This document shows, in pieces, positions 1-64,000 of a DNA stretch of 64,000 nt. The notes below the pieces were generated by a model. It did no database searches, was not told the DNA's origin, and was given only the letters and a program-made list of their open reading frames with translations. This DNA comes from Terfezia claveryi (Eukaryota; Ascomycota; Pezizomycetes; Pezizales; Pezizaceae), in the NCBI GenBank assembly GCA_015179025.1, contig WHUX01000082.1, positions 62,001 through 126,000 on the forward strand, given 5' to 3'. Within the stretch, counting starts at the first letter, position 1; each line of letters begins with the position of its first letter. A program made the translations under genes and the position numbers.

Positions 1-345
1 GAAGTGAACGATGTGGATTGAAGACTTGCTTCATTCACTAAAAAATCCAGGTCTGGGGCGTTGTCTATACGTATACATGAGAAATTTAGGGTAAGACAAT
101 ATACAGGGATCTGTTATTCAGCCAATTAGAAGCAAGAGAATACAAGAACCACAGAGTGACTCAACGCGACATACATATGATACTTTCATACGTGCGAACC
201 TAAGACGATTGCATATGCGTGGACGTAAGGTGCTTGCGTATGTGCAGATTCAGCTGAATATTGTCGTTGCCGCATAGCGGCGTTGCCAGACAGCGGATAG
301 TGCAACAGCAATATCCGGGTGTCTTATATGTGCGTTTTAACAGGT
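1..345 (-). repeat. LTR family D fragment (D1)
   Basis: This stretch aligns by eye with 4400-4745. Shared blocks are agtgaacgatg near the left edge, attagaagcaagagaataca near 124-145, and acgtgcgaac near 190-200. The reverse complement of the family resembles the TATA-containing block at 9470-9560. It is cut by the window edge. No coding content is seen. The LTR assignment rests on resemblance to the 9.2-9.7 kb copy and is tentative. Confidence 0.4.
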
Positions 346-371
346 TCATACTTCGTGAACCCCATTATCAG

Positions 372-869
372 TTTAAGAGATAAAGGAGGGAGGTATTGGC
401 AGCAGTGAGATCCAAAAGTCCACTGAAGGATAATACGAATGAGCGAAGTGAGATTGTCACGTAGAGAAGAGTATATAGAAGTGAAGAGATGTGTTGTTAT
501 GTTATCACTTGATTATACTCTCAAGCAGGAGAATCAACGAGATATATATACATGAATGAACGTACATAAGAAAGTGAAGAAGAAGAAGGACATATGAGTA
601 GCACGCAATGCCTGTGAAGGCCGAAGCACGCAATGCCTGTGAAGGCCGATGCTTGCCATATGATCTGCAGGCCAGAGCACGCAATGCCTGTAAAGGCCGA
701 AGCACGCAATGCCTGTGAAGGCCGAAGCACGCAATGCCTGTGAAGGCCGAAGCACGCAATGCCTGAGAAGGCCGTTGCTTGCCATAAGATCTGCAGGCCG
801 AAGGTTGCTGCGTGTGGAATAGCAAGGCTTGGGCGGAATGAATGAATGTACGGCATTCAATCACTAACA
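372..869 (-). mobile_element. Solo LTR of the Copia-1 family (LTR-A)
   Basis: Read on the minus strand it starts TGTTAGTGATTG and ends CTCTTAAA. It matches the two LTRs of Copia-1 at 39321-39802 and 53862-54345 along its whole length, including the tandem block that gives repeated GCACGCAATGCCTG units. It is flanked by a perfect 5 bp target duplication, ATCAG, at 367-371 and 870-874, so both ends are exact. No internal retrotransposon sequence is left, as expected after LTR-LTR recombination. The repeated translated strings in all frames here are repeat artefacts, not proteins. Confidence 0.93.
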
Positions 870-1015
870 ATCAGCCCCTTAAATTGGATCCTACGAATCC
901 TACACCATTTTTCTACGCCACACTACCTGCAAAGATATGGCAAATCGAAAGCCTTTTTAGTCTCGATCAGACCCTCGTAGCGAGAAGGCTCTTGGGTACT
1001 AGGAAGACAATGCTC

Positions 1016-1017
<2 letters not shown>

Positions 1018-1052
<35 letters not shown>

Positions 1053-1110
1053 AAAAACGCACTTATTACTTATATGCGATCCTAACAAGGATATGGAATT
1101 TGAGGCCATT
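1018..1110 (-). mobile_element. LINE tail fragment with 33-T run
   Basis: A run of about 33 T (1019-1051) is followed by acttattacttatatgcgat and then diverges. The same order, T-rich tract then an ACTCATATGCGATCCC-like block, marks the reverse-oriented 3' ends of the LINE-tail family at 11634 and 14690. Only the last 60 bp or so of the family is recognisable. Confidence 0.5.
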
Positions 1111-1189
1111 TGGATCTGGGTTGAGTTTCACGGGGTTGGCATGAGGGGTGTTCGCACCCAACCGTTCAGATTCCCAGTCCCCTTATCTT

Positions 1190-1400
1190 ATTAGCTCAAA
1201 CTGTTCGAATCAACCGGACACTATTCACCTTAATTCTAGACCCACATTCAGCAATAATTGCAATAGCTATCCCTATAGCAATAAGTGCAACGCGGGATTC
1301 AGGGAATATACTAAGAGATGTGTAGAGTTTGGTTCTAGAAGTCTAGCTTATGGGATTTGGGACCATTCATCTTCACTCCAGCCGGGTTGGGTGTAGAGGG
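1190..1400. repeat. Dispersed repeat E, copy 1
   Basis: This block is homologous to 28860-29040. Both hold agcaataattgcaa, then a gattc(a/c)gggaata-like block, then taagagatgtgta(g/a)ag, ggttctag, and ttatgggattt, ending with a gggttgggtgt stretch. The copies are diverged. No ORF, terminal repeat or TSD could be defined, so the class is unknown. Confidence 0.55.
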
Positions 1401-1761
1401 GAGAGAAGGATGCGAGGGGGTGAGAAGGTTGTGGGATGCGAAAGTTGTGTACCATACAGAATAGAAAGTTGTGTGATGTCATGGGTGGGCTCACTTTCCC
1501 CTTCCTTTCTTCACTCTGCTACTTGCCAACCCCGAACCCTAAACCAGTCACAACCCCAAACCAGTCACAACCACAGCCTTCTAGCAGGCCCTACTAGACC
1601 TCAACGACCACCCCACTGATTAAAGCAACATCGCAACTCCCCCCAACTGTACCAACTGCACTCGTATGCAAATCAAAGTCCATCACTAGCAAACTCAAAC
1701 CAGGCAAAGTCTCATCACCAGAAACTCAAACAAGGTAAATTCAGTCCCACGCTACGTATCC

Positions 1762-2259
1762 ATGGTTCCCCAAAGTATAGGATCTGACACCCTAAAGGGT
1801 AAAATGGCTGCAAAGCCAACGATAACCATCCATTTATCTACGACCGCCGGGCCTAGACCTCTAACCGAGCTCAACTGTCGTCCACACACACCTCGAACCG
1901 CCCAGGTTCTCGAGGACATATTCAATATCTTGCGCCAGCACATTATCTACGGTCACGATATCAACTTCCGCATAGCATTCCTTGTTTTCAAGATCTATGC
2001 GTATGGGAGATTGGGGGTCAATGCGTGGGTGGAGGATCCGCGAGATGGGTGGTTGTGTATGAGTGATGGGGTTACTATGATGCGAGGGCAGCATGAGGTG
2101 CAAGTGAGGAATGAGGGGGACTGGGCCCACTTTGTGGCAATGTTAATGAGCTTAGGCCACGAGCATTATGGGGTGTTAGTGATTTCATTGCCGAGGCCAT
2201 TGGTGCCGAGGCCATTGGAGCCGATGGCATGGGTTCTTGATGATAAGATCATATACTAG
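1762..2259 (+). CDS. Hypothetical protein, 165 aa
   Basis: An ATG-initiated frame of 165 codons, not made of repeats and not resembling any transposon protein I recognise. The middle (about residues 45-110) has a regular mix of hydrophobic and charged residues (VLEDIFNILRQHIIYG, NFRIAFLVFKIYAYGRLGV), consistent with a folded alpha/beta segment. The C-terminus carries a short direct repeat (PRPLVPRPLEP). No signal peptide, membrane segment or motif is evident. A shorter antisense frame overlaps. It could be a real small gene, an exon, or an old gene fragment. Length and composition are the only support. Confidence 0.35.
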   Translation: MVPQSIGSDTLKGKMAAKPTITIHLSTTAGPRPLTELNCRPHTPRTAQVLEDIFNILRQHIIYGHDINFRIAFLVFKIYAYGRLGVNAWVEDPRDGWLCMSDGVTMMRGQHEVQVRNEGDWAHFVAMLMSLGHEHYGVLVISLPRPLVPRPLEPMAWVLDDKIIY

Positions 2260-3280
2260 GGCTGCTCATTAAGTTAGCTCAGATAGGACAGTATAATACC
2301 TAGCACAGAAAAGCAATACATGTCTACAGTTTACACCATTCCGGCCTGCTGGTTATTTAGTATGAGAAGAAAAACTGATGTTTCTCTCAGAGGAAACATT
2401 TGTGATCCTAAACTGTAATGCATTACTTCCATGCTATTTCCGTAGGAATTGAGATTATGAATGGAGGAGTCTTGGTAGGGGTTCCTCCCATGTGCTCTTG
2501 CCACTTGGAAAGAAGGATCTGATGCATGTAAAGCGTTGCTACTCAATAGTATGTGTTGTGCATCCTCCAATGGCTATCCGCATAGAAAGCATGGTGACTC
2601 CATCTTGCTGATATGGAAAAGCCATCTCTTTTGTAGCAAATGCTCAGAAGATTAGTGGTGGATGCTCAAGAAGGAAACAAGTGGAAGAGAATCACAAAGA
2701 GGATCAAACCACAGTAGTAGGGGTATGAATTGAGGTAGATGAGGAAGTTTGGAAGGTAGTAGGAGAGGAGGTGGTAAAATAGAACCAGAAAGGATAGATG
2801 AGGAGGCTATTGCACAGAAAATGTCAAAAACACCGATGCACTGGGTCCCATTACTATGTGCCTGCCTTTGGGTGAAGAGGAGTTCACGCATTCAATGACA
2901 GTCTGTAATCTTCGTCTTAGGCAAAGAATTGAAAATGCCAATTGACCTGTCGGAGAAAGCTCTCGCATCAGAATCGGAATGAAAGCAAGTATTGGTGGCC
3001 AAGGGATTATAGTAGTTATATGGTGGTGTGCTAGGTCTACAAGAATTGGAAGCAGGCAAGTAGGCTATGAGCAGAGTAGAAAGATTGGAGTTGGGAATGC
3101 ACGAAAGTGGGAGTCAAGGATGATACTAAGGGCATTGTTCTAGTATCTTCTCCCACCTGGGTGGGGCCTTTCATTATTTATTTGATACAATTACGAACAG
3201 ACTTAAAAGCGATAAGGAAGAAGGTTAGTTGCCTACACGATCTAGTTAATGGACCGCAATTGTTTTATTGTATTGCGGTA
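2260..3280. other. Stretch without recognised gene
   Basis: Only short frames with no domain signal are present. I see no terminal repeats, tails or TSDs here. Confidence 0.5.
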
Positions 3281-3282
3281 TA

Positions 3283-3406
3283 TAGGTGCCGGACCTGGCA
3301 GATTAACTTGCCTTGTCCTGAATCTACCCGGGTTTCCAGGTGGCTCCCTTGGTTCCCTTACTGGGATCGAGTAGGAGTAATGAATTTTTAAAAAAGAAAA
3401 AAAGAA
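3283..3406 (+). mobile_element. LINE tail (SINE-sized), plus orientation
   Basis: The segment reads tgccggacctggcagattaa, then the conserved block around cctgaatctacccgggttt, then a variant of cttactgggatcgagtagga, and ends in an A-rich tail (3388-3406). The same order is seen at the LINE 3' ends at 18585-18689 and 59405-59527. No clear TSD was found. Confidence 0.7.
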
Positions 3407-3732
3407 TTGGACTGCGATTGAAGGCGAGGTATTGAATTGCACTGCATGACTTCGAGTTTGGAAAATTAGGAGTGAATGGAGAATAGTGGCTTTATTCCTT
3501 TGTTGTCCCTCCATTCTTATTGATTATTATTCTTTCCCAGGTTTTGTTGGTTTTAGGGGGGAAGACTATATTATATGGTGGCTGAATATATAGCGGCTAT
3601 ATATATGCTAGCTACATTATGATAGACGCAATGTACAACCACTATAAAACATAAGCACTACAATACAAGTAAAGAATTATAGAATGAAGAAAACAAGATT
3701 TCCGAATTAGAGAGTTCAGGATAGATAGAGGT

Positions 3733-3835
3733 GAACGTTACTACCATTCAGTCCCAGTACTGAGTCTACAAGGAGCCGCCCAGGAACCCCGGGTAGATTC
3801 AGGACAAGCAAGCCAAGTTACTCCGCCAGGTCCTG
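3733..3835 (-). mobile_element. LINE tail fragment, minus orientation
   Basis: It contains gtcccagtactgagtctaca, then agccgcccaggaaccc, then ggtagattcaggacaagc and ccgccaggtcctg, the reverse complement of the tail consensus. The A/T tail is missing. Confidence 0.65.
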
Positions 3836-4399
3836 TGCGCAGAAAAGCAAAAGAAACGAGGTCAAATGACTCTTGGTCCCATAGTACCATTAACACGCTT
3901 GGCTAGCACCCAATTACCCAAAGAGAAGCCTGACTAAATAAACCTCGATGCAGAAGAATAAGAAAAATCCCCCCCAAATGCAGTCGCCAGTGGAAAAACA
4001 TTTGCAAAAATAATAAACGTCTCGCAGCTGAGGAAAATCTGAAAGCCCAAGAGGTGGTACCTAGGAGATTTTAAGTAAGAAAAACGCTCGCAGGTGAGAA
4101 ACCTCAAATTACCCACAAACTCGCTAGAAGGAAATCAAACAACCCTCGCTCCAACAAAACACAGCACTCATATGAAAACTAAAACAAAACTCAATCCTAT
4201 GCCGGTGGAGGAAATCATCTATTCTAGTCGTATTCCATGGAGCGGAAGTCTCGCTTGCCCATGTAGAGCCCATGTGTAGCCCATGTGTAGTGTCAATACC
4301 CTCTAGCATATAGACAACTGGTGATAATGCCTTCTAGCTTCTTGCAGAAACCTGCGGCTGCATAGAATTCAAGCTCCATTATAGTCTCTAACAAAAGAT
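3836..4399. other. Stretch without recognised gene
   Basis: There are only short overlapping frames on both strands and no recognisable element. Confidence 0.45.
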
Positions 4400-4745
4400 A
4401 TAGAAGTGATACTAGTGAGGCAGTACGGGTACAGAGCAGATCCATAGTAATATGTCTTCTATAGCGGATGGTGATACACGGAGTGAACAGTACCGGTAGA
4501 GCACAGAGTGCACTTGGTAGTAGTGAACGATGCGAGTGAAGACCACGTTTATTCTTAATCAGATACATGTCCTCAGCATTGTCTATATACATGTGGAAAG
4601 AACAATGCGCAGCGATATGTTATGCGATCAATAAGAAGCAAGAAAATACAAGGATTGCGGATCACGATCTTGAGAACCCAGGTGGCAGCAAGAGTTACTC
4701 AACCCGTAAAATATTTGCGCACATATGTGCGAACTTCATTCCACA
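4400..4745 (-). repeat. LTR family D fragment (D2)
   Basis: Homologous to 1-345: agtgaacgatgcgagtgaag at about 4525, aagaagcaagaaaataca at about 4634, and catatgtgcgaactt at about 4722 line up in order. The reverse complement resembles the region after the TATA box of the copy at 9245-9705. The ends could not be fixed. Confidence 0.4.
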
Positions 4746-4854
4746 CCTTTTCTTAAACCCACGGTACCTTCTTTCCATGTGTACCGGTACTTATTTTCCC
4801 TTAATATAAGAATATATTGGTTACCTACAAGCATTCCCCACCTGGCCCCGGCGA

Positions 4855-4955
4855 TGTGCCTCCTATTCGGTCCCAGTAAGTGGATCATGAGGAGCCATCC
4901 GGAAACCTGGATGATTCCAGGACAAGGCAAGTTGATCCGCCAGGTCCGACGCTAA
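4855..4955 (-). mobile_element. LINE tail fragment, minus orientation
   Basis: The order ttcggtcccagtaagtggat, ccatccggaaacctgg, ccaggacaaggcaagttgat, cgccaggtccg matches the reverse tail consensus. The T-rich end is absent. Confidence 0.65.
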
Positions 4956-5941
4956 ATACACATAACGTATGACAAATAAGGACTGAACTCACAAGTGATA
5001 TGGTGCCCCCATGCTGTCATTAACCGGCTGGATGCAGGAGGACTCCCTAGCGGGCCTGACTGGAGCCCGTGCCTAACAGAAGCAAATACTTAAGAAACTT
5101 GATAACGTGAGCGTTTGTTATTTTCCCATACAAATTCTGGCGGGACTGGGGTACTGTTTCTTATATCGAGAGGTTTCTTATAACGAGGTTTCACTGTATT
5201 ACGAAATAGTGGACGATACTGTGATGTCTTGCTTCCAAGCGGGATCCGAGAAGTAAAATCGGAGTTTTTATATAAATGGAGGTTTTGAGGGAAATGGATA
5301 GGCATGTAGTCAGACAGGAACTCCGTATGCTGGCATAAGAAAAAGCTGATATGCGGACCCAAATGGAGATTAACGGATGCACCGTGAGCTATGTGGAAAC
5401 ATGCAAGACTCAAGCACATGTTCTTGCACCTACACCAATTCACCTAGTGCGCTCCCCATTATCTCGTACATATGAACCTTCAACTGAAGCCTCTATTCAT
5501 ATATAGCATCTGGATTTCCTGCTTCTTCTGCATATCACTTCAATCAGTTCACCCGAGCTCAGATCACTCTATTAGCTAGACTACCTAATACCGTGTTATC
5601 TTCCTTCTCACTTCGTGCTTTCTCTCTCTCTGTGTGTAGCTTCATTTTTTGAATATTGATCGATTCACCACTTCACCTCTTCGAATGAGCTGAATGCAGA
5701 AAATGATGCGTTAGTGGCAGACGTAAGAACAATGATAGCTGAAAATCAGCAAAGAGGGATGGTAGAGCTATTTCACGGTATTCTTATTTTTTATTTTTAT
5801 TTATTCAGGACTCATATACAACCCCGTTAGGAGGGCCATGATGAGCTATTTCAGGCTAACCTGGGTGAGAAGTACAGGATGTTAGTATAATCTTGAGAAA
5901 TCTGGTTGCAGTTCGTGTTTCAAGGTACGAAATACTAGGCA
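4956..5941. other. Stretch without recognised gene; tail scrap at 5785-5850
   Basis: No coding region is supported. A T-rich tract followed by actcatatacaaccccgtta and gggccatgatgagc (5785-5850) is a short piece of the LINE-tail family in minus orientation. Confidence 0.45.
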
Positions 5942-6339
5942 CTGTACCAAAAAGGGGGATGTTATCGCACGAGCAGCGCTGTCGCGTTCCTATGTTATTG
6001 TGGATACTTTAATGTTAGTCGGCAACTCCTATTTATTTCCGTATACATAAGACAACTTTATTTTAGTGGCGTCGCATAGCACATAGTACGCATTGTCTGG
6101 AATACTGTTGCTTTAGTAAGTATTGCGGAGACTAAAATGTTCGCCACCATGTTGTCAAGACTACCGTGGACTTAGTAAGTATTGTCCAGAATACCGTTGC
6201 TTTAGTAAGTATTGTGGAGACTAAAAATGGTCGCTATTATATTGTCAAGAATACCGTTGCGATATAGTAGTGCTAAAATGCAGCTTATAACAACGCTAGA
6301 ACAGGCTATGCACACGCTAACAGCTCTGGAATCTTGGCA

Positions 6340-6476
6340 CTAGAGCAGATTTCGGAGCAGATTTCGGAGCAGATTTCGGAGCAGATTTCGGAGCAGATTT
6401 TGGAGCAGATTTCGGAGCAGATTCCGGAGCAGATTTCGGAGTAGATTCCGGAGCAGATTTCGGAGCAGACTTCAGA
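6340..6476. repeat. 12 bp tandem repeat inside FB1
   Basis: About eleven units of gcagatttcgga with few variants. It translates to a repeated Ser-Ala-Pro-Lys pattern that is not a gene. Confidence 0.9.
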
Positions 6477-7729
6477 TCGAGAATATTTACAGCGGAAATA
6501 TTCATTTTATTCACTAATTATAATAGTATACACAGCGTACTAATACTCGCTATAATACTCGCTACAACACTCGCTCTAATACTCACTCTAATACTCGCTA
6601 CAACACTCGCTCTAATACTCGCTCTAATAATCACTCTAATATTCGCTCTAATACTCACTCTAATACTTGCTCTAATATGCTTTGGAAATCATACAAGACA
6701 TTGGATAAAGAGCAAAGGGAAAAGGTGCGAGGGGGGAAGGTATATATACAGGAAAACTATAGTTGCCAAGCCCGATTGCCAAGGCCGACAATATAGACTT
6801 TCCGGAGACAATGAGATAATGGATAATAAGAGGGGTGGCATGACAGTGCTCAGCCCCGCTCAGCCCACTGTCGCGCGCGGGTGCTGTACTACTCAATGCC
6901 TAACCTGGTAATAGTCATATTGGGAAATCGTAGTCGTAGTACTATGATATGTATGGAGTTCATGCTTTGTGATATGTATCGTAGGAAGTTATGCCTTCAC
7001 AGCCTATTTATATATATCCAAGAAACTCATGCATTCGAGGCTTAAATGCATAGAGGCCGTGAAAGTATGAATTCCATGCATATCTAGAGATCGTGAAAGC
7101 ATGAAATCCATGCATATATATATATAAGCCTCGAATGCATGAATTCCATGCATATCTAGAGACCGTGAAAGCATGAATTCTATGCATATATATATATAAG
7201 CCTCGAATGCATGAATTCCAGGCATAAGTATATATATATAAGCCTCGAATGCATGAGTTTCTTGGATACTTATATATATATAGGCCGTGAAGGCATAACT
7301 TCCTGCGATACATATCACAAAGCTGAACTCCACACATATCGCAGTACTATGACTACGATTTCCTAATATGACTATTACCAGGTCAGGCATTGAGTAGTAC
7401 AGCACCCGCACGCGACAGTGGGCTGAGCGGGGCTGAGCACTGTCATGCCACCCCTCTTATTATCTATTATCTCATAGTCTTCGGAAAGTCTATATTGTCG
7501 GCCTTGGCAATCGGGCTTGGCCACTATTGTTTTCCGGTATCTATACTTCGCTTACTCATGCTTTTTTCCTTTGCTCTTTATCCAATGTCTCATAAAATTT
7601 CTAAGGCATATTACAGCAAGTATTAGAGTGAGTATTAGAGCGAATATTAGAGTGATTATTAGAGCGAGTATTAGAGCGAAGTGTTGTAGCGAGTATTAGA
7701 GCGAGTATTAGAGTGATATTATATTTGAC

Positions 7730-7858
7730 CAACTTCGTGTATCAACATTACACTGCTATTTTATTTAACCAACTTCGTGTATCAACATTACACCGCTATT
7801 TTATTTAACCAACTTTGTGTATCAACATTACACCGCTATTTTATTTAACCAACTTCGG
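7730..7858. repeat. 40 bp tandem repeat inside FB1
   Basis: Three full 40 bp units plus a partial one, each starting aacttcgtgtatcaacatta. They are over 95% alike by eye and are present only on the right side of FB1. Confidence 0.9.
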
Positions 7859-8037
7859 GTCTCACCAAACTACAGAGTTATTGCGATCCAGGATTGCTGT
7901 GGTATTCTCGGAAGTATGTGGTATGACCTAACTTTATTCGTAAGGCCGATAAAGTTCAGCCACCCGGACAGTGCTCTTGGTATTCATAGAGGAGCGGAAT
8001 CACCACCCGAGCGATAACATCCCCCTTTTTGGTACAG

Positions 8038-9240
8038 CAGTCAGGACTCGCTGTTTACCCAACACACCATCGATCACAAACCCTTGGTCTAATCGAACAT
8101 AAGATAAGAAATAATAGAAAATAGAAAATAGTGAATGGGAAAGGCGAAAAACATGAAAACACTGTTTATTGCCCAAATCACTGTGAACTGTTTACCGAGC
8201 AGTTAGAGTATCTAGAATATCAAACTCTAAGCCCGTAAGGTCAGTAGTTGGGTAAAGGTTATCGGGTTTAGCAATATCAAACTGCAAAAGTATGAGGTTT
8301 GTTGTAGCATTGTACCATTTGATCTCCCACAATGCTGTAAAATACCATCTACCTGTTGTATAATTCTAGGTAGAACCTGCTTCGTTTTGGTTTAAAATCA
8401 AGAACTTGGAGTAGCTTAGCAATCTGCATATAAAACAGTACCTGTTATTAAGAAAGTACTGCTTTGCACCTGACCTGGATTTTATAAGTGAGGAATAGCC
8501 TGGATTTTTCTAGTATAAAAATCAATCTTGCATTAAGATGTAGACAAAAGTATTATAATTATAATTGCTCCAAATTTCACTGAATTCCACATAGCGTATC
8601 GATATTCAGCATAAGATGGTCGATATAGCCCCAGCAATAAGGCCTTGTCAATAAGAACCCCCGTGGATAAGAAACTAATTTCAAAATACCCATTGGATAG
8701 GGTTGCGGATTTTTAGGGCAGCAGTAAACTCAGTATCCTCTTCCCTATTCCTTCATCATCAGAGATGCAGTGATGAGTTGTTAACGTCGCCAGCATGTAC
8801 TTCACCATCTGAAGGGCTTGAGGTAATTTTTCCGGAATTCTCCCTCGTTCAATGTCTGCCGTCTCCCACTAATCAACAGGAAGGGTATATGATGTGGATA
8901 GGGCGGTCAAAATAACTTCTTAGGGTGTTTTTTGAGTGTCGCAGAATGTTTTGTTCGATTGAGATTTACCAAATTGAGGAATTATATTAATTGCCCGCAA
9001 GCGGCCCAGAACATATGTGTACCTCCTCTACTCGTTCCATCAATGAAGGTATGGATTGAGTGAACCCAACCTCGATGATAATACCGCTGCGGTAGGTAAT
9101 GGGAGTTGGGGGACCAGAATTGAGAGATGTCTGCAATGGTGAAGTTTTTGATATCTTTGTTTGCACAAAGAAAGACAAGTGTCAGAACGCACATCCACCA
9201 CACCCGAGTTACCTACTATTCCGGATAATTAGTAGCCTCA
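8038..9240. other. Stretch without recognised gene
   Basis: The longest frames are about 70 codons and show no domain signal. No terminal repeats were identified. Confidence 0.45.
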
Positions 9241-9244
9241 CCGG

Positions 9245-9705
9245 TTGATAATTACTCTGCAGTTAGCGTATATGCTTATTTCCTGCATTTCCGCTACCTG
9301 CTTATTTCCTTATGCCTTAACAGGCGCTTCTACAAATCAGCTTATTCCTGTTGCAATTTGGATCAAGCAAAGGTAGTTTCTGTGCTGTCGCGCCCGCTTA
9401 TTTGTATTTCTCTTGTTTCTCATGGCTGATTGATATCCCTGTCCGGTATGTCTCACATTGGCTTCCGCAACCTCAAGTATATAAAGACATCCTGTATCGC
9501 TCTGTAATTACCTTAGAATAACAAGCAAGTCTTCACCCGCATCATTCTCCTATTATCTAGTACACTCTGCACTCTATTAAGTTATCGCATCCACTGCTAA
9601 TACTGCTCCACTAGAACCTCAGCTTCAGACCGCTACAATCTTTACCGCTAGGACCACTTCCACTGCCTCACAATATTCTTAACGTAATATCTTGTTAACA
9701 GGTGC
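9245..9705 (+). mobile_element. Probable LTR, family D (D3)
   Basis: The segment has the plan of a plus-strand LTR: a possible TG start (TGATAATTAC), a strong TATA box (caagtatataaagacatcct at about 9472), a region matching the D1/D2 copies (gtcttcacccgcatcattct), and a possible CA end (cttgttaaca at 9705). No TSD could be confirmed. The sequence after it (9706-10074) has no clear gag gene. Confidence 0.4.
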
Positions 9706-10079
9706 GGACCCTGGTCGGTAGCATAACTAGTGAAGATATCATGAATGGAAGGACCATGCATTTCATGATAAAGAAACAGTTTCTGGAATCGAATTCCCAC
9801 CGGGAATTCGGATAGCCAGCAAGCATTTTGGCAGGGCCACTACCAGAAAATACTAGTAGGGCAGTGGATAAATGCGGATTTGAGGAATTGGGATCCAGAG
9901 AAGATAATGTTAGAGAATCGAGGTTTGGCGGAGACAGAGGACAAATCTCGACGGACTGGATGTATTTAGTATGGTTGGAATGGATTAATCTGAACTGGTA
10001 GGTACACTCTAGAGTCTAGGGAGGGAGAAAGGGAGGCCAGTCGGCTGCAGGGGGGTAATCGGATCTCGATCCAGCAGAG

Positions 10080-10532
10080 TGTTAGAATGAATGTACATTC
10101 CGTTCATTCCGCCCATGCCTTGCTACCTATACCATATGTAGCCGTCAGCGGCTTGCACATCATATGCGTGCTTCCTGCTTAGCTATGCGGCTCGCACCGG
10201 CTTGCACATCATATTGCGTACTCACACCTTGCTCGCACTCATGTCGTTGCTTCATGCCTAGTTATACGGCTTGCAACGGATATGTGTTTCTCCTTCTTCA
10301 TGCTTTAGATGTACGCTCATACATGTATATATATCTCGTTCATGTTCCTACCTGTTCGGGATAACAGAAGGAATCACTTCACTCAATACAATATATGCAC
10401 TCACTGTGTACTGTATACGAACATGTTCTTCTCTCATATTCCTCTCTCCAGTGACCAACTCGCTCTGTTCGTACTTTCCTTCAGTGGACACTTGGATCTC
10501 TCCGCTCGCCTGTTGCTATTCCTATTCCTATA
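10080..10532 (+). mobile_element. Solo LTR, family B (B1)
   Basis: It begins TGTTAGAATGAATGTACATT and ends CCTATTCCTATA, and is flanked by a perfect 5 bp TSD, CAGAG (10075-10079 and 10533-10537). It holds several short repeats around cggcttgcacatcatat and a tatatatatctcgttcat block. This is the best-defined copy of a family seen again at 22032, 34038, 34828 and 36351, with pieces at 13151 and 28510. No internal element remains. Confidence 0.92.
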
Positions 10533-10582
10533 CAGAGGCCTGTCGGTGGTGGGAGAAGCTTAAGGATGATGAAAAACAAAAA

Positions 10583-10604
10583 GGGGGGGGGGGGGGGGGG
10601 GGGG
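10583..10604 (+). repeat. 22 bp poly-G tract
   Basis: An uninterrupted run of 22 G just after the solo LTR. Similar G runs lie at 21054-21072 and near 38813. Confidence 0.95.
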
Positions 10605-10909
10605 TTGGGTGGAGGCATTGTGAGTGCTGGGGCAGTATTTTCTATTGTAGTAGTATTTTCTGTAGTAGTGGTATTTGGAAGTATAGTCGAATCATTTGGA
10701 GAAGCGGTACCCTACATTAGTGAAGCGACTGACTAAGCCTGACCCTTTGTATAAACCAACGGAGAGGTAAATAATTGTTTCCCATGTCACACATATTGGA
10801 TGATCATCTACCAATATTGATTTGGTCATTTCCAGCTATACAGTTGAGCAGTCGGAATTGTCTGACAGATAAGTTAAACGGGAGGTCTTTCTGTGGTACA
10901 ACATCTACT

Positions 10910-11470
10910 GGATCGTTGTCAGTTTACAGACATAGGTCAAGCTTATGCAGTAAAGGTAATATCCGAGCACAATGATACCACGCACCTGAGTTATAACGGT
11001 CCAGTTTATTCCAAAAGTGCACTACTTAGGTATCCGAGCACAAAAATGAGTGTTTTATTCTGGAGGAAACATTGGCAAATGAGGATGAAGATACTAGCAT
11101 TGGACATCGCCGAATTGCAATTACACATGCAGTGGCAGCTGCCTGGTTATGGCTTCATGAACATAAGCGAGATACAATTATCAAGGCATTTTAGCAGACT
11201 GGTATTTAACTTTGTCCGACTGGTAATGATGACCATCAACTGTACGAGGGGCTACCTAATCTTGTGGTGGGGCCATGGGAAAAAGAGTTGGAGTCCGATG
11301 ATGAGGTTGAATATTTTGCGGCCGAGTTTGTGGTGGCTGAAACTGATGTAAATCCTTACTAAGGCGTTACCTAGTACACTTTCTCAATAAACTGGACCCT
11401 TATAACTCAATGTGCGTGGTATCATTGTACACCTTTACAGCTTGACCTATGTCTGTAAACTGACAAAGAT
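10910..11470 (+). mobile_element. Deleted pogo-like DNA transposon (POG-2)
   Basis: A long terminal inverted repeat bounds this segment. The sequence gtcagtttacagacataggt near 10918 reappears inverted near 11466, and similarity continues inward for roughly 85 bp on each side through gataccacgcac and ggtccagtttatt. Between the arms is the C-terminal end of a DDE transposase, so most of the gene has been deleted. A TA dinucleotide precedes CAGACATAGG on both sides, but the repeat extends outside it, so the true target duplication is unclear. Confidence 0.7.
11036..11362 (+). pseudogene. pogo-type (DDE_1) transposase C-terminus
   Basis: This frame of about 109 codons holds two internal stops. 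It includes RRIAITHAVAAAWLWLHEHK, then TIIKAF and QTGI separated by a stop, then GLPNLVVGPWEKELE and an acidic tail. The AW...TI..AF..TGI order is typical of the end of pogo/Tigger-like DDE_1 transposases, beyond the catalytic core, which is missing. The stops are TAG and TAA where CAG/CAA-like codons are expected. The frame ends with TAA just before the right inverted repeat, as in intact elements. Confidence 0.7.
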
Positions 11471-11633
11471 CGTTGTTCGCGCGGATGCGGGTTGCTATTT
11501 TGAGAGAACTAAAGGGGGGACCGAGATGTTGATTGAGATATTGATCAGCCAAATGTCTATCCGAATTGAACTCCCAAGAGACGTAGTAGGCGCCGACCTG
11601 GTTTCCATCTTAGTTGTATTCGAATACAGTTTA

Positions 11634-11752
11634 TTTTCTTTTCTTTTTTTAAATACTTATTACTCTTATTCAGTCCCAGTAAGGGGACCATGAAGAGCCA
11701 CTCGGAAACCCGAGTGGATTCAGGACAAGGCAAGTTAATCTGCCAGGTCCGG
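11634..11752 (-). mobile_element. 119 bp LINE tail with 14 bp TSD
   Basis: Only the tail consensus is present, in minus orientation with its T-rich end at the left (11634-11655). It is flanked by a perfect 14 bp direct repeat, TCGAATACAGTTTA (11620-11633 and 11753-11766). It is therefore a complete insertion event and not an eroded piece: either an extremely 5'-truncated LINE or a SINE using the LINE tail. Confidence 0.9.
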
Positions 11753-12325
11753 TCGAATACAGTTTAGTTTTACTGACAACGTTACATATTTTACAATTCG
11801 GTTAATGCGAGACAACGACAGGTGGATGATAGTTGTTTATTGCCATGAGTCCTTAGACTAAGTATTTGATATTATAATCATGATTCCTATAGTCTTATGC
11901 ATCTCGCTACTTTATTTCGTAAGCCATTTCATGCTGTGGCAAGACATGCTGACTAAGCCCAGAATCGCCCTAATTTCTAGCCAAAGCTTTTTCCTTCCAC
12001 TCAAATTTTACTCCACTACAATATAACCCCACTACATCCTGGGCAAACGCATCACCGACTGCCCACCATGAAGGTCAATCCTTTGGCACATTCCCGTGAC
12101 CTCCGTGCCCGCACGTTGTCATGTATCGTGGTAGCACTCGAGCACATCGATGGTTCATTCAGTACGCCTACTGCCGTTAATCTTGTTCCCAACCCCGCAA
12201 TACCAGTAGCGACTGCTCCCAACCCACAATTAGAGTCACCATCTCCTCCCTTCTGTCTTATTTACCCTCACAGAAGACCCGATTGATGCTCGAACTGTTA
12301 AATCAAGTGGCCCTGCTCCTGGTGT

Positions 12326-12420
12326 GCTTATACAGCCCCGTCAGGGGGCCCATGAGGAGCCACCTAGAAACCCGGGTGGATTCAAGGGTAAGGCAAGTTA
12401 ATCTACAAGACCCACACGAG
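12326..12420 (-). mobile_element. LINE tail fragment inside the deaminase-like region
   Basis: The order tacagccccgtcagggggcc, ccacctagaaacccgggtgg, ggcaagttaatctacaagac matches the reverse tail consensus of the 59405-59527 subfamily. The T-rich end is missing. Confidence 0.7.
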
Positions 12421-13150
12421 CTAAATACACATAATTAATGAACTCCTTGTTGTTATAGATGCAAACACCTAAACATTGCAAACTACCAAGTTAGATGCTA
12501 CCAAGTATATTATTGTTTACAATCCACGAATAGAATCTGCAATCCCGCATGACCCTGCTATTAGCTTAGAACACCTGGATTCTGTAGCCACTGGGCAACA
12601 GTTGCTGGCATACCTCAATGCCTACCACAGTATGTCCTTTAACTCTCATGTTGCGAGCGTTGAACTTCTCCTCAATAAAATGATTTCGTCCCCAAGGCAA
12701 TGGTTTGTGAACCGTAAGCCCTTCAACGGATATATTACATTCCACCCTGTGCATAAAATATGGTGATGGTTCGAATCACTCGCTTTCCAGTCATATCTGG
12801 CTGCAATCCTTGCAGTAACCAAAACGCAAATCTCCACCGTGGTTGCTTGGGATTACGAAGGGAGATCTAGCAACACTTATCTCACCACCATATTCACCTC
12901 GAAGGAGTGTATCCTTATTGGGGGGGTTTTGTTCTTTCGCTCCTTTGATCGATCCACATGTCCATACCTGGTGCGTTAGCTTCAAGCCGGTCTGCCAGTG
13001 GAATACATTCCATGAGTTTCACCAGATCCTGTTATTTGTACAGAAAATGGCGATGAATTCAGTAATCCAGCTTTCACGTGTGTGTAAATACACCGATACA
13101 AATTACAGTACATGGAGGCAACTTTTGCCATCATCGAAATTTGGATGCGC

Positions 13151-13222
13151 TATAGAGATAAGCAAGCGGAGAGATCCAAGTGTCCAACGAAGGAAGGTAC
13201 GAATAGAACGAGATGGTCACTG
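13151..13222 (-). mobile_element. LTR-B fragment
   Basis: The segment tatagagataagcaagcgga, gatccaagtgtccaacgaag, cgagatggtcactg matches the end of LTR-B (compare 34828-34905). It interrupts the deaminase-like region. The other end of the LTR is absent. Confidence 0.7.
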
Positions 13223-14218
13223 TCTCCCCACAGCACCTGTTCCTAGAGCCAGCACCTATAGCAGAAGTCACGTTTCAGGGGGATAATGATATGGACAATG
13301 GCCCTTCCGATGCAACGATTGTAATCAGCGAAGCGCAGGCTACCTGTCGAGTTGCACATGAATCCCTCTGGCTTGCAGTATCGTATCAAGTGGCAATTGA
13401 GTTGGTGACAAACTCAGAAACTCTTCCTGGGGAATCACAAAAACCTACCCTGTGGGACCTGCGGGAATAGCTCAGCGGACAGAGGAGATGGTACCGTGAG
13501 AAGACCTGATTAAGAGCATGTATCCTGACAACTCGGATGGAGCCGGTAACTGCATTACATCCAAGGAAGTCATTGACACGCTTAAAAGCTATGCCCACCT
13601 ACATGGTAGAAAGTCGAAATTCTTCCTTCGTGACTCTCGATTCCATGGTTTCTATCATGCGGAGGCCATACTTGCCACTCTTGCTTACCTAGGCTATCAC
13701 TATTAACCTGCCACCATGACTACCGAGACCCCCTTACCTAGCCAGGAGCTCAGTCTCTTCCCAACACATATATTGCTGCAATAGGGTTTCTAGGTGTTGT
13801 TGCCCCATCTGTATAAAACTTCTGTCCCTCCTGTCCAACGGTTATAACTCTGGCCAGCGCCCCCTTATGGTTCTTTCCAGACAACAGAATATATATCCGA
13901 CTACACTCCCACCATTTGAACCAGAGGTAATTGCAGTGGCATTGATCAAGTGGTTGGAGGGACTTGTGAGGACTGCGGTGGTGTTGTTAGTGAAGAAAAG
14001 AAGGAGGGCGAGTGATAGGAGTAGTATAAGTAGCAAGAGCGATGATTCCAAAGCCGATTGCCCGAGGCAGGGCAAGGAAGAGGGGGGAGAGGAAGAGGAG
14101 GATGTTGACGGATGGAGCGTGGAGTGTGGAAGGGATGCCTTCGTAGTGTTGGGGTAGAACGGGAGGTTACCAGGTGCATTAGTGAATAAAGATCAAACTG
14201 GGGAGCTGCGCTGGCCTT

Positions 14219-14689
14219 TTTCTTTTTTTTTTTTTTTGCTTTAATCCCCATTACCGATGTGCGGCTCCAGCGGAGAGAGAGAAATGGGCCTTATGGCCCG
14301 GATAATGCATCTTGGAAGAGCTAAAATTGAAAATACCGTTGCTGTTTGCTCAGGTGGGGAAGGATAGTCCCAATCAAATGTCCCGCAGATAGGAAAAACT
14401 CAAGATAGAACACTTGGAAATGTGGAAAATCTGCAACTAAACTTATTCGCTTAGGTGGAACAGGGGAAATTGAGAATTGCATGTATAAAGGGAAACAAAG
14501 TCAAAGGTGAATGTTCATCTGTCCCGTCGTATTCGGTAGTGTGGAAGCTACAGTAGATAACCAATGACGATACAAGATGAAGACTCATGTGAAACCCTAT
14601 GTAAGTGATGCGTCAGACAGAACCAGTGGGTGGCTGATGGCGTGGCCCGGAATAGGATTTTTTATTTTATTTTTACCTAGACCTGGAAT
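14219..14689. other. Stretch without recognised gene
   Basis: A T-rich tract at 14219-14238 is followed by non-coding sequence with no recognisable element up to the LINE tail at 14690. Confidence 0.4.
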
Positions 14690-14815
14690 AGGTTTTTTTT
14701 TTTCCAAAAAAAAAAAAATCAGTACTCATATGCGATCCCAGTAGTGGGACCATGATGAGCCACCTGGAAACCCAGGTGGATTCAGGACAAGCCAAGTTAA
14801 TCTGTACCTGCAATT
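14690..14815 (-). mobile_element. LINE tail, minus orientation
   Basis: T-rich and A-rich tracts (14692-14719) lead into gtactcatatgcgatcccag-like sequence, then ccacctggaaacccaggtgg and ttcaggacaagccaagttaa. The repeated cctggaatagg/cccggaatagg around the T tract hints at a target duplication but is imperfect. Confidence 0.7.
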
Positions 14816-15034
14816 GGAGCGGAGACAGGCAAAAGAACTATAAATACATATTAGATGAACAGACTAATCCTATTATAAGATCTCTGGATTATACCGACAG
14901 TCCCACATGACAGACCTACATGAAAGAACCCATATGACACACACCCACAGATTCCGTACATGTGTGCACATATACATAATGCCTAGTTTACACCAAAAAA
15001 AGATTGACCCCAAATACCTATATTCTGATAGATA

Positions 15035-15307
15035 TGTTAGAATGTCGCACATGTCATTCCGCGCATGCCTAGCTATAACCTTGAAGGCTCAACATATATA
15101 TCCTCCATATGATATTCCATGTGAACTTTATATGTCTCTAGATGTTTGTCCATGTATATATAGCTTGTGTATTTCCCACTTCACTGTGGATAATCAAGTC
15201 ACATTTCAGCGGCCTATCTATTGCTTCTCTCCTCTCTGTGCACTCAGCCATTCCTTCGTTTCTTCCTTCATTGGAATCACGGCTCACGCTGCTCACCTAT
15301 TCTCATA
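15035..15307 (+). mobile_element. Solo LTR, family C (C1)
   Basis: It starts TGTTAGAATGTCGCACATG and ends CACCTATTCTCATA, with a perfect 5 bp TSD, AGATA (15030-15034 and 15308-15312). It resembles 55119-55424 (C2). Its start resembles LTR-B, so B and C are likely related families. No internal region is present. Confidence 0.88.
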
Positions 15308-15312
15308 AGATA

Positions 15313-15985
15313 TCGCCCTGATCACTAGCTCATCCTTAACATGTATAAGTCCCTGGTGTAAACAAATTATAATATCTTAAACTTCTGATATATCGATATA
15401 ACTTATAGAATTGTTTTCGGTGGATCGTAAGATTAGTGTCTAGTAAGTTATAGAACTGTTTCAAGGCAGCCCGCAGCTAGACAATTCACCGCCATGCTCG
15501 AGGTATAGGTGATGCAATTTTCTACTATAATAAGCTGGGGTCTATGGATTTGGGGGGCGAAACCAGAGAGAAGAGTGATGTCAGTGGAAGAGGATGAAGA
15601 TAATGACATGAAAGCGATGTGGAATAATAAGGGTCAGCGTGTGTATTTAGTTAGATGATAATTAATTTAACTATTCATGAAAAACAGGTCTGCCGTGACT
15701 GGGCCAGAATATATGCATCTAATAACGTATTAAGATATACAGAAAGCTTAGGCCCTTGGCAGGGTGACCTTGATGAGCGCCATGAAACACCAACACCTGA
15801 AACAAACATAAGACAAACCGCCACATACCCAAATATCAACTCCTCAACTCCTCAATACAACACATGCTGCCAACTTTACTACCCCAGCCGTCTTTCAACA
15901 ACAGTAGCTTGCACCTTTGATGGAAAAGCCGACATCTAAACATACACATATAAAATACCCTGCGATCATCGGAAACCCCCCTTTC
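15313..15985. other. Stretch without recognised gene; ORF of 94 codons at 15655-15939
   Basis: A plus-strand frame of 94 codons starts with ATG at 15655 (MIINLTIHEKQVCRDWARIY) and is rich in Asn/Thr/Tyr later. It has no domain I recognise and no supporting context. It may be non-coding. Confidence 0.25.
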
Positions 15986-16278
15986 TGTGTTAGATTACGA
16001 GATTATGTAGTAGAGGAATCGTGAAGAGAATCGTGTGTATATTCAAAAGTATCAGAGCTATCTAGATATCTCTATAAGGCTTATTGCTTACGGTCCTAGT
16101 GCTCACCTTCCAAAGAGATATTTTTCCTGCGTACTGGCCAGCTCTTTTATCCTTCGCAGTCCTTTCCCAATTGCTCCGATTAGGGCTCCCAGTATTGATT
16201 CCCGCATTCCCAATTGCCTTCTTTTGGTTGCTTACTCCCGTAACCCTTCATAGGTACTAGCGAGAGTTATTCACAACA
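15986..16278 (-). mobile_element. 3' LTR of Copia-2
   Basis: On the minus strand this LTR starts TGTTGTGAATAACTCTCGC directly after a purine-rich tract (AGTTAGGGGGAG, 16279-16290), which is the expected polypurine primer site of the adjoining Copia gene. It ends AATCTAACACA at 15986. It is 293 bp with TG...CA ends. The opposite LTR is missing from this copy, so no TSD can be tested. Confidence 0.8.
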
Positions 16279-16290
16279 CTCCCCCTAACT

Positions 16291-17510
16291 TGAGCATCTA
16301 GCCGAATTCGCCCAATTCTTCTTCTAGAATGGGGGTTAGGCACGTATCCAGTCCTTCTTCCAGCCAATTACTATGGGCATCGAGAGTATCTTTGTCAGGG
16401 GATCCGCCAGGTTGTCTGGGACCGGGATTTCTCTCCCCCATATGCTGCATCAGTAAATATTGTCAGTTCAAGGTTGTCGATTTTGCACAAGGTAATCCCT
16501 TCTTCCTTAGTCGAGTGCAGATATCTCAATACCTGGTATGCAGTTTTCAGATGTCTTTCAGTCGCATCTTTTGTTCGTCTTCCTAAGAGGTTCACATGTA
16601 CAGAAATCTCGGGTTGGGTCATTCTGGCCACAAATAGGAGATCTCTGACAACTGACTAGTATTTTTTGGACTCCACCCTTAGATCGGTTTCTTCGGCTTT
16701 TTAGTAGGCATCGGGATTTAATGGAAGTGAGTGCTTTCTCCTATTCTCCATTCCAAGGTGTTGCTTTACCATAGCTTCTATCAAGCAAGTCTGAGTTAGC
16801 TTAACTTGGTCTTTCTGCCAGTGTAGTTCCATCCCCAACATGTTTGCCGGCCTTCCCCGCTTATCTAGCTCTACCCTTTCCGCTATCACTGTTCTACATT
16901 GTCGAGGTCCTTTTCTTTAGGTGTAATCTCAATGAGATTGTCAACATGAGTTCTAATAATAAGGTGATGGTCTTAGGTAGTATAGGTTCCTTCATCTCCG
17001 ATGCATTGGTGCATTCCAAGGGTGCAAAGGATTTTGCAGAGGGTTTTGAACCATTCATGGCCTGCTTGCTTTAGGCCATAGAGAGCTTTATCAAGCTTCC
17101 AATACTCTACCTCTCCTTCTTCATTGATACCGATAATATAGATATTATGTTCAAGGAGAGCTTGTAGGTACGCAGGCACAACGTCCCTTTGTCGGATTGC
17201 CTAATCTCAGTAGAGAGCAATAACTAGGAGGATTTTGAGGGTCTCAGGATGCATCATTTGCATATAGGTTTTGTCATAGTTGACACCAGCTTCTTGAGTA
17301 AATCCTCTTCCAACCTTTCGAGCTTTATACTTCTCGATACTACCGTCTGCATTTCTCTTGACCAAAAATTCGAGTTCTTTAAGGTATATCGGATCTGTTG
17401 ATTTTGGTGTATACTCCATATCAATTCAGCTATTCTCGTTCTTTTGCTCGAGCTTTAGCCCATTCTTCAGCTTGCGGAGAACTTCGAGCTTGCTCATCAG
17501 GTGGGTGGTC
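16291..17510 (-). pseudogene. Copia-2 reverse transcriptase/RNase H (5' truncated)
   Basis: Minus-strand pieces in several frames form the C-terminal half of a Ty1/Copia polyprotein. The RT start lies at about 17207-17419 (FLVKRNADGSIEKYKARKVG, then GRGFTQEAGVNYDKTY). LDKALYGLKQAGHEWF follows at about 17050, then LGMELHWQKDQVKLTQ at about 16820. RMTQPEISVHVNLLGR and LTIFTDAAYGGE (RNase H) lie at about 16440-16630, and a DNLADPLTK-like end at about 16400. Stops and frameshifts separate them. The gag, protease and integrase parts are lost, because the copy ends at about 17510 against a GC-rich hAT-like end. Confidence 0.85.
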
Positions 17511-17514
17511 TGAG

Positions 17515-17690
17515 TCAGCTAGCGTGCGCCACGGGTCGGGTCGGGGCGAGTTTCCCTAGTCGCCAACCCGCTTCGGAAACAGGCCCATCCCAGGGCAAAC
17601 CCGCTTCGAACCTAGTCTGGGTGCCAACCAGACTACTTCGAACCCGTTTCCCGGGTAACCCGTTAAAATCCGGTTACCCGCTTTTTTTCC
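17515..17690. mobile_element. hAT-like terminal fragment, GC-rich
   Basis: The stretch begins tagcgtgcgccacgggtcgg, close to the FB2 end TAGTGTGCGCCATGGGGCGA. It continues with repeated ccgcttcgaa/cccgcttcgg and aacccg motifs. No matching opposite end was found before the LINE sequence at about 17690, so it is probably one end of a truncated element. Confidence 0.45.
17613..17635. mobile_element. 23 bp micro-element with perfect 9 bp TSD
   Basis: A 23 bp unit starts TAGTCTGG and ends CCAACCAGACTA. It is flanked by the perfect 9 bp direct repeat CTTCGAACC at 17604-17612 and 17636-17644. Compared with the 43 bp unit at 20636, the left arm is shortened to 8 bp and the loop is gone, while the 15 bp right arm is complete. 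Confidence 0.8.
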
Positions 17691-19022
17691 GATTACTCGT
17701 CATCTCCAGGACACTCACTCGAACACAACTCCTTTGCCAGGACATCCAACTCACCAACCTCCGTCCCTCCATAAGTCGCAAGCCTCGTATCCTCCCCAAA
17801 CCTCACGTTTACCTCTTCAGTTATGCAGACGATATCAACCCCCTCATCATCACCTCCAAGCTTACAGCCTTCGAACATGGGCAGATCGTCAGCAAGGTGG
17901 ACCAGTATTTGGAAGAGGCAGCAGCAATCGACAATCTAACATGGGATCCAGCTAAGAACGAGAGGCTAGATTTTGGCTCCCAGATCAAGGCAAAGTCTAT
18001 TACAACCTTAGGTATGATCATCGACAATAACCTAAGGTTCTGCATATACATTACAGAAGGGGGTCTCCGCGCGTCCTCCAAAGCCACCCGTAAGGAAGCG
18101 AGAACGAGAGCCGGACATGGGACCAGAAGAACGGAGTGGAATCGACATGCCCTTTCAGCCTTTACATGGACACGCACGAACAGAGGCCCACAGAAGAGCT
18201 GGCTACATCACGTCGGCAAAGCAGAATCAGCAGAGTGCGCATGTGGACACCCCACCGAGACAGGAGAGCACATCGTCTTTACTTGCCCACGCTTCAACCG
18301 ACACCGGAGAGCCCTGTTGGGGGAAAGGAGCAGCTGGGAAGAGCTCGACAAGGCGGATTGGAGAAAGGAAGGGGAGGATAGTTACGAGGCCACGGAGACC
18401 TTTTTCGGGTTAATATATAAAGAACTCACTTAGGAGCAGTTCAGTTCACGGCTTAGTCCATTATCATTTACGAATTTCCTTCGTTCTAGTCCTCATTTTA
18501 GTTCAGTTATTTTAGTTCATTTCTTTGTTTACAGTTCGTCAGTTATCTTTGTCTTTGTATCTATTCCGCGTGGGTCTGGCCGATTAACTGGCCTCACCCT
18601 TGAATCCACCGGGTTTCCGTGTGGCTCCTCATAGCCCCACTATTGGGGCTGCATAGGAGTACTAAGTCTTTAAAAAAAAAAAAAAAAAATTCTGCATATA
18701 CATCTCAGCTCGGACCACAAAAGCAGAAAGGGCCCTCAAGATGCTTTTAAGGCTAGGCAATAGCAATGGGGGCATGTCTCCCACCTCTTTCAGATCTCTG
18801 TACACAGCTGTATTCAGCCAATCTTCCTTTGGGGTGCAGAACTCTGGTACAAAGCATCCGCTCATCGTGACCCTCGGCTTTCTAGCATGGAACTACTTGA
18901 ATATCAGGCCCTACGAAAGATTTGCGGAGCATATCACGGCAGCTCTAAGGACAAACTCTCCCTGATCGCAAACATTGAACCTCTCGAAAGCAAACTATGT
19001 GATATGTAGCATGCTGGGCAGC
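17690..19022 (+). pseudogene. LINE reverse transcriptase fragment (LINE-a), interrupted
   Basis: The host LINE runs from about 17690 to 18051 and resumes at 18704-19022. It contains an RT palm motif, LFSYADDINPLI, at about 17812. Next come NLTWDPAKNERLDF and ITTLGMIIDNNLRF, a thumb-like stretch common to fungal Tad-like LINEs. After the insertion it continues with ARTTKAERALKMLLRLGNSN, GGMSP and a frameshifted tail. The upstream endonuclease and most of the RT are absent. It is cut by LINE-b with a 14 bp target duplication. Confidence 0.8.
18052..18689 (+). mobile_element. LINE-b: 5'-truncated LINE with 14 bp TSD
   Basis: The insertion starts inside the ORF2 C-terminus and ends in a poly(A) run (18672-18689). 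It is flanked by the perfect 14 bp direct repeat TTCTGCATATACAT (18038-18051 and 18690-18703), as left by target-primed reverse transcription. Positions 18052-18433 encode the ORF2 end, including a Cys/His cluster (CACGHPTETGEHIVFTCP) typical of the C-terminus of fungal non-LTR retrotransposons, and LIYKELT before the stop. The 3' UTR then leads into the conserved tail (18585-18671). This copy links the short tails elsewhere in the window to a coding LINE. Confidence 0.93.
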
Positions 19023-19158
19023 TCGATCCGCGCGCCGGACCTGGCAGATTAACTTGCCTTGTCCTGAATCCACCCGGGTTTCCGGGTGGCTCTTCATGGT
19101 CCCCTTACTGGGACCGAACAAGAGTAAAGAGTATTTAGAAAAAAAGAAAAAAAAAAGC
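19023..19158 (+). mobile_element. LINE tail, plus orientation
   Basis: The block gcgccggacctggcagatta, ttgccttgtcctgaatccac, gggtggctcttcatggtccc, cttactgggaccgaacaaga ends in an A-rich tail (19138-19158). It follows LINE-a directly. No TSD was confirmed. Confidence 0.8.
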
Positions 19159-19319
19159 CAAGGCCACGGGTTATCGCCAAGTAACCCGAAACTTAGCAAA
19201 ATATGCTCGTGAGGTTCTGCAACCAGCAAGGTCAATAATAGTGCCTGGCAGTCAAATAGTGTTTACGCCTGAGTAATAGGGTTCTGAAGGCTTCTCTACA
19301 ACGGAGGCCTGCTACGTGC

Positions 19320-20010
19320 AATCAAGGGTTCAACATGGTTCGCCTGGTTGAGGGTGCACCTGAAATCAAGCATTATAAAAGTCTATAGTATTTCGAAACG
19401 TTTATGTACATAAAAGCTTATACTATGCGAGAAACACAAATCACCATACTATCTTACTGTACCTGCCCCTAACATAGCTCTACGGAAAGTAAGTAGCCTG
19501 CCTCCTGACAATCCGGGCAGGAACTGAGGTTCTCCTGGCAGCCGTCGGAGGCACGCAGCGTCGATGTCGGAGGCATGGCAGCGTCGATTCGGAGGCATAG
19601 CAGGCTTAGATCGCAGGCATGGCAGCGTCGATGTCGGAGGCATAGCAGTGTCGATGTCGGAGGCATGGCAGATTTAGATCGCAGGCACGACCGAACTTGC
19701 TGCAAAATATGGCAGGTCAGTTCTGAGTGCGTAAATTAGGGCATGACAATGCTCTTACCTATATAAATGCAACTTGCTCTGTCGCCTCAGTGACTTATGA
19801 TAGCTAGGCGTACACATGTTCTGTTCTCGAGTTTCCTTGCCTTGTGCTGAAGACGAAAATCACAATATGGCCTCTAGGTAGTCTGGTTGGCTGCGCATCG
19901 TTTGCTGGCGGCAGGTATATCCTGGGGGCAAGCTGGGAAATTAGGGGTGCGTTGGTCCACCCGACTGGGTATGATCAACCCCGCTTGGCAGCCCGTGCCG
20001 CTGCCGGTGT
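19320..20010 (-). mobile_element. Relic of an FB2-type foldback arm
   Basis: The order of blocks matches the FB2 arms: gtctatagtattt(c/t)(g/t)aaa(c/t)gtttatgtaca (19378; 44234 in FB2), then an array of a 23-24 bp unit (19545-19690), then gggtatgatcaacccc(g/a)cttggcag (19970; 51162 in FB2). Only one arm is present and the array units differ in sequence (gcagcgtcgatgtcggaggc), so this is a diverged relative. Confidence 0.6.
19545..19690. repeat. Tandem repeat, about 23-24 bp unit
   Basis: About six units of the type gcagcgtcgatgtcggaggc plus at(gg/ag), with some units carrying gcttagatcgcaggcat. The position corresponds to the arrays in the FB2 arms. Confidence 0.8.
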
Positions 20011-20048
20011 ACAAGCTTTTGGTTCGTTTACACTTTCAGGAGCAAAAG

Positions 20049-20132
20049 TGGAAGCACGGGGAATCGAACCCCGGACCTTCTCAAATCAAGTCAACTTGCA
20101 AATGAGATGTTATACCCCTAAACCATGCACCC
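20049..20132 (-). tRNA. tRNA-Ala(UGC) with a 12-13 nt intron
   Basis: The minus strand folds as a tRNA: acceptor GGGTGCA/TGCTTCC, A-box region TGGTTTAGGGG, anticodon stem TCTCA/TGAGA with anticodon TGC followed by A37, and T arm CGGGG-TTCGATT-CCCCG with a perfect B-box. An insert of 12-13 nt follows position 37, the standard place for nuclear tRNA introns. The acceptor carries G3:U70, the alanine identity pair. Pair 4:69 is a T-T mismatch, so this copy may be weak or decaying. A TTTT terminator follows the 3' end (20044-20047). CCA is not encoded, as usual in eukaryotes. Confidence 0.82.
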
Positions 20133-20237
20133 GTGTCTTGCAAAATATAACCCTGCTTTCTCCTATGAGGAAGTGTAGTATGTTTGGTCACGCTGATAGA
20201 GAGACACACTATTTGTGGTCCTTGTGAGCGTACAATA

Positions 20238-20873
20238 CAGATGACGCTCGATACAAGCATATCGTTCGGACCGAGGGGAATATGCTTATAACCAATATAT
20301 TCTTATGTCACGAGAAAATAGGCAAGTATGGAATAAACTCGGAAAAGCTGCGGAATAGTACCACGAATATGACGGGAGCATACAAGAGACAAATAAATAG
20401 ATATACGGAAGTGCAGGGTCCAGAATCTCAAGAGGAGGAAGAGCCAGGAGTTCCAAGACGACCCAAAAAGTCAGTGATCCTACACTGAACATGTTGACGC
20501 CGGCGCTGAATCTCGAGAATTTCGATTCGTTTTTTCTCACGGTTGAGCACATCCTGTAGCTCCATGATGTTCGCACTTGTGTATTGAGCTTCTCTGATGT
20601 TATTGTATGGTAACGTTGCAGAGCGGGGTTATTTCTAGTCTGGTTGGCACTACACCCTCTGTTGTGCCAACCAGACTAGGTTATTTCTTATCGATAAACC
20701 TCTCTTTGTAGCTTAGTGTATCGCTAGATACAAGCATATGTGTGGTGACTAAGCGAAAAAAATAAGAATATTCTAGTATCCAAAATATGCTTATTTACTA
20801 TGTGGGACCGGCGGAGGTATGCTTGTATCCAATATATGCTTATATCTGGTATGCTTGTATCGAGCGTCATCTG
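20238..20873. mobile_element. TA-flanked DNA element G with 24 bp inverted ends
   Basis: The ends are the inverted repeat CAGATGACGCTCGATACAAG (continuing catata) at 20238 and, inverted, at 20873, with TA on both outer sides (20236-20237, 20874-20875). This is the Tc1/mariner-superfamily pattern. Subterminal motifs such as aatatgcttata and tattcttat recur inside. A minus-strand stretch at about 20467-20576 (LNREKKRIEILEIQRRRQHV) may be a transposase C-terminal remnant. It lies within LINE-like sequence and carries the 43 bp micro-element. Its homologue is element F (38781-54414). Confidence 0.8.
20636..20678. mobile_element. 43 bp palindromic micro-element with perfect 9 bp TSD
   Basis: The unit has 15 bp perfect inverted ends, TAGTCTGGTTGGCAC, around a 13 bp centre. 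It is flanked by the 9 bp direct repeat GGTTATTTC at 20627-20635 and 20679-20687. The homologous site in element F (ggggtatttcttatcgataa at about 39183) is uninterrupted, which confirms an insertion and defines its ends. Confidence 0.9.
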
Positions 20874-20875
20874 TA

Positions 20876-21430
20876 TACTGTCGGTGTTTGGGCAAACCTA
20901 GCACCCAGTGATCACGTTTTGTCCTAGCGGTTACACCCTCCAACAGTCCTCACCACGAGATTGCCCTTCTAGTGATGGGCCAACATCTATTAACTTTTGA
21001 ATGGTCTTTCCCTGGTTTTGGTATGGGGACCACGATGCTTCTCGCCATCGCAAGGGGGGGGGGGGGGGGGGGTTTGACTGGCCCTCACACTGTCCTAGCT
21101 ATGTCATTCAAGACTGCCTTGCCTAGATCACAATCTTCTATAAGCCTCAGAGCTTATAATTGATTCCATCTGGTCCTGGTGCAGAGCTATTAGATGTTTT
21201 GCTCAATGCTTTCCTGATTTGGGCAATGTAGGAGTTATCGCCCTCCTCCCGATATACTATAGGAGAAGCTATTGTAATGACCCAAGAATGACCCCTTTCT
21301 TCCAGATCATTAACTCTAAGTGGTGCCTTTGGAAGCCTTCTACCTTCTCCTGATCCGTTGAGGGTTTTGCCATGGGTATCTTTGATGTCTCCCATAATTG
21401 GGTTGCACTTAAACGGGTCTTTTTGCAATC
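20876..21430 (-). pseudogene. LINE reverse transcriptase fragment (fingers region)
   Basis: Minus-strand frames at 21147-21430 read ...YIAQIRKALSKTSNSSAPGP, then DGINYKL, the conserved start of the RT domain of Tad/I-type LINEs. In another frame downstream, near 21000, VPIPKPGKDHSKVNRCWPI is the next RT motif. A 19 bp poly-G run (21054-21072) and frameshifts interrupt it. The fragment ends at the TA of element G, which seems to have inserted into this LINE. Confidence 0.8.
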
Positions 21431-21454
21431 CTCACAACATCTGTATGTAATTTT

Positions 21455-21535
21455 CTCTCGGTATATGCATATATTCGCTATAAGCATATACCCTCCGGTC
21501 CCGACCATATGCTTATCACGAAAGTTAACTGTAAC
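21455..21535. repeat. Fragment related to elements F/G
   Basis: The motifs gtatatgcatatattcgcta, aagcatataccctccggtcc and gaccatatgcttatcacgaa resemble the subterminal repeats of element G (aagcatatcg, cggaccgagg, aatatgcttata). The ends are not defined. Confidence 0.5.
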
Positions 21536-21599
21536 GTCATGGATGACTTAAGATCAATCATGCCTCTCAATATATACGCCCTTTTCGTTAGCCTAGTCC

Positions 21600-22031
21600 G
21601 CCGTAGATGGCCGAGATCGCGACCAAGACATCATTACACAGAATGAACAGGTCCAAGATGTGCTGCTACAACTCAGGACAGTATGAACTTCAGTAAGGCT
21701 CAACGCGAGAGGTCTGACAGATTACCCAATGAAGATGAGAAAGGAGCAATATCAGAGGAGCGAGAGGGGCTAGATAGGGAGGTTACAATTAGGATAATGA
21801 ACATGGGGTAGTAGCCAATGGAAACTCCACAGGAAGTACAAGATAGAGCAGTAGCGTATCAGAATATTCGAAAAGGAGAATCAAGGGCTGGTGGACGGTC
21901 GGAATGGACACCACACCGAAAACGATGGAGACACAGACACAGTCACAGATCCCGGCACCCAAGACGACAACACTGAACAACGTTGCTACCAACACCGATT
22001 CCCCTACAGCGCACACATACGCAAAGGCAGC
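21600..22031 (+). pseudogene. Possible LINE ORF1 (gag-like) remnant
   Basis: Plus-strand frames show an acidic/Glu-Arg-rich stretch, then Ser/Thr/Gln-rich sequence, and end THTYAKAAA just before the LTR-B insertion at 22032. ORF1 proteins of fungal Tad-like LINEs often carry a Pro/Thr-rich region followed by a TYA-type motif. The assignment rests on that and on LINE sequence nearby. It could also be an unrelated low-complexity frame. Confidence 0.3.
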
Positions 22032-22235
22032 TGCTAGAATGCCGTCCAATTCCGTCGTTCATTCCGCCCATTCCTTGCTTTACCACTTGCAACGGCTCGC
22101 ACTTATATTGCATGCTTCACTCATACTCGCACATCATATCGCGGCTTCATGGCATGCTTCACTCATATGACGTGCTTCACACATACGGCATGCTTCACAA
22201 CCTCCTTTAGATGTACGTTCATACATGTATATATA

Positions 22236-23111
22236 CCGTATTAATTCGCGAGTAAGAATGCTGTCTTACTAACAAACGGGCGGTCGGAGGGGCCTTAAAT
22301 TTACTGTCTTATATATGATACTAGCTTAAACACGGGGTACTTCCTTATAAAAGAAGGGGGGGGACAAAAAAAAATCCGGAACAAAAAAACCATTCCGGAA
22401 CAACACCGACAGTAGCATAATTGATATCTTTTTACACGATCTTCTCTCCAAGCGTAATTGTAGCATATTGCGCAGCCTCTTCTTTAGTGATGTAATCTCC
22501 ATGCTCAGTGTCACTTCTTATCCGCTTCCTCCTCATCATCCACAATCTCAAGGTCAGAACTTTCATTCTCCGTGTCTGTTGGCAGGTTGGGTTGGTCTTC
22601 AGACTCAGACAGTATTTTCCAATCAGGGACTGTATAGTTTGAGATTCCTTCAATATGGATCTCCGAGTCTGCCGTGCCATCGATTGGGACAGCAATTCCA
22701 AATTTGCGAAATGAGCGAGTTTAAGGGGTATTAGCTAAGTATACATTCAGGAGGATTTATAAGGTTGAGCTTACAATCATATCACGGTTGGCAGATACCG
22801 ACTCCCATGCTGTGGCTACCAATTTGGTCATAAGAATTCGCTGTTGGGAAGCTATATATTTATTCTCCATCCAATTGTCGAGATTTGCAGCATAGTGCGA
22901 TTGTGATATCTCATCGTGATGGTGATGAGTGAAAGAAACCGGCAGCGCCAGTCACCGTTGACATTCCTATACTACTGCCCTATAAGAAAAATTTGCTGTC
23001 TAAAACACGATTCGGATATCTCGGCCAAAATTAGGCTGTTTTACCCCTGTCTTATACACTACTTAATACTGTCCTGCCGAGTCGTACTTTCTTACTCGCG
23101 AATTAATACGG
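22236..23111 (-). mobile_element. Non-autonomous pogo-type element (POG-1a)
   Basis: The ends are inverted repeats, CCGTATTAATTCGCGAGTAA at 22236 and its inverse at 23111, flanked by TA (22234-22235, 23112-23113). The element is 876 bp and nested in LTR-B4. It contains only the C-terminal part of a transposase gene on the minus strand. Close relatives lie at 26775-27372 (opposite orientation) and 33913-34031 (one end). Confidence 0.88.
22437..22870 (-). pseudogene. Transposase C-terminus (DDE_1, pogo-like) in POG-1a
   Basis: In the minus direction, frames read NLDNWMENKYIASQQRILMT, then KLVATAWESVSANRDMI, then, after a break, SFRKFGIAVPIDGTADSEI and EAAQYATITLGEKIV before the stop. The AW..V..........FRK.GI..P.DG order is typical of the region after the catalytic core in pogo/Tigger transposases. 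The DDE core itself is deleted. The same ending (YATITLGEKIV) is encoded by the copy at 26775. Confidence 0.7.
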
Positions 23112-23277
23112 TATCCTGTTCAAATTCCTACTTGTTCGAGCTAACTAAGTTCAATACACTCATATGTATTCACTGCCTAACATGAAGTTGTTCTCTCATA
23201 CCTTCTCTGTGCACTCGACCTCTATTCGTATGTTCCTTCATTGGACGTTTGGCTCTTGCTACATACATACCTCTATA

Positions 23278-23587
23278 GCAGCAACCGAGCCAATCAGCTA
23301 GCTTGGAAGTGGTGATTTAAGAGCTCGCGGTACAAACATGCCTCAAGTACTCCCTGAGCACCTAATGTAGATTATCCTCGTACAGATGACGGGGTAGCGA
23401 TTATATCAACCGAGTCGATGTACATAGCTACGAAACATCAATTTCCATAAATTAATTGCATTATACACATTACTGAAAAGACTTCCTCGGCGAATATTTG
23501 CCAGCCTCGACAGAGCATAATGCACGCCCCAGATTCCTAAACACATCCCGATGTATTCTCCATAAGCATGATAGTTGGGTGAGAAAT
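23278..23587. other. Intergenic stretch downstream of the kinase gene
   Basis: No gene or element is recognised. This is the 3' flank of the minus-strand kinase gene. Confidence 0.4.
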
Positions 23588-24547
23588 CTAGGCCTCCTCA
23601 ATCCAAAGTGCAACACTCGCAAGATCGTGCAGTTCAGAAATGGCCCCCCGCTTTGCCTTGTCCCACAAATGCCCCCATGTTGGATTCACCGCAAGATTCT
23701 TATGCAACCTGCTCAGGGCAGCAAGACAGCTCCTGTTACCGTCGGTGTTTACTCTCTTCTTCGGGAATGTCTGGTATTTTTTTGGAAAAACCAGCTCTAG
23801 AACAAGTAGTACCAATGCACAGTAGTCATCTTCAATTCGGGGGTTGTAGGTTACATCGGAAACAGGGAGAGATTCCTTAATTGCACCCTCCACTACCCGT
23901 TCGGGAACGCAAATGAGCCCCCCGCTATACGTGGTGTCGCTGCTAGCAGGCAACTGAATAGCACAGTCGAAGTCAATAAGCACTGGAGTCGGTGTTGATC
24001 GATTGAGTACCACATTTGCGACACGGATGTCCCGGTGGATGACGCCTGCTGTTTGATGTAACCATTGGAGCGCATCCAACAATCCTGAGATACATTTCCG
24101 GAAACCATCCATCTTTTTGAAGGCATCCAAGCGAAGGGTTCTTCCGGCAGGAGTTAGACCAAATTGGACCCGTGGTGTTTGGTCGATATCATTAAACAGG
24201 CACTCATTTTTACCGAGCTTGCGAGCAGGATCCCATACTAGTTTGCATATGCCATTGGTAATATTGGAGCTGATATCCATACATCCTTTGAGGTGCCGAA
24301 GAATCTTCAGTTCTTGGATATGATAGTGTCCTGCTTTCCTAAGAGAAACCTTCACAACCATGTCTGAATCAGGCTTTTCTGGGACTGTAAACCGTCCTAT
24401 TCTCCATTTATCACTGCCGCCAATGAGCTCCTCTGCAAGTCCCAAAGTCGGCGAAAATGGAAGTGGCTTGCAGCCCATGTTAGGGGTGTTAGTGACGCCA
24501 CGGATGTAGTGAATCATCTGTACCCATGAAAGTGGACCGTATTTCAA
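23588..24547 (-). pseudogene. Protein kinase domain (FunK1-like), C-terminal half of the nuclease/kinase gene
   Basis: This 320-codon frame encodes a kinase-like domain. A possible ATP-binding Lys lies in VVKVSLRK at about residue 66. The catalytic loop is HRDIRVANVVL at about 170, the metal-binding site reads LIDFDCA (DFD in place of DFG) at about 190, and VPERVV at about 215 replaces APE. Fungal FunK1-like kinases and kinase domains of Crinkler-type proteins show this HRD...N...IDFD pattern. There is no ATG at its start: the frame opens directly where the upstream nuclease frame stops (24544), in a different phase and with no intron signals. I read the two as one gene split by a frameshift. 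Whether it is a dead allele, a sequencing error or a programmed shift cannot be told here. Confidence 0.75.
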
Positions 24548-26181
24548 GAGGTGATATGGGGAGTCCGCTCGGTGGCCAGGCTTCCTCTTACATTCAACAA
24601 GATTTCATTAACATTGGTGATAAATCCCCAGAAATCGTTTCTGGTAGGCTGGGCTTGCAAAAGATCCAGAACATAATCCTTGACCTGTCCAAGCCACTGT
24701 GCTGTATCGACATCATGTTTTCGACTTTTTACTTCAATAATCCCGTGTGTTGCTAGCCTGTGGGCCTGCCGCACTCCCTGGATACGAATCGAAATATCCG
24801 GAGATTCCCCTAATGAATAGTGCTTCTTCGAGCTGTTGATGATGGAGCAGCCAGGCAGGAGTGGGCTTAAACCGTTAAGAATAAACTTATAGTAAGTTCC
24901 TTCCTTGTTTTCAGGTTCGCCCATTAGTTCATTCACCAGTTTCGCAACATCCCCTTCCTCTGCTGCTGTCAGCGCATGTGTGGGTGCCAACTCCGGACAA
25001 AGGAGGGACTTCACCGGTTCACTATTCCAGGCATCCGCTCGTGTGACTGACCTGCCACCAATGTAATGATAAACTGACTTTGAGGCCTGCCATGCCGATT
25101 TTAAATAAGCAACCTGTTCATGAAGCACCATATTAACTGCCCTATATGCCTGCATTGAGTTCGTATGTGACTCGATCACATTTCTGTGAGCTTTCTTCTC
25201 AGCCTCCAATGACTCGATCACATTTCTGTGAGCTTTCTTCTCAGCCTTCAATGCATTTTCAGACGAGGCAATCTTCTGCTCCCATAGATTTTCAGACGAG
25301 GCAAGCTTCGCCTCGCATAGATTTTCAGACGAGGCAAGCTTCGCCTCCCATAGATCCTTCGCAGCCTTCAGCTTCTCCTCCCATAACTCTTTCTCAGACC
25401 GTCGTTGCTTTTCCACAAAATCAAGTTTCTCATTGTGCCTCTCTTCCAACTTCCATATGATTTTTTGAGTTAGCTTGTGTTTAGCTTGGGAATCGAGTTT
25501 TTAAACCAACCTTCTCACACAATTCTTCGAACTTTCTCAGCACCGTAGCTGCTGCTGTTTTCTGAGGGTGCTTCCAAACCCAGTACACTAATATTTTGGG
25601 ATTTGGTTAGTTAGTAAATTGTACTAGAGTTGAAACTGCAAGGAGAATATACCTGTACTCCAAAAATCCCGTAATAGGTAGCTCGATAGAAGAGAATTTG
25701 GTGTGACCGTGGAACCGAGAAACTTGGTGGCTACGGAAGCTGGCAACATATCGTCGTCCTCATCTGGGGTCTCATTCGCATTTGGTACTGGCATGTCATT
25801 GTTGCTGGAATTCGGAGTACCCAGGTTCAACGCTGCCAATTTGGTGGTGATGTCGGTACTAGCCGGAGGAATTGGAGAAGAAGGCACGGCAGCGGGGTGC
25901 GGTGATGCAGTAGAACTCACGGGAGGGTAAGTAGTGGGAGATCCATTGAGATGAGTATTATGAAGGTCTCTACGAGCCGTGAAGATAGGAGATGATCGGT
26001 GTTGGACCCCGTAGTTGTATGTTTGCACAGAGTATAACAGATTGTTTGTAGTCTCATGCCGTTTGAACCCATAATCGCTTATGTGATCACCGAAACCACG
26101 GCTGTCCAGAATCAGACTATAGCATTGTGTAGTCTGGTTGGCACAACTGCCTATTCTGGCATTACAATACCCCCCACACAT
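24544..26181 (-). pseudogene. N-terminal half of the nuclease/kinase gene: low-complexity region, coiled coil and PD-(D/E)xK-like domain
   Basis: Exon 1 is about 25653-26181, Ser/Pro/Thr-rich then acidic (NETPDEDDDM). A putative 65 bp intron (25588-25652) has GTATAT, TTACTAAC and TTAG signals, and splicing keeps the frame into KHPQKTAAATVLRKFEELCEK. A second putative 61 bp intron (25450-25510; GTTGGT, GCTAAC, AAG) restores the frame into exon 3. Exon 3 begins with a coiled coil with repeated ASSENL(W/C)E units, followed by a globular domain. Its end, SPDISIRIQGVRQAH then HGIIEVKSRK and WLGQVKDYVLDLL, fits a PD...ExK restriction-endonuclease-like fold. Such nuclease-kinase fusions are known among Crinkler-like proteins of fungi. 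The first ATG lies beside a TAGTCTGG micro-element end, so the true start may be lost. Confidence 0.65.
26127..26144. repeat. Single micro-element end
   Basis: TAGTCTGGTTGGCACAAC matches the arm of the 43 bp unit at 20636. No second arm or 9 bp duplication was found beside it. It lies in the first codons of the nuclease/kinase reading frame. Confidence 0.6.
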
Positions 26182-26479
26182 TAGTGGTGGTCACTTCTTT
26201 ATTGCAATAACGAAAATTGCAATAACGAAGCGCTTTGGCAAGTTGGCACCCGCTCTGATTGGCCAGCCTCGTTATTACAATTGCCATTATACCCCTCGCT
26301 GGATGTTGTGTATGATGCTTCTCAATAAAAAGAATTGAATTTCCTTTTTTTTTATTAATTTCTTCGGAGAGAGTGACTTACTCTCCCTTTTTCAATGGGC
26401 ATTGAGGAAAACTTGTCCAAGTTCTTTAGGATTGTGGGTGTAACTAGAATTATGGTTATTAGGATGCGTAATAATATTA

Positions 26480-26572
26480 TTTTTTAGTTTTAAATACTCA
26501 TTACTCCTATGCGATCCACTAAGGAGACCATGAGGAGCTACCTGGAAACACTGAAAATCCAGGTGGAACTAC
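26480..26572 (-). mobile_element. LINE tail fragment, minus orientation
   Basis: The order tttaaatactcattactcct, atgcgatccactaaggagac, catgaggagctacctggaaa ends early at ccaggtggaa. It carries the T-rich end but lacks the distal half of the tail. Confidence 0.65.
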
Positions 26573-26774
26573 TTAGTAGTCTAGTTGCACGACCAACACG
26601 ACCGACACGGCCTTGGAGGGTCTGGTTTAAAACATTAAAAATTTGTATGTAACTCTCAGTCTGCCTAGCACTCACGTCATCTACATAATCCTTTACATAG
26701 TATGTATATTCTATTACTTATAGTCTCTGGATCTCTCCTGCCTTCCATTATGAATAACTGTTTTACTTTGTTTA

Positions 26775-27372
26775 CCGTATTAATTCGCAAGAAAGTACCA
26801 CTCGGCAGGACAGTATTAGTGTATAAGACAGGGGTAAAACAGCCTAAGTTTGGCCGAGATATCCGAATCGTGTTTAAGACAGCAAATTTTTCTTATAGGG
26901 CAGTAGTATAGGAATGTCAACGGTGACTGGCGCTGCCGGTTTCTTTCACTCATCACCATCACTTGTTACAATGTCAATTCCGCAGGCACCTCGTGCTGGA
27001 CCCAGTAATGTCAATTGCGCAGGCACCTCGTCCTGGATCCAGTGCGCAAACCACCAGTCAAAAACCTCGCGCGACCTCAAGATTGAAACTGCAGAATTCT
27101 AGCAGGCGGACAGCGATTTGATGAGGAGGAAGCGGATGGAAGTGACAATGAGCAGGTAGATTACATTACTGAAGAAGAGGCCATGCAATATGCTACAATT
27201 ACGCTTGGAGAGAAGATCGTGTAAAAAGATATCAATCTTGCCACTTTGGAGTTTCTTTTATAAGAAAGTATCTCGTGTTTAAGCTAGTATCGCATATAAG
27301 ACAGTAAATTTAAGTCCCCTCCGACCGCCCGTTTATGAATAAGACAGCATTCTTAGTTGCGAATTAATACGG
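26775..27372 (+). mobile_element. Non-autonomous pogo-type element (POG-1b)
   Basis: It has inverted ends CCGTATTAATTCGC at 26775 and inverted at 27372, with TA on both sides (26773-26774, 27373-27374). At 598 bp it is a shorter deletion derivative of the same family as 22236-23111, in opposite orientation. It keeps the 5' end (ggcaggacagtattag...) and the transposase end YATITLGEKIV with its stop at about 27225. Its right TA forms part of the ATG that opens the Tc1-like frame at 27374. Confidence 0.85.
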
Positions 27373-27373
27373 T

Positions 27374-28353
27374 ATGTCAACTCATGCTGATATGGCCCAA
27401 CCTGCCCCAAATACCTCCTTGACCTCCTTGACATCCCTAGATAGCCCTCCTCTGCAAGTCCCGAGCAGGAAAAAACAGCTCTCTAACTTTGAGAAAGGGA
27501 AGATTATTTGTGCCTATGAACAAGGATGGAGCTATCAACGAATTGCAGACTATATTGGTCGATCAAAACTTACAATACAAGACTTCATTAGGTGCTATGT
27601 TGAGCGTGAGAACCATGAAAACAGAATGCCCCAAAAAGATTTCAGAAGATACTGAAAAAGTAATCCTTGACTCGATTGAAGGGCAAAGATGACTCTGATG
27701 CAAATTGAATAATATCCATCCATGAACTCTGAATCACATGCTTTGAGGAAAAGGTATTCGGAAGTGGATAGCAAGGAACTGTATTCAACTTTACCCTAAA
27801 ACTTACTGTATTATCTTATATACTAACATAAATTTATACTATAGGACATCCCACGATATATCTATTATGGTATGGGGATGCTTTTATGGATCAACATTGG
27901 GATATCTATGGCCCTTGGAAGATGGATGAAATAATGCGATTAAATATGTTGAGATTTTGACACACATCCTTCCTGACGTCCGTCTAGAGTTGACTGAAAT
28001 TCTTGGCATTGACGATCCAATTTTCATGCAGGACAACTCGTCAATTCATACCTACAAACTTGCATGCCAATGGTTCAAAGACAATGACTGGGTAGTTGCT
28101 GACCACCCTGCCTGCTCTCCCGACCTAAATCCAATTGAACATATTTGGGCACATATGAAGCGTCAGCTTCATAAAATGTTCCCTAATCTAATGAATATGC
28201 CTGGGGGCCAGCAGTAGTAAAGGAAGCATTGGCAGATGCGTTGCAAGAGATTTGGAAGGATATTCCAGAGTCACTATTAGAGAGTCTCTACAGCTCAATG
28301 CCTCGCTGTGTAGTGGCCGTTATCAAGGCAGAGGGTTGGTATACAAAGTACTA
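27374..28353 (+). pseudogene. Tc1/mariner-like transposase pseudogene
   Basis: The first frame (27374-27655) has an N-terminal helix-turn-helix: LSNFEKGKIICAYEQG, then WSYQRIADYIGRSKLTIQDF. After a gap with stops come ISIMVWGCFYGS at about 27865 and then 27957-28217, with IFMQDNSSIHTYKLACQWF and HPACSPDLNPIEHIWAHM. These are the second catalytic Asp and the last Asp/Glu block of Tc1-type DDE_3 transposases. The region that should hold the first catalytic Asp (about 27700-27850) is deleted or scrambled. The frame then degrades to about 28353. TIRs could not be fixed, though tagtctagttgcacg at 26582 could be a left end. Confidence 0.8.
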
Positions 28354-28509
28354 GTTCCGTAGAATTCCTGTTTGTTATGTATATAGCTGCGACCAGACTG
28401 CTCCGATACTACAATACATATCTGTGCGCGGCTAAGCCTAGAGTATGCGCGATAAATACAAGACATGCATACTGCTTGCATAAGACCGTATGGTTTTTTT
28501 TGCCACCTA

Positions 28510-28710
28510 GCTGTATATCTCATTCATATTCCTACTTGTTTGAGATAACTACCAAGTCATCACTTCATATAATAGAAACATGCACTCACTACTCCTTCGA
28601 ATATCTTCTTCATATCCATCTCTCTGCTGTGACCAACTCGCTCTATTCGCACATTCCTTCATTGGACACTTGGATCTCTCTGCTCACCTATTGCTATTCC
28701 TATTTCTATA
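28510..28710 (+). mobile_element. LTR-B fragment (B5), 3' part
   Basis: It starts near tatctcattcatattcctac and ends with ctattcctatttctata at 28710, matching the right two-thirds of LTR-B1. The left part is missing, so no TSD can be tested. Confidence 0.75.
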
Positions 28711-28725
28711 ATAACGCTACGAACC

Positions 28726-28757
28726 CCCTCTTTGAGGGTGCTGTGCCAACCAGACTA
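28726..28757. mobile_element. 32 bp one-armed micro-element with near-perfect 9 bp TSD
   Basis: The unit ends GTGCCAACCAGACTA (complete right arm) and begins with a small hairpin, CCCTCTTTGAGGG, in place of a left arm. It is flanked by CTACGAACC (28717-28725) and CTACGAAAC (28758-28766), an 8/9 match. Confidence 0.65.
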
Positions 28758-28778
28758 CTACGAAACCATAGGGAATAC

Positions 28779-28823
28779 TAGTCTGGTTGCACTACCCCTC
28801 GCAGTGGTAGTGCAACTAGACTA
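28779..28823. mobile_element. 45 bp palindromic micro-element with near-perfect 9 bp TSD
   Basis: The arms are TAGTCTGGTTGCACTACC at the left and, inverted, TAGTCTAGTTGCACTACC at the right (17 of 18 bp). The centre is 9 bp. Flanks are AGGGAATAC (28770-28778) and AGGGAATGC (28824-28832), 8/9. It lies only 21 bp from the unit ending at 28757. This subtype has GCAC where the 20636 unit has GGCAC. Confidence 0.8.
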
Positions 28824-28859
28824 AGGGAATGCACCCCAGCCGAGATCTTTCTATATCTT

Positions 28860-29040
28860 AGTCCAAACTGTCCGTATCTGGACACTAGGCATCTTAATTA
28901 TAGACTCACTAGCCAGCAATAATTGCAACAGCTGGATTCCGTGGAATATAATAAGAGATGTGTAAAGTTAGGTTCTAGCAGTCTAGGTTATGGGATTTGA
29001 GACAGTTCATTTTCGGCTGGGTTGGGTGTTGGTCTTGAAT
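28860..29040. repeat. Dispersed repeat E, copy 2
   Basis: Homologous to 1190-1400: agcaataattgcaacagctg, ggaatataataagagatgtg and gtctaggttatgggatttg line up in order. No coding content. Confidence 0.55.
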
Positions 29041-29204
29041 TGGGGTCGGGTGTTGGCTGGAAGCGGAGTAGGGTTGGATGTTGGGTGGGGGTGGAAAGGA
29101 GAGGGTTAGGGATGTGAGTGTGGGTTGTGGGCCAACACTGTGGGCCAAGGTTCCCATGGGCAGAAAGCAGTCACTTGGCCATGTTGAGTGTAAGGCGGTG
29201 GTTA

Positions 29205-29290
29205 GCCTTCAACCCATTCGGGCTTCCGTGTGGCTTGTCATGCGACCCCTTAAGTTGCGCACATGAGTACTGAGTTCAAAAAGGGGGGAG
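29205..29290 (+). mobile_element. LINE tail fragment, plus orientation
   Basis: It reads aacccattcgggcttccgtg, tggcttgtcatgcgacccct, gcacatgagtactgagttca, aaaaagg, the last part of the 18585/59405 tail subfamily. Confidence 0.6.
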
Positions 29291-29840
29291 GGCAGTAGCG
29301 AGACTGGGGGAAGGCCATTGGGTTCGTGGCGGGGGAGGTTGAGTTTTATATTTGCAGTAGGGCCGGTAGCGGCGTGGGGGTGGAGGAGGAGTCATTTCTA
29401 TAGATCTCGTTGGTTCGGAAGGCAGGATGTCTAAGCAGTTCTTTGTTCTGTTTTCATACCGAGCCTTTTAAGGGGAGGGAACAGAGCCATCTCATAACCT
29501 TAGGCTGATAGTTCGCTATCACAAAGATATATAAACTTCAAAACAAATAAAAAAAAGTAAAATCCTGGCGGGCTATTCCTGAAACCAGTGGGGTACTTGG
29601 GTCGAGTAAGTCCTCGTTTGCCAGCTTGTGCATTAGGGTTGCTATCTTGTCTTCCTAGAGATCTAACCACTCTAAACTCACCATCAGAGTTAGGGTCGAG
29701 GCAGTCTTAGGCTGGATTCGGTGTCACCCAGAGGTTGAAAATCAATACGAGTAGGCTGGCAGTCTCCTGCAGGTCGAACCATTGCATGCTTGGGAGTTCA
29801 CCAATTACAGCGAGATTGCTAGGCATAGCTTGTTGGGTAG
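29291..29840. other. Stretch without recognised gene
   Basis: A G-rich segment, then sequence with no clear frame or repeat. Confidence 0.35.
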
Positions 29841-29849
29841 ATATGGATC

Positions 29850-30090
29850 AAGCCATCGTACAAGTATCTGAGATAGACAAGTGGAAATGGGATAAATCTA
29901 AGAACACACATCTGGACATCAGCTGAGGGAGGAACCAGATCGCAACACTAGGTGTCACAGTTGACAGCCATCTTCCTTCAAGGCACATATCAAGACAAGT
30001 ACGGGAAAGAGAAGAAAAGTCTTCAATATCATCACACGACTGTGTAATATCAGCGGAGGGATATCCCCACGATCAATGAAAGCATTCTTT
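29850..30090 (+). pseudogene. LINE reverse transcriptase fragment
   Basis: The plus strand encodes KWKWDKSKNTHLDIS, then QIATLGVTVDSHL, and in another frame KVFNIITRLCNISGGISP. These align with WDPAKNERLDF, ITTLGMIIDNNL and the LLRLGNSNGGMSP stretch of LINE-a, in the same order. It is a frameshifted piece of a related LINE. Confidence 0.7.
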
Positions 30091-30091
30091 C

Positions 30092-30250
30092 GCAGCACAT
30101 AAGCATCCAAAGCATGAGTTCCTCGAACATATCTAAAGAAGCCTCGAAAGCATAAGTTCCTACAATACGCAGAGCCCATGAATGGAGGAGGTCCGTACCT
30201 TACCTTACTAGCAGCCCAATATGACTATTGCCTACAAAGGCATAGCGCAC
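30092..30250. repeat. FB1-related fragment
   Basis: The motifs caaagcatgagttcctcga, cctcgaaagcataagttcct and cccaatatgactattgcct match the centre repeats and inner arm of FB1 (gaggcttaaatgcat, ggcataacttcctgcgat, cctaatatgactattacca). The ends are not defined. Confidence 0.5.
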
Positions 30251-30754
30251 CCTTAGCTACGTACCGACACTAGCATACCTTTTTTGCACGACTACGAGAA
30301 TTGAGTTGTAACTGAGTTGGGTTCGCCGTGACATAGTTCTCACTCACCGTGGTGGAAATGCTTCCAGGGCAAGTGGAGAGTATCCACTCCTAGCCACTGC
30401 AGCAGGTACGACTTCCTGGTCGTCGAACTATGCAAGAAAACCTTCTGTTTTCCAAGTATCTCTATATTTTGTTTATCATCTGAACTTGGTACCGTTCTTC
30501 GTTTGGCAATCTACTGAAACTGAATCATCGGAGAACAACATGTGAGAGTAAAGGTAAAAAAAACAGAATTTTCTAAAGGTTTTCTTTGACAAGTCCGATT
30601 CAAAGGTGGAGAGATCAACGGGAAAACACAAAACAAAAGGATATCCCCTCGATTTGCCCTTTCCAAACCACACTTTCCCCACTCAGAGTCCCCACCATCC
30701 GGTGCTTAATAAAATTCTACCACCCACCAAACTTGCTGCCTCCTCAGCCTACAA

Positions 30755-31082
30755 CTACTTTCTTTTCCCCGCAGCGAGAGCCTCAGCATCCTCACGATAC
30801 TGCTTTTCTCTTGCCTTTCGGAACTTCGCCTCCACGGCAGCCATCCGAGCTGCTGCATCTTCACGCATCTTCGCTACTGGCTCCCGGGTGAGACGTCGGG
30901 GTTGTCGGCGCCGGCGAGGACGAGACAGGGTTGACGCTCGCATGCGAGCTCTTTCCGCAGAGAACTTTCCCCTGCCACCCTGAGGCGGTGGTCGGCGGTG
31001 ATAGTTCGCGTGGGTGGCGAGGTTTATAGGACACTGCGCGAATCGGCCGCCCACTATAAGTCAGGTTCCTTTCGGGGCTCAT
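30755..31082 (-). CDS. Hypothetical Arg/Ala/Glu-rich protein (C-terminal part)
   Basis: A minus-strand frame (30755-31054) encodes a basic region (STLSRPRRRRQPRRLTREP) followed by a helix likely to form a coiled coil (MREDAAARMAAVEAKF, REKQYREDAEALAAGKRK). GC content is higher than in the neighbours and the frame is not repeated in the window, which suggests real or recently real coding sequence. There is no in-frame ATG close to its start. An ATG at 31082 opens an overlapping frame, so an upstream exon or a frameshift is possible. I do not recognise the protein. Confidence 0.35.
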
Positions 31083-31099
31083 GAGGAGAAGGAGGTATT

Positions 31100-33770
31100 G
31101 TTAACCTGAAGGGGTTGTGAAGATGATGTCCTCACGGGTTGGGGCAACCGACCGCCTAACTTCATGCTCGGACGACAGAGACATGGCAGAAGTTTCCAAA
31201 TTGCGGAATACTATCGCGGAGTATTTTGCGTGCAGAGTGATAAACCTGTACTCTTGATGCAGGCAGTTTTGTATTCAGATGAAAACGATTGCTGTTACTG
31301 CTTTCGCTGAAGATATATCTTTATATAGAGTGGTGGAGCTGCTTTTATAGCCTTGGTATTCCGTGCGTACCAGTATTTCTGCCCCACCAGGAATTCTCCA
31401 CATATTTCATAAGCGAAAGTGTTGGTTTATTTGAAAAAAGAGGATCTGCTTTTGTAGTACCTACACCCCTGAGGTGATAGTCATGAAAATATTGTATGAA
31501 GCCGAAATAAACATTCCAACCAATAAACACCGATTGTAGGAAGCCATAAATGAAATATTACCGAACGTTGCGTGGCAGCTAGTGCATGCATAACCCCGCG
31601 ACCGCTGGTGGTTATATCCCAGATGGTCGGAGGCGACAGGTAGGAGCTGGATTACACTGCCAGTAGTACGAAATTTAAGTGCTGGTGAAAAATTAATTTT
31701 ATTAATTTGGCTATATTTGAGGGTGGAGTGGTGTTTTGAATAGACCCGGATTTTTAAAGGAACTGCAATCTACAGAGGTTAGGAGGGATCGCCGCTGGTA
31801 AGTCTAGAATCGTCCATCACAGCATAATAATAATTTGTATATATGCTGCATGTCCAGAGCCTGCAAAAGTTAGATAAACATAAAGTGTAAATAAGAGCGG
31901 TTCCAACATAACTATCTGCTGAGCTTGGACTCCTTAGGTTTATATTGTATGTGCATTATCAATCAAAGAGTAAGCAAGCATGTAGGTCACTTGGGGCCAA
32001 TGGGGTAGTATTGTAGATGCTCCAGTAATACTTAATGCTGGATAACATGATACAGTTGTTCCAGCAACCCGAGGAGATAGCCTGATCCAGACATGTGTCG
32101 ACTTACCGAAATAAGCAAAAATTCAATGTTAGACACAGCTTCTTAGTTCATGTTCTACGTCTCGTCAACCTCCCGCAGCGACCCATACTATTTCAACCAA
32201 AGATAGGTTGGTTCCTTTTGACTGCCCTTTCGAAAAGGACGCTGAAAAGGACGTTACCTTATTACCCGATAGATTGCATACCACGTGACATTTTGTAAAC
32301 ATAAAATTGATCCTGGAGCGGATTCCAGTCAGTAAACATTATGAGCTTGTAGTTCCATTTGTTTCAGCAAAGTTTCCATACGGGCCTTACCATGATTAAC
32401 AATCGAATCATAAAACAGGACATGAACATTACCCTCATGGCACTGGCTCGATAAATGCTGAAAGAGCATGCCTGCAAACACGGTATAACAATCACCAATC
32501 TCAAATTTCAGCACATGAGGGTGACTTCCTAGGCAACAGGTAGGGCTGTATATTGTAATAGGCCCCAGAAGATCATTCGATTCCACATGAAATAAAAATG
32601 CATTTTTCTAATATTTGATATAATACGTTATACTACAGAGAGTAGATCCTTCATCTTGGTAGGTTAAACGCTCTCTCTCGAATAAAGAACCCAAGAATGC
32701 CCAAACATTTTAGCGGAAGCAAAAATATTCTTTATTTTTTATATTCGAAACTCGCATTTAGGGTGAAGCCATCGTGACTGAGGCCTCAATTAGGAGCAGT
32801 CGTGCCACAGATATTGCATCGGATTTTACACCAGATATCGCTTTAACAACTAGGTACAAACCATATGGACCCAATTCACCCCTGAATCAAATACCCCAAG
32901 GTGAAAAGAGAACGAAGGAAGCAGGATTAGTTTCTTTGGTACATTTCGGACTTATGAATATTTTAAATTTGTGGAGAATGCTCGTCACTTGCAAAGAATA
33001 ATTTTACGACAAACAAAGTGGCAGATGCAGTTCCATCTTAAATGCCCAGTATAGTTTGTGTCATCGCTAGCTCATTATGGACACTGATCATGAGAACTTC
33101 AGAGAACCAATAGCTTGCTCTATAACGGATGTCTTGAATCCTCGCCTGCTTCCCGTGTTGGCGACACCAACAACCCCATACAGCTTCCCCAACTCCCAAA
33201 CGCCTCACATCGATAAAGAACGACATGGCCACCATCGCCGCCACATCTCTCCTTCCTCCGCAGATATCAGACTTATTGAACAGCTATAGGAAAGAAGTAG
33301 AGATGATTATTGAACAGGTAATGACTGAAATGCTGAAGCTAGTGCTAGGAGGCGGTGCTACCACAGTCTTAAGGTGAAGCTATCTCAGGATGGAGAGTAA
33401 TATTCTTGCCTGGGAGATTAGGTCCGGATCTGCGGAACTCGACTCAAACGATTGTTCTGTTAGCAATTTTGACGATTAGATATTGAAGAACAGTTCGAAA
33501 TATTCCCCAATTGCACACAGGTCGACCAATCAGCCGCATTGCCAGGAAATACAATATACCAACCGACGGATGGTATGCGCGGCCTTGGTTATCATTTGAG
33601 TGCCTAGTTAGGCAAAAAGTCGGGTTATTGCTCTGGTTCAAAGAGAAAGCTCTAGTATGGATATGCTTTACTTATTGATCCTCTCACAGTAGAAGCTCTC
33701 CTTTGAACCGGGTTAACTCGTCTGCATTATTTAATTATTTAATATTTTCTTATCAACTACAGTCAGCTAT
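31100..33770. other. Long stretch without recognised gene
   Basis: Only short frames occur. The longest minus frame that is not obviously low-complexity is 32329-32586 (85 codons, including HVLKFEIGDCYTVFAGMLFQ). It has no domain I can name. No terminal repeats or LINE tails were seen. Confidence 0.4.
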
Positions 33771-33774
33771 AGCA

Positions 33775-33900
33775 GCTGCTGTGATCATATAGCTGCTACT
33801 GCTGGCACGCTACTAGATATCTGGAATATAGCTGCCGCTTCTGGCATATAGCTGCTCTGGGTACTGTTGGTTATATAGCTACCCTGCTGGCATATGATAT
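33775..33900. repeat. Degenerate repeats of atatagctgc
   Basis: Irregular copies of catatagctgct/gctggcatat spaced 20-40 bp apart. Function unknown. Confidence 0.6.
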
Positions 33901-33912
33901 TGAGCAAATTAT

Positions 33913-34031
33913 CATATTAATTCGCAAGTAAGAATGCTGTCATATTTACAAATGGGCGGTCGGAGGGGCCTTAAACTTACTGTCTTATATACGATATTAG
34001 CTTAAATACGATATGCTGTCTTATAAAAGCC
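33913..34031 (-). mobile_element. POG-1 fragment (3' end only)
   Basis: catattaattcgcaagtaag, aatgctgtcatatttacaaa, cgggcggtcggagg-like sequence and gtcttataaaagcc match the left end of the element at 22236. The rest is missing, cut by LTR-B2. Confidence 0.75.
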
Positions 34032-34037
34032 GGAGAG

Positions 34038-34429
34038 TATAGGAATAGAAATAGCAACAGGCGAGCGGAGAGATCCAAGTGTCCACTGAAGGTAGGTACG
34101 AACAGAGCGAGTTGGTCACTGGAGAGAGGAATATGAAGAGAAGAAGATGTTCGCATACACAGTGAGTGCATGTATTGTATTGAGTGAAGTGATTACTTTT
34201 GTTATCCCGAACAAGTAGGAACATGAACGAGATATATATACATGTATGAGCGTACATCTAAAGCATGAAGAAGAAGGAGAAGCACATGTCCGTTGCAAGC
34301 CGTATAGCTAGGCATGAAGCAACGATATGGTGTGAAGTACGCAATATGATGTCCAAGCCGCTGACGGCTACATATGGTATAGGTAGCAAGGCATGGGCGG
34401 AATGAACGGAATGTACATTCATTCTAACA
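34038..34429 (-). mobile_element. LTR-B copy (B2)
   Basis: It starts tataggaatagaaatagcaa and ends gtacattcattctaaca, the full reverse of LTR-B with a small internal deletion. The flanking pentamers (GAGAG, AGGAA) do not match. Left of it is a POG-1 end and right of it a LINE end, so the locus has been rearranged. Confidence 0.85.
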
Positions 34430-34570
34430 AGGAAGCCAAACCCGGAGGAACTATACAAGCCGGGGTGGAGAAAGGAGGGAGAGGAGGAGGGTTAATGAAA
34501 CCACGGAGGCGTTCTTCGGTCACCTATATAGCGAGTTGGTGTAGGCGTAGGAGCGGGGTCACACGAGTTC
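34430..34570 (+). pseudogene. LINE ORF2 C-terminal fragment
   Basis: The plus-strand frame ends ETTEAFFGHLYSEL before a stop, aligning with ATETFFGLIYKEL at the end of LINE-b. Upstream are Arg/Glu-rich residues like the LINE C-terminus. It is only about 40 codons long. Confidence 0.65.
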
Positions 34571-34789
34571 CATTTGTCTTTCGAGGACTGGGTATTTCAC
34601 AATCTCCAGTCAGGCCCCTGAGTCATCTGGAATTTTCCAGTTAATGACAGTACGGGAGCAGAGGGTGTAATGCCATCAATAACAATAGCAGACGTTCCCA
34701 TTCCACGGAATGCCATTTTTATCGTGTCAACCCAGTCCTCATAGTTGGATTGGACAACTAAAGGATCAATATTATCGATTTTGACTGAG

Positions 34790-35280
34790 GCTTATCGGAA
34801 GTTCTTCGGAATTTTGAAGGTGATAGGTATAGAGATAGGCGAGCGGAGGGATCCAAGTGTCCAACGAAGGAAGGTACGAATAGAGCGAGATGGTCACAGC
34901 AGAGAGATGTATATGAAGAAGAAGACGTTCGAATGCACAGTGAGTGCAAGCGATGTATGAAGCACGCCATAGCGAGTGAAGCATGTGGTATAGCAAAGGT
35001 ATGGGCGGAATGAACGACGGAATGGACGGTATTCTAACAATAAGAGGATTTCGAACGCCTTGGAGATTGCCAATGTTCAAAGGGTCTGGTGAGAGTGATT
35101 GAGCCATAGGTACTTAGTACAGGCGTCAGGTGGTCTGCTCAACCTCTACCACTACAACCTGATGCTTCTACTATGGCTTAATCACTCTCACCAGACCCCT
35201 TGAACATTGGCAATCTCCAAGGCGTTCAAAATCCTCCTATTACCTTCAAAATTCCAAAAAACTTTTTGACGGATAACCCC
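34790..35280. mobile_element. Hairpin element with an LTR in its left arm
   Basis: The left arm is 34795-34827 plus 35040-35107 and the right arm is 35172-35270. The arms pair across ggaattttgaaggt(g/a)atagg, gccttggagattgccaatgt and gtctggtgagagtgatt, with a loop of about 65 bp. Mismatches between arms include C/T changes (ttcttcgg against ttttttgg). The right arm holds the uninterrupted target of the LTR. No ORF. Confidence 0.8.
34828..35039 (-). mobile_element. LTR-B copy (B6), internally deleted
   Basis: A 212 bp LTR-B with both ends (tatagagatagg at the left, attctaaca at the right) and most of the middle missing. Flanks are ATAGG (34823-34827) and ATAAG (35040-35044). The paired arm of the hairpin shows the empty site with one ATAGG. 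Confidence 0.8.
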
Positions 35281-36025
35281 CTGCTGGAGCCAGCTCCAAA
35301 CCTCCCCCGTATATGTTCCATCCAGTTCAAAGCTTTAACCCTAATATAAGGCATTATTTGTCTGGAGAGATCCAAGACGACTACAAAATATACTCCAGTA
35401 TACATGTAATTACTCTAAAGCAAGTTGGTAGGTAGCTCCTCTAAAGAACAAATCATTGGTACCTGCACATCTGCTTTAGTAAGCGATACCTACATACCCT
35501 CTAATTTTGGTATCGATCGGTGAAAGTATACTGCAAATGACATCACTGTGGCTATGATTTACAGTACGGTATCCTATTGACCAATCGTTTGCTACAACTC
35601 ACGTTTACTACTTTGTAACGGGGGATGATTTTCTCAAAGATATAGAAATGAACTTGAAAATAATAATTCCTGATTCTAGTGGTGCGAAATCAGTTTGTTC
35701 ATTTTTGGTAATTATCATGCACGCAATATGCACATTTGGTGAGGAGACTGGAGGTGGCGGCGCAAGCCTAGGAGCCGGATGCTATAGCAGCTTGGGATAA
35801 ACATAGTCCGTCTCTCCAGGTACTCGGAGGTTTCAAATACTCATAACCCGTATATTCTTATGAGGGAGGCATCACAAGACGCAATATGGGGCAGCACTTT
35901 TGGTATTGGACATCCGTTATCCGTCCCCCATTTGTTTTGGTCCTTATGCTTGCTGGAACAAATAGCGTCACCACATCAGTGATCCTTTACTTGTGTTGGT
36001 ATATAAAAGGGTGGGAGAAGTTTGG
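35281..36025. other. Stretch without recognised gene
   Basis: No coding region or element is identified. Confidence 0.4.
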
Positions 36026-36029
36026 GTTA

Positions 36030-37286
36030 GGAATTCGGTTTCTGCCTAGCCACCTGTTCACGCCTTTTATCGACTGGCCTGATCGATGAGCTCTTCGAGG
36101 GTGTGGACGTCTGGGAAATTGATAAGGGCTTGTCGAAGATCGGCACAGAGACCTTCCTGAATTGTTCCAGTTTGACTTTGTCCTTCCAGGAGGTTTCCAC
36201 CGCCAGCCTGGAGAATTCCGCCACATATGCGGCAAGCTCGTTTGGTCGTTGTCTCAAGGAGCGGAGAGCTCGAGTAGCCGTCCCTTCAGGGTCAGGGTCA
36301 CCAAATGCACGATCGAGGATGGTGAATAGGGCGGGGACGTCCACCAGGTTTATAGGAATAGGAATAGCAACAGGCGATCAGAGAGACCCAAGTGTCCACT
36401 GAAGGTAGGTACGAACAGAGCGAGTTGGTCACTGGAGAGAGGAATATGAAGAGAAGAAGATGTTCGCATACACAGTGAGTGCATGTATTGTATTGAGTGA
36501 AGTGATGACTTCTGTTATCTCGAACAAGTAGGAACATGAACGAGATATATATACATGTATGAGCGTACATCTAAAGCATGAAGAAGAAGGAGAAGCACAT
36601 GTCCGTTGCAAGCCGTATAGCTAGGCATGAAGCAACGATATGGTGTGAAGTACGCAATATGATGTCCAAGCCGCTGCGAGCCGTATAGCTAAGCAGGAAG
36701 CACGCATATGATGTGCAAGCCGCTGACGGCTACATATGGTATAGGTAGCAAGGCATGGGCGGAATGAACGGAATGTACTACATTCATTCTAACAAGGTTG
36801 ATACCCGTACCCAACACATAGGATTGGACTTGGTCCAGTGCCCTATCCTCCAGCAACCCATATACATAGGCGAGTTGGTGCCGGATGGTTGGGAATTTGG
36901 CCGCATCCCCACTGAGTTTGATGTTGATTGAGTTTTTCCAGGCCTTAAGGCGTGCCCAGTTGCCGTTGAACTTTGGTGGGGCGGGGAGGTCTTGGGTCTT
37001 TGGGGGCGCAGTGGTGTTTGCTAGGGTCTGTGCGGCCAATTCGCGGTTCAGGTTCCGAATGGTTATTCGGTCGCTCTCGGAGGAGGAGGATCTTGTCTTC
37101 GGCATCCTTCAGTTTTTGATCGGCTCTTTGGAGTTCTGCTCCTTGTTGCTCACCAATGGTGTAGGTGGCTGAGAATATGTAAATGATCGTTCGGCGGTAT
37201 TCTAGTAGTTGGGCTGGGTCGGAGGGGATTCGAGTTTCCCTCCAGGCCTGGAATCTGTCGACGGGTAAGAGAGCTGATTCGGGCAT
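36030..37286 (-). pseudogene. Gypsy-2 gag (5' part of a truncated element)
   Basis: The minus-strand reading starts MPESALLPVDRFQAW at 37286, shortly after the LTR, and continues through a Gly/Pro-rich linker (APPKFNGNWARLKAWKNSI) and YVYGLLEDRALDQVQSYVLG. It is then cut by LTR-B3 and resumes with VPALFTILDRAFGDPDPEG and LAAYVAEFSRLAVE, the Ty3 gag core. It matches Gypsy-1 gag residue for residue in many blocks. The copy ends near 36030 within the gag core. Protease, RT and integrase are gone. Confidence 0.85.
36351..36794 (-). mobile_element. Solo LTR-B (B3) in Gypsy-2 gag
   Basis: It starts tataggaataggaatagcaa and ends cattcattctaaca, with a perfect 5 bp TSD, AGGTT (36346-36350 and 36795-36799). 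Removing LTR plus one TSD rejoins the gag frame. Confidence 0.93.
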
Positions 37287-37575
37287 CGTACCAGTTGGTC
37301 AATTGGATCCAACGTAGTGTGACGAGGCACGAGGGGCAAGGCGACCAAGGGGTACGCCTGGGCAGGAGTCAAGGAATATCGCACACGTAGTAGGTACCAC
37401 GTGTGTGATCAGAGGGGAGCTGGGGCAGGAGCAGGAGTAGAAAGCTTACTGCCGCGTGTGATGGGTCCTTCGTTGGGGGAGCTGGGCTGTAGAATAGTTC
37501 GAGGAGGCAAGGAGGTGCACGAGGAAGGTGTACCAGCGCAGGGAGGAAGCAAGGTCTGTATTTGATATACAAGAC

Positions 37576-38055
37576 TAGGCCTGGACACGAGACGAGACAT
37601 CTCGAGACTTTTTGTGAAAACTTTTCATTGGCTGCGAAGATCTTTTCATGGGTTGCGACAATCAGTTTAGCAGCCTACGATAGCCTTCGCTTGTAAATGT
37701 GTTATTCGGTACTTAGAGGTAGAGATTCCTTCTTCTCTTTCTCCGTTCATTATACTCTTTCTCCGCTCATTATCTGCACTTCCTATCCTGCATCAACAAT
37801 CAGCACAATGAGCCAGATTTCCGTGTCGCCTGCTCATACTCCAGATGATTTTAGAGCGATGTTTAGCAGAAGAGGGTATAGAAGAGGAAATTGACGTCGA
37901 CGGCGAAGATGATGATGATTGATAGCTAGCTAGCAAGTTCGAATATAATTATGATGGTGTTGGCTGGTGTGCTGGTGCTCCATATCCAAAGGTCTCGAGA
38001 CTTACGAGACCTGGCCCCGTCTTGTCTCGAGACGTCTCGTGCCCAGGCCTACAGT
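37576..38055. mobile_element. hAT-like non-autonomous element H1
   Basis: The ends are inverted, TAGGCCTGGACACGAGACG at the left and TAGGCCTGGGCACGAGACG read inward from the right. The flanks TACAAGAC (37568-37575) and AACAAGAC (38056-38063) match at 7 of 8 bp, as hAT elements leave. It is 480 bp. A frame at 37697-37894 (MSQISVSPAHTPDDF...) is conserved in the copy H2 at 63040-63206 but is short and ends in a Glu/Asp stretch. It interrupts the Gypsy-2 LTR, where tatacaagacgtt would otherwise be continuous. Confidence 0.8.
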
Positions 38056-38220
38056 AACAAGACGTTGGGTAGGGATCCAACAAAAGTACGAGAGCGAGGA
38101 GATAAGTATATATACATGTTGGCGTATCGAGCCAAGGCTGACAATGGGATAAGCTTCCCGAGATAGGAAATCTTTAACCCGAACGAAGACAAGAACAATT
38201 CCCCTATCACCTGCGACGCA

Positions 38221-38243
38221 TAGTCTCGATCAGACCCTCGTAG
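38221..38243. mobile_element. 23 bp micro-insertion with perfect 8 bp direct repeat
   Basis: TAGTCTCGATCAGACCCTCG (continuing tag) sits between two copies of GCGACGCA (38213-38220, 38244-38251) within the Gypsy-2 LTR. The same 23 bp occurs at 958-980 without a flanking repeat. The unit contains GTCT...AGAC but is not a full palindrome. Confidence 0.6.
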
Positions 38244-38427
38244 GCGACGCAGGTGATAGCAGGTGATATCAACCTCCCCAGGTGATGTCAAAGACAATGA
38301 CAACAATAACAAGAGTCGAACAGGAATCCGTCCCTCGAACAGGAATCCGTCCCTCGAACAGGAATCCGTCCAACTCTCAGATCTCAGAGAGGCTAAGGAG
38401 AGATGGTTGTTATACTAGGGGCCTGTA

Positions 38428-38447
38428 TAGTCTGGTTGCACTACCCC
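38428..38447. repeat. Single micro-element end
   Basis: TAGTCTGGTTGCACTACCCC matches the arm and loop edge of the 45 bp unit at 28779. No second arm or 9 bp duplication is apparent. It lies just beyond the Gypsy-2 LTR end. Confidence 0.6.
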
Positions 38448-38462
38448 TCCACAATACGAACG

Positions 38463-38778
38463 GATGAGGATAATGGCACAGTTTTTAGGTAGTTGTGGCC
38501 TGGTTGGGTCTTCTGTAAGATTCTTCTTCCTCTCAATGTTTGAGGAACACACTTGGGTTCATCTTGGCTCTCTGCACTTTCCGATGCCCCTTGATCCATC
38601 GGTCCCATTCCCTGTAGGGAACTGTACTCGACGTCAGGCTCCTGTTGTCTTCTTTGGTAGGTCTTTCCTTTCCCACCATAGCGTAATTCGGTCTTGTTTG
38701 GAGGAGTATTGGTCGACGGCATGTGCTCTCTCCCCCTAAGGGGAGGGATGTGTGCAAACAGATGGCACTTGAAAGTGA
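38463..38778 (-). other. Unclassified retroelement-like sequence
   Basis: Overlapping minus frames of 74 and 93 codons include NRSLTSSTVPYREWDRWIKG in one and KTELRYGGKGKTYQRRQQE in another, suggesting frameshifted former coding sequence. I could not assign a family. It forms the left flank of element F. Confidence 0.3.
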
Positions 38779-39320
38779 TACAGTATACTCTTGATATAAG
38801 AATATCGTCCAGTGGGGGGGGGTAATATTCTTATATCAAATATATTCTTATATCAAATGTCAGGGTAACTACTAAAGGTGTACATCAAAAAAGAGAATTA
38901 ACGTGGGGTAGAGGAAGAACTAGGTATAGGAGGACTAGGAACAGCCTTGGATAAAGTGAAGAAGGCGGTAACTTGCCATATGAGATCAGGATGTGCATTT
39001 GTATAATTATATATCTGCTTGCCTTCTTCTTCTGTCCACCCTTGACGTTTCAATATACCAGTAGCCAGTATATAGAATTAGCTCAGGAATTCGGAGGTGG
39101 TATTGTAGGTGTCGTAGTATTGTATGTCACAGTATTGTTTTTGGCTGCGTTATGTGCTTCGGTGTAGCATTGTTGTTGTACGGGGTATTTCTTATCGATA
39201 AACATTCCTATTCTGGCTAGGCTATTTATATATTACCCAATCAGGTACTCTTGCTATAAGAATACCTTAGTAAACAACTACAAAAAAATAAGAATATTTT
39301 TCTATTAAATATATTCTTAT

Positions 39321-39802
39321 TGTTAGTGATTGAATGCTGTACATTCATTCATTCTGCTCATGCCTTACTATTCCACATGCAGTGACCTTCGGTCTGCAGA
39401 TCTTAAGGCAAGCAATAGCAACAACCTTCAGCCTGCAGATCTTATGGCAAGCAACAGCCTTCTTAGGCATTGTGTACTTCAGCCTTCATAGGTATTGTGT
39501 ACTCTGGCCTGTAAATCATATGGCAAGTATCGGCCTTCACAGACATTGCGTGCTCAGCCTTCACAGGCATTGCATACTACTCATATATCCTTCTTCTTCT
39601 TCACTTTCCTATTAAGTTCATTCATATATATATATCTCGTTCATTTCCTATTGGATAGAGATAGAACAATCACACAACAACATATCTCTTTACTTCTATA
39701 TACTCTTCTCTATATGACAATCTCACTTCACTCATTCATATTATTCTTCAGTGGACTTTTGGATTTCACTGCTATCTATACCTCCCTCCTTTAGCACTTA
39801 AA
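39321..39802 (+). mobile_element. 5' LTR of Copia-1 (LTR-A)
   Basis: 482 bp, TGTTAGTGATTGAATGCTGT to CTCCTTTAGCACTTAAA. The 5 bp TSD CTTAT at 39316-39320 matches 54346-54350 after the 3' LTR. The sequence after it (ggttcgaagccctctaag) lies where the primer-binding site should be. The LTR resembles 372-869. Confidence 0.93.
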
Positions 39803-41482
39803 GGTTCGAAGCCCTCTAAGCTTTGACTCTCTATAAACAAGCATAATATATCTTCCAAAGTAGGACCATCAAGGCAACTAGAAACCCATTGGAGAGTTCA
39901 CTAAAATCAGCCTGATAGTGAAGAAGAAATCCTCGAAACTATTGTACTCTTGCAACCACAACCTCTAGCTATTCCACAACCATAACCTCTAGCTCCTGAA
40001 GCTACACTACCCCAAGTCCAACTGGCTTTAGCGCTTGCTGCACAAGCACTACAAGCAGCAGTATCTATTCCTGTCCATCGGAACTTTAGGTCTAGTATTA
40101 AGCTAGAAAAGCTAGTAATTCTTGAAGGCGCAAAGAACTATGATCTTTAGTTACAACAGATACTAATAATCTTTGATGCTCTAGAAGCTACACAAGTAGT
40201 TGTCAATGGGTATATTTCTCTGCTTACAGCAACAGCTGCTGAAATAACACATTATAAGTATATAGAGACAGAATCTCTTCTGCTCCTTATTCAAGTTGTT
40301 TCGCAGAAAATCATGCTGTAGATTGGTTAGCATAGGTCTGTAAATAAGATCTGGCATTATCTCTACAAAATATGCTACAAAAATACCGTGCTGTCCTTTG
40401 TATATAAGATTTATACCTTTAATTTGCTAGCTTCCATACTTAATACTTCACAATCAATTTCTCAGTTTATTGACACTTTTAAGATTCGATGGATGCAGTT
40501 GCACTAATTGACCTCGAATAAACATCCTAGCAGCTTCAAGGCTATGTATAGGACTTTGCTAGAACTTGAAGAAGTTAAGTATGAATACCTTCTTACTTTC
40601 TTAGTCACTCACTACCCCAATGTAGTAGATAACCTGACTACTAAGGAAAATCTCTAGTATGATGATTTGAAGGAGAGGCCAATAGGTCTAGCGATCAATA
40701 ACTAACTCTCTAGCTACAATGGCAGAAACTAGACCAATATGGTACTACTAGCCAACGGTCACTCGAATAAGGCTAGAAGGATGAAATTTGTACAATCCTA
40801 GCGACAAGCTACAAAATCTCAATCCCAGCGAGCTTCACAAGCTTTGCAAGCCTCTGTAGATCCAGGTACTCAGTCTTGTACCTACTGTAAATGACATGGA
40901 TATCGATTCAAAGGTGATGTTTGGCAAGATTGCTAGAATCTAAAACATAACCAAGCTAGTAAGAAACAAATAGCACAGCCTCAAGCTGCTATTGCTCAAG
41001 TTGCGCAAGCCTCTATTTCTGAAGCCCAAGTTATACAAGCCTCCATTTCTCAAGTGCTTGTTTCTCAACAACTCGATCCCTCCAGTTTTGTCTCTGAATC
41101 TATTCAGACTAACCCACAGGTTAGTATAATATACACCTGGAAACTTGACACATATATGATGACTCACATAACTTCTGACATAGGTCACTTCTATTACATC
41201 CAACCATATCATGGAGTTATAAGGGTAGGAGATAACAACCTCTTACCTGTAGAAAGGAAAGACACTGTAATCATACATGCTGCCTTACCTAATAATTCTA
41301 TATACTGTCTGCATTTGAAGGATATCTTATTTGTATCTAGTTTAAGTTACAGTCTTTTCACTTGGGATGTCATTAAGTTCAAGGTTGTTATGATTGCTCA
41401 TGATAATGTTATTCATATTTTCAATAAAAGTGATCTTCAGACTCTGATCTTAGTTTCAGACATTAGGAACAAGCTTCCCTAG
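39803..41482 (+). pseudogene. Copia-1 gag and protease region
   Basis: The first kilobase is heavily stop-ridden but still shows NGHSNKARRMKFVQS and a zinc-knuckle-like CTYCK...HGYRFKGDVWQDC with a stop inside (about 40878-40935). From about 41054 an open stretch runs to 41482. KLDTYMMTHITSD, then GVIRVGDNNLLPVE, and LHLKDILFVSSLSYSLFTW follow the layout of Copia proteases (LDTGAS-like site, then the vGdg and LyvP.l..nLlS blocks). The catalytic triplet reads DTY where DTG/DSG is expected. Most stops are TAG or TAA where Gln or Trp would fit. Confidence 0.75.
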
Positions 41483-41496
41483 TTGAGAGAAACTGC

Positions 41497-41917
41497 AAAT
41501 TCATGAGCTCATATAAGCCCTATAAGCTCTAATGCTCATACTAGCCTTATGAGCTCTTCGCTTACTTTGCAACCTTATATAAGCTCTGTAAGCAGCTCTA
41601 ATACTCATACCAGCCTTATGAGCTCTTTGCTTACTTTGCAATCTCATATAAGCTCTGTGAGCAGCTCTAATGCTCATACCGGCCTTATAAGCTCTTCACT
41701 TACTTCGCAACTTGATATAAGCTCTATAAGCAGCTCTAATACTTATACCGACCTTATGAGCTCTTCGCTTACTTCGCAACCTTATATAAGCTCTGTAATC
41801 AGCTGTAATGCTCATACTGGCCTTATAAGCTCTTCACTTACTTCGCAACCTTATATAAGACCTATGACCTCTAATGCTCATACAGACCTTATGAGCTCTT
41901 CTTTATATATTTATTAG
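41497..41917 (+). repeat. 69 bp coding minisatellite in Copia-1
   Basis: Five to six units of 69 bp (23 codons) follow one another in one open frame, each like MSSSLTLQPYISSVSSSNTH plus TSL, with the last unit one codon shorter. The units lie between the protease and integrase regions. They have no internal stop, unlike the surrounding gene. Confidence 0.85.
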
Positions 41918-42715
41918 CATAATATATTTGGGCATGTAGTCAATATATACTCAGCTGTATATGCTGATGGCGAGCTCTTACCCAAAGCACCTGCCAACTT
42001 CATATATAATGCCTGCATTATGTTAAAATCAACTAATAATACCCCATTTGCTCTTTCTCATGCTCGCTCTTCTAGGGTATTTGAACTCATACATAGCGAT
42101 CTAAGTGGCAAGTAGCCTATCGCATCTTATGGTAACTCTCTCTATTACATTACGTTTATAGACGATTTTACCCGCATAGCATAGATACACTATCAAATAG
42201 CCAAATCCGATGCAAACTAAGTAATTATTGATTTTATCACCTTTATCTAAAGGCAGTTCAATACCACTATTCTGGCTGTTTTAACTGATAATAGTGGAGA
42301 ATATATCAAGGTTGATACTTACTTCAAATAACAAGACATATGCCATATAAGAACACTACCTTATTCTTATGAATCGAATAGTATTATGGAACGCTGTAAC
42401 CACATAATATAGATAATGATTAGAGGCATAATCACTAATATCTCAGATAAGAGGATGTAGGCAAAAGCATGCTCAACTGCTGTTTATTTGAAGAATCACC
42501 TTCCATATTCACATCTCTAAGGGATAACACCCTATAAAGCCCTGTATAAGGCAAAACCATCAATTAGTTATTTATACCCTTTTAGACAGCATTACTTTAC
42601 TCACATCTATAAGGAAAATAGACCAAGTGGCAGCAAGCTTCTCCCATAGGCAGAAAGTGCGATATTTGTTGGTTATATGGACAGTACTTTTATATATAGG
42701 ATATAGCTTAAAAAT
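41918..42715 (+). pseudogene. Copia-1 integrase
   Basis: The catalytic residues can be traced: FELIHSDLSGK (first Asp), ILAVLTDNSGEYI (second Asp), and SIMERCNHII (Glu). YNACIMLKSTNN precedes them where the pre-integrase zinc region should be. Stops (TAG/TAA) occur at expected Gln or Trp positions at least eight times, for example FTRIA*IHY and SDKRM*AKA. The frame is otherwise continuous, so decay came by point changes more than by indels. Confidence 0.85.
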
Positions 42716-42719
42716 AAGT

Positions 42720-42995
42720 ATATTAAGACAATAAGAGCAGCTCTTTGCTTATTCTCTCTAATGAGTGCAAGCTTACCAGTGAGCTTACCAGCAAGCAATC
42801 AAGCAAGCAATCAAGCGAGCTTACCAGTGAGCAATCAAGCAAGTAATCAAGCGAGCTTACTAGCGAGCAATTAAGTAAGCTTAATAGCGAGCTTACCAGT
42901 GAGCAATTAAGAAAGCTTAACAGCGAGCTTACTAGCGAGCAATTAAGCAAGCAATCAAGCAAGCTTATCAGCAAGCAATTAACCAAGCTTACCAA
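42720..42995 (+). repeat. Low-complexity Ser/Glu/Lys repeat in Copia-1
   Basis: Short degenerate units (gagcaatcaagcaag, gcgagcttaccagt) repeat across about 240 bp between integrase and RT. In the gene frame they give a Ser-Ser-Glu-Leu-Thr-Ser-Lys-Gln pattern. It may be an expanded linker. Confidence 0.75.
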
Positions 42996-43239
42996 ACTTG
43001 AGATATGACCTTAGGCTACAGAAAAAAGCTAAAATTGCTGTTATTGCTGAAAACTTGCTAACCAATACTGAAGTTGCTAAAAACTTGCCAATAGATACTA
43101 AAGCTCAAATAAGCGATTCTACTCAGCTACCTAAGGCAATCTCATATGAGCTAGCCTTGCTTGTTGCCAATATTACCAATAAACCCAGAACTTACTTACA
43201 AGCTTCTAAAGGGCCCGATGCCCCTAAATAGTATGCGGC

Positions 43240-43857
43240 AATGCAAGTAGAACTACAAGCTTTAGCCGACCAAAACATCTGAGATATTGTGTCTATACCC
43301 TCTAACCACAATATTATCAGTTCCAAATGGGTATACAAGATAAAGCGAGATACTGCTGGCAATATCAGCCAGTATAAGGCAAAGTTAGTAGCACAAAGGT
43401 ATTCTCAGCAACCCGGTATAGATTTTGATAAAGTTTTTGCTCCAGTCATCAGATATAACTCACTGTGCTTGATCATTGCTCTATCAATATGCTTAAACTG
43501 GCCAAAACCAGACCAGCTTGATATTAAGAGCACATTCCTATATGGCTATCTTAATAAAAAAGTCTATATGCATCTTGCTCCTAGTTTTTTCGAAAATCAG
43601 CTAGACTCATGCGCTCTATTAAAATGATCTATATATGGACTAAAACAAAGTCCAAGGTAATGGTATGCTAGGCTGACTAGCTTCCTCATACCGCTAGGCT
43701 ACAAAGCAACTAACTTTGACCCTTGTGTCTTAGTACATACTAGTTATAATATCATTATTGCAATCTATATTGATGATATTACTATATTTGGATCCAGCCT
43801 ACTTAGACAGGAGCTAAAGGCATCACTAAAGAGAGAATTCAATCTCAGTAATATGGG
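43240..43857 (+). pseudogene. Copia-1 reverse transcriptase, N-terminal part
   Basis: Clear RVT_2 sequence: NIISSKWVYKIKRDTAGNIS, QYKAKLVAQRYSQQPGIDFD, KVFAPVIRYNSLCLIIALSI, LDIKSTFLYGYLNKKVYMHL, and the active-site block IYIDDITIFG at about 43770. Two in-frame stops at former Trp or Gln codons interrupt it. The frame runs to NLSNMG at 43857, where FB2 has inserted, and resumes at 52863. Confidence 0.9.
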
Positions 43858-44436
43858 TAGTGTGCACTACGGGGCGAGTAAAACTCGCCTCGCTCGCCAA
43901 GACTCGCCTCAGTGAGCGAGTTTTCGTCTCCTCCATAACTCGCCGAGTCGGCTTTTTACTACCTCAACTCGAATCGCGATTAATCGGTGATCTACAGATT
44001 ACTCACCAAGATTGAAGGCTAGCCTGTTTTATACTGGGGCCTCTGCCCCAGGCGCGGTATACACCACGGCGCCTTAGGTATATGGTTGCACGCACGCGGG
44101 TAGGACCTTGAGTTTCTACGAAGAGTAGTGAAGAGAAGCGTGTTTACCCTCCCTACAACTGAGGCCAGCTACCTGGAATGAAGTGAACCAATGATCCAGG
44201 ACATATGCACGCCTAAGTATAATAAATGTCTATAGTATTTCTAAATGTTTATGTACAGGGGAGCTAATGCCACAAGAGACAGAAATATAATTAAACGGAC
44301 CTGTCCAACCTTGCCATGTGCCTAGCGAACTCGAGGCCAAGAGCCTGGCCCCTACGTTGGTTTGTGAATGAAAGTGGTGGAAGTACAGCTTAGACTAGAG
44401 TGGTGCAGAGATATGGCAAAGGGGACGGCAGAGGGA

Positions 44437-44660
44437 AGGCAAGCTGGACAGCGGAGGCATGGCAAGCTGGACGGCGGAGGCATGGCAAGCTGGACAGCAG
44501 AGGCATGGCAAGCTGGATGACGGAGGTATAGCAAGCTGGACGGCGGAGGCATCGCAAGCTGGACGGTGGAGGCATGGCAAGCTGGATGATGGAGGCATAG
44601 CAAGCTGGACAGCGGAGGCATGGCAAGCTGGATAACGGAGGGATGGTAAGCTGGACGGCA
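44437..44660. repeat. Tandem array in the left arm of FB2
   Basis: About ten units of 23 bp such as ggaggcatggcaagctggac plus ggc. The mirror array lies at 52010-52290. Repetitive Pro/Leu/Cys/Ala frames read here are artefacts. Confidence 0.9.
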
Positions 44661-44733
44661 GAGGGAAGGCAATACTCTCACCCAGATTGCAGGCAGTTCA
44701 TGACTTGTGTTATTGATGAAAATTCCAGATGCT

Positions 44734-45310
44734 TGTAACAACGGCTCTGGGGCAAGGCGACCAAGGGGTACGCCAGGGCAAGGGCAAGGCTAGGATAACA
44801 CACACGTAGGAATGCTGCGTGTGTGACCAGGGGGAGGCTGAGACGGGAGGCAAGGGCAAGAGGCAAGAGAGGCAGAGGGTAAGGGACACGAGACACGCAG
44901 AAGCAGTTGCCACGTGTGTCAAGGGAGGCAGCTGGGCTACAAAGACAAGGCGAGGCAAGGCAAGGAGGTGCACAAGAGAGATGCACCAACGTAGAGAGAT
45001 GCAAGGCCCTATATTGGATATACAAGACGTTGGATGGGGATCCAACGAGAGGGCGGAGAGACGAAGATATATATACATGATTCCAGGCCAAGGCTGTGGA
45101 AGGAATAAGCTTCCCGAGATTCCTATCTCGGAAGCTAAGATAATAATCACCCATCGACGACACCCGAACAAGCCTGTTCGAGTATCAAAACAGCACGACA
45201 CTCGAACAAGCCTGTTCGAGTGTCAAATCAAGACTACAATCAACAATAACGAGAGTTGGACGGAATCCCGTCTGACTCTCAAACCCGGCTAGGAAAGGAT
45301 GGTTGTGACA
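44734..45310 (-). mobile_element. 3' LTR of Gypsy-1
   Basis: 577 bp with TGTAACA...TGTGACA ends. The TSD ATGCT (44729-44733) matches 51042-51046. On the minus strand a polypurine tract, AAAGGGGGGATAG (45311-45323), precedes it. It differs from the other LTR at roughly 35 positions, nearly all transitions. Confidence 0.95.
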
Positions 45311-45496
45311 CTATCCCCCCTTTAGGCTCGGAGCCCCAGCGACGAAAGACAAGGCGAAAGGCAAGACAAACAAACAAAACAGGCGAATAACCAATAACCC
45401 ATAACACAACCCCAATGCCGGAAGTACGTACCAACAATAACCATGACAACAACGACAATAACAACCCTAACAACCAATTCCAGGACGACAAGAACA

Positions 45497-46783
45497 TCAT
45501 TGGGCGGGGCGGGGTTTCCGGAGGTAACGTTGGTGGAACAGGGTGACCAAGTCCTGTGCGTTTTCCAAGTCTTCCCCAAGTTGCCAGGTAGTTTCCTCGT
45601 CCCCTAACCACTTGACTTTGTATTGCAGATGACCGTACCTCTTCCTTAAGTCCAATACCTCTTCGACCTCCCACTCCTCTTCACCTTCGATCACCACAGG
45701 AGGGGGAGGGGGGTGTTTCTGCCCAGGTAGGGGATCGTCAGCCGCTGGCTCAATTTCCGATACGTGTACAACCGGGTGGCGTTTGATGTCCTTGGAGAAC
45801 CTCAATCGATAGGCATGAGTGCCCACAGCAGCCAACACCTCGAATGGACCCAGGAACTTGTAGTAGAGCTTACGAGATGGCCGTTCCATCCGGAAGTGCC
45901 GGCTGGAGAGCCACACCTTATCTCCTGGCTGATACTTAGGGGCTAGCAACCGTGATCCATTGGCATATTCAGCTTGCCTGGCTTGCGCATATCCCAGCTC
46001 GGCTTTTAGGGTAGAGTGAAGTTCAGAAATCTGCATGGTGAACTCCTTAGCTGGAGCGTTCTCCCTGGCCTTGCGCAGAGGTGCCAGGGAGTCTACGAAC
46101 CAAGGGTGCCAGCCATAATTGGCCAGGAATGGGGAGGTCTTCAGGGTCTCAGAGAAGTGGTTGTTGGCGGAGAATTCGCAGGTGGCCAGCAATGAAACCC
46201 AGTTATTCTGCTGGTAATTAATGTACGCCCTCAGATATTGCTCTATGATGGCGTTCATACATTCTGACTGGCCATCAGTCTGAGGGTGGTATGCTATAGA
46301 CAGGTGTACTTCAATACCCAACAGCTAACAGAATGTTTTCCAGAAGTCGGTGACGAACTAAGGGCCATGGTCTGAGACAATCGACACTGGGAGGCCATGG
46401 TAATGGAAGACATTATTCAGGTAGAGGGATGCCAATTTGGGGGCCAAGCAGGTGTCTCGACAGGGTATCACATGCCTCATTTTCGTTAACCGATCCACTA
46501 CCATCAAGATGGCATTGAATCCCGAGTCTTCTAGCAATCCGGTGACGAAGTCCATAGTCAGGTTTTGCCAGGGTTGTTCTGGGACTTCCTGGGGCTTCAG
46601 GGTACCATACGGAGCGTGGCGGGTAGGTTTGGCACGCTTGCAGACATGGCAATTCCGTATGTACCGCTCCACCTCCTTCCATTGGTCAATCCACATATAT
46701 TGCCTAGCTAGCAGCTCTAATGTTTTAGCTACCCCAGGATGACCCGCAGCCAGGGTATCATGGTGTTCCTTGATCAGCTGCAT
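45497..46783 (-). pseudogene. Gypsy-1 integrase with chromodomain
   Basis: The zinc-binding HHCC region is HHDTLAAGHPGVAKTLELLA and YIRNCHVCKRAKP. The core has TMDFVTG (first Asp), LPVSIVSDHGP (second Asp), and YHPQTDGQSECMNAIIEQYL (Glu). A LSSRHFRMERPSRKLYYKFL stretch (GPF/Y module) follows, and the C-terminus is a chromodomain: EEEWEVEEVLDLRKRYGHLQ, YKVKWLGDEETTWQ, ENAQDLVTLF. Two TAG stops, at Gln-like positions just after SDHGP, split the frame near 46340. This places the element with fungal chromoviruses, which target methylated-H3K9 chromatin in known cases. Confidence 0.93.
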
Positions 46784-46939
46784 CCGCAGCTCTCCTTCAG
46801 GTATATAGAGCCGATCTAGGTGGTATAGGAGGCCATCCTGAGTGGTACACTCGGCTAGAGAAATCTTGATGTAATAGCGCTGTCCAGACTCTACTGCAGC
46901 GATTATATCCTTAACCAGGTCGTCCTCCGCATATGCCCG

Positions 46940-47521
46940 TTATATCCGCAGAAGGAGATCTGCTCCTGGGTTCGCTTCAGCTCTAGCATCAGCATCAGCA
47001 TCAGCATCAGCATCAGCATCAGCATCAGCATCAGCATCAGTATCAGCATCAGCATCAGCATCAGCATGGCTAGTGGCCACCAGGTCGAGATTTTCAGGTT
47101 TCAGTACCACCTGATTTTGGTACTTCAGCCTTTCATCCCCCCCTTTAGGGAGATCTCCTGATCTCCTGGTCAGTGCATCTGGCTTACCCCCAGCTTTTCC
47201 AGGCCGATACTTGATCTTGAAATTGAATCGAGATAAGAACTCCGACCACCTAGCCTGCCGTCGGTTCAGCAGCTTAGTGGTGGTGAAGTACTCAAGATTT
47301 TTATGATCGGATAGCACCTCGATGATCCCCTTGGCTGACTCCAGATGTGGCCTCCACTCCTCGAATGCTTGCACAATGGCCATTAACTCTTTATCATAGA
47401 TTTCATAATTACACTCAGCCGGAGAGTGCTTTTTTGAGAAGTATGCCACTGGGTGGAGGATCCCATTGACATACTGAGACAAGATTCCCGCGGAGACATA
47501 GTCGGAGGCGTCAGTCTCCAC
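46940..47521 (-). pseudogene. Gypsy-1 RNase H and (Ala-Asp)n linker
   Basis: An open frame with [57 protein letters not shown] and [15 protein letters not shown]: the Ty3-type RNase H with its Asp and Glu residues. [19 protein letters not shown] marks the tether. Beyond it the frame carries alternating Ala-Asp encoded by a gcatca hexanucleotide repeat (46984-47070, minus strand), just before integrase. Confidence 0.92.
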
Positions 47522-47529
47522 GATACATT

Positions 47530-48386
47530 TACTGTCCGGATCGAAATGGGCCAGGATCAGTGCTGAGCAGAAAGCTTCCTTAAGGTTCTGGAAGGCAGAT
47601 TGGGCTTCTAGATTCCAGTCGAAGCCCGGTCTTTCTTGGTCAGGGTAGTGAGGGGGGCTACGATCTTCGAATACCCTAGAATGAACCGCCGGTAAAAGTT
47701 AGCGAACCTCAGGAAGGCTTGGACATCCTTAAGATTTGCTGGGATTTGCCATTCCTGGACAGCGGTAACCTTGGTGGGATCCATCCTGATACCTTGGTAG
47801 TGATAATCAACCCCAGATACTTGACCTCCTGCACATGAAACTCGTATTTCTCGGGCTTGAGGTATAATCCGGCTTGCTCCAGCTTTTCCAGCACTTGTCG
47901 GACATGGATTTTGTGCTCTGCCAGGGTGTCTGAATAGATCAGGATATCATCCAGGTAGGCTGTGCAGAACAATCCAAAAAGTCTCGTAGGGTATCATTAA
48001 TAAAGTGCTGGAAAGAGGCCGGGGTATTGGTTAAGCCGAAAGGCATGACATTGTACTCGAAGTGCCCATACCAGGTGCGAAGGCCATTTTCCACTCTTCA
48101 CCTTCAGCTATTGGACCAGGTTATAGGCTCCCCTCATATCCAGTTTAGTGAACCATTTTGCCTTGGAGAGCCTGGCTAATGTTTCCTGGATCAGAGGTAG
48201 GGGATACCTGTTCTTGACCGTTATCTCGTTCAGGCCACGATAATCAACGCACAACCGAAGAGAGCCATCCGACTTCTTCACGAACAGTACAGGGGCACCC
48301 GCTGGGGAGGAGCTATGGCGAATGAAGCTCTTATTGAGGTTTTCCTCCAAGTACTTTTTTAGGGCTTCCAGCTCTACCCGGGACAT
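47530..48386 (-). pseudogene. Gypsy-1 reverse transcriptase
   Basis: The first part (48108-48386) has [40 protein letters not shown] and [14 protein letters not shown]. The second (47709-47972) has [18 protein letters not shown], the YLDD active site, and [21 protein letters not shown] frameshift near 48000-48107 and another near 47700 break the frame. The order and spacing fit a standard Ty3/Gypsy RT. Confidence 0.92.
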
Positions 48387-48459
48387 TCCATAGAGGGGCC
48401 CATAGGGAGGGGTTTTACCTTCTATCAGCGAATCGTGTGGTCATATGGTCGGTGAGGTG

Positions 48460-49232
48460 CTAACTTCTCTGCGGCTTTTTCCGAGAACAGGTCAATGAAC
48501 TCGTGGTACTCATCCGGAACCAAGGATTTCCACTCCTCCTTGGACCGGGTCTTGTTAATTTCCAGATTGATCTCATAAATTGAGAGGGTATGCGCCTTGA
48601 GCTTATGCCTCCTGGTGAGATGAGCGAAGGCCCTGCTCCAATAAAGTTAATATTCAGGGGTTTTGCGAGGGCGGGGGATATCGGGGAAACTGGGGGAATG
48701 GTGGCATTGATGTGTGCAGGCGGGATTACCACCTGAGTCGGGTGGATTATTGGGGGTGGCAATGCGCACAGCCCAGTGACAGTGGTTTTTGGATCTCCAC
48801 AGTGTTTTTTGCAATAAGGGCTGTTGAATCGCAAGGTGTAAGAGCCGAAGCTGACTGATACATCATGCATCCTAAGCCAGGGGATCCCAAGGACAATTGG
48901 ATACTTTAGCTTGGTTACGAACATTGGGAGATCTTCCGAGTGATCACCCATGGCGCTGGGCAGGCATGCGAGGTCGGTAATCCCCCAGAAGAGATAGGGC
49001 GGCCGTCAATAACATCAAGGAGGTGGGGGGTTTTTAGCTTGGAGGTTGGTATAGAGTTTTTACTGACGAAGGTCTGGTCAATGAATGCTATTCCTGAAGC
49101 ACCACAATCTATGAGAGCTGATGTAACCACTGTTTTATCATTGAACTTGACAGTTATAGGTACAACGAAGTGCTCGCCAAACAGGCGAGACTCATCAACA
49201 GACATAGGTGTAGGCAAAGAAAACGCAGACAA
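48460..49232 (-). pseudogene. Gypsy-1 protease and linker to RT
   Basis: The frame at 48915-49232 holds SALIDCGASGIAFIDQTFVS, an aspartic protease site of the D-[STC]-G type. It continues in another frame (48460-48951) with FVTKLKYPIVLGIPWLRMHD, where KYPIVLGIPWL is the second conserved protease block, and then a Pro-rich linker. One frameshift separates them at about 48930. Confidence 0.88.
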
Positions 49233-49302
49233 AGATAAATGACCTGGAGCAGGTCTCTTGCTAGTGTCAGTAACTAGGCAAGGGACAGGGCTTTTCCCGA
49301 CT

Positions 49303-50428
49303 CATCAAGCTCCTCAATCCTGGGCACTGGGGTATCGGAGATAGCGTGGATGGCGAGGGAGCGATTCTTTCGAAGGGGGCAAGCGCGATAAAGTGGTCGG
49401 CCTTCCACAGGCTATGCATAGCCCATTATTCCGGCGGCGTTCCCTCTCTTCTTGGGTCAGGCAGGGTCTGCCCGCGGATAAGTCCATAGGGGCCGTCCAC
49501 CCGCCACGAGAGAAGGGTGGGCTGGCTTGTTCGGGGGGTTACAGGGGCCTGTGGCTGGGGCGAGGTGCTGAAAAGGTCGATCGTGGGGGTGCTGTTGTAG
49601 GGGAGGCCTTAAGGCTGTTTCTAAACCTGGCCATCTTTTGCTCCAATCGGCTGGCCTGATCAATGAATTCTTCAAGGGTGTGGACGTCTGGGAAGTTGAT
49701 AAGTGCCTGTCTCAGTTCCACACTTAAGCCTTCCTGGAATTGATCCAGTTTGATCTTGTCGCTCCATTCGACCTCCGCAGCTAGCCTAGAGAATTCAGCC
49801 ACATAGGTGGCGAGGTCGGTGTTCTTTTGTCGAAGGGCTCGAAGGGCTCTTGTGGCCGTTCCTTCTGGATCCGGATCCCCAAACGCTCGTCAAGGATAAT
49901 GAATAAGGCGGAAATGTCCGCTAGATTGATCCCTGTTCCCAAAACATAGGGCTGGACTTGGTCCAGAGCCTTCCCCTCCAGCAGGCCGTAAACGTAGGCG
50001 AGTTTGTGCTGGGTGGTTGGAAATTTAGCAGCATCTCCATTGAGCTTAATATTGATCGAGTTTTTCCAGGCCTTGAGGCGGGCCCGTTCACCATTAAATT
50101 TGGGTGGGGTGGGGAGGTCTTGGGTTTTGGCGGCGTGACAGTCGCCGGTGCCTGTGCGGTTGCGGCGGCAAGGGCACGGTTGAGATTGTGAATGGTTACT
50201 CGGTCGTCTGCAAGGTCCTCTTAGAGAAGAAGGATTTCATCTTCGCTTCTTTCAGCCTTCATTCGGTGTTCTGGAGCTCCGCTCCTTGTTTTTTGCCAAT
50301 CTTATAGGTGGCAGTGAAGATATCGATGGCCATTCGGCGGTATTCCAACAGCTGGGCAGGGTTGAGGGTATTGGGGTTTCCCTCCATGCTTGGAACCTGT
50401 CGGTGGGTAACGGGGTTGGTTCGGACAT
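49303..50428 (-). pseudogene. Gypsy-1 gag
   Basis: It starts MSEPTPLPTDRFQAW at 50428, 36 bases inside the LTR boundary. Frameshifted parts follow. The clearest (49539-49802) reads AEFSRLAAEVEWSDKIKLDQ, FQEGLSVELRQALINFPDVH and TLEEFIDQASRLEQK, the Ty3 gag core. A zinc-knuckle-like NNGLCIACGRP lies at about 49410-49430, split by a frameshift from its His/Cys half. The protein matches the Gypsy-2 gag. Confidence 0.85.
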
Positions 50429-50464
50429 GACAGCGTACCAGTTGGTCGAGACGATCCAACGTAG

Positions 50465-51041
50465 TGTAACGACGGCTCTGGGGCAAGGCGACCAAGGGGT
50501 ACGCCGGGGCAAGGGCAAGGCTAGGATAACACACACATAGGAACGCTGCATGTGTGACCAGGGGGAGGCTGAGACGGGAGGCAAGGGCAAGAGGCAAGAG
50601 AGGCAGAGGGCAAGGGATATGAGATACACGAAAGCAGTTGCCGCGTGTGTCAAGGGAGGCAGCTGGGCTGCAGAGACAAGGCGAGGCAAGGCAAGGAGGT
50701 GCACAAGGGAGATACACCAACGTGGAGAGAAGCAAGGCCCTGTATTGGATATACAAGATGTTGGATGGGGATCCAACGAGAGGGCGGAGGGACAAAGATA
50801 TATATACATGATTCCAGGCCAAGGCCGTGGAAGGAATAAGCTTCCCAAGATTCCTATCTTGGAAGCTAAGATAACAATCACCCATCGACGACACCCGAAC
50901 AAGCCTGTTCGAGTGTCAAAACAGCACGATACCCGAACAAGCCTGTTCAAGTGTCAAATCAAGACTACAATCAACAATAATGAGAGTCGGACGAAATCCC
51001 GTCTGACTCTCAAACCCAGCTAGAAAAGGACGGTTGTGACA
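50465..51041 (-). mobile_element. 5' LTR of Gypsy-1
   Basis: 577 bp, same length as the other LTR. TSD ATGCT is at 51042-51046. On the minus strand the internal sequence after it begins CTACGTTGGATCG, which contains TGG but is offset from the LTR edge, so the primer tRNA is not assigned. A tatatatacatg block at about 50800 may be the promoter. Confidence 0.95.
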
Positions 51042-51046
51042 ATGCT

Positions 51047-52009
51047 GGGGACGGAGAGCTCACTTAAAAGTTGTGCTTCGTATGCCAGCAGTAGCTACTA
51101 TACAGACTGTAATTTGGTGTGGCAGGCAGGCACTTTAGGGGGGCGCTAGTTGACGCAACGGGTATGATCAACCCAGCTTGGCAGCTGGCTCGAGTATGCC
51201 AGCCTAAACTGGCAATATGCTAACGTTACACTATGCTTGTGCAGGCAACAGTCTCATTCGGCTGAACAATGAACTATACCTACGTCTTTGCGTAGTTAAG
51301 ATGTTGCAGCCATAATATATGTCCTTGTCCATATATTGGCCACCTGATATATATATGGAATTCATGTCTTTGCGCCCTATATATATATATGATGTCCTAG
51401 CATATATCTAAGCCTCGAAGGCTTGAATTCCATGCATATATGTATATAGGCTGCAAAAGTATGAATTCTCAAGCATATATATAACCAGCAAAGGCATGAA
51501 TTCCCAAGCATATATATAACCAGCGAAGGCATGAATTCCCATGCAAATATATAGCCAGCGAAGGCATGAATTCCCAAGCAAATATATAGGCCGTGAAGAC
51601 ATAAATTCCATATATATATCAGGTGGCTAATATATGGACAAGGACATATATTATGGCGGCAACATCTCAACTACGCAATGACGTAGGTATTGTTCATTGT
51701 TCAGCTGAATGAGACTGTTGCCTGCACAGGCATAGCACAACATTAGCATATTGCCAGTCTAGGCTGGCATACCTGAGCCAGCTGCCAAGCGGGGTTGATC
51801 ATCCCCGTTGCATCGACTAGCGCCCCCCTAAAGTGCCTGCCTGCCACAACAAATTACAGTCTGTACAGCAGCTACCGCTGGCACACGAGGTACAACTTTC
51901 AAGTGAGCTCTCCGTCTCCAGCATCTGGAATTTTCATCAATAACACAAGTCATGAACTGCCTGCAATCTGGATGAGAGCATTGCCTTCCCTCCGCCGTCC
52001 AGCTTGCCA
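51047..52009. repeat. Inner arms and centre of FB2
   Basis: The segment 51047-51385 pairs with 51600-51915. For example, gctgaacaatgaac and cttgtgcaggcaacagtctc are inverted on the other side. The centre holds four to five units of gaaggcatgaattcccaagc with atatata spacers. The joint ctccagcatctggaattttc at about 51917 is the uninterrupted counterpart of the Gypsy-1 target site. Confidence 0.85.
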
Positions 52010-52290
52010 TCCCTCCGTCATCCAGCTTGCCATGCCTCCGTCATCCAGCTTGCCATGCCTCCGCCATCCAGCTTGCCATGCCTCCGCCGTCCAGCTTGCC
52101 ATGCCTCTGCCGTCCAGCTTGCCATGCCTCCATCATCCAGCTTGCCATGCCTCCGCCGTCCATCTTGTGATGCCTCTGCCATCCAGCTTACCATGCCTCC
52201 GTCATCTAGCTTGCCATGCCTCCGCCATCCAGCTTACAATGCTTCCGCCGACCAGCTTGCCATGCCTCCGCCGTCCAGCTTGCCTTCCCT
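52010..52290. repeat. Tandem array in the right arm of FB2
   Basis: About twelve units of 23 bp such as cttgccatgcctccgccgtc plus cag, mirror image of 44437-44660 but with a slightly different unit number. Confidence 0.9.
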
Positions 52291-52862
52291 CCACCGTTCC
52301 CTTTGCCATATCTCTGCACCACTCTAGTCTAAGCTGTACTCCCACCACTTTCGTTCGCAGACCAACGTAGGGGCCAGGCTCTTGGCCTCGAGTTCGCTAG
52401 GCATATGGCAAGGTTGGACAGGTCCGTTTAATTATATTTCTGTCTCTTGTGGCATTAGCTCCCCTGTACATAAACATTTAGAAATACTATAGACATTTAT
52501 TATACTTATGCGTGTATGCGTCCTGGATCATTGGTTTACTTCATTCCACGTAGCTGGCCTCAGTTGTAGGGAGGGTAAACACGCTTCTCTTTGCTTCTCT
52601 TTGTAGAAACCCAAGGTCCCACCCACGTGCATGCAACCATATACCTAAAGCGCCGTAGCGCATACCGCGCCTGGGGCAGAGGCCCCAGTATAAAACAGGC
52701 TAGCCTTGAATCTTGGCAAGTAATCTGTAGATCACCGATTAATCGGCGAAGTGGTCCGAGGCGAGTTATGGTAGGCAGAGACCGAGGCGAGTCGATAGCC
52801 GAATGAGTTGTCAGGGTGAGAAACTCGGACCGACTCGCCCCATGGCGCACACTAGATATGGG

Positions 52863-53709
52863 CCCTCTAAACTGGCTGCTTGGGATTCAAATAGAATGGT
52901 AGTATTAAGATTCGGTGATCTTGTTGCTACACACATATATAGACCAATTACTACTAAAATTTGGGATGGACTCTTGCAACCTAGTCATTCTTCCTCTCAA
53001 TCCTCACTATAAGCTGGTAAAGGCTAATGAAGGAGACAATGACCTTGCTGATGTCTCTCTATATCAGCAAATTATAGGCTCTCTAATGTACCTTATGATT
53101 GGCACATGATCTGATCTGGCATATATGGTCTCAGCACTCTCTCAATTCTCTTTGAAGCTAACTACAGCTTATATGTGGGCACTCAAACAAGTCTTGCAAT
53201 ACCTCAAAGGCACTCGTAACCTTAAGTTTTTATATACTCCAAACCCTATTTATCTAGCTGGCTTCTCTGATTCAGATTATGCAGGTAATCGATCTGACCG
53301 AAAATCTACCATGGGCTACATCTTCCAGATAGCAACTAACACCATTTGCTGGCGGGCTATTAAACAGCACTTTGTCGCTACTTTCACAGTCGAAGCCGAA
53401 TATATTACTCTCTCAACAACTGCCAAGCACCATGTGTGGCTACAGTTCACTCTGAATGAGCTCAGAATTACTGCCCCAGCTGCTCTAAGTACTAATCTTG
53501 ATGGCTCTATTGATCTGATATCTAATCTTCGAATCAGTGACAAGAGCAAACACATCGAAGTAGCTTATCATCATGTGCGAGACCTTGTTGAGTCCAGGAA
53601 ACTCACGGTCCTATATGTTCCTAGCCATGATAATTTAGCTGACTTATATACTAAACCATTTCCCCAGCCACGACTCTCTCTGCTAAGAGATCTCATCCTA
53701 GGCAAGTCA
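52863..53709 (+). pseudogene. Copia-1 reverse transcriptase C-terminus and RNase H
   Basis: It resumes with PLNWLLGIQIEW-like sequence at 52863, and then LYQQIIGSLMYLMIGT (53073). The main open frame (53125-53709) contains AYMWALKQVLQYLKGTRNLK, YLAGFSDSDYAGNRSDRKST (RNase H), TVEAEYITLSTTAKHHVWL, SDKSKHIEVAYHHVRDLVES and HDNLADLYTKPFP, the usual end of Copia pol. It is followed by a purine-rich tract (gaggagggg, 53853-53861) abutting the 3' LTR. This stretch is nearly free of stops, unlike gag and integrase. Confidence 0.92.
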
Positions 53710-53861
53710 TAAAAACAATCAATTTCAACACTCTTTTCCCTATACATATTTTTTTTCCATATCCATGGTTTTTTATAGGTTTTTTAATGAGGTTGACTTG
53801 ATTGCGTACATTTAGGAAGATAGGAGGGGCTTGAGTCTAGCAAGTATGAGCTGAGGAGGGG

Positions 53862-54345
53862 TGTTAGTGATTGAATGCCGTACATTCATTCATTCCGCTC
53901 ATGCCTTGCTATTCCACACGCAGCGACCTTCGGCCTGCAGATCTTAAGGCAAGCAACGGCAGCAACCTTCGGCCTGCAGATCTTATGGCAAGCAACGGCC
54001 TTCTCAGGCATTGCGTGCTTCGGCCTTCACAGGCATTGCGTGCTCTGGCCTGCAGATCATATGGCAAGCATCGGCCTTCACAGGCATTGCGTGCTTCGGC
54101 CTTCACAGGCATTGCGTACTACTCATATGTCCTTCTTCTTCTTCACTTTCTTATGTACGTTCATTCATGTATATATATCTCGTTCGTTTCCTGTTGGATA
54201 GAGATAGAACAATCACACAACAACACATCTCTTCACTTCTATATACTCTTCTCTACGTGACAATCTCACTTCGCTCATTCGTATTATCCTTCAGTGGACT
54301 TTTGGATCTCACTGCTGCCTATACCTCCCTCCTTTAGCACTTAAA
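53862..54345 (+). mobile_element. 3' LTR of Copia-1 (LTR-A)
   Basis: 484 bp, TGTTAGTGATTGAATGCCGT to CTCCTTTAGCACTTAAA, with the TSD CTTAT at 54346-54350 matching the 5' side. It is closer to the solo LTR at 372-869 in the gcacgcaatgcctg region than the more changed 5' LTR. Confidence 0.95.
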
Positions 54346-54414
54346 CTTATTTTTTATGGGGGCGGGGGGCGGGATATTCTTATATCAAGTATATTCTTAT
54401 ATCGAGAGTATACT

Positions 54415-54713
54415 TTTGTGGGCCTCGGTCAATCTTCATTAAGGTGTAGGCTGACAGGGATTGCCTGTCCTACTCGCATCTTCGTTGTCCAAAGCCTTTT
54501 TGGTTCTGGCTTCCTTGAGCAGCGCCTTCGGTGCCGCTCGCAGTCCGCCCTCGGTTGCTGTGCGTATGGTACCTTTGACCTAGCCCAAATGCGACCTCGA
54601 ATGCTGTCCTCTGGTCTGCCCTCTTGTTCCCCTCAATTCCGATGTGCCCTCTTGCCCAGGCAACCTTGACAACTTTCCTTTCTGCCGACTTGACCAGGGA
54701 CTCCTGTCCCTAC
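54415..54713 (-). pseudogene. LINE ORF2 RNase H and C-terminal fragment
   Basis: On the minus strand VKVAWARGHIGIEGNKRAD is the conserved end of a LINE RNase H domain. Further on, in another frame, TEGGLRAAPKALLKEARTKK matches GGLRASSKATRKEART of LINE-b. It forms the right flank of element F, which probably inserted into this LINE. Confidence 0.75.
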
Positions 54714-54785
54714 TCATATTCGGTCCCGGCAGGGGACCATGATGAGCCCGGGTGGATTCAGGACAAGTTAATCTGCAGGACTTCA
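54714..54785 (-). mobile_element. LINE tail fragment, internally deleted
   Basis: attcggtcccggcaggggac, catgatgagcccgggtggat and tcaggacaagttaatctgca match the tail consensus with the ccacctggaaa block missing. Confidence 0.65.
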
Positions 54786-55118
54786 ATCACAGTAACAAGG
54801 AGCAAGGACATGGAGCATACAAAAGAAACTATCAATGACGAACAAGTAAACCACCCACCTTGGGTAGATATTGAAGGGCACACTATGCCGCTGCGCCCCC
54901 CGTGCTGAAAGAATACTCTGACGTACATGCATATGGCCCGGTCATTTAAAAGGACCAATTGGAATAACAGGATTCCTAATGGGCCAATTGGTATAAGTGG
55001 GAGAGCCCGGGTGGATTCAGGGAAAGTCTGCCAGCTCTGGGGGCTATATATACCAGAACGGATAGACTCGAGTGCCTCTCGGCAAGCAGTGAATAAAGTT
55101 AAAGCAGTATTAAATCAA

Positions 55119-55424
55119 GTTAGAATGTAGCATGTCATGCCGGCCTTAACTAGCTGTATCGGATGACTCACATGCACTTCACATGTTAATATTTAGGTTC
55201 CGCACATGTGCTTCATACAACGTTCCATATGGACCCATCCGTATGCATGTGAGCATTCAGATGTTCGTCCATACATATATAGCTTGTGTGGATTGGGCTG
55301 ACAACAAAGCTATTTATTGCTTCGTCTCTTTACTGGTCACTGGGATACTCACATTGATATTCATAACCTTCCTTCACTGGATTCACGGCTCCCCGCTCGC
55401 CTTTTCTCATACTCATACCCTAGT
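55119..55424 (+). mobile_element. LTR family C copy (C2)
   Basis: It runs from gttagaatgtagcatgtcat to ttctcatactcata. Blocks gatgttcgtccatacatata, tagcttgtgt and gattcacggctc match C1 (15035-15307). The first bases of the TG end are altered and no TSD was found. Confidence 0.65.
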
Positions 55425-55429
55425 AAGGC

Positions 55430-58190
55430 AGAACCGATGAACTGAATATTAGAGAGATGGCCGAAACTCAAGAGCCTCATAGCGAAGCCAAGCCGCTAAA
55501 AATCGACATTATGAGGCCCTCCTCTTCCGGGTAAAAGAAGCTGAAGAAATCCTCTGTAGCATCCCAATGTTCCCCGTATTGAAAGGTTACTGAGCGAGTG
55601 ATATCGCTGGGTATTGGAGGATGCAGCGGTGGACTCTTAGTGCAGTAAAGCAGGGTGATGCGAGTGCAGGAGCGAGAAGATGTGCGAGCGTATGAGCATG
55701 AGAGTGTGATGTTCGGTCAAGAGTAGACAGTCTTATTGAGTCTATCTCAAGAAGCATATAGATACATGAGTGTCCTGAGAGCTCGTATATATAGAGACGA
55801 GATCAGGGTAAAGACGATCTAAGCCAGCTATCCTAAGAGCCGCAAACCTATGGATGTGTAGTCGATAATTGTAAATGCGGGCACTATACTTGGATTGTTA
55901 CTGTATGCTTACCCGACAACGCTGATGATGAGGAGACAGTAGTCCAGAATAGTGATCATTGTGGATGTGCGATTTAGGTAGGAGGGTGAGCTGTGGAGAG
56001 TTCTAAGGCGGATCACAGCCTGCTATGGATAAAAATTAGATACCTAAGAGACTGTCACAAGCGCTTTTATATTCGTCACTACCAGCCTACAGCAAACTCT
56101 ATTCAAATCACATCAGGCACTGTTGCAAACGGTGTCTTCAAGTTCAGGAACCGCTCAAAAACTCAGCTACTGGCTGCTTACCTACCCCATAATCTGATGT
56201 TAGCCATGTCAGGGGCGGCAGCTAGGAGAGCGAGAAACTAGTCTATGATGAACGAAAGCACAAGCACGAAATATCTCATCTCGTTGCAGAGATCACTTAA
56301 GCACTTGATAGGGTAGTATTATTATACGATTACATACATATATGATGTTTTGGGAATTTGACAACTCCAAATGCATAGAGTCGTCGGGTTGGTTACGTTC
56401 TAAAGCGAAAATAAGCAGGAAGAATGTGTAACTACGAACCACACAGGATCGACACATGTATACCTCCTCATGGCCCCCCACTGGGACCGAAGGGCACATG
56501 TATGTAGAGGCCGCCTCCGCGTATAGGCACTCACAAGCACTTGCAATGGTAAAAGCAGGGACGGGTTAAATTTAGGTTAGTTAAGATGATGATTGTACAC
56601 CCCTAAAGCTGCCTCGTTTCGCTGCGTACAAAGCTCCGCCTAATTGTACCTAAAACTACCCTATGTACGATTGCAATCGCACTTTCATACTCCAGCCATT
56701 TTTTTAGCGGCACACCACAGCAACCGTTGCCGTGGCGGAAGCGGTTGGTCTGCCGTTGGTATTCGGTACCTACCCGTTCTGTGTGTGTGCGTAAGCTATG
56801 GATGCTATTGGCCCCACGTCACCTCCATGAGATTGGCGGTTCGAAGACGGAGAGCAGATTCTTTCCCGGTCATAAAAATTATTTCCAAAATTCCATAGAT
56901 CAAGACAAGTTTTGGGAATATATGTAACTAGGACATCGACTTACTCTAGCAACAGGGGATGAATTTTTTTGACAGGTATTATTACATTTATATGCAATCA
57001 TTGACAATTTCGATCTAGGTCTACTTGGTAGCTGTTGGGATACGTTAAGCATAATACTTTTCTTGGCTCAAAAATTAATTGTATGTGTCTCACAAATAAT
57101 AATGTTCTACGTATTTCTCAAATCCATACCAATAGCCTATGGCTCAGCGGCTCACTTACTGTGAACAATTGTAATTGTATCACATCAAAATGTTGTGCAA
57201 CTTACCAGTTTGTCGCATCTAATAAAAAATTTATTTTTTCTTTTTCAAATGCCCAGTAACCGGCAATACGTAAGGCCATCGCCAGGGCCCGATGCATCAA
57301 TTCTGCTTAGATACCTTCGCTATGTACATCAGGCGAGATTGCCCGCCCCTAAGAAATAACAAACGACAACCCCGATCTTATCTGACAAAATTTGATGTAC
57401 TCAATTTCACCTGATGCAGAGTCTGTGACAATTGGTGTCAACCTGAGTATGTGGTGAATAAAATGCAATGCTTTCAATATTATATTAGATGGAATATTCA
57501 ACACCACATATTTGCCCTGAAGATGCATAGATATTCAGAACATCTATATATATATATAATATATTGCGTTTCTCCAACATCTTGTCACAAGGCGAGACTT
57601 TGAACTCTTGGCAACGTAAGGCTGATAAAGAGGGCGACTTACGTACTCTAATGAATAAACCTCCCTTGGAGCGGTCGGGGTCGAGACTAATGAATAAAAT
57701 ACGTTACTACACTAGTAAGTAGCAAGGTAAATAATTACATTAACATAGAAGTGATATCCGTACCAACAGAAGCAGCACCTGGAATCGCGATATGAGCCAT
57801 AATGTGAGGAAGGATCATGGTAATTTCATAGGTCAAAATATCGCCATAAAGATTGCTCGTAGGTTCACAGAAAATCTCACTTGTATCCCTCCACGCCAAT
57901 CTGATTTGGTTTCGGAATACATAACTTGTTATAACTGTAGTAGGTTTTTTCATAGTGGTGTTCAAGTCGTTACACATAACCTGAAACTTCATTTAGAATT
58001 ATGTTCATAACTATGGCATTTTTGACACCTGACTCTAGGCCATGTGCAGTTTGCCAGGGCTTTGGATATCTCTGAGTGGTCTTGATGCTTTGTAAATCCA
58101 AATAAAATAGATGGTCAACTGGAGTCAATATTCTCACTGTCAGTGTACAGTACATCTAAGTACCTATGGCCCAGTGGTATAGTTATATTC
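55430..58190. other. Long stretch without recognised gene
   Basis: Short frames only. A scrap of LINE tail (cctcctcatggccccccact, 56462-56495) and an AT dinucleotide run (about 57545-57563) are visible. No other element was identified. Confidence 0.4.
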
Positions 58191-58194
58191 CACC

Positions 58195-58728
58195 ATGCGG
58201 AGTAATAATACTTTACTGTTCATCAGTCAAGCAGGTGAGAGACCCAACCCGATGCCAATACAGAATTCCTCATCAGCTCCCGGTTGGCAACTACCACCGC
58301 AGCCCGATCCAAACCAGTCGGAGAATCACCGCCCCCTTCCAAGAAATGCCCATAACCTCAACTACATATTTAATCCACAGACCATCCCTCCACTAGAAAA
58401 ACCCGATCACACCATCAACCCAACCACTCACAGTAGGAGCGCCACAATATTTCAAAGTGCCCAGATGAGGGAATGTGAAGTCTTTGAGGGTAGGGGTGAA
58501 AACAGCTGCTTCACCCTTGGGGTTTCTATTTCATGTAAGGAGGTGTTCAAAGGCCTCACAAGAGTTCAGCAACAGGATCTAGAAATGAAACAAAGTCGAA
58601 GGCATGAATTGGAGAGGAAGGCGGTGGAAGCAATAGAGAAGCTAGAGGAGATACATAAACTACTTGCCAAGCGAGCAGCTAACCCTGGTTGGGCGTTTCC
58701 TGTGATTAATGAAGCCGGCTCCTGGTAG
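58195..58728 (+). CDS. Hypothetical coiled-coil protein, 177 aa
   Basis: An ATG-initiated frame of 177 codons that is unique in the window. The first half is disordered, rich in Pro/Asn/Gln (APGWQLPPQPDPNQSENHRP). The second half has a predicted helix from about residue 118: VFKGLTRVQQQDLEMKQSRR, HELERKAVEAIEKLEEIHKL, LAKRAA. Heptad-like Leu/Ile spacing suggests a coiled coil. It may be a small host gene, a final exon, or the gag-like end of an unrecognised element. No TSD or terminal repeat supports the latter. Confidence 0.4.
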   Translation: MRSNNTLLFISQAGERPNPMPIQNSSSAPGWQLPPQPDPNQSENHRPLPRNAHNLNYIFNPQTIPPLEKPDHTINPTTHSRSATIFQSAQMRECEVFEGRGENSCFTLGVSISCKEVFKGLTRVQQQDLEMKQSRRHELERKAVEAIEKLEEIHKLLAKRAANPGWAFPVINEAGSW

Positions 58729-59189
58729 CACTAGGTAGCGAAGGAGAAGGACAAATAGGAGAACAAGATATGGCGAGCGTGGAGGAGGACACGGAAGTGT
58801 AAGTGGATAGGTAGGTATATCGATATCGGTTCTATGTTAGACGCCGCCACCTCAGTCTTGAATTTGTTCCGCCACATTCAATGATTCCCACTCTAGTTTC
58901 GATAGATCTACTTATGTAGTTTCAATGTTAGTCTACATCTGGAGGGGTTTGTATTTTTCTATTTTTTCTATAACTAAATCATTAAGTACCCTATCCAGAC
59001 CCATTCTAGCTTTTGACGAGGCAACACAAGTCCCAGGCGATCATCTATCCATCCCACCGCCACTGCCCCGTAGCTCCATAGGTGTGAGAACCGTAGGATT
59101 ATGAGATCTTAGGATATGAACGTAGATATTAGAGGCTTGTTTGTGGGAGAGATGTATTGCTTGATTGATCTATATATCTCTGCCTTAAG
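58729..59189. other. Stretch without recognised gene
   Basis: Nothing coding or repetitive is recognised before the LINE target duplication. Confidence 0.35.
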
Positions 59190-59201
59190 GGGTTCTAGCA
59201 G

Positions 59202-59527
59202 AGTTACGATTTTTCACGAATCCCTTTTGTCCACTCAGTTCTCTCAGTTCTTTAGTTCATAAGTTCTCAGGTCACAGTTTTCATAGGTAGTTCACATCGT
59301 TTTGTTTCACGAGGCGAGCTCAGTCAGGCTTCCGAGTCATCGGCCAGTCCGTTAGTGACAGCATGGGGCTACGTCCCTCCTTTGTCCTTCAGTGTATTTA
59401 GTTCGCGCGGGTCTGACAGACTAACTTGTCTTACCCTTGAATCCACCGGACTTCCGCGTGGCTCCTCATAGTCCCCCTTACGGGGCTGCATAGGAGTACT
59501 GAGTTTTTAAAAAAAAAAAAAAAAAAA
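59202..59527 (+). mobile_element. LINE 3' UTR insertion with 12 bp TSD
   Basis: The insert comprises part of a LINE 3' UTR (Ser/Phe-rich tcagttc repeats like 18440-18570), the conserved tail (59405-59510) and about 18 A. It is flanked by GGGTTCTAGCAG at 59190-59201 and 59528-59539, a perfect 12 bp duplication. It interrupts sequence next to Copia-3. Confidence 0.92.
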
Positions 59528-59539
59528 GGGTTCTAGCAG

Positions 59540-60591
59540 TCTATATATACATATCTCCTCCGTATTCACACATGCTTGTCATATGCCTTCTTATCCACAT
59601 GCCTCTATGTCCACATGTTGTTGACGTACTCACATGTTTGCACATGCATTGGAAGAGTATTTCCTACTCCCTCCTCCACTCTGCCAATCTCATCCACCGG
59701 TCTTGCTATTTCTTTATGGCAACCATGGGCGTAATCTTAGTAAGAATATCCGCTGGGTTTTCCTTGCCTGGGATAGTTGTTATGGCTAATTTTTCAGCTT
59801 GTACTTGTTGGCGTAGGTAGTGGTATCGGTGCTCAATATGCCTAGTTCGTCTCAAATAGCGAGAGGTATGACCTAGGTTGAAGGTTCCCTCACTATCGGG
59901 CTTTACCGTGAGTTTAAGTGACAATCCAAGTTCGTCTAGGAGTTGTTGTGCCCAAGCCGCGTCTTTGCCTCCTTCACATGCAGCAATATACCCAGCTTCG
60001 GTGATTGATAAGGATACAGTATCCTGACGGCGACTGTACCATCCTACTGGTTGATCACCAAGAGTCATGAGCACTCCTGTTTGGGATCTCACTTGTTCAC
60101 CACCATAGGATGCATCTGCATATATGATGAGGTATAAATTCGTAGGCTTGCATAGAATTAGTCCTAGATGCTTGGTGTTCTTGAGGTATTGCAAAATGGT
60201 TAAGGTAGCTCTATAATTCGTTGTGGAAGGTTTAGATACTCATCGTCCTAGAAGGTTGACATGGATAGATATCTCAGGTCTTGTCATTCTTGCAATATAG
60301 AGTAGTCCTCCTATAAGTGCCTAATATTTCTTAGTATCTTCGAAATGGTCATCAGAGTCGTCGTACACTTCTGGATTATGTAATGGGTAAGGAATTCTTA
60401 TATTGTGGTTCGCCTTGGAGGAGGTATTTTGAGGCCATTGTCTCTATAAGTGCTTTTTGGGTCCGAATTTATGTTGTTCTACTTAAGCTCTATTCCTAGG
60501 AGTTTCTTTAGATTCCCACGTTTTTCTAGCTCAATCTTTTCCTCAATTTTGTCTTCGAATTCATTGAGTGTTGTCTCATTAGGTGCAATTA
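59540..60591 (-). pseudogene. Copia-3 reverse transcriptase/RNase H
   Basis: The main minus frame (59706-60194) contains YLIIYADASYGGEQVRSQTG, WYSRRQDTVSLSITEAGYIA, ACEGGKDAAWAQQLLDELGL, RHIEHRYHYLRQQVQAEKLA and GKENPADILTK, the full C-terminus of a Copia RNase H. Upstream on the same strand ALIGGLLYIARM and RPEISIHVNLLGR belong to the RT thumb, with stops. The gene is related to Copia-2 (same RPEIS.HVNLLGR block). It is cut at 60591 by element H2, and no LTR was identified downstream. Confidence 0.9.
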
Positions 60592-60747
60592 GATCTGGGC
60601 ACGAGACGAGACATCTCGAGACTTTTTGTGAAAATTTTCCATTGGCTGCGAAAATTTTTCAGTGGCTGCGAAGATCTTTTCATGGATTGCGACAATCAGT
60701 TTAGCAGCCTACGATAGCCTTCGCTTGTAAATATGTGTTATTCGGTA
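60592..60747. mobile_element. hAT-like element H2, left part
   Basis: It starts gatctgggcacgagacgaga and follows H1 through catctcgagactttttgtga and cctacgatagccttcgcttg to ttattcggta, where pogo element P begins. H1 shows the uninterrupted joint. The right part is at 63036-63272. Confidence 0.8.
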
Positions 60748-63035
60748 CAGTCGAACCTCTCTTACTGCATGACGTCCGTCAGAGCACTTTTGATGCAGTA
60801 AGACAGGCTTATGCGGTACCGGCGAAAATGAGAAATAGAGCTGATATTAAACTAAATACATGACACACTGACTAAATACATGATATCCCGACTAAATCCA
60901 TGATACCCCGATCCATTCCCAACATCTAAGCCACTTCTCGAGGTGTGATTGCTGCTTGTGTTTCATATTGAGGTCTGCCATGCGGTTGGTTAGAGTAGTA
61001 ATAGACTCAATTAAGGCTGATGTTTCTGGTAATGCTGCAGTACTGGGTGCGGTCTGAATAACATACAATTGAAGAACTTTAAGTGCATGGCTAACCTCGG
61101 TGCGAGTAATCAATGGGCGTGGTTCAGAGTCATCGAGACGGTTGGAGGAATTTTGCAGGTTAGTGTCATCTGGCGAATTGGATGGTGCTGCATATGCGGC
61201 TGCAATTTCTTCAATAGTGAGGTTTGTCTGACACTCAGGGATATATTCTTCAGGGGGAGCTACAAAATCTTGGAGATCTTGTTGGTTAAGAAAGGGAATA
61301 GATGGAATTGCATGCAATTGTACTCGGATAGACTTATAGACTTGACCAAGCTCATGATGGGGATTGCCATTCGCAAGTCGAAAGGGTTCCACAGGACCTC
61401 TTCTAAACGGAGGTATGCCTTGTTCCAGCAACAACAAATGGTCTCAGCCGAAACTTTTGACCATGCTTGTAATACTGTCTGGATTGCCATCAGCACATCA
61501 GGATTGTATTGAAGGGATTTTTGTTGTCTAGTAGAGGAGGTGCTAATTCGGGATTCTAGTATTGGATATGCTTCCAGCCAGGTCAAAAGCCCTTGACAAT
61601 AGAGTTGTCGACAATATGCTTTCAATGTAGCAATAATTCCTTAATCACATGGTTGAAGATATGAAGTGGTATTTGGTGGAAGAAAAATAATTCAGATATT
61701 TGGTGGGATATCTTCCTCAGGTACCTTATATCCAGAAAAGTTGTCTAAAATCAATGCCACTTTGCATCCATGATGAAGTCACTTGCCAAACCATTTTAAC
61801 CATTCAAAGAATATGATCATAGTAACCCAAGCCTTGTTATTACTTTGGTATTGCATGTAAAAGCGATGGAGATTAACTCCATTGAAGCACCTTGGTTGAG
61901 CAGACTTTCCTATGATCCAAGGAGGTACTTTGTCTAAACCATTGGCATTTGTACAAACCATAATAGTAAGATGGTCCTTATTTTTCTTAAATCCTTCATG
62001 TTTCTCAGTAGCAAGGCTTCAGTCAGGCTGTTGCTTCCAGAAATACCCTATAAAAATTATTAGTAAGTTTATTTATTCTTATTGTAAAGACCTAAAATGT
62101 ACCTGTTTTATCCATATTATAAATATCTTCATACTCATAAGATGCTAAAGTCTTCGCAATCTCAGGTCATTGTTGTTCAATTGCATTCATATCTGCACTC
62201 CCAGACTCACCATGCCATTTATACTCTTTAATCCCATGCCTTTCTTTAAATCTACTAAGCCATCCATTGGAAAACTTCAATTGAGGAACTTTATGGTTTG
62301 GATATAACAGAGTATATAATTTCCTTGCTTTTTCTCGAAGAAGCTCTCCACCAATAGGTCCATCATGTTCATGTTGTAAGAACCACTCTAATAATGCAGA
62401 TTCAAACTCAGGATGTAGGACTTCTCACTTGCGCTTAGTTGATTTGTGTGTTGTCTCTGCTGCAAGAAGCAAATCTGGATCTTCATTAAATTTTCGGAGG
62501 ATGCATGAAACTGAGCTTTGGTTGATAGATCGGTCGAAGGAGCGCTCAAACCTATTATTAATTTAGCATCTCATTCCATAACTTTGTAGGCTTCATACCA
62601 TTGCGCAAGCTCCTGCTGGTTCAAGAATTTGTTTGCTAAATGGTAGCGATAGAGCTGTGCACGCTCACCATCTGTTGGATCGGAAGTTGGTATATATGGT
62701 ACAGATGCCATTGGGCACTGCCTATAGGAAGAGAAGAAAGTAAAAGACAAGATGTGGGACTTCTGCTCTTTAAGCTATAACACTGAATCCGAATACCCGT
62801 ATTAGTTGCCGACGTTTTCGGCTGAACTCATACCCTGCTATGCGATCTCGGAGTGCCTGTACACACTAATCTGAATTTTGGGAAGCCGCCAACCAGTATG
62901 CATGCAATGTTACAGTTATGCGGTTTTTAGCCCCTTAGCGTGTCATTTTTACTAACAAAAAAACTCGTCAGGAGCTTGCTATGCGTTATCAGAGAATATG
63001 CGCTTAGAGCGGATGCAAAGTCAGAGGTTCGACTG
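60748..63035 (-). mobile_element. pogo/jerky-type transposon P, full length
   Basis: It has inverted ends CAGTCGAACCTCT at 60748 and inverted at 63035, flanked by TA (60746-60747, 63036-63037). Length 2288 bp. CAGT-starting ends with TA targets are usual for the pogo branch of Tc1/mariner. It carries an almost complete but stop-containing transposase gene on the minus strand and lies inside H2. Confidence 0.92.
60890..62711 (-). pseudogene. pogo/jerky-like (DDE_1) transposase
   Basis: It starts MASVPYIPTSDPTDGERAQL at 62711. The N-terminal DNA-binding half (HLANKFLNQQELAQWYEAYK, then a Tc5-like helix-turn-helix with NGWLSRFKER-like remains) is broken by stops. The catalytic Asp residues survive: YNMDKTG at about 62110 (first), ALILDNFSG at about 61750 (second), and LQPCDQGIIATLKAY at about 61640 (third). 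CTNANGLDKVPPWIIGKSAQ lies between the first two. A putative intron after YNMDKTG (about 62050-62105; GTACAT, TTACTAAT, ATAG) may explain one break. The C-terminus (61437-60892) has the expected helical, acidic tail. The stops look like C-to-T changes. Confidence 0.85.
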
Positions 63036-63272
63036 TACTTCTTCTTCTCTTTCTCCCTTCATTATACTCTTTCTCCGCTCATTATCCGCACTTCCTGTAC
63101 TACATCTACAATCAGCACAATGAGCCAAATTTCTGTGTCGGCTGCTCATACTCCGGATGATTTTAGAGCAAGGTTTAGCGGAAGAGGGTATAGAAGAGGA
63201 AATTGACGTCGAAGGCGAAGATGATGATGATTGATAATAACTAGGTAGCTAGCTAGCAAGTTCGAATATAAG
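63036..63272. mobile_element. hAT-like element H2, right part (truncated)
   Basis: From tacttcttcttctctttctc it follows H1, including the short frame starting MSQISVSAAHTPDDF (63118), up to agcaagttcgaatata. H1 continues to its inverted end for another 140 bp, but here the sequence changes at about 63272, so the right terminus is missing. Confidence 0.75.
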
Positions 63273-64000
63273 GGGTATTCAAACCTGATTTTTTAATTCA
63301 AAGAAATCGGTCAGAATGTCGTTTATTTAAAAGCCGTTCAGATCGGTTTGAACGGTCTGGGCGCCTTAAAAAGTTAACGAGAATTCCTCGTTAAAATCGT
63401 TAGACATGGCGTTTAAACGACCGTTTAGGGGTGCTTTTAAACGATGCTCGTTATGACGCAAGTTGCCCCGGGTGACGCCAAGTGGGGGTGGGGTGGGTGA
63501 CGCTCAGGTGATGTGACAATCATGTGTTGTCATGTGATGTCGGGTAGGTAGTATCACTTACTGCGTAACGATCGACAACCACGTGACGATCGACACGGGC
63601 TCCCCTGCCACATGCAGTAACATTCTAATATCTCCATCAATATATCCAATATCAATGTAGTAAGAACAATGAATATAGGATAAAAACACTCGAAAAACCC
63701 AAATTTAACATCTCCAACCCACTCCGATCTACCCTGAACCTTCTATAGCACCTAAACCCTCCGTATGACCACCCCTCTAGCATAACCACCTACTCCACAC
63801 CCCCCACGCCGCCCACAACAACTACTCTAGCAGCCATAGGTTCCCCAGAGGTCCACTCTGTAAGCCATATTAGTATAGACTCAAGCTGCTCACTGTATAT
63901 AGAACTAGACGCACTGTAAACTGTATTCTCTATATAACCTATATAACTTTTGCAAGCTAGTATCGTTCTGCCACAAGCCATAGTCATAGTCAACGTGCGC
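63273..64000. other. Unassigned sequence; possible end of another DNA element
   Basis: It begins aggggtattcaaacctgatt at the exact point where H2 is cut, and contains related motifs in the same orientation (taggggtgcttttaaacgat at 63425). A transposon end is possible but only one side is visible. The rest, to the window edge, shows no gene. Confidence 0.3.

Follow-up and report, generated by a model that had tools for sequence, protein, structure and literature searches.

The short units scattered through this genome, 9-54 bp long overall, are very probably scars made of end fragments, left by some transposase-like activity, and not micro-elements able to move by themselves. The typical unit has one exact end (...CCAGACTA), its other side being cut off flush with one copy of a 9-bp target duplication. 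Our leading reading, to which we give a little over one chance in three, is that the units are repair scars left by excision, in which the outermost bases of a transposon survive, its inverted ends being of the TAGTCTGGTTGGCAC type and its target stagger 9 bp.

The window, that is the whole stretch of 64,000 nucleotides analysed, carries four units within 17604..28832 that the first-pass annotation had described as a family of palindromic micro-elements. Their positions (17613-17635, 20636-20678, 28726-28757 and 28779-28823), ends and 9-bp flanks are all as it gave them. The two-ended structure holds at 17613, 20636 and 28779; the unit at 28726 is one-ended, as are most units elsewhere. A related end type, ...CGAGACTA, marks a further two units of the window (38221-38242 and 57660-57689). 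The features are listed below, with no strand assigned unless one is given.

17604..17612: left 9-bp duplicate, CTTCGAACC
17613..17635: 23-bp unit, two-ended, 8 bp of one end (TAGTCTGG) and 15 bp of the other (GTGCCAACCAGACTA)
17636..17644: right 9-bp duplicate, CTTCGAACC, 9/9
20627..20635: left 9-bp duplicate, GGTTATTTC
20636..20678: 43-bp palindromic unit with two exact ends
20679..20687: right 9-bp duplicate, GGTTATTTC, 9/9
28717..28725: left 9-bp duplicate, CTACGAACC
28726..28757, + strand: 32-bp one-ended unit, right end (...CCAGACTA) only
28758..28766: right duplicate, CTACGAAAC, 8/9 against CTACGAACC
28770..28778: left 9-bp duplicate, AGGGAATAC
28779..28823: 45-bp palindromic unit with two ends (TAGTCTGG ... 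CTAGACTA)
28824..28832: right duplicate, AGGGAATGC, 8/9 against AGGGAATAC
38212..38251, - strand: one-ended unit of 22 bp (38221-38242) with related end ...TGATCGAGACTA, duplicates 8/9
57651..57698, + strand: one-ended unit of 30 bp (57660-57689) with related end ...GGTCGAGACTA, duplicate ATGAATAAA 9/9

Chance is ruled out as the source of the units and their 9-bp flanks. The 15-base end is present in 2,885 copies in the 72.6-Mb genome, its reversed control in none. In a sample of 264 kb not picked for the motif (the window plus C1:1-200000), CCAGACTA has 49 occurrences, where 200 shuffled 8-mers average 6.9. A 9-bp duplicate (at least 8/9) lies across a unit of less than 56 bp at 21 of these 49 ends, 14 of them perfect, against a mean of 0.23 and a maximum of 5 for the shuffled 8-mers; the expectation that flanking 9-mers match above chance was thus borne out over these 264 kb. 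One unit was scored from both ends, so that the 21 ends represent 20 distinct units. Counted de novo, GACTA ranks first among the 5-mers that border perfect 9-bp direct repeats on the inside (19 occurrences, 0.95 expected). Tandem arrays are also present, and the 5-mers ranked next at the edges of 9-bp direct repeats resemble tandem repeats.

The length of the duplication is fixed. For 190 ends in the sequence fetched, the maximum length of right flank found again upstream peaks sharply at exactly 9 bp (54 ends), with 9 ends at 8 bp, 10 at 10 and 7 at 11-13; when flanks were swapped between ends, 40 of 1,900 reached 8 bp or more. The truncated side of one-ended units lies flush with the duplicate, with no surplus of matches longer than 9. 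This mode, the very high copy number and the paralogous sites without the unit uphold the earlier proposal that the units are real insertions, with outer ends that do not vary and a duplication set at 9 bp. A symmetric target preference was seen by eye at 29 sites; at 61 sites 88 of 500 random sets were equally symmetric, and it was withdrawn.

Paralogous sites lack the unit and one duplicate; one such site corresponds to a one-ended unit of 15 bp, at 80% identity and with a single mismatch in the 9-mer. The joined flanks of the 20636 unit are matched along their full 240 bases by three copies at 96% identity, which span 237-242 bp, against 292 bp at the 20636 locus; absence of the unit was judged from length. 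It was judged likewise for the eight related copies that span the joined flanks of the 17613 unit, which exceed the length of a one-duplicate site by 8-9 bp. Two empty sites lie in the window:

39213..39298, + strand: paralogous empty site of the 31-bp unit L047 (contig C1, about 575.6 kb)
51114..51220, - strand: paralogous empty site of the 54-bp two-ended unit L101 (contig C12)

The former aligns with L047 at 94% identity with no gap and a single GAATACCTT; the latter aligns with L101 at 92%, also with no gap, and a second copy (51746-51847) has 91% identity.

Most units have one end, and the suggestion that the typical unit is a pair of abutting inverted ends moved by a transposase is not supported. 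Two exact 15-mers within 60 bp are found at 46 places at most genome-wide, or 92 of the 2,885 ends, and this is an upper bound because some are two adjacent one-ended units. Of the 20 distinct units in the 264 kb, 4 are two-ended and 16 one-ended; three of those four fall in the window, which gave rise to the first impression of palindromes. One-ended fragments are unable to move as units. The two-ended pattern had 0 occurrences in viral, bacterial and archaeal contig collections, which says little.

The lengths form two classes. Among 61 rows scored one-ended with duplicates of at least 8/9, part of the sample having been picked by the full 15-mer, 25 measure 9-15 bp (13 of them exactly 15), none 16-21, one 22, 30 measure 25-36 and five 38-49. 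Three of the last five are two-ended places (L094 from both sides, and L110), the other two are ambiguous, and no clean one-ended unit among those with duplicates exceeds 36 bp. Left-end-like sequence appears in just 4 of these 61 rows, none of which is a clean unit that begins within the left end. The TAGTC start of two-ended units is part of their definition; their inner junction varies, as in the 15+15 palindrome of L041. When the interiors of the 158 ends fetched were compared (matches inspected in part), the yield was duplicated loci, overlapping stretches and short matches resembling the ends. Of the 334 ends in one subfamily, 101 run on into CNNNGG, perhaps through simple conservation of sequence. 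End pairs on C1 and C2 with a spacing of about 600-1,100 bp (L029-L033) were considered as MITEs and rejected: several of the ends have their own nearby duplicate (at least 8/9), and the outer flanks of the pair, compared by eye, match in none of the five stretches.

Under the excision reading, a full element would insert and generate the 9-bp duplication. At excision one strand would be cut at the element edge and its partner some 15 bases further in, each chromosome end then keeping at most 15 element bases as a single-stranded tail. With both tails trimmed away, annealing of the two 9-bp copies could restore the site without trace; survival of one tail would leave a one-ended scar of at most 15 bp, and survival of both a head-to-head scar such as 15+15. 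The longer class would come from tails that were sometimes lengthened, to about base 22-36, with another inverted-repeat copy as template. We infer the excision step, the internal cut, the tail extension and the parent, and favour this reading because one-ended units lie flush with a duplicate whose mode is exactly 9, because lengths pile up at 15 bp with none at 16-21, because two-ended units vary at their inner junction, and because paralogous sites lack the unit and one duplicate. There are 10 bare tandem duplications of 9 bp, while period 8 has 8 and period 10 has 5; the excess is not clear, tip-less scars of this kind were dropped, and excision would then require near-complete restoration whenever no tail survives. 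Against excision stand the 22-36 bp class, unexplained by a 15-base cut alone; the inner arms of two-ended units, about 16-24 bases by eye, set beside the missing one-ended lengths of 16-21; and the failure to find a parent with these ends in the sequence scanned (about 319 kb and 11 Mutator loci).

No TAGTC...GACTA element of 52 bp to 12 kb with a perfect 9-bp duplicate is present in the roughly 319 kb scanned. The genome has 21 PF10551 matches, and 11 of these Mutator loci were read over 4.4-7 kb each; no inward TAGTCTGG pair surrounds a transposase within the stretches read, termini being identified in L090 and L091 only. These two MULEs, with different ends (CGGACTGACTC…) and perfect 9-bp duplicates, were rejected as parents. 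So were L089, which has 1.6-kb inverted repeats (97%) with TAGTCTGGTTGG internal and facing the wrong way; L112/L113, with one internal end copy; and L113 and L118, with one further single end each, all unpaired around the transposase. Inward pairs of long ends at C135:449886/459000 (9.1 kb) and C29:113557/114026 (470 bp), among the matches listed, are on a rough reckoning not clearly beyond chance. MULE duplications are 8-11 bp and typically 9, and the mode of 9 here agrees, in length only, with the Mutator origin that had been suggested; within the stretches read, none of the 11 loci has these ends paired around its transposase. The earlier idea that larger elements insert and are precisely reduced comes close to the excision reading, but the sequence read contains no larger element with these ends. 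The P-element domain PF21787 has 0 matches in the genome, control genomes being equally silent; KDZ (Kyakuja-Dileera-Zisupton) has 9 and hAT at least 150. As given in the available excerpt of one report, KDZ duplications are 7-8 bp and those of hAT 8 bp (5-8 bp) (PMC12730594), against 9 bp here.

A close parallel for such scars is the P element, whose excision footprints keep the duplicate and the terminal bases of one or both ends, as these units do. Its duplication is 8 bp, against 9 bp here, and the present family differs also in its second length class of 22-36 bp and its thousands of end copies per genome. The pile-up at 15 bp, with none at 16-21, would fit a fixed staggered cut inside an inverted repeat, the fragments being indirect witnesses from a sample partly chosen by the 15-mer; P-element transposase cuts 17 bp inside its 31-bp inverted repeat, according to the excerpt of PMC7776569, and the preferred inner limit (15 here, 17 there) lies in both cases inside an end of about 31-36 bp. 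Muta1, a Mutator-like element with duplications of 8-9 bp, also left end bases behind in occasional excisions, up to 13 bp (PMC5225508). In the portion of that report available, however, these remnants came from donors without target duplicates, whereas excision was precise in about 90% of cases where duplicates were present, and its authors place the inferred cuts outside the end (PMC5225508). The origin of the remnants weighs against excision here and slightly toward aborted insertion; nor was a Mutator element with our ends found in the 11 loci read.

Aborted insertion is a serious, though still doubtful, alternative: the enzyme would join one transposon tip, rarely both, to a 9-bp staggered target; the first 15 or 22-36 tip bases would be copied by repair synthesis, after which the body would be lost and the break sealed. 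The scar would thus be born at the new site, where the full element never was. This would account for the full element not being seen in the sequence scanned, for the bare duplications without clear excess and for most units having one tip. It requires a double-strand stagger where one tip alone was joined, a putative intermediate, and among the matches listed the excerpts on footprints and on aborted or single-ended transposition describe no counterpart. More tentative is the proposal that end-only insertion is the normal visible product of the system, a single tip being joined to a 9-bp staggered target to leave 15 or about 22-36 bases, thousands of times, with the element never installed.

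One fixed end, variable truncation opposite and a target duplication are also the marks of 5'-truncated LINE and SINE copies, and the units might be such copies of a short RNA with 3' end ...GUGCCAACCAGACUA, made by LINE-like target-primed reverse transcription; the length classes could then reflect polymerase pausing before and after a folded segment. We consider this unlikely: the duplication is fixed at 9, no tail follows the fixed end, no clean one-ended unit above 36 bp was seen among those with duplicates, and forms with two exact ends exist. A covarying hairpin in the longer class, convincing by eye, was weak in test (6 of 500 shuffles reach the signal) and is unused as evidence; the best stems differ among units. 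Rfam finds only a tRNA above gathering score in 17400-29000, with one weaker match away from the units.

That the units are truly mobile, ultra-short MITEs served by a transposase in trans seems quite improbable. Both ends with perfect duplicates are present at 15 of 20 two-ended places fetched (two pairs being duplicated loci), and an identical 40-bp unit stands at two places with differing duplicates (L099, L100); such recurrent junctions could, however, reflect preferred break points at 15 and about 25, and most units lack the second end. MITEs are usually 100-800 bp. The units resemble them in being non-coding and high-copy with a target duplication (9 bp here), and, in the two-ended minority, in having inverted ends; they differ in measuring 9-54 bp, in having no longer form in the roughly 319 kb, and in that 16 of 20 lack inverted repeats at both ends. 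Bacterial REP and REPIN sequences are likewise short, palindromic and high-copy, but the present units have 9-bp target duplications, a eukaryotic host and a one-ended majority. Conserved hairpins, regulatory motifs or chance repeats, to which the palindromic form of two-ended units might point, are already contradicted by 9-bp duplications far over controls and by paralogous sites without the unit.

Being short and mostly one-ended, these units would probably escape annotation pipelines. Natural scars by the thousand, their ends exact and their duplicates present, would preserve an uncommon record of transposase cutting and host break repair, and their two length classes directly predict the position of the enzyme's cut or the point at which synthesis stops. 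Should the scars form at insertion and not at excision, eukaryotic genomes would have a so far unrecognised source of small templated insertions.

The four units of the first-pass annotation (17613-17635, 20636-20678, 28726-28757 and 28779-28823, named here by start position) and their 9-bp flanks proved, when the sequence was re-read, to sit exactly where they had been placed. To set such units against chance we used 264 kb, namely the window (C776:62001-126000) plus C1:1-200000, chosen without regard to the motif. CCAGACTA occurs there 49 times, the mean for 200 shuffled 8-mers being 6.9, and at 21 of the 49 ends a unit of <56 bp is bounded by 9-bp duplicates matching at 8/9 or better, compared with a mean of 0.23 for shuffled 8-mer controls (maximum 5). 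Throughout the assembly (72.6 Mb, 794 contigs) the 15-base end TAGTCTGGTTGGCAC has 2,885 copies and the reversed pattern none. Among 190 ends in fetched sequence, the longest upstream match of the right flank is most often exactly 9 bases (54 ends); it is 8 or 10-13 in 26 and at most 7, hence without a clear duplicate, in 110. Swapped-flank controls reached 8 or more in 40 of 1,900, some probably because the same end, or a duplicate of it, was drawn. The 190 omit fetched stretches L001-L008, which overlap others, and the duplicated loci L096 and L098, and enter each two-ended unit from both sides. Since L029-L088 were selected by the exact 15-mer and L092-L111 as two-ended, only the 264 kb gives unbiased frequencies of length and two-endedness.

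Most units have a single end: the 264 kb holds 20 distinct units, 16 one-ended (one a nested composite) and 4 two-ended, three of the latter in the window. Examples of one-ended units, including those of a related end type, are:

CTAGATGTT[GTGCCAACCAGACTA]CTAGATGTT, perfect duplicates
ACAGAGGCT[34 bp]ACAGAGGCT, perfect duplicates
C1:174468-174483, nested pair, perfect duplicates
38221-38242 and 57660-57689, related end type ...CGAGACTA

Nesting within other units is seen at L077 and C1:174483. The 264 kb contains 13 CGAGACTA ends, five with 9-bp duplicates (two perfect); the copy near 958 of the window is without one.

The lengths fall into two classes. Among the 61 rows that were scored as one-ended (duplicates matching at 8/9 or more, perfect in 38), 25 are of 9-15 bp, 13 of these being exactly 15; none is of 16-21 bp; the one of 22 bp belongs to the CGAGACTA type; 30 are of 25-36 bp; and of five at 38-49 bp three are two-ended places misscored by the script (L094 twice, L110) and two are of ambiguous type. 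Lengths below 15 bp are under-represented in stretches selected by the full 15-mer; one-ended CCAGACTA lengths in the 264 kb alone are 9, 10, 10, 13, 14, 14, 15, 15, 15, 25, 28, 31, 32, 34, 34 and 36.

Genome-wide, 46 places have a pair of exact 15-mers lying within 60 bp, and some of these are two adjacent one-ended units (e.g. L058). The 9-bp duplicate is perfect in 15 of 20 fetched two-ended units, or 13 of 18 distinct ones, L095/L096 and L097/L098 being duplicated loci; it is 8 bp at L094, the repeat is shifted by 4 bases at L110, and no clear duplicate was found at L092, L104 or L107. The inner junction varies, and some inner arms measure, by eye, about 16-24 bases, although one-ended lengths of 16-21 are absent.

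Joined flanks of units were used to find paralogous sites lacking them:

51114-51220 and 51746-51847 (window), ungapped empty site of L101, single 9-mer
39213-39298 (window), ungapped empty site of L047, single 9-mer
C1:155637-155701, ungapped empty site of L097, single 9-mer, right flank only 10 bases
unit-free site of C1:65902, 91%, small gaps elsewhere in the alignment
unit-free site of C1:152612, 83%, mismatches in the 9-mer, small gaps elsewhere
unit-free site of the 15-bp unit C1:152134, 80%, one 9-mer mismatch, small gaps elsewhere

For 20636, three 96% copies align to the full 240 bases of joined flank and, by length, span 237-242 bp against the window's 292 bp; a fourth, at 88% identity, has 259 bp. 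Its flanks (20516-20807) are part of a repeat with at least 40 other genome matches (40 of 257 candidates scored). Eight copies cross the 17613 site with the unit missing by length, yet exceed a one-duplicate site by 8-9 bp. The 17613 flanks (17493-17764) are found again about 0.9 kb away from hAT matches on contigs C90, C667, C572 and C27, so this unit may lie in a hAT-related repeat. No copy crossing the 28726/28779 site was found; the left flank there is repeat sequence that has 39 further scored matches and stops by about 28715. Other features of the window are:

20048-20132, minus strand, tRNA-Cys gene, some 500 bp away from the 20636 unit
24544-25449, predicted protein with three hits in all: two Terfezia boudieri proteins (74% identity over 59% of its length) and one of T. 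claveryi (52%), which places the host fungus close to the desert truffles
43977-44672 and 52050-52745, two inverted 696-bp copies (92%) with 23-bp tandem arrays, separated by about 7.4 kb and enclosing a Tf2-type chromodomain retrotransposon fragment

Transposase matches in the genome number at least 21 for Mutator, 9 for KDZ and 150 for hAT; KDZ duplications are given as 7-8 bp in the available text of PMC12730594. No inward pair of these ends surrounds a transposase in 11 Mutator loci (4.4-7 kb each; termini identified in two), nor did about 319 kb scanned contain a TAGTC…GACTA element of 52 bp-12 kb between perfect 9-bp duplicates. Compared with one another, the interiors of 158 fetched ends gave, among the matches inspected, short resemblances to the ends, overlaps between stretches and duplicated loci. 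Long ends face inward at C135:449886-459000 (9.1 kb apart) and C29:113557-114026 (470 bp apart), possibly full elements, possibly chance. Two Mutator-like elements, each about 2.6 kb long and with CGGACTGACTC... termini, are present in L090 (1452-4105, contig C61) and L091 (1806-4441, C89), their inverted ends identical across 20 compared bases and their 9-bp duplicates perfect. L089 (C773:253500-260500) has a Mutator-like transposase, in a 541-aa open frame, flanked by 1.6-kb inverted repeats of 97% identity.

One-ended fragments are not movable as units and were therefore made in place, by the joining or the leaving of a transposon tip. A transposase-like cut followed by repair is indicated by three features together: an exact outer end, a stagger fixed at 9 bp, and a truncated side that is flush. 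Our leading reading, to which we give a probability of roughly 0.37, is excision in which a staggered cut would fall inside the element end; this would account both for the flush side and for the limit at 15 bp. The P element offers a published parallel, cut 17 bp inside its 31-bp repeat (PMC7776569, in its available text) against the 15-bp limit here. Muta1 likewise occasionally left up to 13 bp of its end on excision, but in donors without duplicates, and the accessible part of that report (PMC5225508) has its authors inferring cuts outside the end. Aborted insertion, a rival only slightly less probable, accounts better for the absence of any visible full element.

Among the titles and abstract openings listed, from a collection that has few of the subscription journals, none on fungal MITEs, footprints, 9-bp duplications, desert-truffle TEs, aborted or single-ended transposition, P-element footprints, Pezizomycetes palindromes or KDZ elements describes such scars. 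The kind of scar, footprint or aborted-transposition, is already known; what looks new is the number of units, their one-ended majority and their two length classes.
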